A stretch of 58,587 bases of DNA from an uncultured Bacteroidota bacterium. Its GTDB lineage: Bacteria > Bacteroidota > Bacteroidia > Chitinophagales > Chitinophagaceae. The DNA lies in NCBI GenBank assembly GCA_903929195.1, contig CAIYTT010000175.1, forward strand, positions 1 through 58,587, written 5' to 3'. How positions within the stretch are numbered: the stretch's first letter is position 1; every line of letters begins with the position of its first letter. Below, one piece after another: positions 1-58,587 of the stretch. The notes under the pieces are model-generated. The model was not told the DNA's origin. It worked only from the letters and a program-made list of their open reading frames with translations, and ran no database searches. A program made the translations under genes and the position numbers.

Positions 1-2925
1 ATAACCTTCATATACAGGTCTGAAATAGTCATTCTTACCATCTCCGTTTGGTGAAAACGCATTCGGCATGGTTACCGTGCAACAGCCATCTACTTTAAAA
101 TAGCTGGATACACTATTCTTGCAACCATAAGGGTCAATTACATTCAAGGTAATATCTCCAGATACTTGTACGATACCAAAGATTATTGAGCCATTGTTCT
201 CGCGGAAGAAATGGGCTGGTTCCCAAGTATATGAAAAGTTAGCACTATCGGTATGAGCTACAAACTGTACTGTATCATCAGAACACAACTCATTGCTACT
301 TCCTAAACTTTGATTATGAGTTAACCAACCATAAGTTGCATCCGGTAAATCTCTTACATGCACACTGTCAAATACTAAATTACCTTTACAACCCTCTATT
401 GTGTATGGTGTTACTGTTACAACTTTCACACCTCCACTATTCCACGATGCACTGTATGGACCACCTGAATTAGAATTGGCTGCAATTATTTGTCCGTCAG
501 TACCAGATGTACCAAAGGCAAAATCCCATACAAAACTATAACCGTTTTCACTACGGTAGCTTAATGCCAAGCCTACTGTATCGCCAACACACACAACAGG
601 TGTAATAAAAGTGCGAGCTACAGGCATTGGTACTACACGTATTTCTATCGTATCGCTTGTAGCACATCTGCCATTATAATCACTTGATGTTAAATAAACA
701 ATATTATTATACAATGAATCGAACTGTACCGTGATTGATGGCGATGTTAAAGTGCTGCCATTTACCAATAAAGCTCCCGATGGTAGTATCCATGTATAAG
801 CTCCTTGTGTAAGGTTGGCGCCGGTATATGTAAGTGTCATTGTACTGTCCTGACAAGCAAATGTGTTGCTTTGTGAAATTGTAAATACAGGCAAATACAA
901 AGTTGTTACTGTTATCGGTGATTTAGGACTGATACAACCGAAACTTGTTGTCTGGCTTACATACCAAGTAGTTGTACCTACAATTGTTGTAGGCGGAATT
1001 GGTGCTGTTGTTGTTGCACCGGCTCCGTATAACGACGTGTACCAAGTAAGTGTATTGCCGTCTGTGGCTACTGCATCTACTGATAGTGGGAAGGCTGTTG
1101 AACCTTGACAATAAGAAGTATCGGTGGTAATAGGTGCAGCCGGTTGCGGGTGTATAGTTACAATGTCTAAAACACTGTCGCTTTTGCAACCATATATCGA
1201 TGTTTGTTTTACATAATAAGAATCAATACCCGTCAATGCTGTTGATGGTGTTGGGGCAATACTTAAACCTGTTGACGATGTACCTACATACCATGTTACA
1301 CTTGCTCCCGGCAATACACCGCTTATAGATGTTACTAATGATGACGGTATATCAAACTGGCAATAAGCTGTTGGAGTTACACTTGGTGCAGAAGGTTTTG
1401 GATGCACAATGATTGTAAATGCAGTTCTTGGACTTTCGCAACCGGTGTCTATTTGCGAAGCATAGAACGTATAAGTATTAGCTATGGAAGTACTTATTGT
1501 TGGTGCAGTTGTTGACGGTGTACCACCAACAGGCACTGTGTACCAATAAATAACCCCTGTACCTGCCGCAGTAGCAGTAATTGGCACAAATGGGTCGTAT
1601 TGGCAATAATCTGCTTGATAGGTTACAATAGGTGCAGCAGGGGTATGATGTACGACTATCGTTATTGAATCCCTTGGTCCCTCGCAACTACCTACTATTT
1701 GGCTTGCATAAAAATGATATGTACCCGGAATGCAGGTATTAAGCAAAGGCGCCAGGGTACTTGAAGAACCACCGGTAGCAGAAGGATACCATAAAAGATG
1801 TGCACCCGGAACTAATCCGGAGTCTAAAATAGGAGCAAACGCATCGCAAGCACAATAAGTAGTTTGACCATATAAATAAGGTGCATTGGGTACTTGCGCT
1901 AAAGAAACATAAGTAGAAGCAGTATCTTTGCAACCATTCCAATTAGCGATAACTGTATATAAACCGGTATCACCAACTGCAAAACTTGTAATTACCGGAT
2001 TCTCTAATGTTGAAGAAAATAAACTTGGCCCTGTCCAGCTAAAGGTTTCGCCTGTAGAATCCGGACCCGCAAAAAGATCTAAAACACCTAAAACACAAAC
2101 CGGTGAATTACTGGAAGCTGTAAGAACAGGAGTCGGTTTAATAATAACATGTGTCCATGCGGTGTCGCTAACACCACCAATTGTTTGAACAACAAAATAA
2201 GTACCTGAATCTATAGCTGTAATATTTGGAACAATAGGGTATCTGCCTGTTGTTGTGTATCCATGCGGACCAAACCAAGTATATGGCATTGTAGTATCAC
2301 CACCTACTACCGATAATCGCAAGGTATCGCCTAAACATAGAGGCCCATTATTAATCGCCGAAAAACAACTAAGCGTGGTATCTACCCAAACATAATAAGT
2401 AACCCCGGCTTCTGTACCATTACAATACATTTCGAAAGAGTTTATATCAGTACATTGATTAATCGTAAAATCACCGCCATCATAATCACTTCCCGAACCT
2501 ACCGGACCCCATAACCAACCACTTGCCAAATAACAAGGACCACTACCTGCACCCGGACAATCAGTATAAGAGGTCATATCGGTTGTTGTAAGTGAGTAGG
2601 GAGCCCCGTTAAGATACATTTGTAGATATTCACCACCACCCATATAAGAACCACCGTTAAGTGCATAAGAAACTACTTTAATAGAATGTACCGGACGGCT
2701 TAGGGTATAAGTATAATTTCCGGGTCCACTCGAACCTATCCAGTAGGAAGTACCAAAAGACATAGTACACCAACTTGACCAAGTTGTAAAGCTGCCGGTA
2801 GGCACAACAGTAACACTTAAGCCACCATAGGTAGCCGTTCCACTTGTATTGGTTATTTGTATATAAGCAGCATTTGCTGTAGTAGCAAACAGTAAAAGAA
2901 AAATTATTTTACATAAAATCTTCAT
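1..2925 (-). CDS. Large secreted Ig-like repeat protein with gliding-associated C-terminal domain (partial, 3' end outside window)
   Basis: An open frame of 975 codons runs without a stop from an ATG at 2925 to the window edge. The N-terminus is a signal peptide (MKILCKIIFLLLFATTANA). The middle carries at least four Ig-like units of about 80-84 residues; each has a YCQ/YCAC cysteine near its start, a WY core and a GC-containing strand ending in a Pro-rich linker (YC motifs near + positions 1850, 1610, 1360 and 1108). The last visible residues (MPNAFSPNGDGKNDYF) are the hallmark start of the CHU_C/gliding motility-associated C-terminal domain, which in this phylum marks export by the type IX secretion system. 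The role is probably adhesin-like or in the cell surface; the ligand is unknown. Roughly 60-80 residues are probably missing beyond the window. Confident on class, not on function. Confidence 0.85.
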   Translation of the reverse strand, partial: MKILCKIIFLLLFATTANAAYIQITNTSGTATYGGLSVTVVPTGSFTTWSSWCTMSFGTSYWIGSSGPGNYTYTLSRPVHSIKVVSYALNGGSYMGGGEYLQMYLNGAPYSLTTTDMTSYTDCPGAGSGPCYLASGWLWGPVGSGSDYDGGDFTINQCTDINSFEMYCNGTEAGVTYYVWVDTTLSCFSAINNGPLCLGDTLRLSVVGGDTTMPYTWFGPHGYTTTGRYPIVPNITAIDSGTYFVVQTIGGVSDTAWTHVIIKPTPVLTASSNSPVCVLGVLDLFAGPDSTGETFSWTGPSLFSSTLENPVITSFAVGDTGLYTVIANWNGCKDTASTYVSLAQVPNAPYLYGQTTYCACDAFAPILDSGLVPGAHLLWYPSATGGSSSTLAPLLNTCIPGTYHFYASQIVGSCEGPRDSITIVVHHTPAAPIVTYQADYCQYDPFVPITATAAGTGVIYWYTVPVGGTPSTTAPTISTSIANTYTFYASQIDTGCESPRTAFTIIVHPKPSAPSVTPTAYCQFDIPSSLVTSISGVLPGASVTWYVGTSSTGLSIAPTPSTALTGIDSYYVKQTSIYGCKSDSVLDIVTIHPQPAAPITTDTSYCQGSTAFPLSVDAVATDGNTLTWYTSLYGAGATTTAPIPPTTIVGTTTWYVSQTTSFGCISPKSPITVTTLYLPVFTISQSNTFACQDSTMTLTYTGANLTQGAYTWILPSGALLVNGSTLTSPSITVQFDSLYNNIVYLTSSDYNGRCATSDTIEIRVVPMPVARTFITPVVCVGDTVGLALSYRSENGYSFVWDFAFGTSGTDGQIIAANSNSGGPYSASWNSGGVKVVTVTPYTIEGCKGNLVFDSVHVRDLPDATYGWLTHNQSLGSSNELCSDDTVQFVAHTDSANFSYTWEPAHFFRENNGSIIFGIVQVSGDITLNVIDPYGCKNSVSSYFKVDGCCTVTMPNAFSPNGDGKNDYFRPVYEGY

Positions 2926-3131
2926 AAAAAATGTTTTTATTAATTTGAAATTGCTTTTTTATACACAGGATACCCACATAAGTGAATGTAAAAATAGTAA
3001 AGACAGCTAAATAAAACAAAACGTTAGGATAGTTTTGAAAAATTATTTATAGAAATATCATTTTATAATAATTAATAGAGACAAAATGTTTATTTGTTTC
3101 ACAAACATAAATTTTTTACCACCTTTGCAAT

Positions 3132-4538
3132 ATGTCTTTCTCCAAAATACAACAAGTTGATATTGATTTTTTTAAAACAATTATTGAAGAAAAGTTTGTT
3201 TTAAACGATACCGAATCCCTACACCATTGTGCATCAGACCATACCGAAGACTTACAGTATCTTCCCGAAATAGTGCTTATTCCGAGTAATACAGAACAAA
3301 TAAGCAAGATAATGAACTACTGTAATACCCATAAAATACCGGTAACTCCCAGAGGGGCAGGAACAGGATTAAGTGGAGGTGCATTACCAGTATTTGGCGG
3401 AGTGGTTTTGGACATGAAAAAATTTGACAGGATTCTAAATATTGATAAAGAAAACTTCCAAGTAACTACCGAACCCGGTGTAATTACGCAAATTTTACAA
3501 GAACAACTTAAAAACGAAGATTTATTTTACCCACCTGACCCTGCAAGTAAAGGTTCTTGTTTTATTGGTGGCAATGTTGCCGAAAACTCAGGCGGACCAA
3601 GAGCCGTAAAATATGGTGTTGTAAAAGATTATGTTTTAAATTTAGAAATAGTACTTCCATCCGGTGAAATAATATGGACAGGTGCTAACACCCTGAAAAA
3701 TGCTACCGGTTATAATATTACTCAATTAATTGTGGGTAGTGAGGGTACTTTAGGCATTATTACAAAAATAGTACTTCGGCTTATTCCTGCGGTGAAACAC
3801 GATGTAACTTTATTAGTCCCGTTTAGAATTGCTGAAGAGGCTTGTGCTGCAGTTAATGCTATTTTCTTAAAGGGTTACACACCGTCTGCTTTAGAATTTA
3901 TGGAACGCGATGCTTTGGAATGGGCTATGGACTATACCCAATCGACTGCTATCCATTTACCAAATGATATTGCTGCACACTTACTTATTGAGCTGGATGG
4001 TAATTTTATTGAAGAAATTTACAGAGATGCTGAGGCAATTTCTAACATTGTTCAGCAATTTAATATCGACAACATACTTATTGCAGATAGCTTTGAGCAA
4101 AAACAAATTTTATGGAATCTACGCAGAAAAGTTGGCGAAGCTGTAAAAAGTCGTTCGGTATATAAAGAAGAAGACACCGTAGTACCGCGTGCCAAATTAC
4201 CGGAATTACTAAAAATTGTAAAAGGAATTGGCAAAAAGTATAATTTCAAATCTGTTTGTTATGGTCATGCCGGTGATGGCAACCTACATATTAATATTGT
4301 GAAAGGGGAAATGAATGCCCATGACTGGAATACAAATTTACCCATTGCCATTCGTGAATTATTTAAAGAAGTAGTACGATTAGGTGGCACTATTTCCGGT
4401 GAACATGGTATTGGCTTTGTACAAAAAAACTACATGGATATTGCCTTTAATGCAATTCAGTTGGGAATAATGAAAAAAATAAAAAATGTATTTGACCCAA
4501 ATGGAATTTTAAACCCGGGAAAAATATTTATAGATTAA
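3132..4538 (+). CDS. FAD-linked oxidase, GlcD/D-lactate dehydrogenase family
   Basis: A 468-residue cytosolic flavoprotein. The PCMH-type FAD-binding domain is clear: PRGAGTGLSGGALP near residues 73-86 binds the pyrophosphate, and GSEGTLGIIT follows near 205. The C-terminal FAD-oxidase domain has GHAGDGNLH (about 378), SGEHGIG (about 422) and the terminal NPGKIF. The family oxidises 2-hydroxy acids such as glycolate or D-lactate and passes electrons to quinone or a partner Fe-S subunit. No glcE or glcF homologue lies beside it, so the substrate cannot be assigned; D-lactate or D-2-hydroxyglutarate are equally possible. A CACCTTTG box lies only a few bases before the ATG, so the message may be almost leaderless. 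Confidence 0.92.
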   Translation: MSFSKIQQVDIDFFKTIIEEKFVLNDTESLHHCASDHTEDLQYLPEIVLIPSNTEQISKIMNYCNTHKIPVTPRGAGTGLSGGALPVFGGVVLDMKKFDRILNIDKENFQVTTEPGVITQILQEQLKNEDLFYPPDPASKGSCFIGGNVAENSGGPRAVKYGVVKDYVLNLEIVLPSGEIIWTGANTLKNATGYNITQLIVGSEGTLGIITKIVLRLIPAVKHDVTLLVPFRIAEEACAAVNAIFLKGYTPSALEFMERDALEWAMDYTQSTAIHLPNDIAAHLLIELDGNFIEEIYRDAEAISNIVQQFNIDNILIADSFEQKQILWNLRRKVGEAVKSRSVYKEEDTVVPRAKLPELLKIVKGIGKKYNFKSVCYGHAGDGNLHINIVKGEMNAHDWNTNLPIAIRELFKEVVRLGGTISGEHGIGFVQKNYMDIAFNAIQLGIMKKIKNVFDPNGILNPGKIFID

Positions 4539-4701
4539 AGAATGAAGATGGTGTTTATTAAATATAATAATCATTTATACTGTACAATACAATTAATGTT
4601 TGCACTCCTTATTTATAAATTCTTTTTCTTTATTTTGCAGCATGTTATAAAATAGACTAAACAAATATTATTTATTATTTCTATTTTATTATTTCTATTT
4701 T

Positions 4702-5631
4702 ATGAATTATAAAAATGTTGCAATAATTGGTTCAAATGGGTTTATAGGTAGCCATTTAACACAAAAACTAATGCATATACCTACTATTAATTTGCATTTG
4801 TTTGGTCGTAGCCCAAAAAATATTTTTAATAATAACTTACCTTACACGCAATTAGATATTACAAAAGAATCTGCTTTTGATAAAATCTTTAATAATATTG
4901 ATATAGTTTATTACTTGGCTTCATCCACAATACCGTCATCAAGTTGGGAAACTCCACTTATGGAAATTGAAAACAATCTGATTCCGTTTATACGATTTAT
5001 GGAAGCAATTGCAAAAACAAATATTAAAAAAATAGTATTTATTTCAAGCGGCGGTACAATATATGGTAGTACTCAAGAAAAAGTAAGTGAGAAATCTAAT
5101 AAAAATCCTTTTAATCCGCATGGTATTATTAAACTTACAATGGAATATTTTTTAAATTATTTCAATAAAAAGAATACGATAAGTTTTGATACTTATAGAG
5201 TTGCAAATGTGTATGGCGAGGGTCAAGATACTAAAAAAGGAATCGGTATTATTAATACATTCTTAGAAAGCATTTTAATAAATAAAAATGTACATATTTT
5301 TGGAGACGGTGAAAACATTAGAAATTATTTGTATGTAAATGACCTTGCTGAATTAATGTCTTTTTCTTTAATGTCTGCTCCCGATAGTTCTGAAATATAT
5401 AATATTGCATCGAACGATACTGTATCTATTAATACTTTAGTGCAAATAATAAAAAAAGTAGTTCCCGAAAGTTTCGAGGTACTCTACACACCCAAACGAC
5501 AAAGCGATAATTCAAGTATCTATTTAGACAATAGTAAAATATTAAAAGAAAATCCTTTATTCAACTTTACAGACATAGAAACAGGTATCTATAAAACATA
5601 TTTAAAAATAAAACAAGAATTAAATAAATAG
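4702..5631 (+). CDS. NAD-dependent epimerase/dehydratase (extended SDR) with a Tyr-to-His change in the active-site motif
   Basis: A 309-residue extended SDR of the nucleotide-sugar epimerase/dehydratase type. The dinucleotide-binding motif GSNGFIGSHL is at residues 10-19, and the ISSGGTIYG strand carries the active-site Ser near 115. The usual PYGxxK catalytic motif reads PHGIIK, so the catalytic Tyr is His140 while Lys144 is kept (codon CAT at 5119-5121). It is the only plus-strand gene at the edge of the polysaccharide island and ends four bases before the convergent glycosyltransferase. It may act on an NDP-sugar, but without Tyr its chemistry may be altered or lost; a sugar-binding or reductase role is possible. 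A 16-bp tandem repeat (tattatttctatttta, twice) immediately precedes the ATG. Confidence 0.85.
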   Translation: MNYKNVAIIGSNGFIGSHLTQKLMHIPTINLHLFGRSPKNIFNNNLPYTQLDITKESAFDKIFNNIDIVYYLASSTIPSSSWETPLMEIENNLIPFIRFMEAIAKTNIKKIVFISSGGTIYGSTQEKVSEKSNKNPFNPHGIIKLTMEYFLNYFNKKNTISFDTYRVANVYGEGQDTKKGIGIINTFLESILINKNVHIFGDGENIRNYLYVNDLAELMSFSLMSAPDSSEIYNIASNDTVSINTLVQIIKKVVPESFEVLYTPKRQSDNSSIYLDNSKILKENPLFNFTDIETGIYKTYLKIKQELNK

Positions 5632-5635
5632 ATTT

Positions 5636-6871
5636 CTATTTTATTGTTTCTTCAAGTTTTAGATACAGTTTTGCTGCATTATCATTCGCATTTCCCCAAA
5701 TATCTACAATAAATTTTCTTGCATTATTACCTAAAATGTTTCTTTTTTCTTTATCTTTTATTAGTAACAATAGTTCTTTTGTAAGTAAATCAACTCGTTT
5801 AGTAGGTACTAAAATACCTGTTTCTCCATTAGTTACAATTTCGGGTATTCCGCATACACTTGTTGATAAAACTGCCAAGCCGCAAGCCATAGATTCCATT
5901 ACCACTGTTGGCAAGCCTTCCCAGTGAGATGGCAAACAAAAAATATCGGCAGTATTATATAATTTACTTAATGTATGAGGTTTTACTTCTCCTAAATCTA
6001 TAAAGTAAGGTTTTAGCCCTCTTTTTTCTATTTCGGCAACTATTTCTATATCTTTAGGGCCGGCATAACCACCAACAAGTACAAAATTATCTATTTCTTT
6101 TTTTATTATTTCAAGTGCATCAAAGAGGTCAAGCCATCCTTTTCTAACTAAAGGTGAAGCAACAGTAACAATTATTATTTTATCATCCGGGAATTGATAT
6201 TCGGCACGCAATCGTTTTTTTTCTATTTCACTTGCAGGTTTAAATAAATTATAATCTACACCAAAATAGGTTACCATGTAATCGGTATTTAATCCTGCAA
6301 TTTTATTTGCTTCTTTACCTAAATAATCGGCATTATAAAACCGTGCATCAGCATCTTTCAGAAGCTGTCTAAATTCTTGTAAATTAGAATCTTTCTTTAA
6401 AGGTTCAACTATTACATCGTCACCAATACCTAAAATTGCCGATTTAACACCTAATTTATGAGCTGCATCTTGTACAAAAACGGCACTCGGTAGCCATTGC
6501 GAATAGAATATATCTGTATGCGAATTTAATACAATATTTTTATCTTTAAAAAAATTAATTATAGCATTTACATACCGTTCTCTATAGGTTTCTTTTACAA
6601 ATCTATTAGGTTTAAAGTTATTAATCCTTGGATGATATACATTTATACCATCATATACTCTATGTTTAGGATAATTATAGAGCCTGTATTGTTTCCATTC
6701 ATTATTCAATTCCGAAATAGGGAAAATTGGATTCCAAAGTACAGGTACAATCACATTTAATTCTGCACCACTTGCTATTAAACCTTGGTATTGGCGGTGT
6801 GCAAATGTCCCCGACCAATTTAAACCGGGATATTCGTAAGGATAAATATGTGGAAAAGCCCAAATTCGCAT
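5636..6871 (-). CDS. Glycosyltransferase family 4 (GT-B)
   Basis: A 411-residue GT-B glycosyltransferase, probably cytosolic or peripheral to the inner membrane. The C-terminal nucleotide-sugar domain has the GT4 signature HWEGLPTVVMESMACG followed by GIPEIV, which contains the E-x7-E diphosphate/sugar-binding pair; VASPLVRKGWLDL precedes it. The N-terminal acceptor domain is less conserved. It is the last gene of the minus-strand polysaccharide block, so it likely adds one sugar to the lipid-linked glycan. The donor sugar cannot be read from sequence. It is convergent with the epimerase homologue, with four bases between the stops and no room for a separate terminator. Confidence 0.92.
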   Translation of the reverse strand: MRIWAFPHIYPYEYPGLNWSGTFAHRQYQGLIASGAELNVIVPVLWNPIFPISELNNEWKQYRLYNYPKHRVYDGINVYHPRINNFKPNRFVKETYRERYVNAIINFFKDKNIVLNSHTDIFYSQWLPSAVFVQDAAHKLGVKSAILGIGDDVIVEPLKKDSNLQEFRQLLKDADARFYNADYLGKEANKIAGLNTDYMVTYFGVDYNLFKPASEIEKKRLRAEYQFPDDKIIIVTVASPLVRKGWLDLFDALEIIKKEIDNFVLVGGYAGPKDIEIVAEIEKRGLKPYFIDLGEVKPHTLSKLYNTADIFCLPSHWEGLPTVVMESMACGLAVLSTSVCGIPEIVTNGETGILVPTKRVDLLTKELLLLIKDKEKRNILGNNARKFIVDIWGNANDNAAKLYLKLEETIK

Positions 6872-7022
6872 ACAGTTAATACGTTTTATGTTTTATAACT
6901 TCCTACCTCCATATAAAATACGTTAGTAGGTATCATTCAATTTTTAGTAAAAATAGGTATTAAATTAAAATCAAGAAGAATAGATTATTCCTACAAACTT
7001 ATTAGTACATGGGTAAACTTTA

Positions 7023-7985
7023 TCAAATAGTGTTTTTTTTGCTTGTAACTGATTTTAATAGAGTAGGAAAAAACAAAAGGAGACTATAATATATAATTTC
7101 TTTAAAATTTATTTTCTCCATATTTTTAAAATATTTATTTTTATGCAAGAATATATATTTTAGCTTTTTAGCACCGGTCAAATTTCTTGAGCCATATATA
7201 AGTATCGTTTTTGCTAATTCTAACATACTTTTTTTAAATAACTTATCGTACTTATAATTAAAATATTCATTTGCATTTTGAAATACTTCATATACCAATT
7301 CACTTTCTCTTGAACCAAATTGGGTAGTATTTATTTGTGAAATTCCGGCAGAATGTTGCCGGTAAACAGCAGTTTTTTCATCTATATATTTTCCTTTTCC
7401 TTTATCAGTCATTAGTAGTTGAAAAACTAAATCTCCATATATTGCTTCAGTATAAAATTTAGGAAGCGGAAAAGAAAGAATATTTCTATATACAACACTT
7501 GCAGTAGGTACTATACTACTTCTAATTAATATAATATCTTGTATTGAAATAGTACTGTTTTCCGGTTTTTTGTAAGGGTGCGGCATTGAAACATTCATTT
7601 CATTTACCACATCAATATCTGTAAAACAAAGGGTGTAATCAGGATTTTTTTCTAAAAAATCAATTTGCTTTTGAAGTTTTTTATCATCTATCCAATAATC
7701 ATCTCCTTCGCACATTGCAAAGTATTTAGAATTTATTGAATTTAATAAAAAACTTGAATTTGCAGTTGACCCTAAATTTTTTTCGTGCAAAAAAGCTACA
7801 ATTATTTCCGGATAAAGATTTGCATACTGTTTTACAATTTCTCTACTACCGTCTTTAGAACAATCTTCACCAATCAATAATCTAAACTTAAAATCAGTAA
7901 CTTGTGTTACAACAGATTCTATTGCGGTCTTTAGATATTTTTCATGGTTATAAACCGGCATTAAAACATCTACCATACTACCCAT
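7023..7985 (-). CDS. Glycosyltransferase family 2 (GT-A)
   Basis: A 320-residue GT2 enzyme. DVLMPVYNHEKYLKTAIESV at the N-terminus is the classic GT-A opening, EDCSKDGS gives the nucleotide-binding Asp, and EGDDYWID near residue 94 contains the DxD-like metal/UDP site. The C-terminal 100 residues are Lys- and Ile-rich and may sit on the membrane. ATG at 7985 is used; an internal Met at residue 4 is also possible. It lies in the polysaccharide block and probably extends the repeat unit. Donor and linkage are unknown. Confidence 0.9.
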   Translation of the reverse strand: MGSMVDVLMPVYNHEKYLKTAIESVVTQVTDFKFRLLIGEDCSKDGSREIVKQYANLYPEIIVAFLHEKNLGSTANSSFLLNSINSKYFAMCEGDDYWIDDKKLQKQIDFLEKNPDYTLCFTDIDVVNEMNVSMPHPYKKPENSTISIQDIILIRSSIVPTASVVYRNILSFPLPKFYTEAIYGDLVFQLLMTDKGKGKYIDEKTAVYRQHSAGISQINTTQFGSRESELVYEVFQNANEYFNYKYDKLFKKSMLELAKTILIYGSRNLTGAKKLKYIFLHKNKYFKNMEKINFKEIIYYSLLLFFPTLLKSVTSKKNTI

Positions 7986-8003
7986 ACTCTAAATTTATAA
8001 CTA

Positions 8004-8945
8004 TCAATGAATTTTTAATTCTGCATATCCAAAACCACTTTCACTAAAGCCATTCCCATTATAAAATAAATAATGTTTGTTGTTTATTTCAATAATGGTA
8101 CCATATTCAATCATTTCAGAATCCCAGGCTTCTTTATTTTCAGAAACATTTATTCCTGCTAAGTCGTCTTTTCTTTCCCAATTTATTAAATCTTTTGATG
8201 TTGCATATCCCAGCCTATAACTTTCATCACCGGCATTTCTAAAATCTAAAGACCCTTTATAACTATACCACATGTGAAACTCATTCTCTATTTGCACTAT
8301 TGCCGGTGCTGATGTGCATTCAAATTCATTTTTCGGCTCTATTGCATTTTTAAAGTCTCTTTCCCAGTTTATACCGTCTTTAGATACTGCCATTCTTATA
8401 GTATAGGTATGCTCCCACCTATTATTTAATAAAAACCATTTTAAACCGGCAGTATAAAACATATAAAACATAGAATTATGATATATAAAACCGGGTGCTG
8501 TAACCGATAAAGCATCCATTTTATCAACTCCTAATACCGGGCCTTCAGAATATTTTTTAAAATTAGTACCATCATCACTTATTGCCAACCCAATATTAAG
8601 GGCATAAGGTACACTTGTGCGTCTCGACCACCCTATATAATACATATACAACCTTCCATTTATCATTATAGGTGCGCGAGGTATAATACCATGTTCATCA
8701 AATGTGCCGGGTGTTCCTAATTCTAATATTGGAGACTTATGTATATATAATATATTGGTTGGGTTATCAATTTCTAAATCAATAAAAGTAGGTAAGGTAA
8801 GATTTTTTGATGGGCGTGCTGCAAAATAAGTTCTAATATTGCCATTCCATACTATTGGTCCCGGTCCTTGTGCATGGCTCTTCATCCATTCAATACTACC
8901 ATCAGGCTTAAATATATGTCCCTTTTTTTCCCAATTAAATTGCAT
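8004..8945 (-). CDS. GH43-like five-bladed beta-propeller protein
   Basis: A 313-residue protein with no signal peptide. Repeated propeller-blade motifs are visible: RAPIMINGRLYMYYIGWS, IGLAISDDGTNFKKY, MAVSKDGINWERD, SAPAIVQIENEFHMWYSY and GYATSKDLINWER. The repeating S(x)DGxNW pattern is typical of GH43/GH32/GH130-like folds. A candidate acidic residue is the Glu in EMIEYG near the C-terminus. A cytosolic glycosidase-like protein inside a glycan biosynthesis locus is unusual; it could edit intermediates, act as a phosphorylase or transglycosidase, or be a non-catalytic sugar-binding propeller. Substrate unknown. Confidence 0.75.
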   Translation of the reverse strand: MQFNWEKKGHIFKPDGSIEWMKSHAQGPGPIVWNGNIRTYFAARPSKNLTLPTFIDLEIDNPTNILYIHKSPILELGTPGTFDEHGIIPRAPIMINGRLYMYYIGWSRRTSVPYALNIGLAISDDGTNFKKYSEGPVLGVDKMDALSVTAPGFIYHNSMFYMFYTAGLKWFLLNNRWEHTYTIRMAVSKDGINWERDFKNAIEPKNEFECTSAPAIVQIENEFHMWYSYKGSLDFRNAGDESYRLGYATSKDLINWERKDDLAGINVSENKEAWDSEMIEYGTIIEINNKHYLFYNGNGFSESGFGYAELKIH

Positions 8946-8996
8946 AATTTCTTATTAATAATAATTAATGTATAAAGAATGGATCGTTTTTAGCTT

Positions 8997-9785
8997 TTAC
9001 AATATAGTATTTTTTTTAAAAATAGACAGAAAGTCATATTTAAAATAAGGTATAAACCCAAATTTTTCTCCTATTTTTATTGATGGTATATTATCTGTAA
9101 ATACATCCCATTCCATATTTATGTTCTTTTCTACACATGATTTTAGTAGATACATTCCTGCAATCAAACCCAAACCTTTTCCTCTATATTCCGGCATTGT
9201 AAGTATATCTGTTTCGCAATTATTGTTTACAATACTGGGCGTATAGCATATAGTTACCGGTTTAGTATTATCATATACTACCCATCCTAATCCCTCTTTT
9301 TTCATGTCATCAATAGTGTCCCAATACTTTTCCGTAATACTTAAATTGAATGAAGAAAAATCATTTAATGGAATATCTGATATGTTTTTAATTGTAAATT
9401 TACTTGGTAAGCTTGGCAAAATGAAATTTTCACTCGGCATACCTTTCATTCTTACACGTTTTCTTATTCTAATATTTATTTGCTCATTCCTTTCAGCACT
9501 TAGTATTAATTCTTTTTCAGCTTTGTAAATATGTGAGTATTGAGGTATTTTATTATTAGATACTAAAAAATGTAAAAACTCATCAGCATTAATGGGTACT
9601 GAATTATATAAATATGAAAAGGAAGATTTATGAATAATATATATTATTTGCGGGCTCTCAATATTATCGACATAAATAGTACCTTTTTGCTTTATATATA
9701 TTACAGATGAAATAATAGGAAAAAGATGAAGCTCTTTTATATTATACAATATATCATATTTTTCTAAAGGCAACTCAATAAGCAT
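8997..9785 (-). CDS. GNAT-family acyltransferase, ZmaR-like (GNAT_acetyltran)
   Basis: A 262-residue protein. The C-terminal half is a GNAT fold: TMPEYRGKGLGLIAGMYLL carries the acyl-CoA pyrophosphate loop (R/Q-x-x-G-x-G/A equivalent), and MEWDVFTDNIPSIKIGEKFG is the characteristic final strand and helix of the ZmaR-like subfamily. The N-terminal half is divergent. It sits six bases upstream of the PglD-like gene's end and in the same run as an ACP and an adenylation enzyme, so the acyl donor may be an acyl-ACP rather than acetyl-CoA. The likely acceptor is an amino sugar; this is inference. Confidence 0.75.
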   Translation of the reverse strand: MLIELPLEKYDILYNIKELHLFPIISSVIYIKQKGTIYVDNIESPQIIYIIHKSSFSYLYNSVPINADEFLHFLVSNNKIPQYSHIYKAEKELILSAERNEQINIRIRKRVRMKGMPSENFILPSLPSKFTIKNISDIPLNDFSSFNLSITEKYWDTIDDMKKEGLGWVVYDNTKPVTICYTPSIVNNNCETDILTMPEYRGKGLGLIAGMYLLKSCVEKNINMEWDVFTDNIPSIKIGEKFGFIPYFKYDFLSIFKKNTIL

Positions 9786-9791
9786 ACTGAT

Positions 9792-10475
9792 TTATATATT
9801 AGAGAACGATGAAAATTTCAGAAACTGTTTAGAAGTTAGTTTTATTGGCTTATCGCTTTCTTTTATTACAACTTTATCATCTTCAATATTTTTAGTAATT
9901 AGTGTATTTGCACCTACAAAAACATTATTGCCTATATTTATACTATGCCCCAAAGTACTGTTTATTGCAAAAAAACAATGGTTGCCTATACCTACATTAC
10001 CTGAAATATTTGTGCCGGATGTAAGCCAATTATGATTGCCAATAGTGCTATGATGCCCAATAATTACACCACTCCATACAAAAACATCATCGCCAAGTTT
10101 TACTCTAGGGTGAATGCATACATTATTCATAATAAAGCAATTTTTACCATATACTAAATCGCTCGGCACACCCGAATTTGGGTGTATATAAGAGATGAGT
10201 TCGTATCCTTTTGCTTCGGCTTCTTTCATTTTTTTAGCCCTTACATTATTTAAATCATGGTAACCAACAGCAATAAACAGTGAATATTTTTCAGGAGGAA
10301 ACTGTTTTTCAATATCATCAAATGCAATTACGGGTAAGCCATTAAATTCTTTATCTGTAATGTATTCATTATCTACTGTAAAACCAATTACTTTCCAATT
10401 ACTTTCAAATCTCATGTAATGTTGTATAACATCAGCAATTTTGCCTACCCCAAAAATAATTATATCTTTATTCAT
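9792..10475 (-). CDS. PglD/NeuD-family sugar O/N-acyltransferase (left-handed beta-helix)
   Basis: A 227-residue protein with the two-part PglD layout: an N-terminal Rossmann-like substrate domain (IFGVGKIADVIQHYM) and a C-terminal hexapeptide-repeat helix (GKNCFIMNNVCIHPRVKLGDD ... IGNHCFFAINSTLG). The His in GHHSTIG matches the catalytic base of the family. PglD and relatives acetylate the 4-amino group of UDP-4-amino-4,6-dideoxy sugars. Here it is one base from the adenylation gene and in the same run as a DegT aminotransferase that could supply such an amino sugar. Whether it uses acetyl-CoA or the neighbouring acyl-ACP is open. Confidence 0.85.
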   Translation of the reverse strand: MNKDIIIFGVGKIADVIQHYMRFESNWKVIGFTVDNEYITDKEFNGLPVIAFDDIEKQFPPEKYSLFIAVGYHDLNNVRAKKMKEAEAKGYELISYIHPNSGVPSDLVYGKNCFIMNNVCIHPRVKLGDDVFVWSGVIIGHHSTIGNHNWLTSGTNISGNVGIGNHCFFAINSTLGHSINIGNNVFVGANTLITKNIEDDKVVIKESDKPIKLTSKQFLKFSSFSNI

Positions 10476-10476
10476 A

Positions 10477-12012
10477 TTATTGTTTTATTTCTTTAATTGC
10501 AACTTTATCAATTTTTCCGTTTTTATTTTTAGGTAATTCTTTTAATATATTTATTTTTCTTGGCAACATATAATCCGGAACAAGCTGTTTTAAGTCATTC
10601 ATAACATCGCTCTTATCTATTTCTATATTTGTAGATACATAAGCAATTATTTGCCCAAATGAATCGTTTATGCGGTCGTATATTACCGCACATTCATTAA
10701 TATAATGCAATGTATTAAGCATCGATTCAATTTCTTCCAGCTCAATGCGGTAACCCATGTGCTTAATTTGATTATCGGCTCTGCCTTTAAAATGTAATCT
10801 ACCTGCATCATCAATTTTAACCAAATCTCCACATTTGTATATTATTTCATTGTATTTATTGTTATAAGGGTTTTGTATAAACGATTTTTCCGTTCTTTCT
10901 ATATCATTATAATACCCGGCACACACATTAGGGCCTTTTAAGCACAATTCCCCTAATTTCCCGCTTTCGTCGGTATCCAATAAAACATAATCAAAATTAG
11001 GAGCTAAATAACCAAGTGTTGCTAAATTATTCATATCCTCAAAATCATTGTCTGATATTAAATGAGACGAACAAATACAGGTGCATTCTGTAGGGCCATA
11101 CACATTATAGAGTTGTGCTTGCTGCCCGTACATTCCATATAATGTTTTTAATTTCAATTTAGGAAAACCTTCACCACCAAAGATAAACCGCTTCATTTTA
11201 GGTAGGCTGTCGCTTTTAAGTGCTTTGGTAGTAAGCAGATAAACTAATAAAGAGGGTACGGAAAACCACGATGTACATTGAGCATTTGCTACGGCTTTTA
11301 CTAAAAGCCAAGGGTCGTGAGTAACATCGTTAGTTAAAGGAACTAATACTGCACCTGAAAATAATGTTACATAAAAATCAAAAACTGAATTATCAAAATA
11401 AATAGGATTGGCATTTGTGCAAACATCATCAACTGTAATATTATAGGTAGTTTGACCCCACTTTATGAAATTTATAATATTTGCATGTGTAATTACAGCC
11501 CCTTTGGGGAAGCCGGTAGAACCAGATGTAAACATAATATATGCAGCATCGGCGCCGGTAATAGTTTGGGTATAATTAGGTAGTTCGCAGCTATAGTTAT
11601 CTATTTTTTCATTAAAGCCTTCATATAGTTTTATTGCACTTATACTCAATGCAGCTATTTCAGTTTGCATCTCAAATTCTATATCATATAATAATAGTTT
11701 TGGTTCACAACGCTCAATTATTTTTTTTATTCTTTGATAGGGAGAGGTTAAATCTAGATTTGTATATATAATTCCTGTTTTTAATGCAGCAAGCATACAA
11801 GAATATGCTATAGGCGATTTATTATTAAAAATACCAATTACATCCCCTTTTTTTAGTCCTATAGATAAAAAATAATGAGCTATTTTATTTGATATTATTT
11901 CTAATTGGGAATAAAGAATTTCTTTGCCATCGGGGTATTTTAAGGCTACTCTATCAAAATTATCTTTTGATACTTTTTCAAAAAAAAAACCTATATTATA
12001 TATATAATCCAT
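10477..12012 (-). CDS. Amino-acid adenylation / acyl-ACP ligase (DltA-like AMP-binding enzyme)
   Basis: A 511-residue stand-alone adenylation enzyme. Core motifs in order: A3 MFTSGSTGFPKG (about 158-169), A4 YFDNSVFDFY with the Asp that in NRPS/DltA enzymes anchors an alpha-amino group, A5 NVYGPTECT, A7 YKCGDLV, A8 GRADNQIKHMGYRIE and A10 NKNGKIDK with the catalytic Lys. It should activate a carboxylic, probably amino, acid with ATP and load it onto the phosphopantetheine of the ACP encoded two genes upstream (12771-12998). There is no condensation or carrier domain in the same chain. The exact substrate needs a specificity-pocket comparison. Confidence 0.88.
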   Translation of the reverse strand: MDYIYNIGFFFEKVSKDNFDRVALKYPDGKEILYSQLEIISNKIAHYFLSIGLKKGDVIGIFNNKSPIAYSCMLAALKTGIIYTNLDLTSPYQRIKKIIERCEPKLLLYDIEFEMQTEIAALSISAIKLYEGFNEKIDNYSCELPNYTQTITGADAAYIMFTSGSTGFPKGAVITHANIINFIKWGQTTYNITVDDVCTNANPIYFDNSVFDFYVTLFSGAVLVPLTNDVTHDPWLLVKAVANAQCTSWFSVPSLLVYLLTTKALKSDSLPKMKRFIFGGEGFPKLKLKTLYGMYGQQAQLYNVYGPTECTCICSSHLISDNDFEDMNNLATLGYLAPNFDYVLLDTDESGKLGELCLKGPNVCAGYYNDIERTEKSFIQNPYNNKYNEIIYKCGDLVKIDDAGRLHFKGRADNQIKHMGYRIELEEIESMLNTLHYINECAVIYDRINDSFGQIIAYVSTNIEIDKSDVMNDLKQLVPDYMLPRKINILKELPKNKNGKIDKVAIKEIKQ

Positions 12013-12024
12013 TACAATATCTAT

Positions 12025-12774
12025 TTAAAGTTTAAGTCCGCCATCTAAATTTAATATCGTACCATTATAGAAATCATTTTCAACTATAAAAATTACAGAT
12101 TGTAATAACTCCTCCGTTTTTCCCATTCTACCCAATGGGGTATTGTTTTTATATTCCTTAATTTTCAATTCGGTAAGTGCTGCATGTGTAGAAGGCGTAT
12201 CAAAAAAGCCGGGTGCTATAGCTACACAACGTATGCCAAACATACCTAATTCCTTACTCCATGTAATAGTTAATGCGTTTAATGCAGCTTTTGTTGCCGA
12301 ATAAGCAGATTGACCTGCATTACCATAAGATGATATAGAGCTAATATTTATTATAACACCTTTGCTTCTAGTCTTTACCATTTTTGCAGCAATATTTACG
12401 GTTACATAAAATACTGCATTCAGATTTATATCAATTGTTTTTTGCCAATTCTCAAGGCTATGTCTGGCATCATCTCTTTTTAATATATTTACTAATGGTT
12501 CGCTGTGTATGATACCTGCGTTATTTATAAGTACGTTTAGTTTTCCGTATTCTTTAAAAATAAGGTCTGTTACTGTCTCAACAGCATCAAAGTTCGTTAA
12601 GTCAGCTTCAATACAATGAATATCCGGAAAATCCTTACTTAACTCCGCAAGTAATTCTTTGTTGCGGTCTATAACTATAACTTTAAGTGCCTTATCAACC
12701 AAATTAATAGCCAATGTTTTACCTAAACCACTGGCACCACCTGTTATTAATATGCGACTTTCATTTAATTTCAT
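12025..12774 (-). CDS. Short-chain dehydrogenase/reductase (FabG-like)
   Basis: A 249-residue classical SDR. GGASGLGKT binds NAD(P), NNAG sits in the core, and the catalytic set is Ser in INISSISS and the YSATK Tyr/Lys pair; the C-terminus ends in LNLDGG as in FabG. It overlaps the upstream ACP gene by four bases (ATGA), which implies translational coupling. It could reduce a 3-oxoacyl group held on that ACP, by analogy with VioR in the Pseudomonas syringae viosamine island, or a keto-sugar. The ACP coupling favours the first; this is inference. Confidence 0.85.
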   Translation of the reverse strand: MKLNESRILITGGASGLGKTLAINLVDKALKVIVIDRNKELLAELSKDFPDIHCIEADLTNFDAVETVTDLIFKEYGKLNVLINNAGIIHSEPLVNILKRDDARHSLENWQKTIDINLNAVFYVTVNIAAKMVKTRSKGVIINISSISSYGNAGQSAYSATKAALNALTITWSKELGMFGIRCVAIAPGFFDTPSTHAALTELKIKEYKNNTPLGRMGKTEELLQSVIFIVENDFYNGTILNLDGGLKL

Positions 12775-12998
12775 ACTTCTATACCTTTATCATGCAATAT
12801 TTTTTTTATATCGCCAATTGTTTGCATCAACATTATATCATCGCCTGAAAACTCTATTTCAAAATTTTCTTCTACTCTGGTAATAAAGAGCATGTGTGCC
12901 ATAGAATCCCACTCTTCTAGCGTGTTCAGAACAACATTATCTTTTTGTTCTGCTTCTTTTAACGAAAAGGAATCTTTAATTATTTCTGCTAATTTCAT
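12771..12998 (-). CDS. Acyl carrier protein
   Basis: A 75-residue protein with the carrier-protein fold: helix I MKLAEIIKDSF, then EEWDSMAHM with the phosphopantetheine-attachment Ser at residue 32, then acidic helix II/III (RVEENFEIEFSGDD). The motif is DSM where fatty-acid ACP has DSL. It lies between WbqC and the SDR and is translationally coupled to the SDR. It is probably the dedicated carrier for the acyl or aminoacyl group that decorates the glycan, not the housekeeping AcpP, because its neighbours are not fatty-acid genes. Confidence 0.85.
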   Translation of the reverse strand: MKLAEIIKDSFSLKEAEQKDNVVLNTLEEWDSMAHMLFITRVEENFEIEFSGDDIMLMQTIGDIKKILHDKGIEV

Positions 12999-13005
12999 AT
13001 TATAT

Positions 13006-13710
13006 TTATTCTAAATGGTATGCCGGCAATATTTTATTAATAATTGTATTTTTATCATTAAACATTAGTATGTCTATAATTGACAACCAAGGTACGAATT
13101 CATTTTTAAACTGCAAGTATTCATATTTTTCAGGTATAAGAAAGTCAAGATTAATTCCGTAATTTTTATAATATTCTTTGGTATAAATTGCTTTTCCGCC
13201 CGATGCATTTATGTAATGTTCTATACCCTCTAAACGACAAATATCAATTAACCTATCAGCTTTTTTAAGTTCTTGGTTGGTATAATGTTCTGAACTTACC
13301 TTGAAATTTCTCTTTAATTCTAAGTATTCTGCAATTAATAAAATACTCTTAATTGCCAATTCAGATATAGTTGCATTTTCTTTTATTTCTAAAATATGCT
13401 GTATTATTTGAAAAACGGTATTGAATTGCGGGGCTTTTTTATAAGCTGATTGTATTGTGTCTAGTAATTTTTTTATATCTTTTGTATTGTTTAAAACTTC
13501 AATATCTTTAATTAATTTATTTTGACTTGCATCTAAGCAGGGTATTGTAAACAAGTGGTCTTTTCCATTAATTAAAATTCTGTTTCTATTAATCCACCCT
13601 CTATTAATAAAACTTACATCGTCGTAAAATACAAATACATCTGAAGCGTATATTAATTGAAAATAGCCTATGTACGGAAATACATAAGGTTGCATAATAG
13701 AAATTGACAT
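13006..13710 (-). CDS. WbqC family protein
   Basis: A 234-residue protein that opens with SISIMQPYVFPYIGYFQLI, then FYDDVSFINRGWINRNRI, the signature of the WbqC family found in O-antigen and glycan loci of many bacteria. The biochemical role of the family is not settled to my knowledge. Family members often sit beside DegT aminotransferases and modified amino sugars, as here (two bases from the DegT gene and seven from the ACP gene). That context suggests a part in amino-sugar acylation. An alternative start is Met6. Confidence 0.85.
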   Translation of the reverse strand: MSISIMQPYVFPYIGYFQLIYASDVFVFYDDVSFINRGWINRNRILINGKDHLFTIPCLDASQNKLIKDIEVLNNTKDIKKLLDTIQSAYKKAPQFNTVFQIIQHILEIKENATISELAIKSILLIAEYLELKRNFKVSSEHYTNQELKKADRLIDICRLEGIEHYINASGGKAIYTKEYYKNYGINLDFLIPEKYEYLQFKNEFVPWLSIIDILMFNDKNTIINKILPAYHLE

Positions 13711-13712
13711 AA

Positions 13713-14792
13713 CTAATTATTTTGACTTCTTAATAATATTCTTGATATAAAATCAATTTCTTCTGTACTAAGCGTATAATACATTGGCAAACACAAAACT
13801 CTTTTACAAAAATCGTTACATATAGGTGTTTCGTAATTTGTTACAAATTCTAAATTAGACAAACTTGGATAAAAATATCTTCGCGGAAAAATCCAATTAT
13901 CATTCAGCTCTTTCATACATTTTAATAATAGAGCTTCTGTTTCAAAAATAATAGGATAATAAGAATAGTTCCATTCCGTAACTTCTAAAATGAATTGTTT
14001 TTTTACATTTAATGTAGCTAATGTTTTATTGTATTGTAAGGCTTGTTGTTTTCTTGATGCTATTATTCTATCAATATATGTTAAGTTTACAAGCCCCATA
14101 GCAGCGTGAAATTCTGAATTTTTACCATTTATACCAACCAATTCAAAAGATTCCGGACCACTATGTCCGAAATTACGCATTTTAGACATAATTCTTATAA
14201 GTTCAGGGTCTTTGCTTATAACTGCCCCGCCCTCTACGGTATGAAAAACTTTTGTAGCATGAAAACTTGTAGTAGAAATATCTCCATATTCAAAGATACT
14301 TCGTCCTTTATATTTTACGCCAAATGCATGTGCAGCATCATAAATAACTTTTAAATTATATTTTTTGGCTATTTCATCTATTAATTCAATATTGCAAGGG
14401 TTACCATAAACATGAGTTGCTAAAATTGCAGATGTTCTGTTGGTAATTCTTTCTTCTATAGATTTCGGGTCAATATTAAGTGTATCCGGGTCAATATCTG
14501 CAAATACAGGTATGCAACCCTCCCAAATAACACTACTGGTAGTTGCAATATAACTAAAAGGAGTTGTAATTATTTCGCCAGTAAGTTTTAGTGCTTTTAT
14601 AGCAATTTGTATGGCAATAGTACCATTTGTTAAGTAAAGTAAATGGTCTAATAGTAAGTAGTCTTTTAGTTTTAATTCAAGTTCATTAACTAATGGGCCA
14701 TTATTAGTCAACCAATTTCTTTCCCAAATCCCTTTAAGGTATTCATTATACTCGCTTATAGGAGGAAGAAATGGTTTTGTTACATTTATCAT
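13713..14792 (-). CDS. DegT/DnrJ/EryC1/StrS sugar aminotransferase (VioA-like)
   Basis: A 359-residue PLP enzyme. TTSFHATKVFHTVEGG carries the PLP Lys, and YDAAHAFGVKYKGRS contains the PLP-pyridine Asp. FHATKVFHTVEGG is the form seen in VioA-like enzymes, which transfer an amino group from glutamate to NDP-4-keto-6-deoxyglucose. It should therefore make an NDP-4-amino-4,6-dideoxyhexose, the best acceptor candidate for the acyl modules downstream. It is the first gene of the modification run after the ABC exporter (57-bp gap). Assignment to VioA itself is by motif only. Confidence 0.87.
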   Translation of the reverse strand: MINVTKPFLPPISEYNEYLKGIWERNWLTNNGPLVNELELKLKDYLLLDHLLYLTNGTIAIQIAIKALKLTGEIITTPFSYIATTSSVIWEGCIPVFADIDPDTLNIDPKSIEERITNRTSAILATHVYGNPCNIELIDEIAKKYNLKVIYDAAHAFGVKYKGRSIFEYGDISTTSFHATKVFHTVEGGAVISKDPELIRIMSKMRNFGHSGPESFELVGINGKNSEFHAAMGLVNLTYIDRIIASRKQQALQYNKTLATLNVKKQFILEVTEWNYSYYPIIFETEALLLKCMKELNDNWIFPRRYFYPSLSNLEFVTNYETPICNDFCKRVLCLPMYYTLSTEEIDFISRILLRSQNN

Positions 14793-14849
14793 ATTTACTT
14801 AATTATGGTACTACTTATATGTGTACTTATATTAAAATGAGTATAATTG

Positions 14850-16109
14850 TTATTTCAATTCAAATTCAAATAGAGTAGGTCTTACCGCACCTTCCCATTT
14901 ACCATACCATGCACTTGTCCTAGGTTCATCTACTACTTCAAAGGTAAGTATGTCTTCCAAATAAAATAAAGCAGAAGAACCTTCTTTTACAATCATCAAT
15001 GTTATTGTATATATATTATCATTCAGAAATTTCCCCGGTATTTTTAATATACCCGTATGCATTCCTTTATCTAATGTTTTCATGCCTGTGCCTACATTAA
15101 AAATACAATTGCCGGCACTTGAGTAAAATAGTAAACTAAGATTAATTATTTGATTTTGAACTGCATTATAAAATTCAAATTTCAAATCAAAGGCTGTAGA
15201 TGTATCTATAATATTTACATCATCTTTAAAATAGGGGATTACTTCTGCCGAAATGATTTTTGCTAATTCATTGCCCGGTGCGTTTTCAAAATCCCATTTT
15301 TGTGAATAACAATTTCTAATTTCCCTACTCATGTAGGTATTAATAACCGATTCGGTAGTACCTATATCTGCTATTTGTCCGGCTTTTAAATACAATGCTG
15401 TTTTACATAGGCTTTGTACTGCTTGCATATTATGGCTTACAAAAATAATTGTACGCCCATGGCTAGCCACATCGCCCATTTTACCAAGACATTTTTTTTG
15501 AAACTCTGCATCGCCCACTGCTAGCACTTCATCTACTATTAATATTTCGGGTTCAAGGTGTGCAGCTACAGCAAATGCAAGACGCACATACATGCCTGAT
15601 GAATATCTTTTTACAGGTGTATTTACATATAAAGCAACGCCCGAGAAATCAACTATTTCATCAAACTTGCGGTCTATTTCCTTTTTTGTCATTCCAAGAA
15701 TAGCACCGTTCATATAAATGTTTTCCTTCCCGGTAAGTTCGGGATGAAATCCGGTTCCTACCTCTAACAAAGATGCTATTCGCCCTCTAACTTTTATAAT
15801 ACCTTCAGTAGGTGAGGTTACTTTAGATAGTATTTTTAGTAGTGTTGATTTACCGGCTCCATTTTTGCCAATAATTCCAAATGTATCACCCTGATTTATA
15901 TTAAAATTAATGTCTTTCAAAGCCCAAGCATAATCACTTGCCTTTTTACTTGTACGGTCGTTTTCAACACCCACTTTTAAAAAAGGGTCTTCTTTGCCTC
16001 TTACTACTGCCCACCACCTTTTAAGGTCGTGGCTAAGCGTACCGGTACCCACCTGCCCTAAACGGTATAATTTTGAAATGTGTTCTACTTTTATAACTTC
16101 CCTGCTCAT
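14850..16109 (-). CDS. wzt: Polysaccharide ABC exporter, ATP-binding subunit with Wzt C-terminal domain
   Basis: A 419-residue protein. The N-terminal ATPase has Walker A GIIGKNGAGKSTLLKIL (about residues 77-93), ABC signature YSSGMYVRLAFA and Walker B EILIVDEVLAVGD. Residues from about 280 on form a beta-sandwich resembling the Wzt carbohydrate-binding domain, which in O9a-type systems recognises the capped end of the glycan. It pairs with the permease that ends ten bases upstream. The product is exported across the inner membrane. Presence of the C-terminal domain predicts a chain-end modification signal. Confidence 0.92.
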   Translation of the reverse strand: MSREVIKVEHISKLYRLGQVGTGTLSHDLKRWWAVVRGKEDPFLKVGVENDRTSKKASDYAWALKDINFNINQGDTFGIIGKNGAGKSTLLKILSKVTSPTEGIIKVRGRIASLLEVGTGFHPELTGKENIYMNGAILGMTKKEIDRKFDEIVDFSGVALYVNTPVKRYSSGMYVRLAFAVAAHLEPEILIVDEVLAVGDAEFQKKCLGKMGDVASHGRTIIFVSHNMQAVQSLCKTALYLKAGQIADIGTTESVINTYMSREIRNCYSQKWDFENAPGNELAKIISAEVIPYFKDDVNIIDTSTAFDLKFEFYNAVQNQIINLSLLFYSSAGNCIFNVGTGMKTLDKGMHTGILKIPGKFLNDNIYTITLMIVKEGSSALFYLEDILTFEVVDEPRTSAWYGKWEGAVRPTLFEFELK

Positions 16110-16118
16110 TTGGTAATT

Positions 16119-16991
16119 TTATACTACATCAATAAAACGTTTCTCAACATTTTTGAAAACAATAATACCAATTATCAACAATAAAAGTGTAAATATTACA
16201 CTATATGATAGCCAAAATAAATTAAACTCACCCCTTCCAAAAAAGGCAAATTTGAAGGCTTCGAATATTGATGTAAGCGGATTTAACAACAAAATATTTT
16301 TATATTTTTCAACCTTAGTATCCGTTAAAGAATAAGCTACCGGTGTGCCATACATTAAAAGTTGAACCCCGAATGTTATTAAAAAGGTTAAATCTCTATA
16401 TTTAGTAGTAAGCGAAGTAATAAGAATACCAAAGCCTAAACCTAAAGTAACCATAATAAGTAATAAAAATGGAGTAATAAGAATATACCAATTAGAAACA
16501 ACCGACTTATCAATTAATGTATAATATAACCAAAAAGCCATGAAAAAAGCGAATTGGATTAAAAATTTTATGAATCCCGAAAAAACTTTTGATAAAGGCA
16601 AAATTAATCTTGGGAAATAGACTTTACCAAATATATTAGCATTATCTGTAAATGTTTTAGATGTAATATTTAAGGTATCTGCGAAGTAGCTCCATAAGGT
16701 AATACTTATCATATAAAATAAAAATGGCGGTACATTACCGGTATCAAAACCTGCCATTTTTGAAAATAATATTACGAAAACAAACGTAGTTAAAATAGGT
16801 TGTATTATAAACCATATGGGTCCTAATATGGTTTGTTTATAAACTGTAATTATATCTTTTTTTACGAATAAAAATAATAAATCACGATATTGCCAAAGCT
16901 CCTTTATATTTAAATCTAATAGCTTATTACTTGGGGTAATATTAGAGTCCCATTTATCATCATTAGAATTTAGTATTTTTTCGTTCGTCAT
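16119..16991 (-). CDS. wzm: Polysaccharide ABC exporter, permease subunit
   Basis: An ABC-2 type permease of 290 residues with six hydrophobic segments and the family's amphipathic N-terminus (LWQYRDLLFLFVKKDIITVYK). GPIWFIIQPILTTFVFVILF is the first membrane span of Wzm/KpsM/TagG proteins. ATG at 16991 is preferred; a TTG two codons earlier is in frame but less likely. It forms the exporter with the downstream ATPase. Confidence 0.9.
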   Translation of the reverse strand: MTNEKILNSNDDKWDSNITPSNKLLDLNIKELWQYRDLLFLFVKKDIITVYKQTILGPIWFIIQPILTTFVFVILFSKMAGFDTGNVPPFLFYMISITLWSYFADTLNITSKTFTDNANIFGKVYFPRLILPLSKVFSGFIKFLIQFAFFMAFWLYYTLIDKSVVSNWYILITPFLLLIMVTLGLGFGILITSLTTKYRDLTFLITFGVQLLMYGTPVAYSLTDTKVEKYKNILLLNPLTSIFEAFKFAFFGRGEFNLFWLSYSVIFTLLLLIIGIIVFKNVEKRFIDVV

Positions 16992-17037
16992 ATTCAATTT
17001 TATAGTATAAAATAAATAATATCTTTATATAAAAGAA

Positions 17038-19503
17038 TTATTTTTTCTTGCGGTTAAAATTGAAAAGTTTTGACAGGCCTTTCTTTTTTTCTTCAATATA
17101 ATATCCATCGCCTTTATTACCATAGCCATACCCATAACCGTATCCATAGCCATAACCGTATCCATAGCCGTACCCATAACCATAGCCGTATCCGTAACCT
17201 TCCTCATAGCCATAGCCGTAAGAAAAACCACGATTAGAAACCACGTCATTAATAATAAAACCTATTTTTGAAATTTTATTTGTGTTATACAATTCATTTG
17301 CTATTTGCAATTGTTGTTTATAAGTATAACCCTGCCTTACTATATATAATGAGCTATCGGCATATCTACTTAGTAATTGGGCATCCGTAACTAATCCAAC
17401 AGGCGAAGTGTCAATAATAATATAATCAAAATTTAATCTAAGATATTTAAATAGTGTCTCGGCACATGGTAGTAAAATTAATTCAGAAGGGTTTGGAGGT
17501 ATTGGACCTGATGGTATTAAAAAAAGATTTTCATTTAATCCGGACGGTAATATTATTTCTTCTATTGTAGAAATTCCGATTGCATAGTTAGAGTACCCTG
17601 TTTCATTATCTATACCTAACATTTTAGATAATTTTGGCTTACGAAGGTCAAATTCTAACATAGCAACTCTTTTCCCGGATAGAGCAAGCGTCATAGATAA
17701 ATTAAGAGCAATAAAAGACTTTCCTTCATTACTCATGCTGGAAGTAATAAGCAAAACTTTATGTTTTTCATCGGTAAACATAAATTGTAAATTAGTACGT
17801 AATGCCCTAAATTGTTCTGATATTAATGTTCTGCTATTACGTTCTACTGCTACATTGTTTTTATTAATATTATTGCCTATTTCGCCAATGATTGGAATAT
17901 TTGAATTATTAATAATGTCTATTTTGCTAATTACCCTAATATTTAAACTTCTACGTAATATTATAAATGCAAATGGAATTAAAATACCTAACAACAAGGA
18001 TGTAGAAAATATTTTTGAACGGTCAGGCAAAACAGGGCTTCCGTCAGAAATTGCTGAGTCAATAATGATTGCATCTGAAACTGTTGATGCCTGTTCAATT
18101 GCGGTTTCTTCTCTTTTCTTGAGTAATAATACAAATAAATCCTGCTTAATTGTTTGTTTACGTGAGTATTCTAGATATAATCTTGCAACATAAGGAACAT
18201 CTTTAATCTTGCCACCAATTTTTACTAAATCTGCTTTTATTCTTTCTACTTTAAGCTCCATTTCATGTTTTGTAGAAGCAAGAGAAGAAATAATATTTTG
18301 TTTAGTTTCATTTTTTTGGTTTATTAATGTTTTTGTAATTGGGTTGTCTGCTGTATTTGCAATCATACTATTTTCAATCTTTGTCTGCAAATCGTTAAAT
18401 TTCGTCATTAACTCCGATAAACCCGGATTATCTAATAATGAAGCAGGTAATATAATTGATTTGTCATCTGCTTTTTGTAAATAATCACTTATAGCACTAA
18501 TTACTTCAAGCTCTAAATCAGCATCTGCAAGTTTTGATAATATTTCAGAATTCGAATTTATCAACAAACTTGCTTGCTCCTTCATATCAGCAATATTATT
18601 TTTTTGTTGAAAATCTTCTATGTTTTTTTCCTCATCTGTTAATTGTCTATTTACTATTTCTACTCTTTTATCAATAAAATCCATTGTGTTTACTGCAATC
18701 CTACTTCTTGTATCTATATTTGATTGCATATAGACTTCAATCAATTTATTTATTACATCAACCGAACGAGCAGGAATAGCGTCAAACATGGATAATTGCA
18801 GTACACTAGCATTTTTACTAGGAATAAAAAATTGTACTGAGTTCATGTATTGTTTCGCAGCTTCAATAATAGGAATAATATTTATTGTATATTTTAGCTT
18901 TGATGGTTCGGAATAAGCTGTATTTTTTAATAAAAACTTCCCAATTGGCAATGAAATCGTATCATACCATTTTGCATTTATAATTTTATTTTCTTTGCCG
19001 TCCTGATATGTTAATTGATAACCGTTAGGGCTTGTAATTATCACTTTAGTATTAAAATACCCATCTGCACCTAATAATGGTACTACTTCAAATGGCTTAT
19101 TTTCATACATTTCAGTTACTTTAAATCTACCATAAGTAAAATATTTAATATTAACAGGCAGTTTTTTAATAACTTTTACCATCATCGAACGGCTTTTAAG
19201 CAATTCGATTTCATTATCAAGATTTATTCTATTATTATTTATTTTTAATAGTTGCATAATATCTTCCTGACCGGAAGAACCGCCTTTTTTAGAATCATTG
19301 ATTAAAATTTTAGCATAAGAACGGAAAATCGGAACTGTATATCTTAAATATAAGTTACCTAATATCAAACATACTACAATACTAGCTAATAACCATGGCC
19401 ATATAGCAATAATAGTTGTAAGAAACCATTTTATATTAAAAGAATTGCCTTCTTTATTTTTTGGCTTATTATCTTTTTGTACAGGTTTTACATTTTCCTC
19501 CAT
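17038..19503 (-). CDS. wzc: Wzc-like polysaccharide co-polymerase / BY-type tyrosine kinase
   Basis: An 821-residue inner-membrane protein. A Wzz domain starts after the first membrane span (about 30-55) and a long periplasmic coiled coil (about 260-440) leads to the second span (about 505-525). The cytosolic kinase has Walker A SSMSNEGKS (about 590-600), the A' region LEFDLRKPK and Walker B YIIIDTSPVG. The C-terminal tail has about thirteen consecutive Gly-Tyr pairs (residues near 769-795) before a basic end (KLFNFNRKKK). Tyr clusters at this place are autophosphorylated in Wzc/CpsD and control chain length. ATG at 19503 is preferred over the TTG just before it. Works with the Wza-like lipoprotein upstream and the YwqE-type phosphatase at 22 kb. 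Confidence 0.92.
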   Translation of the reverse strand: MEENVKPVQKDNKPKNKEGNSFNIKWFLTTIIAIWPWLLASIVVCLILGNLYLRYTVPIFRSYAKILINDSKKGGSSGQEDIMQLLKINNNRINLDNEIELLKSRSMMVKVIKKLPVNIKYFTYGRFKVTEMYENKPFEVVPLLGADGYFNTKVIITSPNGYQLTYQDGKENKIINAKWYDTISLPIGKFLLKNTAYSEPSKLKYTINIIPIIEAAKQYMNSVQFFIPSKNASVLQLSMFDAIPARSVDVINKLIEVYMQSNIDTRSRIAVNTMDFIDKRVEIVNRQLTDEEKNIEDFQQKNNIADMKEQASLLINSNSEILSKLADADLELEVISAISDYLQKADDKSIILPASLLDNPGLSELMTKFNDLQTKIENSMIANTADNPITKTLINQKNETKQNIISSLASTKHEMELKVERIKADLVKIGGKIKDVPYVARLYLEYSRKQTIKQDLFVLLLKKREETAIEQASTVSDAIIIDSAISDGSPVLPDRSKIFSTSLLLGILIPFAFIILRRSLNIRVISKIDIINNSNIPIIGEIGNNINKNNVAVERNSRTLISEQFRALRTNLQFMFTDEKHKVLLITSSMSNEGKSFIALNLSMTLALSGKRVAMLEFDLRKPKLSKMLGIDNETGYSNYAIGISTIEEIILPSGLNENLFLIPSGPIPPNPSELILLPCAETLFKYLRLNFDYIIIDTSPVGLVTDAQLLSRYADSSLYIVRQGYTYKQQLQIANELYNTNKISKIGFIINDVVSNRGFSYGYGYEEGYGYGYGYGYGYGYGYGYGYGYGYGYGNKGDGYYIEEKKKGLSKLFNFNRKKK
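17119..17199 (-). repeat. Gly-Tyr coding tandem repeat in the Wzc tail
   Basis: An 81-bp stretch of alternating GGN TAY codons encodes about thirteen Gly-Tyr pairs in the C-terminal tail of the kinase. Synonymous codons vary (GGT/GGA/GGC/GGG, TAT/TAC), so the amino-acid pattern is kept while the DNA repeat is imperfect, which points to selection on the protein. Confidence 0.9.
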
Positions 19504-19555
19504 CAAATTAATTTATTAGCAGCTAATTTTTTTATGTTCAATAGATAGAAAATAA

Positions 19556-20347
19556 TTAATAGTGCCTAAAGGCAATAATTAAAGATATTAAGGATAAAAC
19601 AGTTGATGTAAGACCTAAATATTGTACTAATCTCTGGTCGCTGGCTTGCAATTTTACTTTGTTTTGCTCAATAAAAATTACATCTCTTTGTTTTAAATAA
19701 AAATAAGGACTCGAAAATACACTTGATGAGGTTAAATTTAAACGAACAAATGTTTTTTCATTATTTGATGTTCTAATTAATAATATTTTGTTTCGCAAGC
19801 CGGTAAGAGATATATCTCCAGAGGCTGCTATGGCATCCAAAATCGTTACCTTTTCATTTGGAAATGTAAATGAACCTGCTTTATTTACATCTCCCAATAC
19901 CAAAATATCAAAATTTGATATTTTAACATTTACTACCGGTTCTTTATAGAATTCACGTGCCTTTTGTTTAATAATTTCACGAGCCTCTGTTGTTGTTAAT
20001 CCGCCAACTTTTACAAATCCAATTAATGATAATTCTATATACCCGTTCTTATCAACTAAAAAACCATTTAATGCATTATATGTTCCAACAGAATTTGAAC
20101 TAATTGGCTGATTTGTTGAATTTTGCTCAATCGTCTGTACTGTTATTGCTAGAATATCGTTACTTTCTATTACCGGCTCATGGTAAACAGTAATATTGCT
20201 TGCAACTATTGGTGCCGAAAGCGTATCAGGTATATCATTAAAATAGATAACCTTCTTGCGAGATACACAAGAAGTATTGAAAATAGAAAAAACTACAACA
20301 AATATTAATAAAAATAAATAATACTTGTTTTTAATGAATATACTCAT
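19556..20347 (-). CDS. wza: Wza-like polysaccharide export lipoprotein
   Basis: A 263-residue outer-membrane lipoprotein. The N-terminus has a signal with a lipobox-like Cys (IFNTSC). Then comes the Poly_export domain (NDILAITVQTIEQNSTNQP), SLBB domains (NGYIELSLIGFVKVGG and NFDILVLGDVNKAGSF) and a C-terminal hydrophobic helix, all as in Wza/BexD. ATG at 20347 is chosen because a TTG further upstream overlaps a perfect TATTTTTG -7 box. It starts the wza-wzc-wzm-wzt run and should form the outer-membrane exit channel. Confidence 0.88.
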   Translation of the reverse strand: MSIFIKNKYYLFLLIFVVVFSIFNTSCVSRKKVIYFNDIPDTLSAPIVASNITVYHEPVIESNDILAITVQTIEQNSTNQPISSNSVGTYNALNGFLVDKNGYIELSLIGFVKVGGLTTTEAREIIKQKAREFYKEPVVNVKISNFDILVLGDVNKAGSFTFPNEKVTILDAIAASGDISLTGLRNKILLIRTSNNEKTFVRLNLTSSSVFSSPYFYLKQRDVIFIEQNKVKLQASDQRLVQYLGLTSTVLSLISLIIAFRHY

Positions 20348-20394
20348 CCCTAAAAATTTCGACAAAAATAGTTTAAAATGTGATGAAAAACAAA
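20347..20394 (-). promoter_or_regulatory. Promoter of the wza-wzc export operon
   Basis: On the minus strand a TTTG -33 element (20391-20394) and a perfect TATTTTTG -7 box (20363-20370) are 20 bp apart, the Bacteroidota primary-sigma arrangement. Transcription should begin about 6-10 bases downstream, leaving a very short leader before the ATG at 20347. Confidence 0.65.
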
Positions 20395-20457
20395 CGTTTA
20401 GTCGTATGCCTTATTATATTTGCAATAAGTTTAAATAAACAATATTATTTATATTAT

Positions 20458-21753
20458 TTATAAGCGTGCATCTATCATTTCAATATCTAAAAAGCCCTTT
20501 ACATCATATATAATTCCATTTTCTGCTAAATGCTCTCTCCAATTTCTATTTGCAAATTCTTTATGTGCAACTGCCAAAATTACAGAATCAAATTGTATTT
20601 TAGGAATTTCTTTTATAACCTCTATCCCATATTCGTGCATTACATCTTCTGCTTTTGCCCAAGGGTCAAACACTGTAATATTAATATCAAATGATTTTAA
20701 TTCATTGAAAATATCTACAACACGTGTGTTTCTTACATCGGGGCAATTTTCTTTAAATGTTATACCTAATAATAAAATATTTGCCCCTTTTACTTGCAAA
20801 TCATTTCGTATCATTAGTTTTACTATTTCATTGGCTATATATGCTCCCATACCATCATTTAGCCTTCTCCCGGCTAAAATAATTTCGGGATGATAGCCTA
20901 CTTCTTGTGCTTTTTGTGATAGATAATATGGGTCAACACCAATACAATGCCCACCTACTAAGCCCGGTTTAAAGGGTAAGAAATTCCATTTAGTAGCTGA
21001 TGCCTCTAATACTTGATGCGTATCTATATTTAAACGATTAAATATTTTCGCAAGCTCATTTACAAATGCAATATTTATATCTCTTTGTGCATTTTCAATA
21101 ACTTTGGCTGCTTCTGCCACTTTAATACTGGATGCCTTAAATGTACCTGCAGTAATTATAGAGCCATATACTTTATCTACTATTTCTGCAGTTTCTATTG
21201 TAGAACCTGAAGTTATTTTCCTTATTTTTGATACTGTGTGTAGTTTATCTCCCGGGTTAATTCTTTCAGGCGAATATCCGCAATAGAAATCAATATTAAA
21301 TTTAAGATTTGACATTTTTTCTAAAACAGGCACACATTCATCCTCTGTAACACCGGGATATACCGTTGATTCATATACTACAATATCGCCCGGTTTCAAT
21401 ACTTTGCCTACTGTTTCACTCGCTTTATACAATGGGGTTAAATCCGGACGATTATACTTATCTACCGGTGTTGGTACTGTTATTATATAAAAATTGCATT
21501 TAGCCAATTCTTCTAAGCTCGACGTGCAATACAGACCATTTTCTGTAGTATTTGTCGTGTTTTTTAGTAAAACTTTATTTAGATTTTCTTCATTAACCTC
21601 CAAAGTAAAATCATGTCCTGAATTTAATTCAGAAATTCTCTTCTTATTAATATCAAAACCAACAGTGTGGTAATATTTCCCAAATTCAACTGCCAATGGT
21701 AAGCCTACATAACCAAGACCAATTACAGCAATACGATAAGATGATAAATCCAT
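20458..21753 (-). CDS. UDP-N-acetylhexosamine / nucleotide-sugar 6-dehydrogenase (TviB/WbpA type)
   Basis: A 431-residue dehydrogenase. [15 protein letters not shown] binds [23 protein letters not shown] is the central domain, and [16 protein letters not shown] holds the catalytic Cys of the twofold NAD-dependent oxidation. The [12 protein letters not shown]...[17 protein letters not shown] pattern is typical of enzymes acting on UDP-GlcNAc or UDP-GalNAc rather than UDP-glucose. Product: UDP-HexNAcA for the glycan. A TAACTTTG -7 box at 21847-21854 may drive it, with a leader of about 85 nt. Confidence 0.92.
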
Positions 21754-21846
21754 ATATATAAATTATTTTTAATTTTATTATTTTCTTGCTTTCTTTTGTA
21801 GCATATAGAATATATGAACAAAATAAAACTTTTTTTACATTTTAGG

Positions 21847-21854
21847 CAAAGTTA
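21847..21854 (-). promoter_or_regulatory. Candidate -7 box upstream of the nucleotide-sugar dehydrogenase
   Basis: Minus-strand TAACTTTG matches the TAnnTTTG consensus. No good -33 TTG is seen at the right distance, so support is moderate only; such boxes arise by chance about every 1-2 kb in this AT-rich DNA. Confidence 0.35.
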
Positions 21855-21883
21855 CATTTTAGGTTCTTATTTTCTATAAGTCT

Positions 21884-22651
21884 TTAGGAAGTTATTGCTG
21901 AATTAAGGAAAGAATAATTTGACAGCATTTGATACGCTTTTGTTCCAATCATTGATTTGATTGCTAAAGCGTGCTTTTCATGATGTATATCCGTACCGCA
22001 ATAGTCATACATTTTTTTGTCCAATATCTGTTCTGCTATATTTTTAATATTATTTCCATAATACCCGGTAAGAGACAATAAATTTAACTGTAATAAACAG
22101 CCCCTATCTCTAAATTCACTAAAACGGTCAAAGTCTCTATGAAAAAATAAATATCTCTCCGGATGGGCTAATATTGGCCGATACCCCTTTTTGAGCATTT
22201 TAAATAGAACTTCATTTAACATAGGTGGCTCAAATAACATAGAAAACTCAACCAGAACTTCATTTTTATTTATGGTAAGTAAAGGTTCATTATCTAATTT
22301 ATCACTAAAATATTCGTCAATATAATATTCTGCTGCTGCCCTTATCGTAATATCTATATTGTTTTCTTTAAGTGCGTTCTGTAATAAAATCAATCCGTTG
22401 GTAATTATATCTATATTATTAGGATAATAGTCTATCATAATGTGTGGGGTAGTAATAATTGTTTTAAAACCCATTTCTACCATACTACGTATTAATAGCA
22501 AACTTTCTTCAATAGTTTTAGAGCCATCGTCTATGCCGGGTATAAAATGAGAATGCATGTCTGCTCCTAAAAACGACCAATCAGTATTTTTATCATTTAT
22601 CGGGTTTATTTCATCACTTTTACCCTTTTTATTAAACCATTTTGCAAACAT
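21884..22651 (-). CDS. Protein-tyrosine phosphatase, YwqE/CpsB (PHP) family
   Basis: A 255-residue cytosolic PHP-fold phosphatase. DMHSHFIPGIDDGSKTIEES gives the first His/Asp metal ligands, TTPHIM and AEYYID the middle ones, AHPERY and GTDIHH the C-terminal ones. The family removes phosphate from the Tyr-rich tail of Wzc/CpsD kinases. Here it is the first gene of the minus-strand island and should set the phosphorylation state of the Gly-Tyr tail at 17.1 kb. Confidence 0.9.
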   Translation of the reverse strand: MFAKWFNKKGKSDEINPINDKNTDWSFLGADMHSHFIPGIDDGSKTIEESLLLIRSMVEMGFKTIITTPHIMIDYYPNNIDIITNGLILLQNALKENNIDITIRAAAEYYIDEYFSDKLDNEPLLTINKNEVLVEFSMLFEPPMLNEVLFKMLKKGYRPILAHPERYLFFHRDFDRFSEFRDRGCLLQLNLLSLTGYYGNNIKNIAEQILDKKMYDYCGTDIHHEKHALAIKSMIGTKAYQMLSNYSFLNSAITS

Positions 22652-22774
22652 ATATTTTCTTAGTTCTTTTTTAACGCATGTATCGTGTTAAAAAAATATT
22701 TTTTTTACAATTAAACCTTTTTAAAACACAAATCTATTCATTATTTATTCAACGTACAATTAATAATAATAAAA

Positions 22775-22796
22775 AAAACCGGACTTAGCCGGTTTT
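22775..22796 (-). terminator. Intrinsic terminator of the isc operon
   Basis: Perfect 8-bp arms (aaaaccgg/ccggtttt) around a six-base loop, flanked by A-runs that read as a U-tract on the minus strand. It lies just after the IscA-type gene. Confidence 0.8.
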
Positions 22797-22821
22797 TATA
22801 TTGCAATTTATTAATTAGCAC

Positions 22822-23148
22822 TTAAACAGCAAAACTATCTCCACAACCACAGCTTCTGCTTGCATTTGGGTTGCTAAAATGAAAACCTTTGCCATTTAAA
22901 CCATCAGAAAAATCTAATGTTGTATCGCATAAATAAAGAAAACTTTTAAGGTCTGTAACAATTTTCACTCCTTGGTCTTCAAATATTTGATCTTTGGGCT
23001 GCGTTTCATTGTCAAAGTCCAATTTATAAGATAAGCCGGAACATCCACCACCTATAACACTTACTCTCAAAAAATACTCATCTCCTAAACTAGCATCCTG
23101 CTTTAGTTTAAAAACTTTCTCCTTTGCTTTATCACTTACATAAATCAT
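22822..23148 (-). CDS. iscA: Iron-sulfur cluster assembly accessory protein, IscA/SufA/ErpA type
   Basis: A 108-residue A-type Fe-S carrier. The three conserved cysteines are visible: GGCSGLSY and the C-terminal SCGCGDSF pair. It follows IscU and IscS in the same orientation and likely passes Fe-S clusters to apo-proteins. IscA versus ErpA cannot be separated by eye. Confidence 0.92.
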   Translation of the reverse strand: MIYVSDKAKEKVFKLKQDASLGDEYFLRVSVIGGGCSGLSYKLDFDNETQPKDQIFEDQGVKIVTDLKSFLYLCDTTLDFSDGLNGKGFHFSNPNASRSCGCGDSFAV

Positions 23149-23223
23149 CTATAAACAAATTATACTTATATACTATTAATTTAAAACAAATAAACTTTAT
23201 TATTGTTTTTAGAAACTACAAAA

Positions 23224-23631
23224 TTAATGTGTGCTTACCAATTCAGATAAACCATTTTTAGTTCTGTAATCATTTATAGCAGCTTTAATAGCATCTTCTG
23301 CTAATACGGAACAATGTATTTTTACCGGTGGCAAATTTAACTCCTCTACAATATCCATATTATCTATTTGTAGGGCTTCATCTACACTTTTGCCTTTAAG
23401 CCATTCTGTGGCTAACGAAGAGGAGGCAATTGCAGAACCACAACCAAATGTTTTAAATTTTGCATCTTTAATAACTCCGCTTAGTTCGTCAACCTCTATT
23501 TGAAGACGCATTACATCACCACATTCCGGTGCACCAACTAATCCGGTTCCTACATTTGTTTTAGATTTATCTAATGTACCTACGTTTTTAGGGTTGGTAT
23601 AATGATCGATAACTTTATCTGAATATGCCAT
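23224..23631 (-). CDS. iscU: Fe-S cluster scaffold protein IscU
   Basis: A 135-residue scaffold. Cluster ligands are present: Cys in VGAPECGDVM, Cys in TFGCGSA, and the His-Cys of PPVKIHCSVLAEDA that also contains the chaperone-binding LPPVK motif. It lies between iscS and iscA and builds the cluster from IscS sulfur. Confidence 0.95.
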   Translation of the reverse strand: MAYSDKVIDHYTNPKNVGTLDKSKTNVGTGLVGAPECGDVMRLQIEVDELSGVIKDAKFKTFGCGSAIASSSLATEWLKGKSVDEALQIDNMDIVEELNLPPVKIHCSVLAEDAIKAAINDYRTKNGLSELVSTH

Positions 23632-23680
23632 ATTATTTTATTTAACGTGTTTGAATATATATAATACTAAATAAATTAGT

Positions 23681-24901
23681 TTAATGATGCTCCCAAGCTA
23701 TTGAATTAATATCTACGCCTTCTTTAAACATCTCCCATAACGGACTCATTTCTCTTAATTTATTTACGGTATCTTTTACTGCTTTTATTGTAAAATCAAT
23801 TTGTTCATCGGTAGTAAAACGTCCCAAACCAAATCTTAATGAACTATGAGCTAAGTCGTCGCCTAAACCTAATGCTTTTAATACATAAGAAGGCTCTAAA
23901 GAAGCTGATGTACAAGCCGAACCGCTTGATAATGCAATGTTTTTATTAAAACCCATCATTAAGCCTTCTCCTTCTACATATTTAAAAGATATATTTGCTG
24001 TATGTGGTAAGCGATGGTTTTTATCTCCATTAATGTATGTTTCTTCCAGTTCCATTAATGAGTTTTCAAGCCTGTCTCTCATGGCACTCAATCTTATAGC
24101 TTCCTCTGCCATTTCAAGTCTGCATAATTCGCAAGCTTTGCCTAAACCCACTATTGCCGGCACATTTAATGTACCGCTACGCATTCCTCGTTCATGGCCG
24201 CCACCGTCCATTTGGCTGGTAACTTTTACGCGTGGGTTTTTTCTACGTACATATAAAACACCTACACCTTTTGGTCCATAAATTTTATGACCGCTAAAAG
24301 ACATTAAATCTATACCGTCTTCTATTACATCTACAGGTATTTTACCTACTGCTTGTGTTGCATCGGTAAAAAATAATACTCCGTGTTTTTTTGCAATTGC
24401 ACTTATTTCTTTAATAGGTTGTATTACACCAATTTCATTATTGCCATACATTATTGCAATTAATATGGTCTTATCGGTAATCGATTTCTCTAATTCCGAT
24501 AAATCAATTAATCCATCAGCTTTTACCGGAAGATAGGTAACTTGACCTCCTAATTTTTCAATATGTTTGCATGAATCTAAAACAGCTTTGTGTTCGGTAG
24601 TGCAGGTAATTATGTGGTTACCTTTTGAAGCATACATTTCATAAACACCTTTTATAGCTAAATTATCAGACTCCGTTGCACCTGAAGTAAATATTATTTC
24701 TTTTGGGTCGGCATTAATTAATTGTGCTACTTGTTCGCGAGCGTAATCAACTGCCTCTTCGGCTACCCAGCCAAATGAATGGTTTCTACTTGCAGCATTT
24801 CCAAATTTTTCTACAAAATAGGGCAACATTGCATCTAATACACGCGGGTCCATTGGCGTAGTTGCATTATTGTCCAAATATATCGGTAAGTGTAAATTCA
24901 T
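23681..24901 (-). CDS. iscS: Cysteine desulfurase IscS
   Basis: A 406-residue PLP enzyme. [12 protein letters not shown]-like TTEHKAV and [12 protein letters not shown] contain the PLP His and Lys, and [21 protein letters not shown] holds the catalytic persulfide Cys with the loop length of IscS-type enzymes. Mobilises sulfur from cysteine for IscU. First gene of the operon; promoter at 24931-24965. Confidence 0.95.
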
Positions 24902-24930
24902 ATTATTATTCTTAAATCATTAGATTTGTA

Positions 24931-24965
24931 CAAAATTACAATCAAAAGATTTAACTTAGCACAAA
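24931..24965 (-). promoter_or_regulatory. Promoter of the isc operon
   Basis: Minus-strand TAATTTTG -7 box (24931-24938) with a TTTG -33 element 23 bp upstream (near 24962-24965). No IscR-like site was recognised. Confidence 0.55.
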
Positions 24966-25016
24966 TCAGAGATTGCTTATTAATATATTCCCATTTATAA
25001 AAACTATACATACATA

Positions 25017-25424
25017 ATGAAAATAGAACATTTGGGCATTGCAGTTACTAAACTTGATACCTCAATACCATTATACGAGGCTCTTTTAAATACTACATGT
25101 TATAAAACGGAAACTGTTGAATCAGAAGGTGTAAACACTGCTTTTTTTAAAACAGGTGATTCTAAAATTGAATTACTTGAATCTGTAAAAGAGGATAGTG
25201 CTATTGCCAAATTTATTGCCAAAAAAGGGGAAGGGATACATCATATTGCTTTTGAAGTTGATGATATTGAAGCTGAAATGAAACGATTATCTAATTTGGG
25301 TTATGTTTTATTAAATGATAAGCCCAAAAAAGGTGCAGATAATAAATTAATTTGTTTCCTACACCCCAAATCAACAAATGGAGTTTTGATTGAGTTATGC
25401 ATGGAATTAAAATATACCAATTAA
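25017..25424 (+). CDS. mce: Methylmalonyl-CoA epimerase
   Basis: A 135-residue VOC-fold metalloenzyme. It opens with KIEHLGIAV (metal His), has IHHIAFEVDD in the middle (second His) and ends LIELCMEL (Glu ligand), the standard epimerase pattern. Interconverts (R)- and (S)-methylmalonyl-CoA between propionyl-CoA and succinyl-CoA. The mutase genes are not in the window. Its stop overlaps the next start (TAATG). Confidence 0.9.
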   Translation: MKIEHLGIAVTKLDTSIPLYEALLNTTCYKTETVESEGVNTAFFKTGDSKIELLESVKEDSAIAKFIAKKGEGIHHIAFEVDDIEAEMKRLSNLGYVLLNDKPKKGADNKLICFLHPKSTNGVLIELCMELKYTN

Positions 25425-26056
25425 TGAAAACATTTACAATTTTACTTTTATTATTTATTCCTGTTTTTTCTTGTTTTGCAAAAAAACATAAAGTAACCAT
25501 ACAAACCGAATATGGCAACATAAAATTGGTATTGTATAAAAATACTCCTAAAAATACTGAAAATATGGTAGCCCGTATTAAAGAACATTTTTACGATAGT
25601 CTATTATTTCATCGTTGCATTCCTCATTTTGTAATACAAGGTGGAGACCCGGATTCTAAATATGCCAAGCAAGGGCAACTATTGGGCGATGGCGATTTAA
25701 AATTTCTTGTTCCTGCCGAAATTAATGATGTCAATTTTCATAAAAGAGGTGCTTTAGGTGTAGCCAGAGATAATACCCCTGATAAAGCCGGTTCTGCTTG
25801 TCAATTTTATATTGTAGTAGGTAAAGTATATGATGATAGAGGCTTGGACAGTGTATCTAAGCTTACAGGACATCATTTTACCCCCGAACAACGTAATACC
25901 TATAAAACAATTGGAGGAGACCCAAAATTAGATGGCAATTATACTGTATTTGGCGAAGTAAAAAAAGGAATGGATGTTGTTGATAAAATTGCCAATATGG
26001 AACGCGATAAAAACGACCGTCCTAATAAAGATATTCGTATAATAAGGTTGTATTAG
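25424..26056 (+). CDS. Peptidyl-prolyl cis-trans isomerase, cyclophilin type, secreted
   Basis: A 210-residue cyclophilin with signal peptide (KTFTILLLLFIPVFSCFA). FHRCIPHFVIQGGDP holds the catalytic Arg and the FVIQGGDP core; SACQFYIVVG, FGEVKKGMDVVDKIA follow. Start 25424 is chosen over an in-frame ATG nine codons earlier because it overlaps the upstream stop and begins the signal peptide directly. Acts in the periplasm, or as a lipoprotein if the Cys before FAKK is used. Confidence 0.9.
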   Translation: MKTFTILLLLFIPVFSCFAKKHKVTIQTEYGNIKLVLYKNTPKNTENMVARIKEHFYDSLLFHRCIPHFVIQGGDPDSKYAKQGQLLGDGDLKFLVPAEINDVNFHKRGALGVARDNTPDKAGSACQFYIVVGKVYDDRGLDSVSKLTGHHFTPEQRNTYKTIGGDPKLDGNYTVFGEVKKGMDVVDKIANMERDKNDRPNKDIRIIRLY

Positions 26057-26066
26057 AATAAGAAAT

Positions 26067-26112
26067 AAGATTTGGCAACTGATAATTTACAAACTATCAG
26101 TTGCCAAATCTT
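26067..26112. terminator. Bidirectional terminator
   Basis: A perfect 18-bp inverted repeat (aagatttggcaactgata and its complement) around a ten-base loop, followed by a T-run. It lies between the convergent PPIase and membrane-protein genes. Confidence 0.88.
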
Positions 26113-26113
26113 T

Positions 26114-26500
26114 TTAATTCATAGGCTCTATTTCAGAAATATTTGTTTTATTTTCCTTTTTTATTTCAGGCATTTTTTCTAAAATATACCTTATTAATAA
26201 ATAACCGCCAATAGCAAATAAAAATAATGTAGCAGGAAAAAGTAAATTACTATTAAATGCAACAATAAATTTTTGCATTACTTCATTCATATAGGCTTGG
26301 TTTTTAGCCATTTCCTGAAAATTGTTTATTCCCTTGCAGAAATAATACAGCAAAACAAACTCACCTACAAACAAGCCTACAAAAAAGGCTACTATAGTAG
26401 CAATTATCCATATTGCTATATTCTTTCCTTTTAATTTAGCACGAATGCTATTTCGCCAAGAAAAATATACTAACAAAAAAATGACCCAAGGTAAACCCAT
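26114..26500 (-). CDS. Uncharacterised small membrane protein
   Basis: A 128-residue protein with three hydrophobic segments (residues about 2-13, 27-52 and 88-110) and a charged, Lys/Glu-rich C-terminal tail. I do not recognise a family. It starts four bases after the PLP-dehydratase gene, so the two are probably cotranscribed. Function unknown. Confidence 0.7.
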   Translation of the reverse strand: MGLPWVIFLLVYFSWRNSIRAKLKGKNIAIWIIATIVAFFVGLFVGEFVLLYYFCKGINNFQEMAKNQAYMNEVMQKFIVAFNSNLLFPATLFLFAIGGYLLIRYILEKMPEIKKENKTNISEIEPMN

Positions 26501-26503
26501 ATT

Positions 26504-27709
26504 CTATAATTGTTTCATAAACGCACTTACACTTTCCATAACATGATTTAGTTGCAAGTCGTTTAAACCATGATGACATGCAAGCAAAATTCCGCCTCTC
26601 ATAACTTTATCTGCTTCAGGATACCCTGTTGCAGCTGCTTTATGAATTACATTTTTAAAACCGGGCTGACGCAATATATTACCTGTAAATACAGTACGCG
26701 TCATAATATTTCTCTTCTCCAAAAATATTTGTAAGTCCCTGCGTATAAAAGGTGCAGAGGGACGAACGGTTGCTGCAAATGCTAACCATGCAGTTCTTGA
26801 ATTAGGCAATTGTTTTGGTAAAACAAAAAACTCTTCATATTGTGCAAAGAACGCTCTCATTTTAGTATAATTAGCGGTCCTTGTATCAATATTTTGTGCC
26901 AATTTATTTAATTGTATTGTACCGAATGCGGCACCTAATTCAGAAGGTTCTAAATTATATCCGGGTTCTTCAAATACAAATTTTGCATCATAAGGTATGC
27001 CATCAACTTCTACATTAAAACGGTTCTCTATTTTCTCAGACTCAACAAATAAAGAAGAACTTCTGCCCCAACTACGCAACAAACGACCTCTATTATAATG
27101 GTCGGTATTATTAACACACAACATACCGCCATTGCCTGCACAATTTATAATATGCGACCCGTAAAAGCTGGTAGTACTCATATCAGTAAACCTTCCAGAT
27201 GACGCATTATCAATTTCAGCACCTAATGTATCGGCAGAATCTTCTAAAACAAATAGATTATGTTTATCAGCTATTTCTCTTAGCATTCTCCAGTCAGGTA
27301 AATTGCCTAATAAGTTAGGAATAATCATAGCCTTCGTTTTAGGCGTAATCATTTCTTCTACCTTATTAGCATCTATGTTAAATGTACCTTCTTCAACATC
27401 AATAAAAGCAGGTATCCATCCTTTTTTTACAATAGGAGCCACAGTGGTAGAAAACGTAAGCGTAGGTGTTATAATTTCTGAACCCGGCTCATAATTCATA
27501 AGGTCGGCAGCAAGATAAAGAGCCGAAGAGCCACTGTTAACCATTATGCCATATTGTTTGTCATATAGCTTGGCTACTCTTTCTTCCATCTCCCGCACAT
27601 TTTTACCCATCTGTGTAGATGTTCGTAATACCTTTACCACAGCTTCTATTTCTTCTTCACCATGTACTGTTTTGCCATAAGGCACATGTATATATTCTGT
27701 TTGCAGCAT
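26504..27709 (-). CDS. PLP-dependent sugar 3-dehydratase, ColD/RfbH-like DegT-family enzyme
   Basis: A 401-residue DegT-family protein whose PLP Lys is replaced by His186 in TTSFYGSHIINCAGNGG (codon at 27152-27154). That replacement is the hallmark of the 3-dehydratases E1/RfbH and ColD, which remove the C3 hydroxyl of 4-keto-6-deoxy sugars. The text around it (PNLLGNLPDWRMLREIAD, EDSADTLGAEI, FTGNILRQPGF) also matches RfbH. The Cys cluster that carries the [2Fe-2S] centre in E1 is absent (the region reads RSWGRSSSLF), so a ColD-like, Fe-S-free mechanism is likelier. Product: a 3,6-dideoxyhexose intermediate. Partner genes are not nearby. Confidence 0.85.
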   Translation of the reverse strand: MLQTEYIHVPYGKTVHGEEEIEAVVKVLRTSTQMGKNVREMEERVAKLYDKQYGIMVNSGSSALYLAADLMNYEPGSEIITPTLTFSTTVAPIVKKGWIPAFIDVEEGTFNIDANKVEEMITPKTKAMIIPNLLGNLPDWRMLREIADKHNLFVLEDSADTLGAEIDNASSGRFTDMSTTSFYGSHIINCAGNGGMLCVNNTDHYNRGRLLRSWGRSSSLFVESEKIENRFNVEVDGIPYDAKFVFEEPGYNLEPSELGAAFGTIQLNKLAQNIDTRTANYTKMRAFFAQYEEFFVLPKQLPNSRTAWLAFAATVRPSAPFIRRDLQIFLEKRNIMTRTVFTGNILRQPGFKNVIHKAAATGYPEADKVMRGGILLACHHGLNDLQLNHVMESVSAFMKQL

Positions 27710-27812
27710 ATTAAAAGATTAGCTGACAAAAGTAATATTATATTGCAAATTATAGAGTTAAAAAAAAGCATTTCGGTATCTATTTTATAAATAATATAGA
27801 TACATTTTACCA

Positions 27813-28268
27813 CTATACATCGGCAGTTGCCGTTAATTTTGTTGTACTTCTATAAGTATAAGAATTATATATGTGCCTTCTGGCAAATCTACCTGGAGAT
27901 TCAGCATTAATAAATTTAACATATACCGGTTTCGGAACACCTAAATATTCGTACGTATTGCCATCTACAAAATTAATAGTAAGCACCTGCGATTTATAAT
28001 TATAGTCTGTAATGCCCGATGTACCGGTTGTTTTATTATAATCGGCAAGAGTTTGTAGTTTTGTTTCCGGGGCTATGCTTACTAAAAAATGATAGGCTTC
28101 AATTATTTGTTTGCATTTTATTTCTGCTTCGTGTTTTTGTTCTTCATTATCAGCAAATTTATCGGGATGCCAGTTTTTCATCAAGTTTCTATAAATCGTT
28201 TTCATCTCTTGTAAACCGGTATTTTCTTGTACTCCCAATAACCTTCTGTAGTCAGTAATTTTTTTCAT
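27813..28268 (-). CDS. J-domain protein with C-terminal KTSC domain
   Basis: A 151-residue fusion. Residues about 4-66 form a J-domain (YRRLLGV...NWHPDKF with the HPD tripeptide that stimulates DnaK). Residues about 85-145 form a KTSC domain (KSQVLTINFVDGNTYEYLGVP ... AESPGRFARRHI), a small module of unclear function seen in phage and RNA-associated proteins. It lacks the DnaJ Gly/Phe and zinc regions, so it is an adaptor-type co-chaperone, not DnaJ itself. Confidence 0.85.
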   Translation of the reverse strand: MKKITDYRRLLGVQENTGLQEMKTIYRNLMKNWHPDKFADNEEQKHEAEIKCKQIIEAYHFLVSIAPETKLQTLADYNKTTGTSGITDYNYKSQVLTINFVDGNTYEYLGVPKPVYVKFINAESPGRFARRHIYNSYTYRSTTKLTATADV

Positions 28269-28583
28269 TTTTAAACTTTACGTATCTTTTGGGCGAAAGT
28301 AAGCTAATTTTGTTGTATAAACATAAGTGTAAAGCCTTATTTGATGCGTTTAAAGTTAAGTTTTAATGAATATTTTGTATAAGAGCATTATCGCAATAAA
28401 AATTTATAATGCAAATCCTTGAGTTTATAATCATTTACACAAACAAAAGAAAATATAATAACATAAAATACAATAAAACATTTTAGATTAAATACTTGAA
28501 TAACACTACACGAAACCAAAATTGTTTTTGTAATTTTGTATATATGCTTTAGATTAGTATCTTGGCACTTTAAATAGAAGTTG
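28269..28583. other. Non-coding interval
   Basis: 315 bp between divergent genes. The only signal I see is a plus-strand TAATTTTG box at 28531-28538, suitable as a -7 element for the downstream lipoprotein, with no matching -33. Confidence 0.4.
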
Positions 28584-29306
28584 ATGAAAAAATTTGTAAT
28601 TATTATATCTATATTTTTTATTGGAATTGGTGTTTTTTCTAATTCCTGCAATAAGCATGATAATCAATTAAGGCTCGATTTTGCAATAGATACGATACAA
28701 ACTATTTATGTACCTAACCACGGTAGTTATCATAAATTTTTAAAAGCCTCTTTTTTAAGCGGTAGCCCTACAGAAAACATTACACTACAGTTTTCTAATA
28801 TGCCTTCAAAAGTAACTGTATCGCCAAGTACTTACTCTGCTGTACCTACCTATACTGCCGATTTTCTATTTAGTGGCGGTAATCAGGCTATCGGTATCTA
28901 TCCAATAATCATTACAGCAACATCACCATCAGTTGGTACTAAAAACTATCCGGTTAATATAGTTGTTACTCAAAACAATTGTGCATTAGTATTAGCAGGT
29001 ACTTATTTCGAAAAAAACACCTGTACTTCAGGCAATAATTATACTAATAGTGCTACAGTAACTGCTACCGGTAATTATTCTATTAATATAAATAATTTTG
29101 GCGGTTACGGCTTATCAACAAATACAAGTGTGAATGTAAATTGCAATGTTGATTCCTTATATATACCAACCCAAAACATTGGCAATGGTATCACCATGAC
29201 AGGTTCCGGAATCTTTTCTGCCAATCAATTAATTATTACTTATTCAGCTCAAAATGTACCGGCAGGTTTCCCTGAAAATTGTACGGATACCTTGACTATA
29301 CAATAG
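28584..29306 (+). CDS. Uncharacterised secreted lipoprotein
   Basis: A 240-residue protein with a signal peptide and a lipobox-like Cys (VFSNSCNKHD). The rest is Ser/Thr/Asn-rich beta-sandwich-like sequence with two cysteine pairs. ATG at 28584 is used; the TTG just before it is in frame. No family recognised; outer-membrane, surface-exposed location inferred. Confidence 0.75.
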   Translation: MKKFVIIISIFFIGIGVFSNSCNKHDNQLRLDFAIDTIQTIYVPNHGSYHKFLKASFLSGSPTENITLQFSNMPSKVTVSPSTYSAVPTYTADFLFSGGNQAIGIYPIIITATSPSVGTKNYPVNIVVTQNNCALVLAGTYFEKNTCTSGNNYTNSATVTATGNYSININNFGGYGLSTNTSVNVNCNVDSLYIPTQNIGNGITMTGSGIFSANQLIITYSAQNVPAGFPENCTDTLTIQ

Positions 29307-29314
29307 TAATATAT

Positions 29315-29348
29315 ATTCAGTCTCCATAAAATTAATCCCGTTGGGATT
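29315..29348. repeat. Copy of a dispersed repeat head with palindrome
   Basis: attcagtctccataaaatta followed by the palindrome aatcccgttgggatt (29334-29348). The first 26 bases match the repeat at 44839 at about 23 positions. Confidence 0.6.
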
Positions 29349-29396
29349 CTGAAAGAGAATATTTTAAATTTTGAACAATCTGAATAGATTCATTTA

Positions 29397-30731
29397 TTAT
29401 ATATCCTTATCTTTTCCTTTTAAAAGTTGAATAATACCTTCTTTTTGTAAAATTCTATAACCTATTCTATCGTTAGATATACCTTTTTGTATTTTATAAG
29501 TAAACCGGTAACTATCATCTTCATTTAGTAAAGTAGTAAAATAAGAAAACTGTATTGATTCATTATCAATAAATTGTTGTGCAACCTCATACAAATGTGT
29601 AGAAAGTATCATTAAATGGTCGGGGTGGTATAATAGCCCCTCAATTACCACTTTTGTGCATTCATAAGCATCATGTACGTTTGTGCCCTTAAACAATTCG
29701 TCCATTAATACCAGATGTGGCTCATGCTGTAAAAGTTTTTTTGCTGTCTGTTTCATTCGCTGTACTTCAGCAAAAAAATAGCTTTCTCCTTTCAGGATAT
29801 TATCTTGTATATGCATATTGGTAATAATACCTTGTAAGAAACTAATTTTTAATTTTTTTGCAGCTACACCCATACCTATATGTGCCATAAATGCAGCTAC
29901 ACCCAGCGAACGCATAAATGTTGTTTTACCAGACATATTAGCACCTGTGAGTACTAAAAATTTACAATTGTCATTAAAAGATAATTGGTAACCAATTGGC
30001 TTAGGCAGTAAAGGGTGCGTTAAGTCTTCTGTTTGAAAACAAACAGGGAAAGCAGGTCTAATATCCGGAAATTCCCAATTATACTCTTTTGTTGCCCTTG
30101 CCATTGCCTGTAAGGCATCCAGTTTTGAATATATATTTATTAAACGAATAAACATATTTTTCATTTCTCTACGCGCCTTATAGTTTAAGGTAGCTAATTC
30201 GGCATATCCGGTATTATTGCTTACATTTATTATAGGTTCTGCTAAATGATGTTTTAATTCTTCTTTAAGTATCAATAAATCTTTTTGAAGCAATATGGGT
30301 ATTTCAGACATATTTAATATGTTTGTTAGTTCCCTACACCCTTTTAAAAAATCTGATAAATGTGAAAGCGTGAATCGAATTAAAAAATATTCGTCTTTAT
30401 TAAATAATTTTTGAAAATAACTGTTAAAAAGCAATGTAAATCCGTGTGGAGGTGCTGAAATAGAATCTGCTGATTCAAAAAATTTCTCAAGCATTACAAT
30501 CGTTCCGTTCAGAATTATTTTTGGCCATAAATCTAAGTTTTGATGCCAAAATTTTATAATATCCTGATTCTGAATTAATTGATTATAATCATTCGGTGGA
30601 TTCTGCAAATGTTTACGCAGCATTTCTCTGCCTACTTGCGTGCTTGTTTTGTCTATTAAGGTAAACACACTTTCACTACCATCAGCAGTAAATATGGATA
30701 GGTCATTGAGTGTTATAATATCGTTTTGCAT
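29397..30731 (-). CDS. Short MutS-family DNA mismatch-repair-like ATPase
   Basis: A 444-residue protein with a MutS core/lever region and the C-terminal ATPase: Walker A TGANMSGKTTFMRSL (about 268-282), Walker B LVLMDELFKGTN and LSTHL. The mismatch-recognition (N-terminal) and connector domains of MutS1 (about 850 residues) are missing, and there is no Smr domain as in MutS2. The frame is intact and starts cleanly, so it is a short subfamily and not a fragment. Its DNA substrate is unknown; it is unlikely to be the main mismatch-repair protein. Confidence 0.82.
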   Translation of the reverse strand: MQNDIITLNDLSIFTADGSESVFTLIDKTSTQVGREMLRKHLQNPPNDYNQLIQNQDIIKFWHQNLDLWPKIILNGTIVMLEKFFESADSISAPPHGFTLLFNSYFQKLFNKDEYFLIRFTLSHLSDFLKGCRELTNILNMSEIPILLQKDLLILKEELKHHLAEPIINVSNNTGYAELATLNYKARREMKNMFIRLINIYSKLDALQAMARATKEYNWEFPDIRPAFPVCFQTEDLTHPLLPKPIGYQLSFNDNCKFLVLTGANMSGKTTFMRSLGVAAFMAHIGMGVAAKKLKISFLQGIITNMHIQDNILKGESYFFAEVQRMKQTAKKLLQHEPHLVLMDELFKGTNVHDAYECTKVVIEGLLYHPDHLMILSTHLYEVAQQFIDNESIQFSYFTTLLNEDDSYRFTYKIQKGISNDRIGYRILQKEGIIQLLKGKDKDI

Positions 30732-30815
30732 CTATAATAATGTGCAAAGTAAGAGATAGAAATGAATTAATTTGTTATAAATTAGATTCAATAGGTTATA
30801 CTACTATTTCTATAT

Positions 30816-31649
30816 TTATATAATAAAGCCGGGCAGGCTTATTTCACTTATCAACCAGCAATCGTCGTCATTTTTTAATGTAAAATTTCCCTTACCCAAA
30901 AATTGCATCGTTTCATGTCCTTCTGTAATACCTGTATATTCAATATCATAATAAAGTTCGGCACTTGTATTATCCTCATTTATCAATATGGAACTAATCT
31001 CAAACAGAGTTAACGAAAACGATAAAAAAGCATCTCTGAAATATTCTATTTTTTTTATTGCTTTTTCTTCGCTAATAACTCCCGAATTGGTAGTAATTTC
31101 TTCATTTAGCTTTAAAGCACGAGGAATCCAGTCTGATTCTTTTTTAAGAATAGTATCTATAAATTCAGTACAAACATTTGTAATATCGTATTTATGGTTC
31201 GGGTGGTATTCTTCATAGGTAAAGCAATGCAATAAACCGTCTATTTGTATATCATTTGTTTCTTCCAAAAACAATTCCTCTGTAATAAATCTGTAAAGTT
31301 CTCTGTCATCAACATCGCAAATTGTATCTACAATTACAGAAGATTTTGTAAGTGTTTTTAGTATTGTCTTTAGTTCATTCTCAATTTCGTCATCACTAAT
31401 ATCATCTACTTTTTTATATTGTGGTTTGCCGGCTAATTCATAAATAGTAATTTTTTTTCTTTTAGAAAGCTGGTCTTCAAATTGTTGCATGTAATCTAAC
31501 CATTTGCTTTCTATTTCAGGTGGCAATTCATTGCCCGATGTATTAAGAAAATTTGCACCATGCTCTAAAGAAAGTTTTATTTTCTTTATTTCATTTTCCA
31601 TGCGCAAATCATCTAAACTATCTTCTGATTCTTCTGGAAATTCATTCAT
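30816..31649 (-). CDS. Uncharacterised acidic protein
   Basis: A 277-residue soluble, strongly acidic protein with no signal peptide or membrane segment. The first 30 residues are Glu/Asp-rich. I recognise no motif. It lies between the MutS-like and SUMF1-like genes on the same strand with gaps of about 50-85 bp. Confidence 0.7.
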   Translation of the reverse strand: MNEFPEESEDSLDDLRMENEIKKIKLSLEHGANFLNTSGNELPPEIESKWLDYMQQFEDQLSKRKKITIYELAGKPQYKKVDDISDDEIENELKTILKTLTKSSVIVDTICDVDDRELYRFITEELFLEETNDIQIDGLLHCFTYEEYHPNHKYDITNVCTEFIDTILKKESDWIPRALKLNEEITTNSGVISEEKAIKKIEYFRDAFLSFSLTLFEISSILINEDNTSAELYYDIEYTGITEGHETMQFLGKGNFTLKNDDDCWLISEISLPGFII

Positions 31650-31696
31650 AATATATTGAGAATAAAATTTTTACAAATCAAATATAGGTAAATAAT

Positions 31697-32767
31697 CTAT
31701 CTGGTATCTGCTTTCAATAGCCAACCTGATGTAATTTTGCCCCTTTCATTAATATATTCTACGTAAACAAAATCGCCTGAAACTTTGCATATTTTCACCT
31801 TCTGTTCTTTAATTAAAAAGTAACCGCTTCGTTTTGTTTTTATATCGGGCAAACTATAAAACGATGCTTTAGGTACATTAATTGTTACAATTCTTAGTGG
31901 TTTATTTATTGCTCGCTTTTTGGGTATAACTTTAAAGTTTTTAATAGACGTATCTATAATATATTTAATAGAATTTGAATTTGAATCTAAAAATGTTACT
32001 ACCGGCTTATTATTAATTATTGCTTTTTTGTAATTTGTTGCAAGCCTAAACCCACCGTAACTAAACAATTGATAGTAACTGATATGAGAACGCACTGTTG
32101 TTTTAAAACTGTTTTTTCCATATTGCCCGGCGCTACCCCCTCTTAATACAATTTCATCGCCGGTTAAAGGTCCAAAAGGGTTATCAACAGGACTTTTAGC
32201 ATAATAGTCTCTTTCAAAGTAGTCGTTGCACCATTCCCAAACATTTCCTGACATGTCGTATATACCTAATTCATTAGGTTTAAGACCACCTACCGGCTGG
32301 GTTTCTCTATTTGTATTATCACTTGTCCATGCTACACTATCAATATCATTACTACCACTAAATATATAATGTTTACTTTTAGTACCTCCTTTAGCTGCAA
32401 ATTCCCATTCGGCCTCTGTTGGCAACCTATATTGTACACCGGTTAATCTATTTAACTTATCAATAAAAAATTGAATGTCATAATATCTAATGTTTTCTAC
32501 CGGACAGTCTTCGCAATCATAATTTTGACTTGGGTTTTTGCCCATTATTGTTTTCCATTGCCTTTGCGTTATTTCATATTTGCCAATATAAAAATCAGAT
32601 ATTTTGACAGTATGCTCTGGTTTTTGATTATTATCATCATCTTTATCATTACTGCCCATACTAAATGTATCGCCTTGCACAAAAACCATTTCGGGAAGTA
32701 GGTTTTGCGCAAAGGAGATAATCGGACATAGCACTAAAAATAAAAAAGCCAGTCTTATTTTAAACAT
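31697..32767 (-). CDS. Formylglycine-generating-enzyme-like (SUMF1) secreted protein
   Basis: A 356-residue protein with signal peptide (MFKIRLAFLFLVLCPIISFA). The FGE/SUMF1 fold spans about residues 25-235: MVFVQGDTFSMGSND, EVTQ-like KYEITQRQW, YRLPTEAEWEFAAKGG, GNVWEWCNDYF and GGFRLA. The last 110 residues contain a probable SH3-like module. The Cys pair of true FGE is not evident, so it more likely resembles the gliding/secretion GldJ or PvdO-type relatives. Start at 32767 is chosen because it begins the signal peptide. Confidence 0.85.
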   Translation of the reverse strand: MFKIRLAFLFLVLCPIISFAQNLLPEMVFVQGDTFSMGSNDKDDDNNQKPEHTVKISDFYIGKYEITQRQWKTIMGKNPSQNYDCEDCPVENIRYYDIQFFIDKLNRLTGVQYRLPTEAEWEFAAKGGTKSKHYIFSGSNDIDSVAWTSDNTNRETQPVGGLKPNELGIYDMSGNVWEWCNDYFERDYYAKSPVDNPFGPLTGDEIVLRGGSAGQYGKNSFKTTVRSHISYYQLFSYGGFRLATNYKKAIINNKPVVTFLDSNSNSIKYIIDTSIKNFKVIPKKRAINKPLRIVTINVPKASFYSLPDIKTKRSGYFLIKEQKVKICKVSGDFVYVEYINERGKITSGWLLKADTR

Positions 32768-32972
32768 TATAGAATATTTTTTTCTATTATTTTGCAAACA
32801 CCTGGTAATTTCAGATTGCAAAGGTATTAATATTTTTTTATTTTACCCAAACTTCTTTACTGTATTGGTTTTGCAAAATTTTTACGATTTTATTTTTTTA
32901 TTTGTTGCTATTTGTAGAGAGTATTTTACAAAAATATTTGTAAAATGAAACTATTTGCAATACAAATTATAC

Positions 32973-33003
32973 TTGTAAATCACACTATGTTGTATTAACT
33001 TTG
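32973..33003 (+). promoter_or_regulatory. Promoter of the transposase remnant
   Basis: TTG (32973-32975), 20 bp, then a perfect TAACTTTG (32996-33003), five bases before the ATG at 33008. A textbook Bacteroidota promoter that has outlived its gene. Confidence 0.6.
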
Positions 33004-33007
33004 TTAC

Positions 33008-33637
33008 ATGGCAAAGGCACTAAATGTTATTATAAAAGAGAGTATAAAGGAGCTCAAAACAATTCAGAGGCAAAAGCCTTCGTATTACAACCGCATACAG
33101 ATGCAGCTTCTTATCAAGGATGAGGCTAATTCATTACTAAGGATGCACTTGCGCTGAAGCATTACAAGTAAGTACTCAATCTGTTCATATTTGGCGTACT
33201 AAATACAAAGAAGGAGGGATATATCGCTTACTTGAAGATAAGCGAGGAGGTAAACCGGAAAAAATTAATACAGAAATTCATAAGCAACTCAACGCACGTC
33301 TCAAAAGTAGTATGGAAGGATTTAAGCCCTTTGTTGAGATACAACATTGGCTAAAAGAGAATTTCGGAATGGAAATGAAATATCAGGCAGTTAATAAGTA
33401 TATAAAACGAAAATTTGGAGCTAGGTCTAATGTGGCCCGAAAGAGCCATATCAATAAAGATGATAACGCTGTGGTGTTATTTAAAAAAACTATTTGAGGA
33501 GCTAAAACATATTGAATTTAAATTAATGAATATTGATTATAAATCTGTCAACTTGTATTTTCAAGATGAAAGCAGATTGGGGTTGATGACTATTCTGCGT
33601 AGAATGATAACAGCTAAAAGTGTAAAGCCTATTGTTA
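33008..33637 (+). pseudogene. IS630-family transposase, frameshifted and truncated
   Basis: The reading frame starts at 33008 (MAKALNVIIKESIKELKTIQ) but stops at 33156-33158. In other frames it continues with the winged-helix region (EALQVSTQSVHIWRTKYKEG from about 33159), then KPFVEIQHWLKENFGMEMKY (about 33328), a further shift in an A-run near 33485, and the start of the DDE domain (LYFQDESRLGL, first catalytic Asp, about 33550-33590). It breaks off in the middle of SVKPIV, where the DDE domain should go on for about 130 residues. A dead element. Confidence 0.82.
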
Positions 33638-33715
33638 GAAAAAGAAATTGACCAACTCGTTTATCAATTATATGGTTTAACGGAAGAAGAAATTAAAGTT
33701 GTGGAGGAGTCTTAG
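33635..33715 (+). pseudogene. C-terminal tail of a type II (Eco57I-like) restriction-modification enzyme
   Basis: In the frame from 33635 the sequence reads LEKEIDQLVYQLYGLTEEE and then IKVVEES with a stop at 33713-33715. The IDxLVYxLYGLTEEEIKxVE ending is typical of the last residues of type IIG/Eco57I-like methyltransferase-endonucleases. Only about 26 residues remain, abutting the broken transposase, so the rest was lost in a deletion. Confidence 0.7.
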
Positions 33716-33729
33716 TACGAAAATGATAT

Positions 33730-33795
33730 AAAAACAGTGAAGGGGTAATATGATTTAAAATAAATTAAAATCATATTGCCCCTTCACTGTTTTTG
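33730..33795. terminator. Long bidirectional terminator hairpin
   Basis: Arms of about 25 bp (aaacagtgaaggggtaatat... and its complement) with one G-T mismatch and an AT loop, A-run on the left and T-run on the right. It lies downstream of clpC on the minus strand and of the dead region on the plus strand. Confidence 0.8.
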
Positions 33796-33831
33796 TTTAT
33801 ATAGTATAAAATCAACAAAGACTTGATACTC

Positions 33832-36381
33832 CTATTCTTCTTTTTTCTCAGCTTCTACAACCGGCAAGTCAATAGTAAATAGAATTCTCTTTTCTGTTTC
33901 GCTGTAATCTGCAGTTACTTTATCACCTGCTTTTATACGATGATTCAATATTTCTTCTGCTAATGGGTCTTCCAAATATTTTTGAATAGCACGATGCAAT
34001 GGGCGTGCTCCAAATTGTTGGTCGTAACCTTTTTCTGCAATAAATTTCTTAGCCTCTTCAGATAAGGTCATACTAAAACCAAGTGTATTCAAACGCTTCA
34101 TCACATCTTTCATAATTATATCTATAATCATGTTTATGTGCTTTTCTTCTAACGAATTGAATATTACCACATCGTCAATACGGTTTAAAAACTCAGGTGA
34201 GAAAGTGCGTCTTAATGCTTTTTCTATAACACCTCTGTTATTGTCTTCGCTGTTAGTAACCTTTGCCGATGTTGTAAAACCAACGCCTGCACCAAAGTCT
34301 TTCAACTGACGAACCCCTATATTAGAAGTCATGATAATAAGTGTATTTTTGAAATCCACTTTTCTGCCCAATCCATCTGTCAACTGCCCATCATCTAATA
34401 CCTGTAATAGAATATTGAAAATATCAGGGTGTGCTTTTTCAATTTCATCTAATAGAACCACCGAATAGGGTTTACGCCTTACTTTTTCAGTAAGTTGCCC
34501 GCCTTCTTCATAGCCAACATATCCCGGAGGCGCACCTATAAGGCGACTAAGCGAAAACTTCTCCATATATTCGCTCATATCCACACGTATCAGTGCATCA
34601 TCACTATCAAACATATAGCGAGCAAGGCAACGAGCCAATTCCGTTTTACCTACACCGGTAGGGCCTAAAAATATAAATGAACCAATTGGTTTGCGTGGGT
34701 CTTTTAGCCCAACACGATTACGCTGTATAGCTTTAACTATTTTACCGATAGCCTCATCTTGCCCTACAACTGTTGCTCTTAGGTCATCATCCATACGGCG
34801 AAGTTTAGAGCTTTCTGCTTCTACCATTCTCATTACAGGTATGCCTGTCATCATACAGATTACTTCTGCAATAGCTTCTTCATTTATTGGGTAGCGCTTA
34901 TGCTTAGATTCTTCTTCCCAGTCTGCTTTTGCTCTGTCAAGTTCTTCGCCAAGTCTTTTTTCTTTATCTCTTAAAGCTGCAGCTTCTTCAAAACGCTGAC
35001 TTTTAACTACCTTGTTTTTTTCTTGTTTTATTTCTTCAATTTTCTTCTCTAAATCTATAATATTTTGCGGCACATTAATGTTTTTCAAATGCACTCTTGC
35101 ACCGGCTTCGTCTAATACATCAATTGCTTTGTCGGGCAAAAGTCTGTCCGTCATGTAACGGTCGCTTAGTTTTACACATGCCTCAATAGATTCAGCATCA
35201 TAAATTACGTTATGGAAATCTTCGTATTTAGATTTTATGTTATTAAGAATAATTATTGTTTCTTCAACACTTGGTGGTTCTACTAATACTTTTTGGAAAC
35301 GGCGGTCTAATGCACCATCCTTTTCAATATACATTCTATATTCATCCAGTGTTGATGCGCCAATGCATTGCAGGTCGCCACGGGCTAATGCAGGCTTAAA
35401 AATATTTGAGGCATCTAAAGAACCGGAGGCACCACCTGCACCAACAATAGTATGTATTTCGTCAATAAACAAAATAACATCACGGTTTTTCTCTAACTCG
35501 TTCATTATTGCTTTCATTCGTTCCTCAAACTGACCACGATATTTAGTGCCGGCAACTAAAGCTGCCAAGTCTAAACTAATAACACGTTTATCAAATAGAA
35601 CACGAGAAACTTTTCTTTGCACAATTCGTAATGCCAAACCTTCAACTATTGCAGTTTTACCTACTCCTGGTTCGCCTATTAAAATAGGATTATTTTTCTT
35701 GCGGCGAGACAATATTTGAGATACTCTTTCTATTTCTTCATCTCTACCCACAATAGGGTCTAAAGTACCTAATTCTGCAAACTTTGTAATATCACGACCG
35801 AAGTTGTCTAATACCGGAGTTTTAGACTTTGTAGCTCCCGCTGCACCACCTGTTGGTTTACGTTGTTGAGAGAATTGTTTACGTTCGTCATCGTCATCAA
35901 ACTCCTCCGAACCCGGGTCGCCATAATCTCCCCTTGGCGAACCACCTTGCAAAATACTTAATTCACCTTTAAATTTTTCATAATCTACATCAAAGCGATT
36001 TAGAATTTGTGTAGCAGGATTTTCTTTGTTTTTTAATATAGACAGCATTAAGTGTTCTGTTTCTACAGTTGCACTTTTTAGCGATTTAGCTTCAAGCACT
36101 GTAATACGAATCACCTTTTCTGCTTGTTTAGTAAGCGGTAAGCTGTTAATATTAGCAAGCGGTTTGCTGCTTTTGTCTTTTATTGCCAGTTCTAGGTCTT
36201 TTCGTAGTTCAAAAAGATCTACACGCATACTTTGTAATACCCGTAAAGCTATGCCGTCTCCTTCGCGAATAAGACCCAATAATAAATGTTCTGTACCTAT
36301 AAAATCATTACCTAACCTTAAAGCCTCCTCCCGACTATAAGAAATGATTTCTTTTACTTTTGGTGAGAAATTAGAATCCAT
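33832..36381 (-). CDS. clpC: ATP-dependent Clp protease ATP-binding subunit ClpC
   Basis: An 849-residue Hsp100 unfoldase. Two Clp_N repeats come first (residues about 1-145), then AAA-1 with Walker [16 protein letters not shown] and Walker [17 protein letters not shown]. The UVR motif is near 430-450 ([19 protein letters not shown]). AAA-2 has [15 protein letters not shown] and [14 protein letters not shown]. It feeds substrates to ClpP. The UVR between the ATPases separates it from ClpA and ClpB. A GGACTT stretch precedes the ATG. Confidence 0.95.
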
Positions 36382-36570
36382 GAATAAGTCCTTTTTTTAA
36401 ATGATAAAGATAATGATTGAAAAACAAATAATCTATTTGCAATAATTATACGAATATAGTTATTTTTAGGTTTTGGAAAAAATTACTCTAATTTTTTTAG
36501 AAATTTACATCCGAAAATGGTTTGATAACTTTTTTATAACCCAATAATTAATTTATAAATACTGCTAAAC

Positions 36571-36945
36571 ATGGAATTCAAAATTGATACCAAAGATAAT
36601 TATACTATTATTAAACCGATATGCGATACATTTAATGCCACAATGGCAGCAAAATTGGAAAATTTGATTACAGAACAAACCCAAAAAGGCAGTAAAAACT
36701 TTATTATTAGTTTTACAGATTGCCAACATCTGGATTTAGGTATTACAAACACCTGGGTACAAATGAATGAAGACTTATATAGTAACGACCACTCGTTGGT
36801 ATTTACAGAAATGAACAAAGAAGTATTAGCTACAATTAAAAAAGAGGAAACCGATTTATTGCTCAATATTGCCATGCGTATGGTAGAAGCCATAGATATA
36901 ATTAGTATGGAAATATTGGAACGAGATTTATTTAATGAAGAATAA
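36571..36945 (+). CDS. STAS-like protein (anti-sigma-antagonist fold)
   Basis: A 124-residue protein that resembles the STAS fold: beta-strand YTIIKPICDTFNATMAAKLEN, then NFIISFTDCQHLD and later helices. The conserved phosphorylatable Ser/Thr of SpoIIAA (DSSG) is not present; the matching loop reads DCQHLDLG. It may be a non-phosphorylated STAS relative. It is 14 bp upstream of the Nudix gene. Confidence 0.6.
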   Translation: MEFKIDTKDNYTIIKPICDTFNATMAAKLENLITEQTQKGSKNFIISFTDCQHLDLGITNTWVQMNEDLYSNDHSLVFTEMNKEVLATIKKEETDLLLNIAMRMVEAIDIISMEILERDLFNEE

Positions 36946-36959
36946 ATTTCTCGCTTTTT

Positions 36960-37382
36960 ATGTATAACAATTTTAATGTAAGAGTTTATGGTATATGTAT
37001 AAAAAATGCATGTATATTGATAAATGAAGAACTAATAAAGGGTAAAAAGATAATAAAATTGCCCGGTGGTGGTTTGCAATACGGTGAAGGAACTATAGAT
37101 TGCTTAAAAAGAGAATGGCGTGAAGAATTAGACTTAGATATTGAAATAAAGCAACATTTTTATACTACCGATTTTTTTCAAGCTTCTGCTTATGATAATT
37201 CTCAAATTATTAGCATTTATTATATTGTGAATGCTAATGTACCTGATAAAATTATTAACAAATTAGAAAACGAACGTACATTTTGGTTGCCATTTGAACA
37301 ATTTACAGAATCAACTTTTACATTGCCAATAGACAAGCATGTTGCAAGTTTAATTATAAAGAATATGCATTCGGTTATTTGA
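36960..37382 (+). CDS. Nudix hydrolase
   Basis: A 140-residue Nudix protein. The box GGLQYGEGTIDCLKREWREE (about residues 38-57) fits G-x5-E-x7-REUXEE-x-G/D-U, so the metal-binding glutamates are present. Substrate class (nucleoside diphosphate linked compound) cannot be read from sequence. Confidence 0.87.
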   Translation: MYNNFNVRVYGICIKNACILINEELIKGKKIIKLPGGGLQYGEGTIDCLKREWREELDLDIEIKQHFYTTDFFQASAYDNSQIISIYYIVNANVPDKIINKLENERTFWLPFEQFTESTFTLPIDKHVASLIIKNMHSVI

Positions 37383-37393
37383 ATTACTTAAAA

Positions 37394-37432
37394 AATCAAG
37401 CCGTCAATTCGAAATGAAATGACGGCTTGATT
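37394..37432. terminator. Bidirectional terminator
   Basis: Perfect 13-bp arms (aatcaagccgtca/tgacggcttgatt) between the convergent Nudix and peptidase T genes, with A-run and T-run flanks. Confidence 0.85.
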
Positions 37433-37475
37433 GGCTCTTTTAAAATGTAATGCTAAGTAAATAGTAACCTGAAAA

Positions 37476-38726
37476 CTAACTTTTTTCTTCCCAAATTTCT
37501 GCAAGATGTAAGATTACTTCTACTGCTTTTTCCATGTCCTGTACACTTATATATTCTTGTTTTGAATGTATGCCCATTTCACCTGTAAATATATTAGGAC
37601 AAGGCAAACCCATAAATGACAATCTTGACCCATCTGTACCACCACGAATACTCATTCTATTGGGTTTTATGTTTGCACGAATAAATGCTTCGTCAGCATA
37701 ATTCATTACATTGGGGTTTAAATCAAGAATTTCTTTCATGTTCCGGTATTGTTCTTTTACAACAAATTCAGTTTGTATGCCCGGGAATCTATTTTCTGTT
37801 TCTTTTGCAATATTTTCTAAACGCTCTTCATGATTTTTTAATTTAGCTGTAACAAAGTCTCTTACAATAAAAGAAACAGTAGCTTTTTCTAAATTTCCTT
37901 CAAAAGAGGTGGGGTGCACAAAACCTTCCATACCTTCAGTTGTTTCAGGACACCATTCATTAAGAGGTAATCTGCTTACAAAATCTGCGGCCGCTTTTAT
38001 AGCATTTACCATTTTACCTTTTGCATAACCCGGGTGTACACTTACGCCATTAAAAGTAACAATTGCAGCATCAGCCGAAAATGTTTCGCCTTCTAAATGT
38101 CCACATTCGCCACCATCAAGGGTGTATCCAAAATCGGCCCCTAATTTTTTCATATCCACGGCAGCTACTCCACGCCCTATTTCTTCGTCTGGTGTAAATA
38201 GAATACGTATTTTTCCATGCATTATTTCAGGATGACCAATAAGGTATTGTGCCAAATCCATAATAATGGCAACACCTGCTTTATCATCGGCACCTAAAAG
38301 TGTTTTACCTGATGCCGTAATAATATCATCTCCAATTTTTTCTTTTAAATACAAATGGTTTTTGGTTGATATTACAATACTTGTATCATCGGGCAATACC
38401 AAATCTTTACCGTCATAGTTTTTATGCAAAATGGGTTTTACACCTGCACCGCTGCAATCCGGAGCTGTATCTACATGAGCACAAAAACACAATACAGGTA
38501 CATTTTTTGTGCTAGTAGCCGGTATGGTTGCATATACATAGCCATGTTCGTCTAATTCAGCATCTGTAATGCCCATACTTAGTAATTCTTTTACTAATAA
38601 TGCACTTAAATTTTTTTGTTTTGCAGTAGAAGGCTGGGTAGCAGAAGCGGAATCGCTTTGTGTATCTATTTGTACATAAGCCATAAAACGCTCTGCAACC
38701 GAATGTTTATAATTATTTAATGCCAT
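37476..38726 (-). CDS. pepT: Peptidase T (tripeptide aminopeptidase)
   Basis: A 416-residue M20B zinc peptidase. CAHVDTAPD (first Zn His and Asp), GADDKAGVA (bridging Asp), TPDEEIGRG (catalytic Glu/Zn Glu), and the C-terminal HSKQEY His are all present. Cleaves the N-terminal residue of tripeptides in the cytosol. ATG at 38726 is chosen over the upstream in-frame GTG. Confidence 0.93.
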   Translation of the reverse strand: MALNNYKHSVAERFMAYVQIDTQSDSASATQPSTAKQKNLSALLVKELLSMGITDAELDEHGYVYATIPATSTKNVPVLCFCAHVDTAPDCSGAGVKPILHKNYDGKDLVLPDDTSIVISTKNHLYLKEKIGDDIITASGKTLLGADDKAGVAIIMDLAQYLIGHPEIMHGKIRILFTPDEEIGRGVAAVDMKKLGADFGYTLDGGECGHLEGETFSADAAIVTFNGVSVHPGYAKGKMVNAIKAAADFVSRLPLNEWCPETTEGMEGFVHPTSFEGNLEKATVSFIVRDFVTAKLKNHEERLENIAKETENRFPGIQTEFVVKEQYRNMKEILDLNPNVMNYADEAFIRANIKPNRMSIRGGTDGSRLSFMGLPCPNIFTGEMGIHSKQEYISVQDMEKAVEVILHLAEIWEEKS

Positions 38727-38743
38727 TTTTGTAGTTTGAATCA

Positions 38744-38751
38744 CAAAAGTA
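38744..38751 (-). promoter_or_regulatory. -7 box of pepT, overlapping a divergent promoter
   Basis: Minus-strand TACTTTTG, about 18 bp before the pepT ATG. On the plus strand a TATCTTAG near 38754-38761 may serve MarC, so two divergent promoters would overlap in about 40 bp. Confidence 0.4.
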
Positions 38752-38768
38752 ACTATCTTAGTACTTCT

Positions 38769-39362
38769 ATGGAAGGATTTGGCTTTAGTAAATTAGAAAT
38801 TTCGGAAATAATTACGGTAACATTCACATTGTTTGCTGTAATAGATGTATTGGGGGCATTACCGATACTCATTTCCATTAAGAAAAAAATTGGCGATATC
38901 AATGCATTGCAAGCGACACTTGTGTCGGGCGGCTTAATGTTATTTTTCTTTTTAATAGGCGAAAACATGCTCGAATTTATGGGATTAGACATTAAGTCTT
39001 TTGCCATTGCCGGTTCTATAGTCATTTTTATTTTGGGGCTTGAAATGATTTTGGGGCTTGAATTTTTTAAGCATGACAAAGACGCCAGAACAAGTACATT
39101 AATACCTGTAGCTTTTCCATTAATAGCAGGGTCGGGTACATTAACTACAATTATGTCTTTAAAAGCAGCCTATCAATATTATAGCATTTTAATTGCTATT
39201 TTTATTAACTTGATTATTATTTTTATAACTTTAAAGTCAATTAATTTTTTAGAAAGGATATTAGGACCATCAGGTATATCAGTTGTAAGAAAATTCTTTG
39301 GTGTTATTTTATTGGCTATTGCTGTAAAGATATTTAGAAATAATATTGGCGTACTTAAATAG
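38769..39362 (+). CDS. MarC family integral membrane protein
   Basis: A 197-residue protein with six hydrophobic segments and the MarC-type opening (FTLFAVIDVLGALPILI) and central PVAFPLIAGSGTLTTIM. The family's transport role is not proven. ATG at 38769 is chosen because it gives the usual N-terminus; an in-frame TTG upstream overlaps the pepT start region. Confidence 0.88.
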   Translation: MEGFGFSKLEISEIITVTFTLFAVIDVLGALPILISIKKKIGDINALQATLVSGGLMLFFFLIGENMLEFMGLDIKSFAIAGSIVIFILGLEMILGLEFFKHDKDARTSTLIPVAFPLIAGSGTLTTIMSLKAAYQYYSILIAIFINLIIIFITLKSINFLERILGPSGISVVRKFFGVILLAIAVKIFRNNIGVLK

Positions 39363-39376
39363 AGTATTTATTAAAT

Positions 39377-39700
39377 TTATAATCTAATAAATGTTCCTTC
39401 AACATTATCTTCTTCATTTAGATTTTTGTCTATTACTTTATATGTTGTTAATAATATCTGGTTTTCTATATTTAAATCAGTTTCAATCAAATCAGCAACA
39501 TTGCAAATTAGTTTGTCATTTTCATTATAAAATTGCCAGTCTCCTTTTATTTCATACAAATTAAAATTATCAGGCAAATTTAAATGAAAGTCTGAATGTA
39601 ATATATTTACATTTGTTTTTTTAGTTTCAATGTTCATCAAAAATGCTACCTTTACAATGCCTTTGCCGGGAAAAGCAATAAGAATTTCTTTTAAACTCAT
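39377..39700 (-). CDS. Uncharacterised protein
   Basis: A 107-residue beta-rich soluble protein with no recognisable motif. It stands alone between MarC and the XRE regulator, divergent from the latter with an 84-bp gap. Confidence 0.6.
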   Translation of the reverse strand: MSLKEILIAFPGKGIVKVAFLMNIETKKTNVNILHSDFHLNLPDNFNLYEIKGDWQFYNENDKLICNVADLIETDLNIENQILLTTYKVIDKNLNEEDNVEGTFIRL

Positions 39701-39784
39701 TTTAAAGTATTCTTTTTAGTATTTAATGGCAAATATACAAACATGTTTGAAAAACACAAATAAATTTGAAAATAGTGGTAAAAA

Positions 39785-40696
39785 ATGATTAGTTTTGGTT
39801 CAAGATTACATAAGTTCTTATTAGTTAAAAATCTAAGCATAAGTAAATTTGCAGATAGATTGGGCTATGAAAATGCCGAGAAAATTTATAGACTCTTTAG
39901 AGACAATAAAAACAAACCCAGTTTTGAAATAATACATGATATTTCAAATAAATTTGAGGAATTGAATGTTGATTGGTTAATAACAGGCAGAGGTAGCATG
40001 CTAAAAACTACTTATGAACAAGAACAATTACCAAAGAATTCATCTGAAAGTATTCCCCAAATAGGTTCATTATCTAGCTCTATACAAGAGATAAGTATAA
40101 CATTAGACCCCAATATACATCAATTAACAAATCAGGTTCAAGATAACTATCATATTGACAGCCCGCAAACACACCAAATAGAACAAGACTTTTCCGAAAA
40201 AATAGGTTATGTTTCGAGTAATTTATTTACAAAATACCTTATTTATTATAAAGATAATGAATTTATAAAATCATTACCTACTATAATAATTCCTTGGATA
40301 AAAGATAAACTATACCGGCTTTTTGATGTTGCAGATAATGAGATGATACCGACTTTATATGAAAATGATAAAGTTTTGGCAGAAGAAATTAAAAATATTA
40401 CTGATGTTTTTGTTGGTAAAATATATGTAATTGTGCATGCTACAGGTATTTACATTAAAAGAATAATAGACATATCTAAGGATTTTGAGAAGCTATATTT
40501 AAAATCAGATACAAATGTCAATAATTCATATCCAACAAAAGAGTTAAACATACTTGATGTTAAAGAGCTATGGGAGGTAACTTATAAGTTTTCTCCGCAA
40601 CTAAATGAGCCAACAGATTTTTCGAGCAGAATAAATGAATTAGAAATTTTACAGCAAAACATTTTACAGCGTCTAATATTATTAGAACATAAATAG
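39785..40696 (+). CDS. XRE-type helix-turn-helix regulator with S24-like C-terminal domain
   Basis: A 303-residue protein. Residues about 5-75 form an HTH (LSISKFADRLGYENAEKIYRL ... NVDWLITGRGSML). A Ser/Gln-rich linker follows. The C-terminal half resembles the LexA/CI S24 domain (VADNEMIPTLYENDKV ... GIYIKRI), with the Lys present. The catalytic Ser of GDSMxPT is Glu186, so it should not self-cleave. No prophage genes surround it. A role as a ligand-binding or dimerising repressor is inferred. Confidence 0.8.
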   Translation: MISFGSRLHKFLLVKNLSISKFADRLGYENAEKIYRLFRDNKNKPSFEIIHDISNKFEELNVDWLITGRGSMLKTTYEQEQLPKNSSESIPQIGSLSSSIQEISITLDPNIHQLTNQVQDNYHIDSPQTHQIEQDFSEKIGYVSSNLFTKYLIYYKDNEFIKSLPTIIIPWIKDKLYRLFDVADNEMIPTLYENDKVLAEEIKNITDVFVGKIYVIVHATGIYIKRIIDISKDFEKLYLKSDTNVNNSYPTKELNILDVKELWEVTYKFSPQLNEPTDFSSRINELEILQQNILQRLILLEHK

Positions 40697-40846
40697 CAAC
40701 TACCCGCATGCATACTGAATAGTTATATGCAGTTCGCTTTTTTCTAAACGGAATCTTAAAAGTAGAGCTTATTACCTAAACTATAGCTGTAGATACTGTT
40801 TTATGATTACTTTACTTCCAATTTCTGAAATCGTTTCCAATTTTTA

Positions 40847-42154
40847 ATGACAACCCGTTTATTCATTTTTTTATTTATACTTATTGCATTTCGTAGTATT
40901 GCACAAAACGAGGTTGCAGACAGTAATAAATGGTTGCCCAATCCGCCACCTTATTATTCGTTTATAGACTATGACGAGAACATTATTACTCATAGCTCTA
41001 AGTTAGACTCTGTATTAAAAAAACTCGTTAAAGTTCATGTAAACCATAAAGGAAAAGTAACAATTGTGCATATTGGCGACTCGCACTTACAGGCTGATAT
41101 GGAAACATCGGTATTACGTAACGGACTACAAGACTTTTTTGGTGATGCCGGTCGTGGAATTGTTTTCCCATACCAATTAGCAAATTCAAATGCACCACAC
41201 GACGTAAGTTCATCGTCTAACACTACCTGGAAAAGTAACCGTATAGGTATAGACAAAGATATACAAACCGGTATTAGTGGTTTTGGTATTCATAGCAATA
41301 AACAAAATGCCACAGTAAGAATACATTTAAAGGAAATGGACGGTAAGCAAGAACATTTTAATCGTATGGTTTTCTTTTTATGTAACGACAGTGCTTGTTA
41401 CCGGCTTACCGACAGTAATTTAAAGAAACCGATAACCCTCTATTCTCGTCCTAATGTAGATACTCCTTCTATAGTATTTGAGTCTGATTCCTTACTTACG
41501 GGTTTTGAGTTATGTAAAAATGATATGCCCGGGCATTGCGATTATAGTTTCTATGGCGTATCGCTTGAAAGAAAAGATACGTGTGGTGTATTGTATCATA
41601 CAATTGGTGTTAATGGAGCCCGTTACGACCAATACTTAAACAATCCTTTGTTTTGGAAACAGCTTACTGCGTTACATGGCGATCTATTTATTGTTTCGCT
41701 TGGCACTAACGAAGCCCAAACGCCTAAACTTAACGAACCTGCCTTTATTGCAGTATGTGATTCTTTTGTACATAAAATTCATAAAATTGCACCCAAAGCA
41801 TGTATATTAATTACAACGCCTCCGGGTTCTTATTTTAAAATGAAAAAGCCAAATCCCTCTGTTCAGGCAGTTTCGCATGCACTTGCACACTATTGCGATG
41901 AACACGATGTACCTCTTTGGGACCTAAATAAAATTACAGACGGTGCTACCGGTACTGTAGCATTTAAAAGATATAACTTGTTGGGGCACGATGGCATACA
42001 TTTTACCAATGCAGGTTATCAATTACAAGGTCTCTTATTATTAAATGCCTTATCGGCTACTTATAACGATTATTATAAAAAACACCCTATAAAACCCAAA
42101 CCAAAATATATTATAGAATACATAAATAAACCTAAGAAGCCGACAGTAAGATAG
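40847..42154 (+). CDS. Secreted SGNH/GDSL-type hydrolase
   Basis: A 435-residue protein with signal peptide (FIFLFILIAFRSIAQ). Block I is VHIGDSHLQADMETS with the nucleophile Ser, block III is SLGTNEAQ, and block V is HDGIHFTNAGYQ with the Asp/His pair. Such proteins deacylate or acylate surface glycans or peptidoglycan in this phylum. Its target is unknown; a link with the polysaccharide is possible but not shown by the neighbours. Confidence 0.85.
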   Translation: MTTRLFIFLFILIAFRSIAQNEVADSNKWLPNPPPYYSFIDYDENIITHSSKLDSVLKKLVKVHVNHKGKVTIVHIGDSHLQADMETSVLRNGLQDFFGDAGRGIVFPYQLANSNAPHDVSSSSNTTWKSNRIGIDKDIQTGISGFGIHSNKQNATVRIHLKEMDGKQEHFNRMVFFLCNDSACYRLTDSNLKKPITLYSRPNVDTPSIVFESDSLLTGFELCKNDMPGHCDYSFYGVSLERKDTCGVLYHTIGVNGARYDQYLNNPLFWKQLTALHGDLFIVSLGTNEAQTPKLNEPAFIAVCDSFVHKIHKIAPKACILITTPPGSYFKMKKPNPSVQAVSHALAHYCDEHDVPLWDLNKITDGATGTVAFKRYNLLGHDGIHFTNAGYQLQGLLLLNALSATYNDYYKKHPIKPKPKYIIEYINKPKKPTVR

Positions 42155-42182
42155 GAATTACTTTATTAGATTTGCAATTAGT

Positions 42183-42713
42183 ATGATGAGATATATAGCA
42201 TTTTTAAGAGGTATAAATGTTAGTGGGCATAAAATTATTAAAATGGCTGCCTTAAAACAAATGTTTATATCTATGGCATTTCATAATGTTGTTACCTATA
42301 TACAAAGTGGTAATGTTGTTTTTGATAGTGATATAGCAGATGCTTCTTTTCTAAAAATGAAAATAGAAACAGGTTTGAAGGCAGAATTAGGATATGAAGT
42401 AACCGTGATAATAAGAACAATACCGGAGTTAAAACAAATAATAGCCAATAATCCTTATCATACTTTAAAAGAGGGAGATACTCGTAAGGTAGGTGTAACT
42501 TTCCTTGCCGGAATACCTGCTGAAGAAAGGGCGAACATGATACTTAAAAAAAGTGAAACCGGAGATGAAATCAGTATTATAGACCGCGAAATTTATATTT
42601 TATATTACACTTTTGGTAATTCTATGTTTACAAACACCTATATAGAAAAAAAGCTTAGCACTTCAGGTACCTGCCGCAATTGGGCTACCATAAATAAACT
42701 AATAGAATTATAA
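42183..42713 (+). CDS. DUF1697 family protein
   Basis: A 176-residue protein with the family opening RYIAFLRGINVSGHKIIKMAAL and the end TCRNWATINKLIEL. Function of DUF1697 is unknown. ATG at 42183 or 42186 are both possible. Confidence 0.87.
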   Translation: MMRYIAFLRGINVSGHKIIKMAALKQMFISMAFHNVVTYIQSGNVVFDSDIADASFLKMKIETGLKAELGYEVTVIIRTIPELKQIIANNPYHTLKEGDTRKVGVTFLAGIPAEERANMILKKSETGDEISIIDREIYILYYTFGNSMFTNTYIEKKLSTSGTCRNWATINKLIEL

Positions 42714-42823
42714 GGTTAAGCTATAGAAAAAAATGTTTAAAAATGAATATTTATCAACTTTGAGTTGACATTTATAGAATATCTATTTTTCTTTAGAAAT
42801 GGCTTAAAAATATAAAAATAGAC

Positions 42824-43102
42824 CTATAATTTTTTATAATTACTTCGCGTATCATATAGATTTAATATTGTAATTTTATCGTTTTTTAATGTGTAGAACA
42901 TTCTGTTATGTTTAGAAATTAATATACTTCTTACATTTGCAATTCCGGTTGGGCATCAATAAACGGGTTTAATTGTAACATATAAATATTTAAAGTATTT
43001 TATATTGAAATTCAGTTGCAATCCGTTCTCCATATTCAGTAAGAAGATAATCTAATAAGAGTAATAGTTTATTGGAAAATCGCTTATTGATAACTACTTC
43101 AT
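42824..43102 (-). pseudogene. RelE/ParE-type toxin, frameshifted
   Basis: The start MK at 43102 is followed at once by a stop, and other frames carry the rest: VINKRFSNKLLLLLDYLLTE (about 43095-43035), LNPFIDAQP (about 42980-42955), GIANVRSILISKHNRMFYTL (about 42950-42890) and ILNLYDTRSN up to the stop at 42824. The SILISKHNRMFY and LYDTR blocks are characteristic of the RelE/ParE fold. At least two frameshifts make it inactive. Confidence 0.75.
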
Positions 43103-43336
43103 ACGCTATTTATCCATAATATTTTTAAATTCGATTAAAGAAATTGTATTATTTTCAATTGGTTCATTAGCAAGCATTGTCAACTCCTCTAAATCTTTTT
43201 CAGAAAGTAAAGTAGTTGCATATTCTTTATTTTCAAGATAAAAAGCTAATTCTTCATCAAGCATCTAAAGTACATTTTCATCATTTACTTCTCCTACCCT
43301 TTCAATAATTTTTTCCTGCATTTGCTGTATTGACAT
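43094..43336 (-). pseudogene. Cognate antitoxin, interrupted by stop codons
   Basis: From ATG at 43336 the frame reads MSIQQMQEKIIERVGEVNDE, hits TAG at 43265-43267, continues DEELAFYLENKEYATTLLSE and ANEPIENNTISLIEFKNIMDK, and ends at a TAG (43106-43108) where the family has Trp. Typical antitoxin of Bacteroidota RelE pairs; it overlapped the toxin start by a few bases. Confidence 0.7.
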
Positions 43337-43439
43337 AAAAGTTGTATTAGTTATTCAAATTTACGAAAAGTAATTAAAACAGTATAAATATTGATAGCAT
43401 AATAATATAATAAAATAAGTAGATGAAAAAACTTTCTTA

Positions 43440-44723
43440 TCACTGATTCGTATCATTTCCCCTTTCTGCATCTATATTTACTCTTTTCTTCTTGGTTTTA
43501 CCTTTGTTTTTATCCTTGCTGTCTTGGTCTGAGTCTGTTGTTAGATCTTTTTCAAGTATATTTTCTAACATTTCTAATTTTTGTTGTGCAATTGGTGCTT
43601 GTTTAAGCACCACATCGTACCCTGTTTGATTTTCATTATTTGTCCATGTACCCGTATAGGTTTTATCTTTTAGTCTTAACTCCATACTGCCCAATGGTGG
43701 GTCGTCATCAAATTCCCATAACCCATCAGCCGATTTGGAAATTTCAAGCTTTATATAATTCTCTTGGTCACCAATTTTATATAAGCCATCCCAAAAAGCA
43801 ATTTTCCCATTGCTTAAATTTTTCATGTATCTTACAAAAAGTTCTACCTGTATATCTTCATCAAATTTGCCCTCATAATATTTTCTGTCCACAACTTCCT
43901 TTCTTAATTTAGGTTTTTCTTCATCAGCAGTGTTTACATCTAAATAATTCTTACTGGAATCTTTAATTGTATTTTTATTAGTTGTATCACTTAATTTATA
44001 GATCCATCCGTTTTTTAAAGAATCCGTTTTCAAAGAATCTCGTTTTATTGAATCTAAAGAAGCACGTATTTCCGATGAATCAATCATACTCATTTTAGCT
44101 ATATATTTTTTTTCAAATTCTTCCTTCATAAAATATTCATCAATATTATTAGCCTGAAAAATATTAAGTAATTGCCCTCCGAAATAAAACCCTTTTATTT
44201 TCTGTATTTCAGTAATTGTTATGCAAAATGTTTGCCGTCCTATTAAGTCTCTTACAAATAAAAAACCTCTAAATCGCTCCGGTGCTATTACCTCGTATCC
44301 TTTTATGGCACTATGGTCTAATTCCAGCTTTTGTACCTCAAAGCGTTGCATAACAATATTATGCCAGTGTATGCCGGAGTCTTCCCCTTTTTGAAGTACA
44401 TAAGCAAAATGACCTAAAATAGAAGGGTTATAATGTGGGTCGAAATCAATTAATACTTTAGGGTCTTCTTTTAAAATAGCCAAAGCTTTCACTACTTCGG
44501 GCGAATTATCATTATTATGCATAACTAAATGCCATAATGTATCAAAGGGTGGAAACTGATAATAATAAGCTGCTGTATCTTTATTTTGCAAACAGGTAAT
44601 TACACTATTCATTAATTCTGCCTCTGTTCTTGGCAAACCATGATATTTATGCCTACGTGCACTTACATCTTTTATGCCTATCAGCAATAAAAGCAATAAT
44701 AAAAGTGCCTGTTTCAATTTCAT
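43440..44723 (-). CDS. Uncharacterised secreted protein
   Basis: A 427-residue protein with a very hydrophobic signal peptide (KQALLLLLLLLIGIKDVSA). The central 200 residues are a mixed domain I cannot place; a linker rich in Ser/Lys/Asp (about 215-260) leads to a beta-rich region (VDRKYYEGKFDEDIQVELFV) and a basic, low-complexity tail (DKNKGKTKKKRV). Likely periplasmic or outer-membrane associated. Confidence 0.7.
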   Translation of the reverse strand: MKLKQALLLLLLLLIGIKDVSARRHKYHGLPRTEAELMNSVITCLQNKDTAAYYYQFPPFDTLWHLVMHNNDNSPEVVKALAILKEDPKVLIDFDPHYNPSILGHFAYVLQKGEDSGIHWHNIVMQRFEVQKLELDHSAIKGYEVIAPERFRGFLFVRDLIGRQTFCITITEIQKIKGFYFGGQLLNIFQANNIDEYFMKEEFEKKYIAKMSMIDSSEIRASLDSIKRDSLKTDSLKNGWIYKLSDTTNKNTIKDSSKNYLDVNTADEEKPKLRKEVVDRKYYEGKFDEDIQVELFVRYMKNLSNGKIAFWDGLYKIGDQENYIKLEISKSADGLWEFDDDPPLGSMELRLKDKTYTGTWTNNENQTGYDVVLKQAPIAQQKLEMLENILEKDLTTDSDQDSKDKNKGKTKKKRVNIDAERGNDTNQ

Positions 44724-45158
44724 TTCTAACTATTAACAGCATAAAGATACTATGAAATAAACTAAGAATAATAGGTATATTGTATTGTTTAATTTAATGT
44801 TTAAGATATATATAATAGATAATTGTATTTAGGTAGCTATTCAGTCTCAATAAAATGAATCCTGAGGGGATGATATTATTATAGCAATATAAAATGTAAA
44901 ATGCTACAAACCCAGAATGGGTGATATTATTTTATAATGTATTGAAAATAATATCACCCATTCTGGGTTTTGTGTTAATGAAATTGACATTTTCTATAAT
45001 AATATCATCCTTTCAGGATTTTGAAAATGGAATATTTACTTTTTATTTTGCAAGCATGAATAGTTACATATTAGAGCATTATTGAGGTAGTAAAATTATT
45101 AAAATTAAAAGGCAGAATATTTACTGAAAAAATAAATATACCTTGCATTCTGAATTGG
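44724..45158. other. Non-coding interval with nested palindromes
   Basis: 435 bp without a gene. It holds the nested inverted repeats at 44858-45020, described separately, and no other signal. Confidence 0.8.
44858..45020. repeat. Nested REP/BIME-like inverted repeat
   Basis: Outer arms 44858-44884 and 44994-45020 pair over 27 bp with two mismatches. Inner arms 44908-44933 and 44945-44970 pair perfectly over 26 bp with an 11-base loop. Inner and outer arms share a TGATATTATT core, so the element looks like two related palindromic units in opposite orientation. It begins with the same 26-bp head (44839) as the repeat at 29315. Confidence 0.85.
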
Positions 45159-46562
45159 ATGAAAAAACATTTAAAGATATTTTCTGCTTCTACCTTTCAA
45201 ATTGTTGGTAATCAGCTTTTAGGGCTATTGTTTTTTCTTTTATTATCCTCATTTTCCGAAAAAGACATTTTTGGAGATATAAATTGGTCTATTGCAGTTA
45301 CCATCACTATTTCTGTAATTCTAACATTTGGTTTCGACTATATTGTAGTAAGAAAAATTTCGGCAGGTGCAGACAAGCAAAGTATTGCCGGCACTTATTT
45401 GTTTCACACAGTAGCTTTATCTGCTATTTGTGTGTTGTTTATATCAATTCATTATTTTTTAGTGCCTACCTTTTATGTAAAACATAGTTTGTTTCTACCT
45501 ATATGCGTAAGTACCTTATTAAGTTTTATTTCAGGTCCGTTTAAATATTTGGCAATGGGCTGCGAAAAATTTTGGCATTTGGCATTCATGAATATTACTT
45601 CTAATTTAATTCGGTTTTTTTTTATAATAACAATCATTCTTATCAATAAGGTTACCGTACCTAATTTAGGGATGATGTTTATTGTTTCGGGTATAATAGA
45701 ATTAGTATTGTGCATATTTCTTGCATATAAAATTTTAAATAGTCCCTTAAGAATTGTTTTTAAATTAAAATTGTATTTCTCGCTTATTAAAGAATCTTTA
45801 CCCCAAACCGGAACGGTTCTACTTGATTCTGCATTTGCACGTATGGATTGGATATTATTAGGAATAATGAGTACTAAAGTATTTACTGCCGATTATTCAT
45901 TCTCTTATAAAGCATTTGAATCGTCTAGAATACCCTTATTAATAATTGCACCTATTTTATTACCTAAATTAGCAAGAATATATAGTAACGATGAAAATAT
46001 TAATGATGATAAAATACAACAATTAAATTCTTTGTGGAAAATAGAAAGTGTAATATGGGCTTTTATACCGTTAATATTAAATATTTGTTGGGTAGATATA
46101 GTTAATTTATTTACACATAATAAATACGGTGAAGAAACAAAATGGGTATATATGCTTTTGTCTATGGGCTTGCCCATGTTATTTATTAATAATTATCTAT
46201 GGACAATTGCTTTCGCCAAAGGGCATTTAAAATTAACTTTTATAATATCTGCATTTGTTACGGTTAGTAATATTGTTTTAAATATATTATTAATACCGCA
46301 ATTGCATGCAATTGGTGCTGCAATAGCATCTACCGTAAGTATTTTAATACAATTTTTGTTATATTATATTAATGTAAAAGAAAAACAATTGAAACTATCT
46401 TTATTAGAATTTATTAAAACCTTTATTATAGTTGCCGTAATAGTATGGAGTATTCAATACATTCATTTATTTTGGATTTGGAAATTATGTATAGCATTGT
46501 TTATTTTCATTATGATTTTAATACCCATGAAATTCTTTAAAAATATAAAATCAGTAAAATAA
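45159..46562 (+). CDS. Wzx-type polysaccharide flippase (MOP superfamily)
   Basis: A 467-residue membrane protein with about 12-14 spans. The N-terminus KIFSASTFQIVGNQLLGLLF and the central LPQTGTVLLDSAFARMDWIL match lipid-linked repeat-unit flippases. It should move an undecaprenyl-linked oligosaccharide to the periplasm. It is far (about 22 kb) from the main island and 120 bp upstream of a GT-C-like membrane gene, which suggests a second, Wzx-dependent glycan system. Confidence 0.87.
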   Translation: MKKHLKIFSASTFQIVGNQLLGLLFFLLLSSFSEKDIFGDINWSIAVTITISVILTFGFDYIVVRKISAGADKQSIAGTYLFHTVALSAICVLFISIHYFLVPTFYVKHSLFLPICVSTLLSFISGPFKYLAMGCEKFWHLAFMNITSNLIRFFFIITIILINKVTVPNLGMMFIVSGIIELVLCIFLAYKILNSPLRIVFKLKLYFSLIKESLPQTGTVLLDSAFARMDWILLGIMSTKVFTADYSFSYKAFESSRIPLLIIAPILLPKLARIYSNDENINDDKIQQLNSLWKIESVIWAFIPLILNICWVDIVNLFTHNKYGEETKWVYMLLSMGLPMLFINNYLWTIAFAKGHLKLTFIISAFVTVSNIVLNILLIPQLHAIGAAIASTVSILIQFLLYYINVKEKQLKLSLLEFIKTFIIVAVIVWSIQYIHLFWIWKLCIALFIFIMILIPMKFFKNIKSVK

Positions 46563-46682
46563 GTCTTGGGAATTCTACCTTGCATAATATAAACATTGCG
46601 AAATTTTTTATTGCCATAATTGTATTCAAACAATAATGACTACGTTTTTATTTGTAAAATTATTAGCTACTTTTGTTATAAT

Positions 46683-48239
46683 ATGAAAAAAACGAAACAA
46701 TATATTTGGATAATGTCGTTATTGGCTATTCCGATTATAATTTATTTGTATTTTTTAAAATGTAGAACCTATACGATTTATGGCGATGATTTATATTTAT
46801 ATCATAGTTTATTAAAGGCTAATAGTTTTTCAGAAATAATGGGTCTTTCTACAAATTATGAGAAATATAGACCAATATCAGTATTACTTACGAAGTTAGT
46901 TTTTGTATTATTTTATAAAAACCTTTCTGCTTATTATCTTTTTAATGTTGGCATACAAACTATTAATACTTATATTCTTGCTCTTATTCTTAATAAATTT
47001 CTGAAATCTCCATTTTTTGCACTTGCTTTTAGTCTTTTATATGGCTTAACTAGGTTTTCATTTTTTGTTACATCGCAAATTTACAATGGTGGGGTGTTGG
47101 AGGGCTTAGCTATAAGTTTCTTTTTATTATCATTATTTTTCATTCTGAATACTGTGATAAATATTGAATTTACAGAAAAAAAGATATTGTACAATTTTGC
47201 AATAAGCATTTTATTTGCAAATATGTGTATATATACACACGAAAGATACATTGTTTTATTCCCTTTTATTATTTTAGTTGCACTATTCTTTCCTTATGTT
47301 AAAAAAATAACGTTCTCAAATAAAATATTTATTTGTGCAATGGCAATAGCATCAATAGTATTAAATGTAGCAATAAAAAAATATGTTTATTCAATGCCTT
47401 TTTTTGTAGGTACAGGCGGCACAACTATTACTTTTTCTTTTTTATCAGCTGTTACCTATTTTTCACAGGCAGTTTTATGTATTTTTCAAATAAATATCGG
47501 GAATCTTTCACATACAGGTTCTCCTTTTACTGCTTTACCATTTTTACAACAAATTTTAGTACTGCTATTAACCGCTACGTTAGTAACGTTATTTATTTTG
47601 TATATAAAAAAGTATATAAAATTTTTATTTGCAAAATATGATGCAAATAAATACAATATAAAAATATTCATTTTATTGCCAATTCTTTTCATGTTTTGTC
47701 TTATACCCGCCATTGTTACTATTAGATTAGAACAGAGATGGTTACAGGCATCCTTTTGCGTTTTTATTATAATGATTGTTATTGCATTAAACGGTATTGA
47801 ATTTAAGGACATGCGTACTAAAAATAAAGTATTTATAGTATTTATACTCTACTTTATGATGATTGATGCTAATTATTTTAAAAGAGCAGTACCTAATTAT
47901 TATATTACCGATGCCCAAAATATGGCATATAAATTTGAACAAGCTATTAAAAATGGTACGATACACCCGGATACAAAAACAGTATATGTTTGGAGAAAAA
48001 AAACAGATGAAAACGATGACGGATGCTTAAAGTGGGATATAGGAGAGGGTTATATTTTTGAGTTTTATCAAAAAAACAGTAAAAAACTAATTTTTGCTGA
48101 TTCAACAACACACATACAAAGTGATAGTTTACTAAATGATTTGAGGCAAGATAATGCGCAAATATTATATGTAAAAAATGATGTTATTGATATAACTAAG
48201 CAATATTTAAAAGATACTTTAAGGCATTTTGAATATTAA
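46683..48239 (+). CDS. GT-C-like polytopic membrane protein
   Basis: A 518-residue protein with about 10-11 membrane spans. The first loop has YGDDLYLYHSLLKANSF and then YEKYRPISVLLT, an Asp-Asp plus Arg-Pro pattern like that of GT39/ArnT-type lipid-phosphosugar transferases. The last 110 residues are a soluble periplasmic tail. ATG at 46683 gives a natural positive-charged N-terminus. It may transfer a sugar onto the glycan delivered by the adjacent flippase. An O-antigen polymerase role is an alternative. Confidence 0.6.
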   Translation: MKKTKQYIWIMSLLAIPIIIYLYFLKCRTYTIYGDDLYLYHSLLKANSFSEIMGLSTNYEKYRPISVLLTKLVFVLFYKNLSAYYLFNVGIQTINTYILALILNKFLKSPFFALAFSLLYGLTRFSFFVTSQIYNGGVLEGLAISFFLLSLFFILNTVINIEFTEKKILYNFAISILFANMCIYTHERYIVLFPFIILVALFFPYVKKITFSNKIFICAMAIASIVLNVAIKKYVYSMPFFVGTGGTTITFSFLSAVTYFSQAVLCIFQINIGNLSHTGSPFTALPFLQQILVLLLTATLVTLFILYIKKYIKFLFAKYDANKYNIKIFILLPILFMFCLIPAIVTIRLEQRWLQASFCVFIIMIVIALNGIEFKDMRTKNKVFIVFILYFMMIDANYFKRAVPNYYITDAQNMAYKFEQAIKNGTIHPDTKTVYVWRKKTDENDDGCLKWDIGEGYIFEFYQKNSKKLIFADSTTHIQSDSLLNDLRQDNAQILYVKNDVIDITKQYLKDTLRHFEY

Positions 48240-48307
48240 TGAAATTATTTTTTTGTTTTTTACCCTCCTAATTTGTTAACTTCTTTTTGGATATTTTCTT
48301 TTATCTG

Positions 48308-48315
48308 TATCTTTA
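48308..48315 (+). promoter_or_regulatory. -7 box of the acyl-CoA dehydrogenase gene
   Basis: TATCTTTA with a TTG about 18 bp upstream in cTTTTTGGat. It overlaps an in-frame ATG at 48315, which supports translation from 48330. Confidence 0.4.
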
Positions 48316-48329
48316 TGAAAACTTATTTT

Positions 48330-50102
48330 ATGGAAACAAAAACAATGCAAAATATACAAGGTGGCGGCTTTTTAATACAAGAATCACTACCCGAAAATAC
48401 ATTTACTCCAGAGGACTTTTCCGAAGAACAATTAATGGTGCAGGGAATTTGTAATGAATTCTTGAAAAAAGAAGTTTTACCACATTTAGTAGAATTAGAT
48501 GCACAACAAGCAGGTCTTATGCCTTCTCTTATTGAAAAAGCCGGTGAATTAGGTTTGCTTGGTGCTGCTTTTCCGGAGGAGTTTGGCGGGTTGGGCAAAG
48601 ATTTTGTTACAGCCACACTTATAAATGATAGTCTTGGTGCCGGGCATTCTTTTGCAGTAGCTATGTCGGCACATAATGGCATTGGCTCGTTGCCAATTTT
48701 ATATTTTGGTACACAGGCACAAAAAGAAAAATATATACCTAAGTTGGCAACCGGCGAAATGAAAGGTGCTTATGCACTAACAGAGCCGGGGTCGGGTAGT
48801 GATGCATTAGGGGCTAAAACAACAGCTAAATTAAGCGAAGATGGAACAAAATATATATTAAATGGGCAAAAAATATGGATAACAAATGCAGGCTTTGCTG
48901 ATGTATTTACTGTGTTTGCTAAATTAGACGGTACTCAATTTTCTGCATTTATTGTAGAAAAAGGCACTCCCGGCTTATCTTATGGAGAAGAAGAACATAA
49001 AATGGGCATTAAAGGTTCCAGCACAAGACAGTTGTTTTTTGAAAACTGTATTATTCCTAAAGAAAACTTACTTGGCGAAATAGGCAAAGGACACCTTATT
49101 GCATTTAATATATTAAATATTGGCAGGCTTAAATTATGTGCTGCTACTACAGGGGCTTCAAAATTAGCTATTCATACTTCTATTGTTTATGCCAAAACTC
49201 GTGAGCAGTTTAAAACACCAATAGCAAATTTTGGTGCCATTCAACATAAATTGGCAGAAATGGCTATTAGAACCTTTGCAGCGGAAGCCGCTTTGTTTCG
49301 TACTGCACAATGGATAGACGATAAAGAACAGGCTCTACTAAATGAAGGAAAGGGTATGGGGGCTTTATTGGGTGCTGCGGAAGAATATGCTATAGAATGT
49401 GCTATGCTTAAAGTTTTAGGGTCGGAATGTATAGACTATGTTGTAGATGAGGGCGTACAAATACATGGTGGTAATGGGTTTTCGGATGAATATAATATTT
49501 CTCGTGCCTACCGCGATAGCCGTATCAATCGAATTTTTGAAGGTACTAATGAAATAAACAGACTGCTTGTGTTAGATATGTACCTGAAAAGAGCTATGAA
49601 AGGACGTATAAATTTAATGAGTGCTGCTATGGGCGTGCAAAAAGAACTTACCTCAATGCCCGATTTTGGCACAGACGATGCTCCATTTGCCGAAGAGAAA
49701 AAAGCAATTGCTAATTTTAAAAAAGCAATATTGATGTGTGCCGGTGCTGCAGTGCAAACTCTTATGATGCAAATAGAACACGAACAAGAAATACTTATGA
49801 ATATTGCAGATATGCTTATTGATACTTTTCAGGCTGAAAGTGTTTTATTGCGTACTATGAAAATGACGCAGAATAACAATCTGAACGCTTCTTTTGCTTT
49901 AGACATTACCCGTACGTTTATTTACGATGCAGCAGATAGAATAAATGTTGCAGGTAAATGTGCCATCAACTCGTTTGCCAGTGGAGATGAACAACGTATG
50001 ATGCTTATGGGTATGAAAAGATTTACAAAAGTATCGAGTTATAACACTAAAGAGGCTCGCAAATGTATAGCATCAAGATTAATAGAGACAGAAAACTTAT
50101 AA
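48330..50102 (+). CDS. Acyl-CoA dehydrogenase
   Basis: A 590-residue flavoenzyme, longer than the usual 380-400 residues, like VLCAD/FadE-type enzymes of Bacteroidota. YALTEPGSGSDALGAKTTA binds FAD, IWITNAGFADVFTVFAKL and IMGIKGSSTRQLFFENC-like KGSSTRQLFFENC form the core, and GGNGFSDEYNISRAYRDSR plus RIFEGTNEINRL hold the catalytic Glu region. An extra helical C-terminal domain of about 180 residues follows. First step of fatty-acid beta-oxidation; electrons to ETF. Confidence 0.93.
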   Translation: METKTMQNIQGGGFLIQESLPENTFTPEDFSEEQLMVQGICNEFLKKEVLPHLVELDAQQAGLMPSLIEKAGELGLLGAAFPEEFGGLGKDFVTATLINDSLGAGHSFAVAMSAHNGIGSLPILYFGTQAQKEKYIPKLATGEMKGAYALTEPGSGSDALGAKTTAKLSEDGTKYILNGQKIWITNAGFADVFTVFAKLDGTQFSAFIVEKGTPGLSYGEEEHKMGIKGSSTRQLFFENCIIPKENLLGEIGKGHLIAFNILNIGRLKLCAATTGASKLAIHTSIVYAKTREQFKTPIANFGAIQHKLAEMAIRTFAAEAALFRTAQWIDDKEQALLNEGKGMGALLGAAEEYAIECAMLKVLGSECIDYVVDEGVQIHGGNGFSDEYNISRAYRDSRINRIFEGTNEINRLLVLDMYLKRAMKGRINLMSAAMGVQKELTSMPDFGTDDAPFAEEKKAIANFKKAILMCAGAAVQTLMMQIEHEQEILMNIADMLIDTFQAESVLLRTMKMTQNNNLNASFALDITRTFIYDAADRINVAGKCAINSFASGDEQRMMLMGMKRFTKVSSYNTKEARKCIASRLIETENL

Positions 50103-50135
50103 AATACCTATTTTGTAAGTAATAGTTGCCTTAGG

Positions 50136-50199
50136 AAAAATTAGAAGTGTGATATTGTTTTTGTATATGTTATAAAACAATATCACACTTCTAATTTTT
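50136..50199. terminator. Bidirectional terminator
   Basis: Perfect 25-bp arms (aaaaattagaagtgtgatat... and complement) around a short loop between two convergent genes. The right arm includes the stop codon of the minus-strand gene. Confidence 0.88.
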
Positions 50200-50913
50200 G
50201 ATGAATTTTTCGGTTTGAGTCAAATTTCCTTGTTGGTCAAAAAACCGGATGAAATATACACCCTTAGAGTAATTATTAATATTAATAGTTGCAAAGTTAT
50301 CGGCAACTTCTTTTGTTGAAACAATACAACCATCCATATTAAGTACTTCAACATGAGTGGCACTAATTCTATTGCTCCAACTAATATTTAATAGATTGTT
50401 TGCCGGATTTGGATATAAAACGACTGCTGCTTTAGATTGTGTAACTTCAGGAACACCTGATATTCCATTGAATTTTACGATATAAGTTAAGGTATCTATA
50501 TTCGTGGATTTTGTAGAGTTTTTTAATCGAACTCTAACAATATGAGTACCCAATGTATCGCCTGAGTAAGGTTCCATATAAAAGCGGAATGTTTTTGGTG
50601 CACCTGCTACATAAGGATTGGAGGTTCTTATTCTATTGGTTAGTACTGTGTCTAAAAGCGTATTTAAAGGATAACTAATAAAATTATCGCAAAAGCCAGA
50701 TATTGCTCTCCAGTCCATAGGGAAATCGGTATAAAAAACATTCCAAAGTATGGTAACACTTGCAGTATCTACTTTAACAGTATCATCTACAAAAGCCGGG
50801 GCATTAGGATATATATAAAACGAATCTTGTTGTACGGTAAAAATCTGTGCATTAGTCTGCTTAGGACACCAAATGAGAGCAATAAGGAGTGTAAAAAGGA
50901 CTATTTTTTTCAT
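50191..50913 (-). CDS. T9SS cargo protein with type A C-terminal sorting domain
   Basis: A 240-residue secreted protein. The signal peptide is MKKIVLFTLLIALIWCPKQTNA. The last 80 residues form the type A sorting domain: VVLYPNPANNLLNISW, then VLNMDGCIV, YSKGVYFIRF and a final Lys-rich strand. This directs export by the gliding/type IX machinery. The central 130 residues are a beta-rich domain without known function. Start at 50913 is chosen at the signal peptide. Confidence 0.88.
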   Translation of the reverse strand: MKKIVLFTLLIALIWCPKQTNAQIFTVQQDSFYIYPNAPAFVDDTVKVDTASVTILWNVFYTDFPMDWRAISGFCDNFISYPLNTLLDTVLTNRIRTSNPYVAGAPKTFRFYMEPYSGDTLGTHIVRVRLKNSTKSTNIDTLTYIVKFNGISGVPEVTQSKAAVVLYPNPANNLLNISWSNRISATHVEVLNMDGCIVSTKEVADNFATININNYSKGVYFIRFFDQQGNLTQTEKFIKN

Positions 50914-51035
50914 AATTCTTAATTCTTTTAGTAAAATTACAGCATGAAAGTAGGTATTATAATGATATATACAAAACAAAAGGATAAATTAAAATTATTA
51001 CAGATTATAAAGATACTAATAAACGATAATTAAAC

Positions 51036-52034
51036 TCATAAAGCCGGAGCATCTTCTTCATAAATTGTTTGCAATAGTGTTTGCCCTACTGCTTTTAAAG
51101 TTGTTTTATCAATAATATTTAAATCATCGGCATGAGTATGCCAATGGGGAGCAAAAGGTTTATCCGGGTCGGTGCTAAGGTTAATAATATCAATCGTTTT
51201 TATGCCTGTTATACGGTTAACAGGAACGTGGTCATCGGTTATTGCTGCGGCATTGGTATAAATGAAAAAAGAAGAGTAGCCTGCATGTCCTGCCGCTTGC
51301 CAAACTTTTTGTTGTATATCATTAGCAAATTGAGATGACAAGCCCTCTAAAGGGAATTGAGCATTACGAGCACCTACCATATCCAATAATATTCCATAAG
51401 CAGCCTTATAGCCTGCAACATGCGGGTTATGAGCCCAATATTGAGTACCCAAGCAATAAGATTCTTCGCCCCATTCACTTCTGCCAAAGTCTTCTACATC
51501 AGTAAATAATATATCAATACCTGTATTAGCAGACAGATGTTGTTGTTGCAGTTCTCTTGCTACCTCTATTAATACACCAACACCACTACCGGCATCATCG
51601 GCAGCAATTATAGGTTTCTCTTTGTCTTTTGTATCGTTATCTGCCCAGGGGCGGCTGTCCCAATGCGTAAGAAAAAGAATGCGTTTGGGTGCGGTAGGGT
51701 TAATAACTCCAATTAAATTGATACAAGGCAGCATTTTACCATCACCGCTTTTTACAGTTGTTTTTTGCTCATAAACCGTATCGCAAAATTGTTTCAATTC
51801 AGCAAGCATCCATTGGGCACATTTAGTTTGTGCATCACTACCCGGTGTGCGAGGTCCTAAAGTAGTTTGATACGCAACATAGCTATAGGCACTGTCTGCA
51901 TTAAAAACAGGCACTTTTATTTGTGGTATCGGTTTACTGTTATTCGTTTCTGCTTCATTTTTATTTACGGAATCATTGCAAGCAGAAAGAATAAGAAAAA
52001 CAGAAGCTATTAATATTGGTATGATTGGTTTCAT
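51036..52034 (-). CDS. M28-family zinc lipoprotein, glutaminyl-cyclase-like
   Basis: A 332-residue lipoprotein ([11 protein letters not shown] lipobox). [14 protein letters not shown] is close to the form seen in glutaminyl-peptide cyclotransferases; [11 protein letters not shown] has the bridging Asp, FTDVEDFG the acidic ligand, and [10 protein letters not shown] the His. QC enzymes convert N-terminal Gln to pyroglutamate on exported proteins, which in Bacteroidota is widespread in the periplasm. A true M28 aminopeptidase is the alternative. Confidence 0.85.
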
Positions 52035-52066
52035 GTTTGGTTATTTGCGAATTTTACTATTCCTTT

Positions 52067-53086
52067 CTACTCCTCCACACTTACTGGCAATTCTCTTGGT
52101 TTAAATTGTTTCATTGCCTTTGCAATTGCTGCAATGTGGAGTGGAGTAGTGCCGCAGCAACCACCAACTAAATTAACCCATACCTCTCTTGCAAACTCCG
52201 ATACGGTTGCACACATGGTTTCGGGTGTTTCGTCATATTCCCCCATTGCATTAGGCAAACCCGCATTAGGGTATGCACTCACATAACATGCCGCCAGTTC
52301 AGACAACTCTTGAATATAAGGTCTCATTTGTTCTGCACCTAAAGCACAGTTTAAGCCGATACTTATAGGGTTGGCATGCATTATGGAAATATAAAAAGCT
52401 TCTAATGTTTGTCCGCTTAGTGTTCTACCCGATGCATCGGTAATAGTACCTGAAATCATTACCGGTAATCTTTCTTTTTTTGTTTCTACAAAATATTTAT
52501 TAATAGCATATATAGCAGCTTTTGCATTCAACGTGTCAAAAATTGTTTCTACAAGTAAAATATCTGCACCGCCATCTACTAAGCCACTAATTTGTTCATA
52601 ATAAGCATCGGCAACCTCATCGAACGTAACTGCACGGTAACCGGGGTTATTAACATCGGGAGATAAAGACAGCGTTTTATTCATGGGGCCGATTGCACCG
52701 GCTACAAAACAATCTTTGTTACCGGTTTCTTCTTTAAATTCTTTTACCGCTTCTTTAGCAATTTTTGCTGCTTCATAATTTATTTCATAAGCCAAAGACT
52801 GCATATCATAATCGGCCAAAGAAATTACTTGCCCATTAAACGTGTTTGTTTCTAATATATTTGCTCCTGCTTGCAGATATTGTTTGTGTATTTCTTTAAT
52901 TATATTTGGTTTTGTTAAGCATAAAAGGTCATTGTTTCCTTTTACATCTTTATGCCAGTTTTTAAATCTTTCGCCTCTATAATCACTTTCCTCTAATTGA
53001 TAACGTTGTATCATTGTACCCATTGCCCCATCAATAATTACTATTTTTTGGTTCAATAATTCTTTTAATCTTGTCTCGGTATTCAT
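52067..53086 (-). CDS. Homocysteine S-methyltransferase domain of methionine synthase (MetH N-terminal module)
   Basis: A 339-residue protein equal to the first domain of Met[17 protein letters not shown] opens it; [11 protein letters not shown] and [12 protein letters not shown] give the three Zn-binding Cys. The folate, cobalamin and reactivation domains (about 850 residues more) are absent, and the downstream gene is an unrelated peptidase. Bacteroidota often split MetH in two genes; here the second half is not in the window. Preceded by a TACCTTTG box (53111-53118) and a clear GGAGG. Confidence 0.9.
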
Positions 53087-53088
53087 AA

Positions 53089-53118
53089 TAACCCTCCTTT
53101 TTTAATAACCCAAAGGTA
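53089..53118 (-). promoter_or_regulatory. -7 box and strong Shine-Dalgarno of the methionine synthase module
   Basis: Minus-strand TACCTTTG (53111-53118) followed by GGAGG about six bases before the ATG. A strong GGAGG is rare in this phylum, whose genes here mostly lack one. Confidence 0.5.
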
Positions 53119-53268
53119 TAACTAATTACTTATCTCATTATTTATGTTTTCAATGTTTGCTTATTTGTAACAAAATTTATTTGTTTGTTTTTTAAACAAT
53201 TAGCTGAAAAACATAAATAAAATTGTACTTTAGCCCTCAAAAATAATTCTTTAATTTTTGATGCCTGT

Positions 53269-53538
53269 ATGAGAAATAAAATAATATTATTTATATTTTC
53301 ACTTTTTATTGTACTATTAGAGTTTAGTAGTTGTGCACATAGCCCCACATCGCATCGTTCAAGTCATTCTTATAGGTCAACTCGACATTCTAATAATTAC
53401 AGACATTATAGAAGGTGGCATAATTCCAGCCAATCTCGCAGGGGTAGCACTTATTTCTTTAAGCCTAAAAAACATTATGGTGCAAGGCATGTAAGAGGTT
53501 ATTCTAAGCGGCATAATTATTCCGGTTGGTACAAATAG
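53269..53538 (+). CDS. Small Ser/Arg/His/Tyr-rich lipoprotein
   Basis: An 89-residue protein. A signal peptide ends at a lipobox-like Cys (LEFSSCAHS). The mature 68 residues are almost only Ser, Arg, His, Tyr, Asn and Gly and end RGYSKRHNYSGWYK. No family recognised. The composition suggests metal or nucleic-acid/polyanion binding, but nothing proves it. Gene status rests on the clean signal peptide and start. Confidence 0.6.
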   Translation: MRNKIILFIFSLFIVLLEFSSCAHSPTSHRSSHSYRSTRHSNNYRHYRRWHNSSQSRRGSTYFFKPKKHYGARHVRGYSKRHNYSGWYK

Positions 53539-53717
53539 AATTGTATATTTAATTTTTCTAAACGACAATGTATTTAAATAACAATTTGAGTAATAATAAT
53601 TATTTCGTGTTTTTAGGAATATTCTGATATTTGGTAATTCTTTGCTATATAAAGATAGTTGCATAAATAATTTTGCAAAAAGTAAACTCTATAATTAATA
53701 TAATTTTATTTTAAGTA

Positions 53718-55202
53718 ATGATATTCATAAATAAAATACACGCTATATTTAATACATTTTCTAATAAAAATGCATTTTGTATTAAGAATAAATATTATTC
53801 ATATTCGGAATTTTATTCTCAAATATTTTCTATTTCTAAAAAAATTGAAATAGAATGTAAAAACCAACAAAGAATTGGTATTATAGCAAGCGATGATATA
53901 GAAACTTATGCAGCAATCTTGGCTTGTCTATTAACCGGTAAAACATATATCCCTCTTCACCCGCATCAACCAAGCGATAGAATACAACAAATTATTAATC
54001 AGGCAGGTATTGAGTATCTTTTGTCTAAATCTACTGATTATTCTTTTGATGGTATTGAGTTGATTAATATTGAAAATAATGGTGAAGAAGTAAATAATTC
54101 TGTGTTAAAAATTCCTGACGAATCAATTGCCTACACGTATGCATATATTTTATTTACTTCGGGTAGTACCGGTGTTCCTAAAGGTGTGCCAATAACATAT
54201 AGGAATTTAGATTCTTTTGTTGAAGCTTTTTTTGCATTGGGCTATAAGCATAATGAAGATGATAGATTTTTACAAATGTTCGACCTTACGTTTGACCTTT
54301 CTATCATGTCTTATCTAATTCCTTTATGTATAGGTGCGTGCGTTTATACAATACCGGATACAGGTACAAAGTTCACAAACGTTTATTCCACTTTAGAAGA
54401 ACATGCTATTACGTTTGCTTTAATGGTGCCTTCTATTATTACCTATTTAAGACCTTATTTTAATGAAATAAATCTGCCACATTTAAAATATTCTTTGTTT
54501 TGTGGAGAGGCATTATATAAAGATGTTGTATGTGAATGGGCTAAATGCGTGCCTAATGCTATTATTGAAAATGTATATGGACCTACAGAAGCAACCATTT
54601 TCTGCCTTACATACCCTCTCAACAATATAGAGGAATTGGAGGAATATAATAGCATGTTGTCTATTGGCAAGCCAATGCAGGGTATGGAAGCAATTGTTGT
54701 AGATGAAAATAAGAACCAAATTACAAATGGCACAAAAGGTGAATTATGTTTGTTTGGATTACAATTAACCCCCGGGTATTTAAATAACGAACGAAATAAA
54801 GAATCTTTTTTTGAACTGAACAATAAAAAATATTATAAAACAGGCGATATTGCATTCATTAACGATAAAGGTAATTTTTTGTATTGTGGACGGGTTGACC
54901 ATCAAGTTAAAATACAGGGATTTAGAGTAGAACTCAGCGAAATTGAATTTCATTTAAGAAAAATAACAAATGATATTAACTTAGTTGTTCTGGCTATTGG
55001 CAATCAAAATGGTTTTAATCAGCTATTTGCTGTTTTTGAAACAGAAATGCAAAATATGGAACATATAATTGATGATTTGAAACAAAAGGTACCGGCATAC
55101 ATGATTCCATCTGAAATACATTTTGTTTCATCTTTTCCTTTAAATAGTAATGGCAAAACAGATAGAAATAAACTTAAAGAACTAATTCAGCAATCAAAAT
55201 GA
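53718..55202 (+). CDS. Amino-acid adenylation enzyme (DltA-like), second module
   Basis: A 494-residue AMP-binding enzyme. A3 LFTSGSTGVPKG (about 149-160), A4 MFDLTFDLSIMSY with the amino-group Asp, A5 NVYGPTEATIF, A7 YKTGDIAF, A8 GRVDHQVKIQGFRVE and A10 NSNGKTDR with the catalytic Lys are all present. It should charge the carrier protein encoded at 55863. Its stop overlaps the start of the GNAT gene (ATGA), so the two are coupled. Similar in kind to the enzyme at 10477 but clearly divergent. Confidence 0.88.
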   Translation: MIFINKIHAIFNTFSNKNAFCIKNKYYSYSEFYSQIFSISKKIEIECKNQQRIGIIASDDIETYAAILACLLTGKTYIPLHPHQPSDRIQQIINQAGIEYLLSKSTDYSFDGIELINIENNGEEVNNSVLKIPDESIAYTYAYILFTSGSTGVPKGVPITYRNLDSFVEAFFALGYKHNEDDRFLQMFDLTFDLSIMSYLIPLCIGACVYTIPDTGTKFTNVYSTLEEHAITFALMVPSIITYLRPYFNEINLPHLKYSLFCGEALYKDVVCEWAKCVPNAIIENVYGPTEATIFCLTYPLNNIEELEEYNSMLSIGKPMQGMEAIVVDENKNQITNGTKGELCLFGLQLTPGYLNNERNKESFFELNNKKYYKTGDIAFINDKGNFLYCGRVDHQVKIQGFRVELSEIEFHLRKITNDINLVVLAIGNQNGFNQLFAVFETEMQNMEHIIDDLKQKVPAYMIPSEIHFVSSFPLNSNGKTDRNKLKELIQQSK

Positions 55203-55858
55203 ATATAACTATTAGAAAGGCCACAATTGAAGATAAAGAGTTTATAACAACTGCAATTATTGAAGCCGAAAAAAGTGGCTCGGATATTATTAGTTATTGT
55301 AAAATATTTTCAATTTCAGAAGCAGAATTCCGAGAAATATTAAGTAATATTCTTGATGAAGATTTTGAAGGACAAGAATTATGTATTTCAGGCTATTTAA
55401 TTGCAGAGGTCGATGGTGAACGTGCCGCAACAATGGGTGGGTGGTTAGAAAAAGAAAGTGGAATGACAAGCAGCATGATTAAGAGCAATTTACTTATGCA
55501 TTTTATGGATAGAAATAAGCTTCTGGATGCTGCACCCAATCTTAAATTAATGAATGAAATTGATTTTCATAGAGATGAGAATTCTTTACAAATTGAAATT
55601 TCATACACGGTAGATAAATTTAGAGGTTTGGGGCTTTATGGCAAATTAGTAAATGAACGCGTTCGTTTGAAATTAGAAAGTGGAAAAACTTTTGAAAAAA
55701 TACAAGGTATAGTTCTTAAAAATAATAATAGCCCCGTAAATGCACTTACAAAATTGGGTTTTGTAAAAGCAAAAGAAAAAACATGTACCAATAATGACAT
55801 TTTAAATTTATTGCCTACCAATACAAAAATATTATACGAAAAATATATAAATAATTAA
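55199..55858 (+). CDS. GNAT-family acyltransferase
   Basis: A 219-residue protein. A GNAT core is visible: YLIAEVDGERAATMGGWLEKE (beta-strands 3-4), then VDKFRGLGLYGKLVNERV with the R/Q-x-x-G-x-G/A acyl-CoA loop, and NNSPVNALTKLGFVKAKEKT as the last strand-helix. It lies between an adenylation enzyme and a carrier protein, overlapping one and four bases from the other, so it probably transfers the group from the carrier to an acceptor. The acceptor is unknown. Confidence 0.82.
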   Translation: MNITIRKATIEDKEFITTAIIEAEKSGSDIISYCKIFSISEAEFREILSNILDEDFEGQELCISGYLIAEVDGERAATMGGWLEKESGMTSSMIKSNLLMHFMDRNKLLDAAPNLKLMNEIDFHRDENSLQIEISYTVDKFRGLGLYGKLVNERVRLKLESGKTFEKIQGIVLKNNNSPVNALTKLGFVKAKEKTCTNNDILNLLPTNTKILYEKYINN

Positions 55859-55862
55859 TAAA

Positions 55863-56108
55863 ATGGAAGATCAAGAAATATTAGAACAAGTAAATAAACT
55901 ATTTACTAAAATACTAAAAAAACCAAATGTAGTTCTTACTTACGAAACCACTGCTGCTGATGTTGACGGTTGGGACTCACTAACACACATGATGCTTATT
56001 GATAGTGTTGAAAAACATTTTGCAATAAAGCTGAAACTTATGGAAGTTATGAAACTAAACAATGTAGGTGATTTAGTAGCAATAGTGAAATTAAAAACAA
56101 CTAAATAG
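55863..56108 (+). CDS. Acyl/aminoacyl carrier protein, second module
   Basis: An 81-residue carrier protein. Ser39 in DVDGWDSLTHMMLID is the phosphopantetheine site, with the usual acidic helix after it (DSVEKHFAIKL). Third gene of the adenylation-GNAT-ACP operon. Its stop is five bases from the convergent methyltransferase stop, with no terminator between. Confidence 0.87.
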   Translation: MEDQEILEQVNKLFTKILKKPNVVLTYETTAADVDGWDSLTHMMLIDSVEKHFAIKLKLMEVMKLNNVGDLVAIVKLKTTK

Positions 56109-56113
56109 TCGTT

Positions 56114-57226
56114 TTAATTTTGCAAAATGGCAATGAACATGCTGTCTGCTTTTTCGCTTATACCATTAATTAGCTGCATTTTTATTAGTTTAAGATTTGT
56201 AGTTTTACATAAATAAGAAATAACGTCTTCGTTTTCGCATTTGAAAACAGAGCAAGTAATGTAAATAATTCTGCCGCCCGGTTTAAGGTATTTTGATACA
56301 TTAATGCTTATCGCTTTTTGCTTGTCTGTATATTCTTTTAGGGAATTTACATCAAAAAAGAAGAGTTGTTCCGGTGTGCGTGCAAAAGTTCCAGAACCCG
56401 AGCAAGGAGCATCGCAGATAATAGAATCAAATAGCTTTCCTTTTAAGGCTGTATTTAATGTCTTTTCATTTGCAGCATCTGTTAAATGGGCTACAGGTTG
56501 TATATGCTTGTATAATTTAAATCGTTGTTTTAAATTATATATTATTGATTCTCTTTTGTCTGATATTGTGAGCCTTACGCCCGGCTCTAAATCTTTTAAT
56601 AGTAAAGATTTACCGCCTGCACCTGCACAACAGTCGTACCATAATTCATTTTTTTGTGGCTTAAAGAAATTTCCTGTTTGTTGCGATGATGCATCTTGTA
56701 CCACATAATTTTCAGGTGGTAGCAATTCGTCAATTTTAGCACCATTTGGTAATGCAAAACAATTATCTTTTATAAAACGATAAGGGATAGTTGCTTTTTC
56801 TAATAATTGAAATAGTTGCTCTTTGTCTTTTCGTATTCTAATAAATAGAGATGGTTGTACCAGCATCGATTTCAACCAGTCTATTTTTGTAATACCTTCC
56901 GAAAATTCAATTGCATTAGGAAATAGTAAATTAAATTCAATTGTATTATTATTATCCGGTATGTCTTTGAAAATGTGGTTTAAATTATCGCTTAATAATC
57001 CATTGTTTGTATATTTAATACAAGCTTTAATTTTTTCTTCAAATACCGTTATGTCAAACGCTTTGCTGCATCTGTACCAGCTATAGCACATTTCATTCAA
57101 TATTTTTCGGTCTCTACTGCCTAATTTAGGGTTCTGTTTATAATAGTTTTTAAGAAAATGTGCAAGCGGAGTTTCCCCGTTATAAGTATTTATTATTGTG
57201 GTAATGTGCAGCCATAAATATTTCAT
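56114..57226 (-). CDS. RsmB/Nop2-family RNA cytosine-5 methyltransferase
   Basis: A 370-residue SAM enzyme. An N-terminal NusB-like helical part precedes YVVQDASSQQTGNFF, the SAM site DCCAGAGGKSLLL, ICDAPCSGSGTFARTPE (Cys for release) and YITCSVFKCENEDV (catalytic Cys). Likely modifies rRNA or tRNA cytosine. Assignment to 16S C967 (RsmB) is by fold order only. Confidence 0.88.
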   Translation of the reverse strand: MKYLWLHITTIINTYNGETPLAHFLKNYYKQNPKLGSRDRKILNEMCYSWYRCSKAFDITVFEEKIKACIKYTNNGLLSDNLNHIFKDIPDNNNTIEFNLLFPNAIEFSEGITKIDWLKSMLVQPSLFIRIRKDKEQLFQLLEKATIPYRFIKDNCFALPNGAKIDELLPPENYVVQDASSQQTGNFFKPQKNELWYDCCAGAGGKSLLLKDLEPGVRLTISDKRESIIYNLKQRFKLYKHIQPVAHLTDAANEKTLNTALKGKLFDSIICDAPCSGSGTFARTPEQLFFFDVNSLKEYTDKQKAISINVSKYLKPGGRIIYITCSVFKCENEDVISYLCKTTNLKLIKMQLINGISEKADSMFIAILQN

Positions 57227-57311
57227 TATTGTTTTTTATTTTTCTGTACTATTTTTTGTTAGTAACCAAGATTCAAAAATAGTAAGCCAACTATTTCCAT
57301 ATATGGCAATT

Positions 57312-58424
57312 TTACCATTTACTTAAACAGTAAGTTACTATTTCTTCTATATCCGAAATGTGCCTTGCAGATGATTCAATGCGGACATAAAATTCTTTAT
57401 TTTCTTGTCCGTTAATAAAAATGGGTCTGTGTTTGCTTGGTAATACAGTTACAACAAAAACATCTTTATCGTCAATTTTATAAAACCTGCCACTCACATT
57501 GCTTTTTACAGACAATGAAAGAAAATGTTCTAACATCTGTTCAAATTCCAATTGAAAATAGACGTATTTATTTATTCCGTTCGATAAGCTATAGTCAAAA
57601 TCTAACCCTTGTATTTCGCCTTTACTATTAATGCCTATAAATAGAAAGCCACCATCTGCATTTAAAAAGGCACAAATAGTTTTGGCGATAATTCCCTTTA
57701 TACTTATGCCGCCTTTCTTTGTTTTGTGATTAAATAATAAGGTAGGTTTAAATTCTATTTGATGGTTTTCGCCATCGCTAATGTATTTAATTAAAGGCTG
57801 TAACTCATCGCTACTACAATATATATTATTGTTATTTAGAAAAGGTTTGTTATAATCTGTCCAATCAAAAGGTGTTTTTAATATTTCAATAAATGCAGAC
57901 TGTGCAATATCGTATTCATAAAAATTTATTGTCTGTTTGTAATTTTTGTAATTGTATCGGCATTGTTCGTAATACCAAAGTTCGTGTGTTAGTCCTGTTA
58001 TTATGCTTTGGGGGTCATTAGCCCACCCTAAGTTACCGATACCATGTATTAAAAAACTATCACCTTTTTTATCTTCAATTACGTAATTTTCTTCAGGCTT
58101 ATCTATTACTACAAAGATTGCAATACCATTGCCAATTGTATTTTCAAAATCAATTTCATTACCTGCGAAATTAATTTTTGTATTAGTACTTGGATTAAAA
58201 AAAGTACTTAATTTTTCACTTGCTATTTTCTCTGATTGATACTTTTCGCCCTTACGGTTTAGAAATGAATTTATATAATTTTGATAAATAAAAAATGCTT
58301 GTTCCCTTGCATATATGGGATTATTATTTTCAAATTTCTCTTCAAGTTCTATAAATGCAATTTCCTTCGTTTCTTTTAAACGAATTAATTTTAATTTAAT
58401 CACATAGTGAAATGTTGCATTCAT
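57312..58424 (-). CDS. AlbA_2 (Schlafen-type) domain protein with unknown N-terminal half
   Basis: A 370-residue protein. The C-terminal half is an AlbA_2 domain: HQIEFKPTLLFNHKTKKGG (acidic strand), IAKTICAFLNADGGFLFIGI, GRFYKIDDKDVFVVTVLPSK and EFYVRIESSARHI. AlbA_2 proteins bind nucleic acid or act as ATP-dependent regulators or defence effectors. The first 190 residues contain a YENYVIEDKKGDSFLIHGIG-like region that I cannot place. Adjacent genes give no clue. Confidence 0.75.
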   Translation of the reverse strand: MNATFHYVIKLKLIRLKETKEIAFIELEEKFENNNPIYAREQAFFIYQNYINSFLNRKGEKYQSEKIASEKLSTFFNPSTNTKINFAGNEIDFENTIGNGIAIFVVIDKPEENYVIEDKKGDSFLIHGIGNLGWANDPQSIITGLTHELWYYEQCRYNYKNYKQTINFYEYDIAQSAFIEILKTPFDWTDYNKPFLNNNNIYCSSDELQPLIKYISDGENHQIEFKPTLLFNHKTKKGGISIKGIIAKTICAFLNADGGFLFIGINSKGEIQGLDFDYSLSNGINKYVYFQLEFEQMLEHFLSLSVKSNVSGRFYKIDDKDVFVVTVLPSKHRPIFINGQENKEFYVRIESSARHISDIEEIVTYCLSKW

Positions 58425-58587
58425 GTTTTGTTGAAGAAAATATTTTATTATACTAAGTTAATGAAAAATATTGATTTTGTATGTAAGCGAATTAAATAAA
58501 TAATATATTTTTATGTGTAAATAATAAAATGCATATCTTTTTTGCATTCTATCTTTTTTGCAAATATACAATTTAAAAGGTGTTTTG

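Follow-up and report, generated by a model that had tools for sequence, protein, structure and literature searches.

Why should a surface-glycan locus carry an adenylation enzyme and an acyl carrier protein (ACP) of its own? The question arises from the window, the whole stretch of 58,587 nucleotides analysed here, in which an uncultured Chitinophagaceae bacterium keeps both genes next to a sugar aminotransferase and acyltransferases. A preliminary description had proposed that the gene set loads an acid on its own ACP, may reduce it and transfers it to a 4-amino sugar. Our analysis indicates that the set probably decorates an amino sugar with an acyl chain that includes an amino acid, and that acyl groups probably enter by more than the ACP route alone, given the predicted fold and the genomic company of WbqC.

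Gene set and related loci

ORF calling placed seven adjacent ORFs, all on the minus strand, at positions 8997-14792 (Table 1). Their spacing, from the VioA-like gene to the GNAT gene, is 2, 7, -4, 12, 1 and 6 bases, the negative value being a 4-bp overlap of the ACP and SDR ORFs. Both the extent of the seven genes and this overlap agree with the preliminary description, but its interval is one gene short: the GH130-like gene located 51 bases past the GNAT ORF belongs to the same module. GH130-like genes also lie near WbqC in bacterial loci and in 42 of the 58 dereplicated viral WbqC groups. The seven-gene region is syntenic in a same-genus genome, and the dN/dS values against that locus range from 0.03 to 0.19 across the seven genes, implying that the gene set is not a chance assembly. 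The gene content of this surface-glycan locus includes a carrier protein, an AMP-forming ligase, an acyltransferase and a sugar aminotransferase. An RmlB gene and two genes of the phosphopantetheinyl-transferase family are found elsewhere in the genome. A second adenylation/GNAT/ACP set, overlooked in the preliminary description, is present in the same window at 53718-56108.

Table 1. Genes of the locus and its flanks, with window coordinates
Feature	Position	Strand	Details
Glycosyltransferase family 4	5636..6871	-	PF00534 127.9 bits
Glycosyltransferase family 2	7023..7985	-	PF00535 77.6 bits
GH130-like protein	8004..8945	-	313 aa; PF04041 43.6 vs cut-off 26 bits
GNAT N-acyltransferase, proposed end-capping enzyme	8997..9785	-	262 aa; PF12746 95 bits
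PglD/NeuD-like left-handed beta-helix N-acyltransferase	9792..10475	-	227 aa; TIGR03570 165.6
Stand-alone amino-acid adenylation enzyme	10477..12012	-	511 aa; AMP-binding 234.8 bits, AMP-binding_C 37 bits
SDR oxidoreductase, FabG-like	12025..12774	-	249 aa; adh_short 162.7 bits; YxxxK + NNAG
Dedicated acyl/peptidyl carrier protein (ACP), Ser32	12771..12998	-	75 aa; NCBIfam ACP E 2.1e-6, below cut-off
WbqC (PF08889), proposed amino acid:amino-sugar ligase	13006..13710	-	234 aa; Pfam 230.6 bits; predicted BshC/class I aaRS-like fold
DegT-family sugar 4-aminotransferase, VioA-like	13713..14792	-	359 aa; PF01041 295 bits
Polysaccharide ABC exporter ATPase, Wzt-like	14850..16109	-	ABC_tran 78.7 bits; Wzt_C 27.3, just under cut-off 30.4
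Polysaccharide ABC exporter permease	16119..16997	-	Name from sequence and neighbourhood; 49% identical neighbour in L068

For the aminotransferase, the one cut-off exceeded is that of the general DegT family PF01041 (TIGR04427 DesI, 243.6 vs 650). No VioA model appears among its 11 NCBIfam matches, and the protein is 42-48% identical to the VioA-type proteins of the E. coli clusters examined. The PglD-like protein exceeds the cut-off of TIGR03570 (NeuD/PglB/VioB; 165.6 vs 160.8), with PglD and perosamine N-acetyltransferase as PDB relatives, and the GNAT clearly passes PF12746 (95 vs 26 bits), so that the labels PglD-like and GNAT of the preliminary description hold. Other GNATs occupy the position of the GNAT gene in loci L068 and L069, and a formyltransferase does so in L062.

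The adenylation enzyme has both the PF00501 and PF13193 domains, and its A4 motif reads FDNS, retaining the Asp noted previously, which is also present in relatives. This Asp binds the alpha-amine of the amino acid substrate, and together with the two domains it marks the enzyme as one of the amino-acid-adenylating type. Its scores lie below the DltA cut-offs (313.6 vs 559.85 and 319.3 vs 476 bits) and 2.8 bits short of that of AA-adenyl-dom (314.6 vs 317.4), and it is about equally similar to NRPS domains and DltA. It carries FGGE where the second adenylation enzyme of the window has FCGE, a string with a role in DltA. The five adenylation motif strings compared are identical in the viral homologue on contig L228, save for one letter of the last, NxNGKID.

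In the ACP, the Ser32 named in the preliminary description lies within EEWDSM, and the DS motif is invariant in all six aligned ACPs, which include the other ACP of the window (55863-56108). Pfam gave no match to the protein at 1e-3, and the four NCBIfam ACP models that reported it each did so with a score short of the cut-off. Residues Y158, K162 and N84-G87 of the SDR are invariant in 4/4 sequences. A Pfam search of the gene set detected neither a ketosynthase that would explain a FabG-like SDR nor a condensation domain.

A search for the seven-gene neighbourhood, which the preliminary description had suggested, recovered a six-gene core (VioA-WbqC-ACP-SDR-adenylation enzyme-PglD) in the same order in four genomes, namely those of the window, G002, G454 and G612. 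The order is rearranged in G435 (WbqC-adenylation enzyme-PglD-ACP-SDR-formyltransferase-GH130), where the contig stops just past WbqC. Three families share the core order, a fourth has it rearranged, and the exporter and glycosyltransferase neighbours are kept. All five bacterial loci with an adenylation enzyme at least about 46% identical to that of the window, the window included, contain WbqC, and the WbqC and ACP genes are adjacent in all four loci that keep the order, with a 4-bp overlap in L068 and L069. The block of an amino-acid-type adenylation enzyme with its own ACP, SDR and PglD-like enzyme accompanies sugar genes in one viral sequence and in five bacterial genomes, which belong to four families. 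This recurrence favours the earlier idea of acylation through the ACP, although that idea missed a role for WbqC. The viral sequence is represented by contigs L228 and L229, identical across the 12.9 kb examined, in which ACP, SDR, adenylation enzyme, PglD and a DegT gene occur without WbqC, indicating that the ACP route is able to exist alone.

The seven-gene set was absent from the examined loci of G001, G003, G005, G012, G027, G042, G044, G045 and G054, as well as from the adenylation matches in G158, G257 and G118. G001, G042 and G045 carry the other set, adenylation/GNAT/ACP, and G003 has a distantly similar adenylation/ACP/SDR set amid other neighbours. One weak locus each was found when genome contigs were scanned with the adenylation enzyme alone and viral contigs with the PglD-like alignment. 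Among plasmids, a near-identity search with the whole module gave no match, while a protein search with the adenylation enzyme (E <= 1e-60) gave 6 distant records.

Predicted fold of WbqC

WbqC scores far above the gathering cut-off of PF08889 (230.6 vs 21.3 bits), the sole Pfam family reported for it, in line with the label given in the preliminary description. We found no assigned function for this family in the literature searched, and no solved relative. The AF2 models of the window protein and of a divergent family member have pLDDT values of 93.4 and 92.7. When the Foldseek candidates were re-examined with VIA-align, the best PDB match of these predicted, not solved, structures was in both cases BshC (4wbd; Z 14.1, 221 aligned, 3.3 Å for the window protein and Z 13.8, 219 aligned, 3.6 Å for the divergent one), followed by class I aminoacyl-tRNA synthetases. 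A QP pair lies close to the first aligned residue and is shared by the two families (WbqC, Q7 in 54/54 and P8 in 53/54; BshC, Q in 30/30 and P in 27/30). By the predicted models, WbqC thus shares its fold with the BshC/class I aaRS-like (HUP) amino acid ligases. Foldseek itself returned nothing below 1e-3 against the PDB, with BshC absent among the best 50 matches, and the WbqC and BshC profiles gave no sequence signal (hhalign probability 0.3% local, 0 global). Since there is no sequence-profile match to the BshC family PF10079, we do not class WbqC as a BshC. BshC, which putatively adds cysteine in the synthesis of bacillithiol, differs from WbqC in being more than twice as long and in having a coiled-coil domain. 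The genome encodes a BshC of its own besides WbqC.

The family occurs in 78 of the 148 sampled genomes of the phylum of the window, and also in many viral contigs. In Vibrio phage PG28, a gene of the WbqC family has a 1-base overlap with one for a PIG-L deacetylase, a pair resembling BshB plus BshC. A Foldseek search against BFVD returned five nameless viral proteins. Matches to PADLOC SduA (19.6 bits) and to centromere protein Q (PDB sequence match, E 0.04) were judged to be due to chance. In the literature search, no paper appeared among both the WbqC and the BshC matches, and several of the WbqC matches were name collisions.

On the strength of its predicted fold and genomic company, WbqC looks like an enzyme linking amino acids to amino sugars. 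If it is a small ligase of the BshC fold, this would explain the aminoacyl sugars in surface antigens. More tentatively, WbqC may be a third kind of class I synthetase-like enzyme to join an amino acid to an amino sugar, after MshC and BshC. Bacteria would use it for surface glycans, and many viral contigs carry it next to a sugar aminotransferase; here, a stand-alone adenylation/carrier pair would add to it, so that the nucleotide sugar receives an NRPS-like side chain of two residues.

wbqC genotype and sugar structure in E. coli

wbqC DNA was detected in 13 + 10 of 5,426 E. coli genomes, which fall into two cluster types only, O121 and one that is either O123 or O186 (O123/O186), and a vioA-type aminotransferase gene touches wbqC in all 23. 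The O121 cluster, taken together with that of Shigella dysenteriae 7 (rmlB-rmlA-vioA-wbqC-GNAT), resembles the window in its VioA (42% identical) and WbqC (41%), followed by a GNAT; the E. coli genes were those compared. Unlike the window, it has no annotated adenylation enzyme, ACP, SDR, PglD or GH130-like gene. The O123/O186 cluster (vioA-wbqC-324 aa ORF-GNAT-MaoC) has a VioA 44-45% and a WbqC 45-46% identical to those of the window, with a MaoC gene in place of the ACP set.

The published sugars, as described in the passages available, are N-acetylglycyl-Qui4N for O121 and N-(3-hydroxybutanoyl)-D-alanyl-Qui4N for O123. The latter is a two-unit acyl-aminoacyl group on Qui4N, as proposed here for the window, except that its second acyl is 3-hydroxybutanoyl. 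The wbqC genotype correlates with aminoacyl-Qui4N structures across the two cluster types. The same literature passages assign no enzyme to the addition of glycine to Qui4N in the O121/S. dysenteriae 7 O-antigen. Since the annotation of the O121 cluster, from galF to gnd, shows neither an adenylation enzyme nor an ACP or PglD-like gene, WbqC is the remaining candidate for this step.

Proposed route, alternatives and known systems

We favour, with a probability of about 0.55, a model with two inputs, in which WbqC attaches an amino acid to the amine of the sugar and a second unit is then supplied and capped by the adenylation enzyme, ACP, SDR, PglD-like enzyme and GNAT, with the sequence of these two inputs left to inference. 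The VioA-like enzyme would convert the 4-keto sugar to the amine. WbqC would activate an amino acid and form an amide with this amine, much as BshC and MshC are believed to join cysteine to glucosamine. The adenylation enzyme would charge the dedicated ACP with an amino acid, which the SDR may alter, and the PglD-like enzyme would transfer the cargo to a free amine on the sugar itself or on the amino acid that WbqC added; all of these substrates, and the order of the two acyl additions, are what we infer. The GNAT would cap the final amine, as MshD does in mycothiol synthesis. The product would be a nucleotide-linked 4-amino-4,6-dideoxyhexose of the Qui4N type, with its 4-amine bearing an N-acylated amino acid, and the finished unit would be polymerised and exported by the adjacent ABC exporter. 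Under the two-input model, the locus would add a carrier-protein route that lengthens aminoacyl side chains.

The same genes could instead form a single route, from the adenylation enzyme to the ACP, the SDR and, through the PglD-like enzyme, the 4-amino sugar, with the GNAT making a further acyl change and WbqC being accessory. The viral stretch that has the ACP block and a DegT aminotransferase without WbqC is consistent with such a route, and the Flavobacterium psychrophilum PglD homologue wfpG and ACP wfpD are proposed to work in this way in the published passages. Yet it gives no role to a protein present in all five bacterial loci with a similar adenylation enzyme, and WbqC goes together with aminoacyl-Qui4N where the annotated clusters contain neither ACP nor adenylation enzyme; we regard the single route as rather unlikely. 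Alternatively, WbqC could be a transferase fed by aminoacyl-ACP or charged tRNA, so that the adenylation enzyme, ACP and WbqC form one route and PglD/GNAT provide a plain acyl cap. Cyclodipeptide synthases, of the same fold class, take their amino acid from charged tRNA. The neighbouring, partly overlapping WbqC and ACP genes would fit this arrangement, as would the active site of BshC, described in a review as open and possibly admitting a protein partner; the O121 cluster, where WbqC is present and the annotation from galF to gnd lists neither ACP nor adenylation enzyme, speaks against it and makes it improbable in our view. The similarity of the adenylation enzyme to NRPS domains, and the set of G003 in other company, might finally suggest that the adenylation enzyme, ACP and SDR belong to a small-molecule, NRPS-like pathway that lies in a glycan locus by chance. 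We give this very little credence, because the order with sugar genes is maintained in three families and rearranged in the fourth, the exporter and glycosyltransferase neighbours are kept, and the set has no condensation domain, on which ground an NRPS pathway proper was rejected.

Carrier-protein acylation of a 4-amino-6-deoxy sugar in the window is plausible, and it is already known in kind. The combination had looked new in the preliminary description, but carrier routes, proposed or partly shown, have been published for V. cholerae O1 (RfbL/RfbK) and F. psychrophilum (wfpC-G). According to the published passages, the V. cholerae O1 tetronate genes (VC0248-VC0252) place a carrier protein (RfbK) and an AMP-forming ligase (RfbL/WbeL) in an O-antigen locus, and the acyl group lands on the 4-amine of perosamine, a 4-amino-4,6-dideoxyhexose. 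The likeness is one of published description; the acid is a hydroxy acid rather than an amino acid, and these passages describe no WbqC. For F. psychrophilum, the passages propose that an O-PS-specific ACP (wfpD), a ketoacyl-ACP reductase (wfpF) and the PglD homologue wfpG acylate Qui2NAc4N; in contrast to the window, the acid is thought to be made by 3-ketoacyl-ACP synthases, and no adenylation enzyme or WbqC is described there.

The ligase step proposed for WbqC has its counterpart in bacillithiol and mycothiol synthesis, where, in the published accounts, a class I aaRS-like enzyme (BshC, MshC) joins an amino acid to an amino sugar and mycothiol is then acetylated by MshD; as of a review, the activity of BshC in vitro was still undemonstrated and its mechanism open. 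For VimA of Porphyromonas/Tannerella, the proposed reaction is likewise the addition of serine or glycine to the amine of a sugar, in the T9SS linking sugar, but the published passages describe it as an N-acetyltransferase/FemAB-like protein, unlike WbqC. The DltA/DltC D-alanyl carrier protein system also pairs a stand-alone amino-acid adenylation enzyme with a small carrier protein, whereas the window has an enzyme below the DltA cut-offs, and sugar genes in place of DltB/DltD.

The VioA-like–WbqC–ACP module and its gene content

The preliminary description had proposed that seven consecutive genes load an acid on their own ACP and transfer it to a 4-amino sugar. ORF calling confirmed the existence and positions of all seven, with intergenic distances of 2, 7, −4, 12, 1 and 6 bases. 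Their broad labels held, as Pfam and NCBIfam support a DegT aminotransferase, WbqC, an SDR, an AMP-binding enzyme, a PglD/NeuD-type transferase and a PF12746 GNAT, with a weak score for the ACP. The narrower names stood less firmly: in NCBIfam, the adenylation enzyme falls under the DltA cut-offs and slightly under the general amino-acid adenylation cut-off, and the aminotransferase reaches no equivalog cut-off. Against the same-genus locus, dN/dS is 0.03–0.19 across the seven genes, with synteny to that genome, at 81–99% identity, running from the glycosyltransferases through to the ABC exporter. Given that the genome (4.19-Mb assembly, 244 contigs) encodes RmlB (476.2 versus 365.1 bits) and two members of the phosphopantetheinyl-transferase family elsewhere, both the precursors and holo-ACP are plausible.

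Coordinates of the module and of related or neighbouring features
Feature	Location	Strand	Content
Seven-gene module	window, 8997–14792	−	VioA-like DegT aminotransferase, WbqC, ACP, SDR, adenylation enzyme, PglD-like transferase, GNAT
GH130-like protein	window, 8004–8945	−	
Wzc-like protein (named from sequence)	window, 17038–19506	−	GYGYG repeat run close to the C-terminus
Second carrier set	window, 53718–56108	+	DltA-like adenylation enzyme, GNAT candidate, ACP
Second WbqC copy, same genome	G000:C84:9081–9479		divergent, 83.4 bits
Compact protein, viral contig	L070:5346–5996		about 214 aa
Vibrio phage PG28 (L227)	MT735630.2:7711–9125		PIG-L deacetylase, WbqC-family protein

Distribution in bacteria and viral contigs

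Near relatives of the module's adenylation enzyme are rare. Among 58 relatives outside its own genome, one, in the same-genus genome G002, exceeds 90% identity, and no other exceeds 40% at the places listed. With its own genome counted, 5 of the 395 genomes sampled across the phylum match at E ≤ 1e-65; at E ≤ 1e-75, 3 of 395 genomes sampled from the class and 1 of 298 from the order do so. The six-gene core (VioA-WbqC-ACP-SDR-adenylation enzyme-PglD) stands in the same order in four genomes, including G454 and G612, where a GNAT and a GH130-like gene lie nearby. A rearranged five-gene version is found in one more, G435 (WbqC-adenylation enzyme-PglD-ACP-SDR-formyltransferase-GH130-like); here two genes contain masked stretches and the contig ends just past WbqC. 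The set is absent from the opened loci of G158, G257 and G118, with adenylation enzymes 31–36% identical. The tail enzyme differs by locus, being a PF12746 GNAT in the window, a PF13302 GNAT in G454 and G612, and a PF00551 formyltransferase (33.5 versus 26.1 bits) in G435. We infer that this acetyl-/formyltransferase swap is the pattern expected of an amine-capping step.

PF08889, the WbqC family, occurs in 78 of 148 sampled genomes of the phylum with scores from 272 bits downward, which we read as two forms, one strong and tied to sugar loci, the other weaker and widespread. Ten of the 30 loci listed, the window's own counted, encode a WbqC at least about 40% identical to that of the window, and in eight of them a VioA homologue of at least 40% identity adjoins it or lies near.

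In viral contigs, 111 stretches matched WbqC and 80 were analysed; 76 of these carry a clustered WbqC ORF (58 groups at 90% identity). A DegT-type aminotransferase lies within the stretch examined in 52 of the 58 groups (43 with a compact form, about 214 aa long, and 12 with a VioA-like form), while GH130-like and PglD-like genes are found in 42 and 24 groups, respectively. The compact protein occurs in L070 and 60 other viral loci, immediately upstream of WbqC in 43 of 76; in the one scanned, the match is limited to the N-terminal part of DegT aminotransferases. The GH130-like protein accompanies WbqC in both bacteria and viral contigs: of the 56 viral loci with a GH130-like gene, 52 have WbqC in the flanks, as do 38 of 40 groups after dereplication, counts that may be favoured by the three viral sequences from WbqC loci in the query. 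Among 50,697 named phage records, only two matched WbqC. In Vibrio phage PG28, a PIG-L deacetylase gene overlaps a WbqC-family gene (72.3 bits, over the first half of the protein) by one base, a pair resembling BshB/BshC, which act in sequence.

WbqC genes and O-antigen structures in E. coli

In E. coli O121 strain RM8352, the galF–gnd region carries rmlB-rmlA-vioA-wbqC-GNAT, and its annotation lacks genes for an adenylation enzyme, an ACP or a PglD-like protein. Reviews assign N-acetylglycyl-Qui4N to E. coli O121 and S. dysenteriae D7. An enzyme is required for the glycine, and as wbqC alone is left with no other obvious role, WbqC is the candidate for its addition. This is the strongest argument for WbqC function, and its base is two wbqC-positive cluster types. 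For O123, a review gives N-[(S)-3-hydroxybutanoyl]-D-alanyl-Qui4N. O121-type and O123/O186-type wbqC DNA was detected in 13 and 10 of 5,426 E. coli genomes, respectively, and in all 23 the aminotransferase gene lies under or touches the match; three of the clusters, one of O121 type and two of O123/O186 type, were inspected.

vioA-like DNA was present in 171 E. coli genomes, 60 of which were listed. Among 11 further vioA regions chosen for variety (15.5–16.7 kb each), two contained wbqC, both O123/O186. It was absent from the other nine: O116 (two), O39 (two), O7, O49, Z142-3 and ET210 (clusters without a named O type) and a plasmid. A review cites acetyl-Qui4N to the O116 structure; the O7 cluster is annotated with the acetyltransferase VioB, and a paper title associates Qui4NAc with O7. 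The E. coli plasmid NZ_OZ547465.1 (AB66) carries a vioA-GNAT-ACC deaminase-ATP-grasp cluster without wbqC, in which the ATP-grasp protein is perhaps an alternative ligase in place of WbqC.

Predicted fold of WbqC and the proposed pathway

A sequence search of the PDB found no solved relative of PF08889. The window's WbqC was modelled with AlphaFold from 48 homologues of viral contigs (pLDDT 93.4), and Foldseek gave no significant match in the PDB. When the Foldseek candidates were realigned, B. subtilis BshC, a putative cysteine-adding enzyme, ranked top (Z 14.1, 221 of 234 residues, 3.3 Å), with TyrRS second and far lower (Z 8.4). A second model was built for a viral member sharing 33% identity with the window's protein, from 32 sequences that overlap the first alignment and include the window's WbqC (pLDDT 92.7). 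BshC again ranked top (Z 13.8, 219 residues), followed by class I LysRS (11.9), GluRS (9.0), TyrRS (8.4) and others of class I. With this tool the typical best Z without a clear match is 7–8, but 14 for mostly helical models; WbqC is mixed α/β. Both families carry a QP pair close to the first aligned residue, with Q in 54/54 and P in 53/54 WbqC sequences; in 30 BshC proteins from relatives, Q is present in 30/30 and P in 27/30. Profile–profile comparison of the two gave nothing (probability 0.3% local, 0 global); WbqC is therefore not filed as a BshC, and shared ancestry is not established at the sequence level. The window's genome has a separate BshC, and limited literature searching on WbqC and BshC found no published report of a link.

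The best reading, to which we give a probability of roughly 0.55, is that VioA would produce the sugar amine, WbqC would attach an amino acid to it, the adenylation enzyme/ACP/SDR/PglD set would deliver a second unit and the GNAT would cap. The proposed action of WbqC and the GNAT follows the two-step scheme published for mycothiol synthesis, in which the aaRS-like ligase MshC puts cysteine on glucosamine and MshD then acetylates it. That a single ACP route accounts for the module appears unlikely, and that WbqC receives its amino acid from the ACP or a tRNA more doubtful still. Two viral contigs of identical sequence, L228 and L229, count against a simple WbqC story, as they carry ACP-SDR-adenylation enzyme-PglD with GH130-like and DegT genes and no WbqC within the 12.9 kb examined. 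Thus, WbqC and the ACP route, both of which the window has, need not occur together. Upstream in these contigs, a protein with a GNAT fold, of PF13480 type, scores just under the cut-off (21.1 versus 22). L228 is called viral mainly by its IMG/VR label; one of seven neighbouring ORFs matched a PHROG, of unknown function.

The combination had been called new. This applies at most to the specific combination that includes WbqC and an amino-acid adenylation enzyme, and not to the carrier-protein principle, since the literature consulted describes such acylation of 4-amino sugars in V. cholerae O1 and proposes it in F. psychrophilum. A testable function for WbqC is the more interesting outcome.

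The window also holds a second carrier set. Its adenylation enzyme has an FCGE string and falls under the DltA cut-offs, its ACP matches PF00550 (27.3 bits), and the middle ORF, joined by a 4-bp overlap, is taken for a GNAT from a weak hit at E 5e-4 and has no Pfam match. The trio is found together in three other loci (L048, L049 and L050), followed there by an ORF of 484–490 aa.
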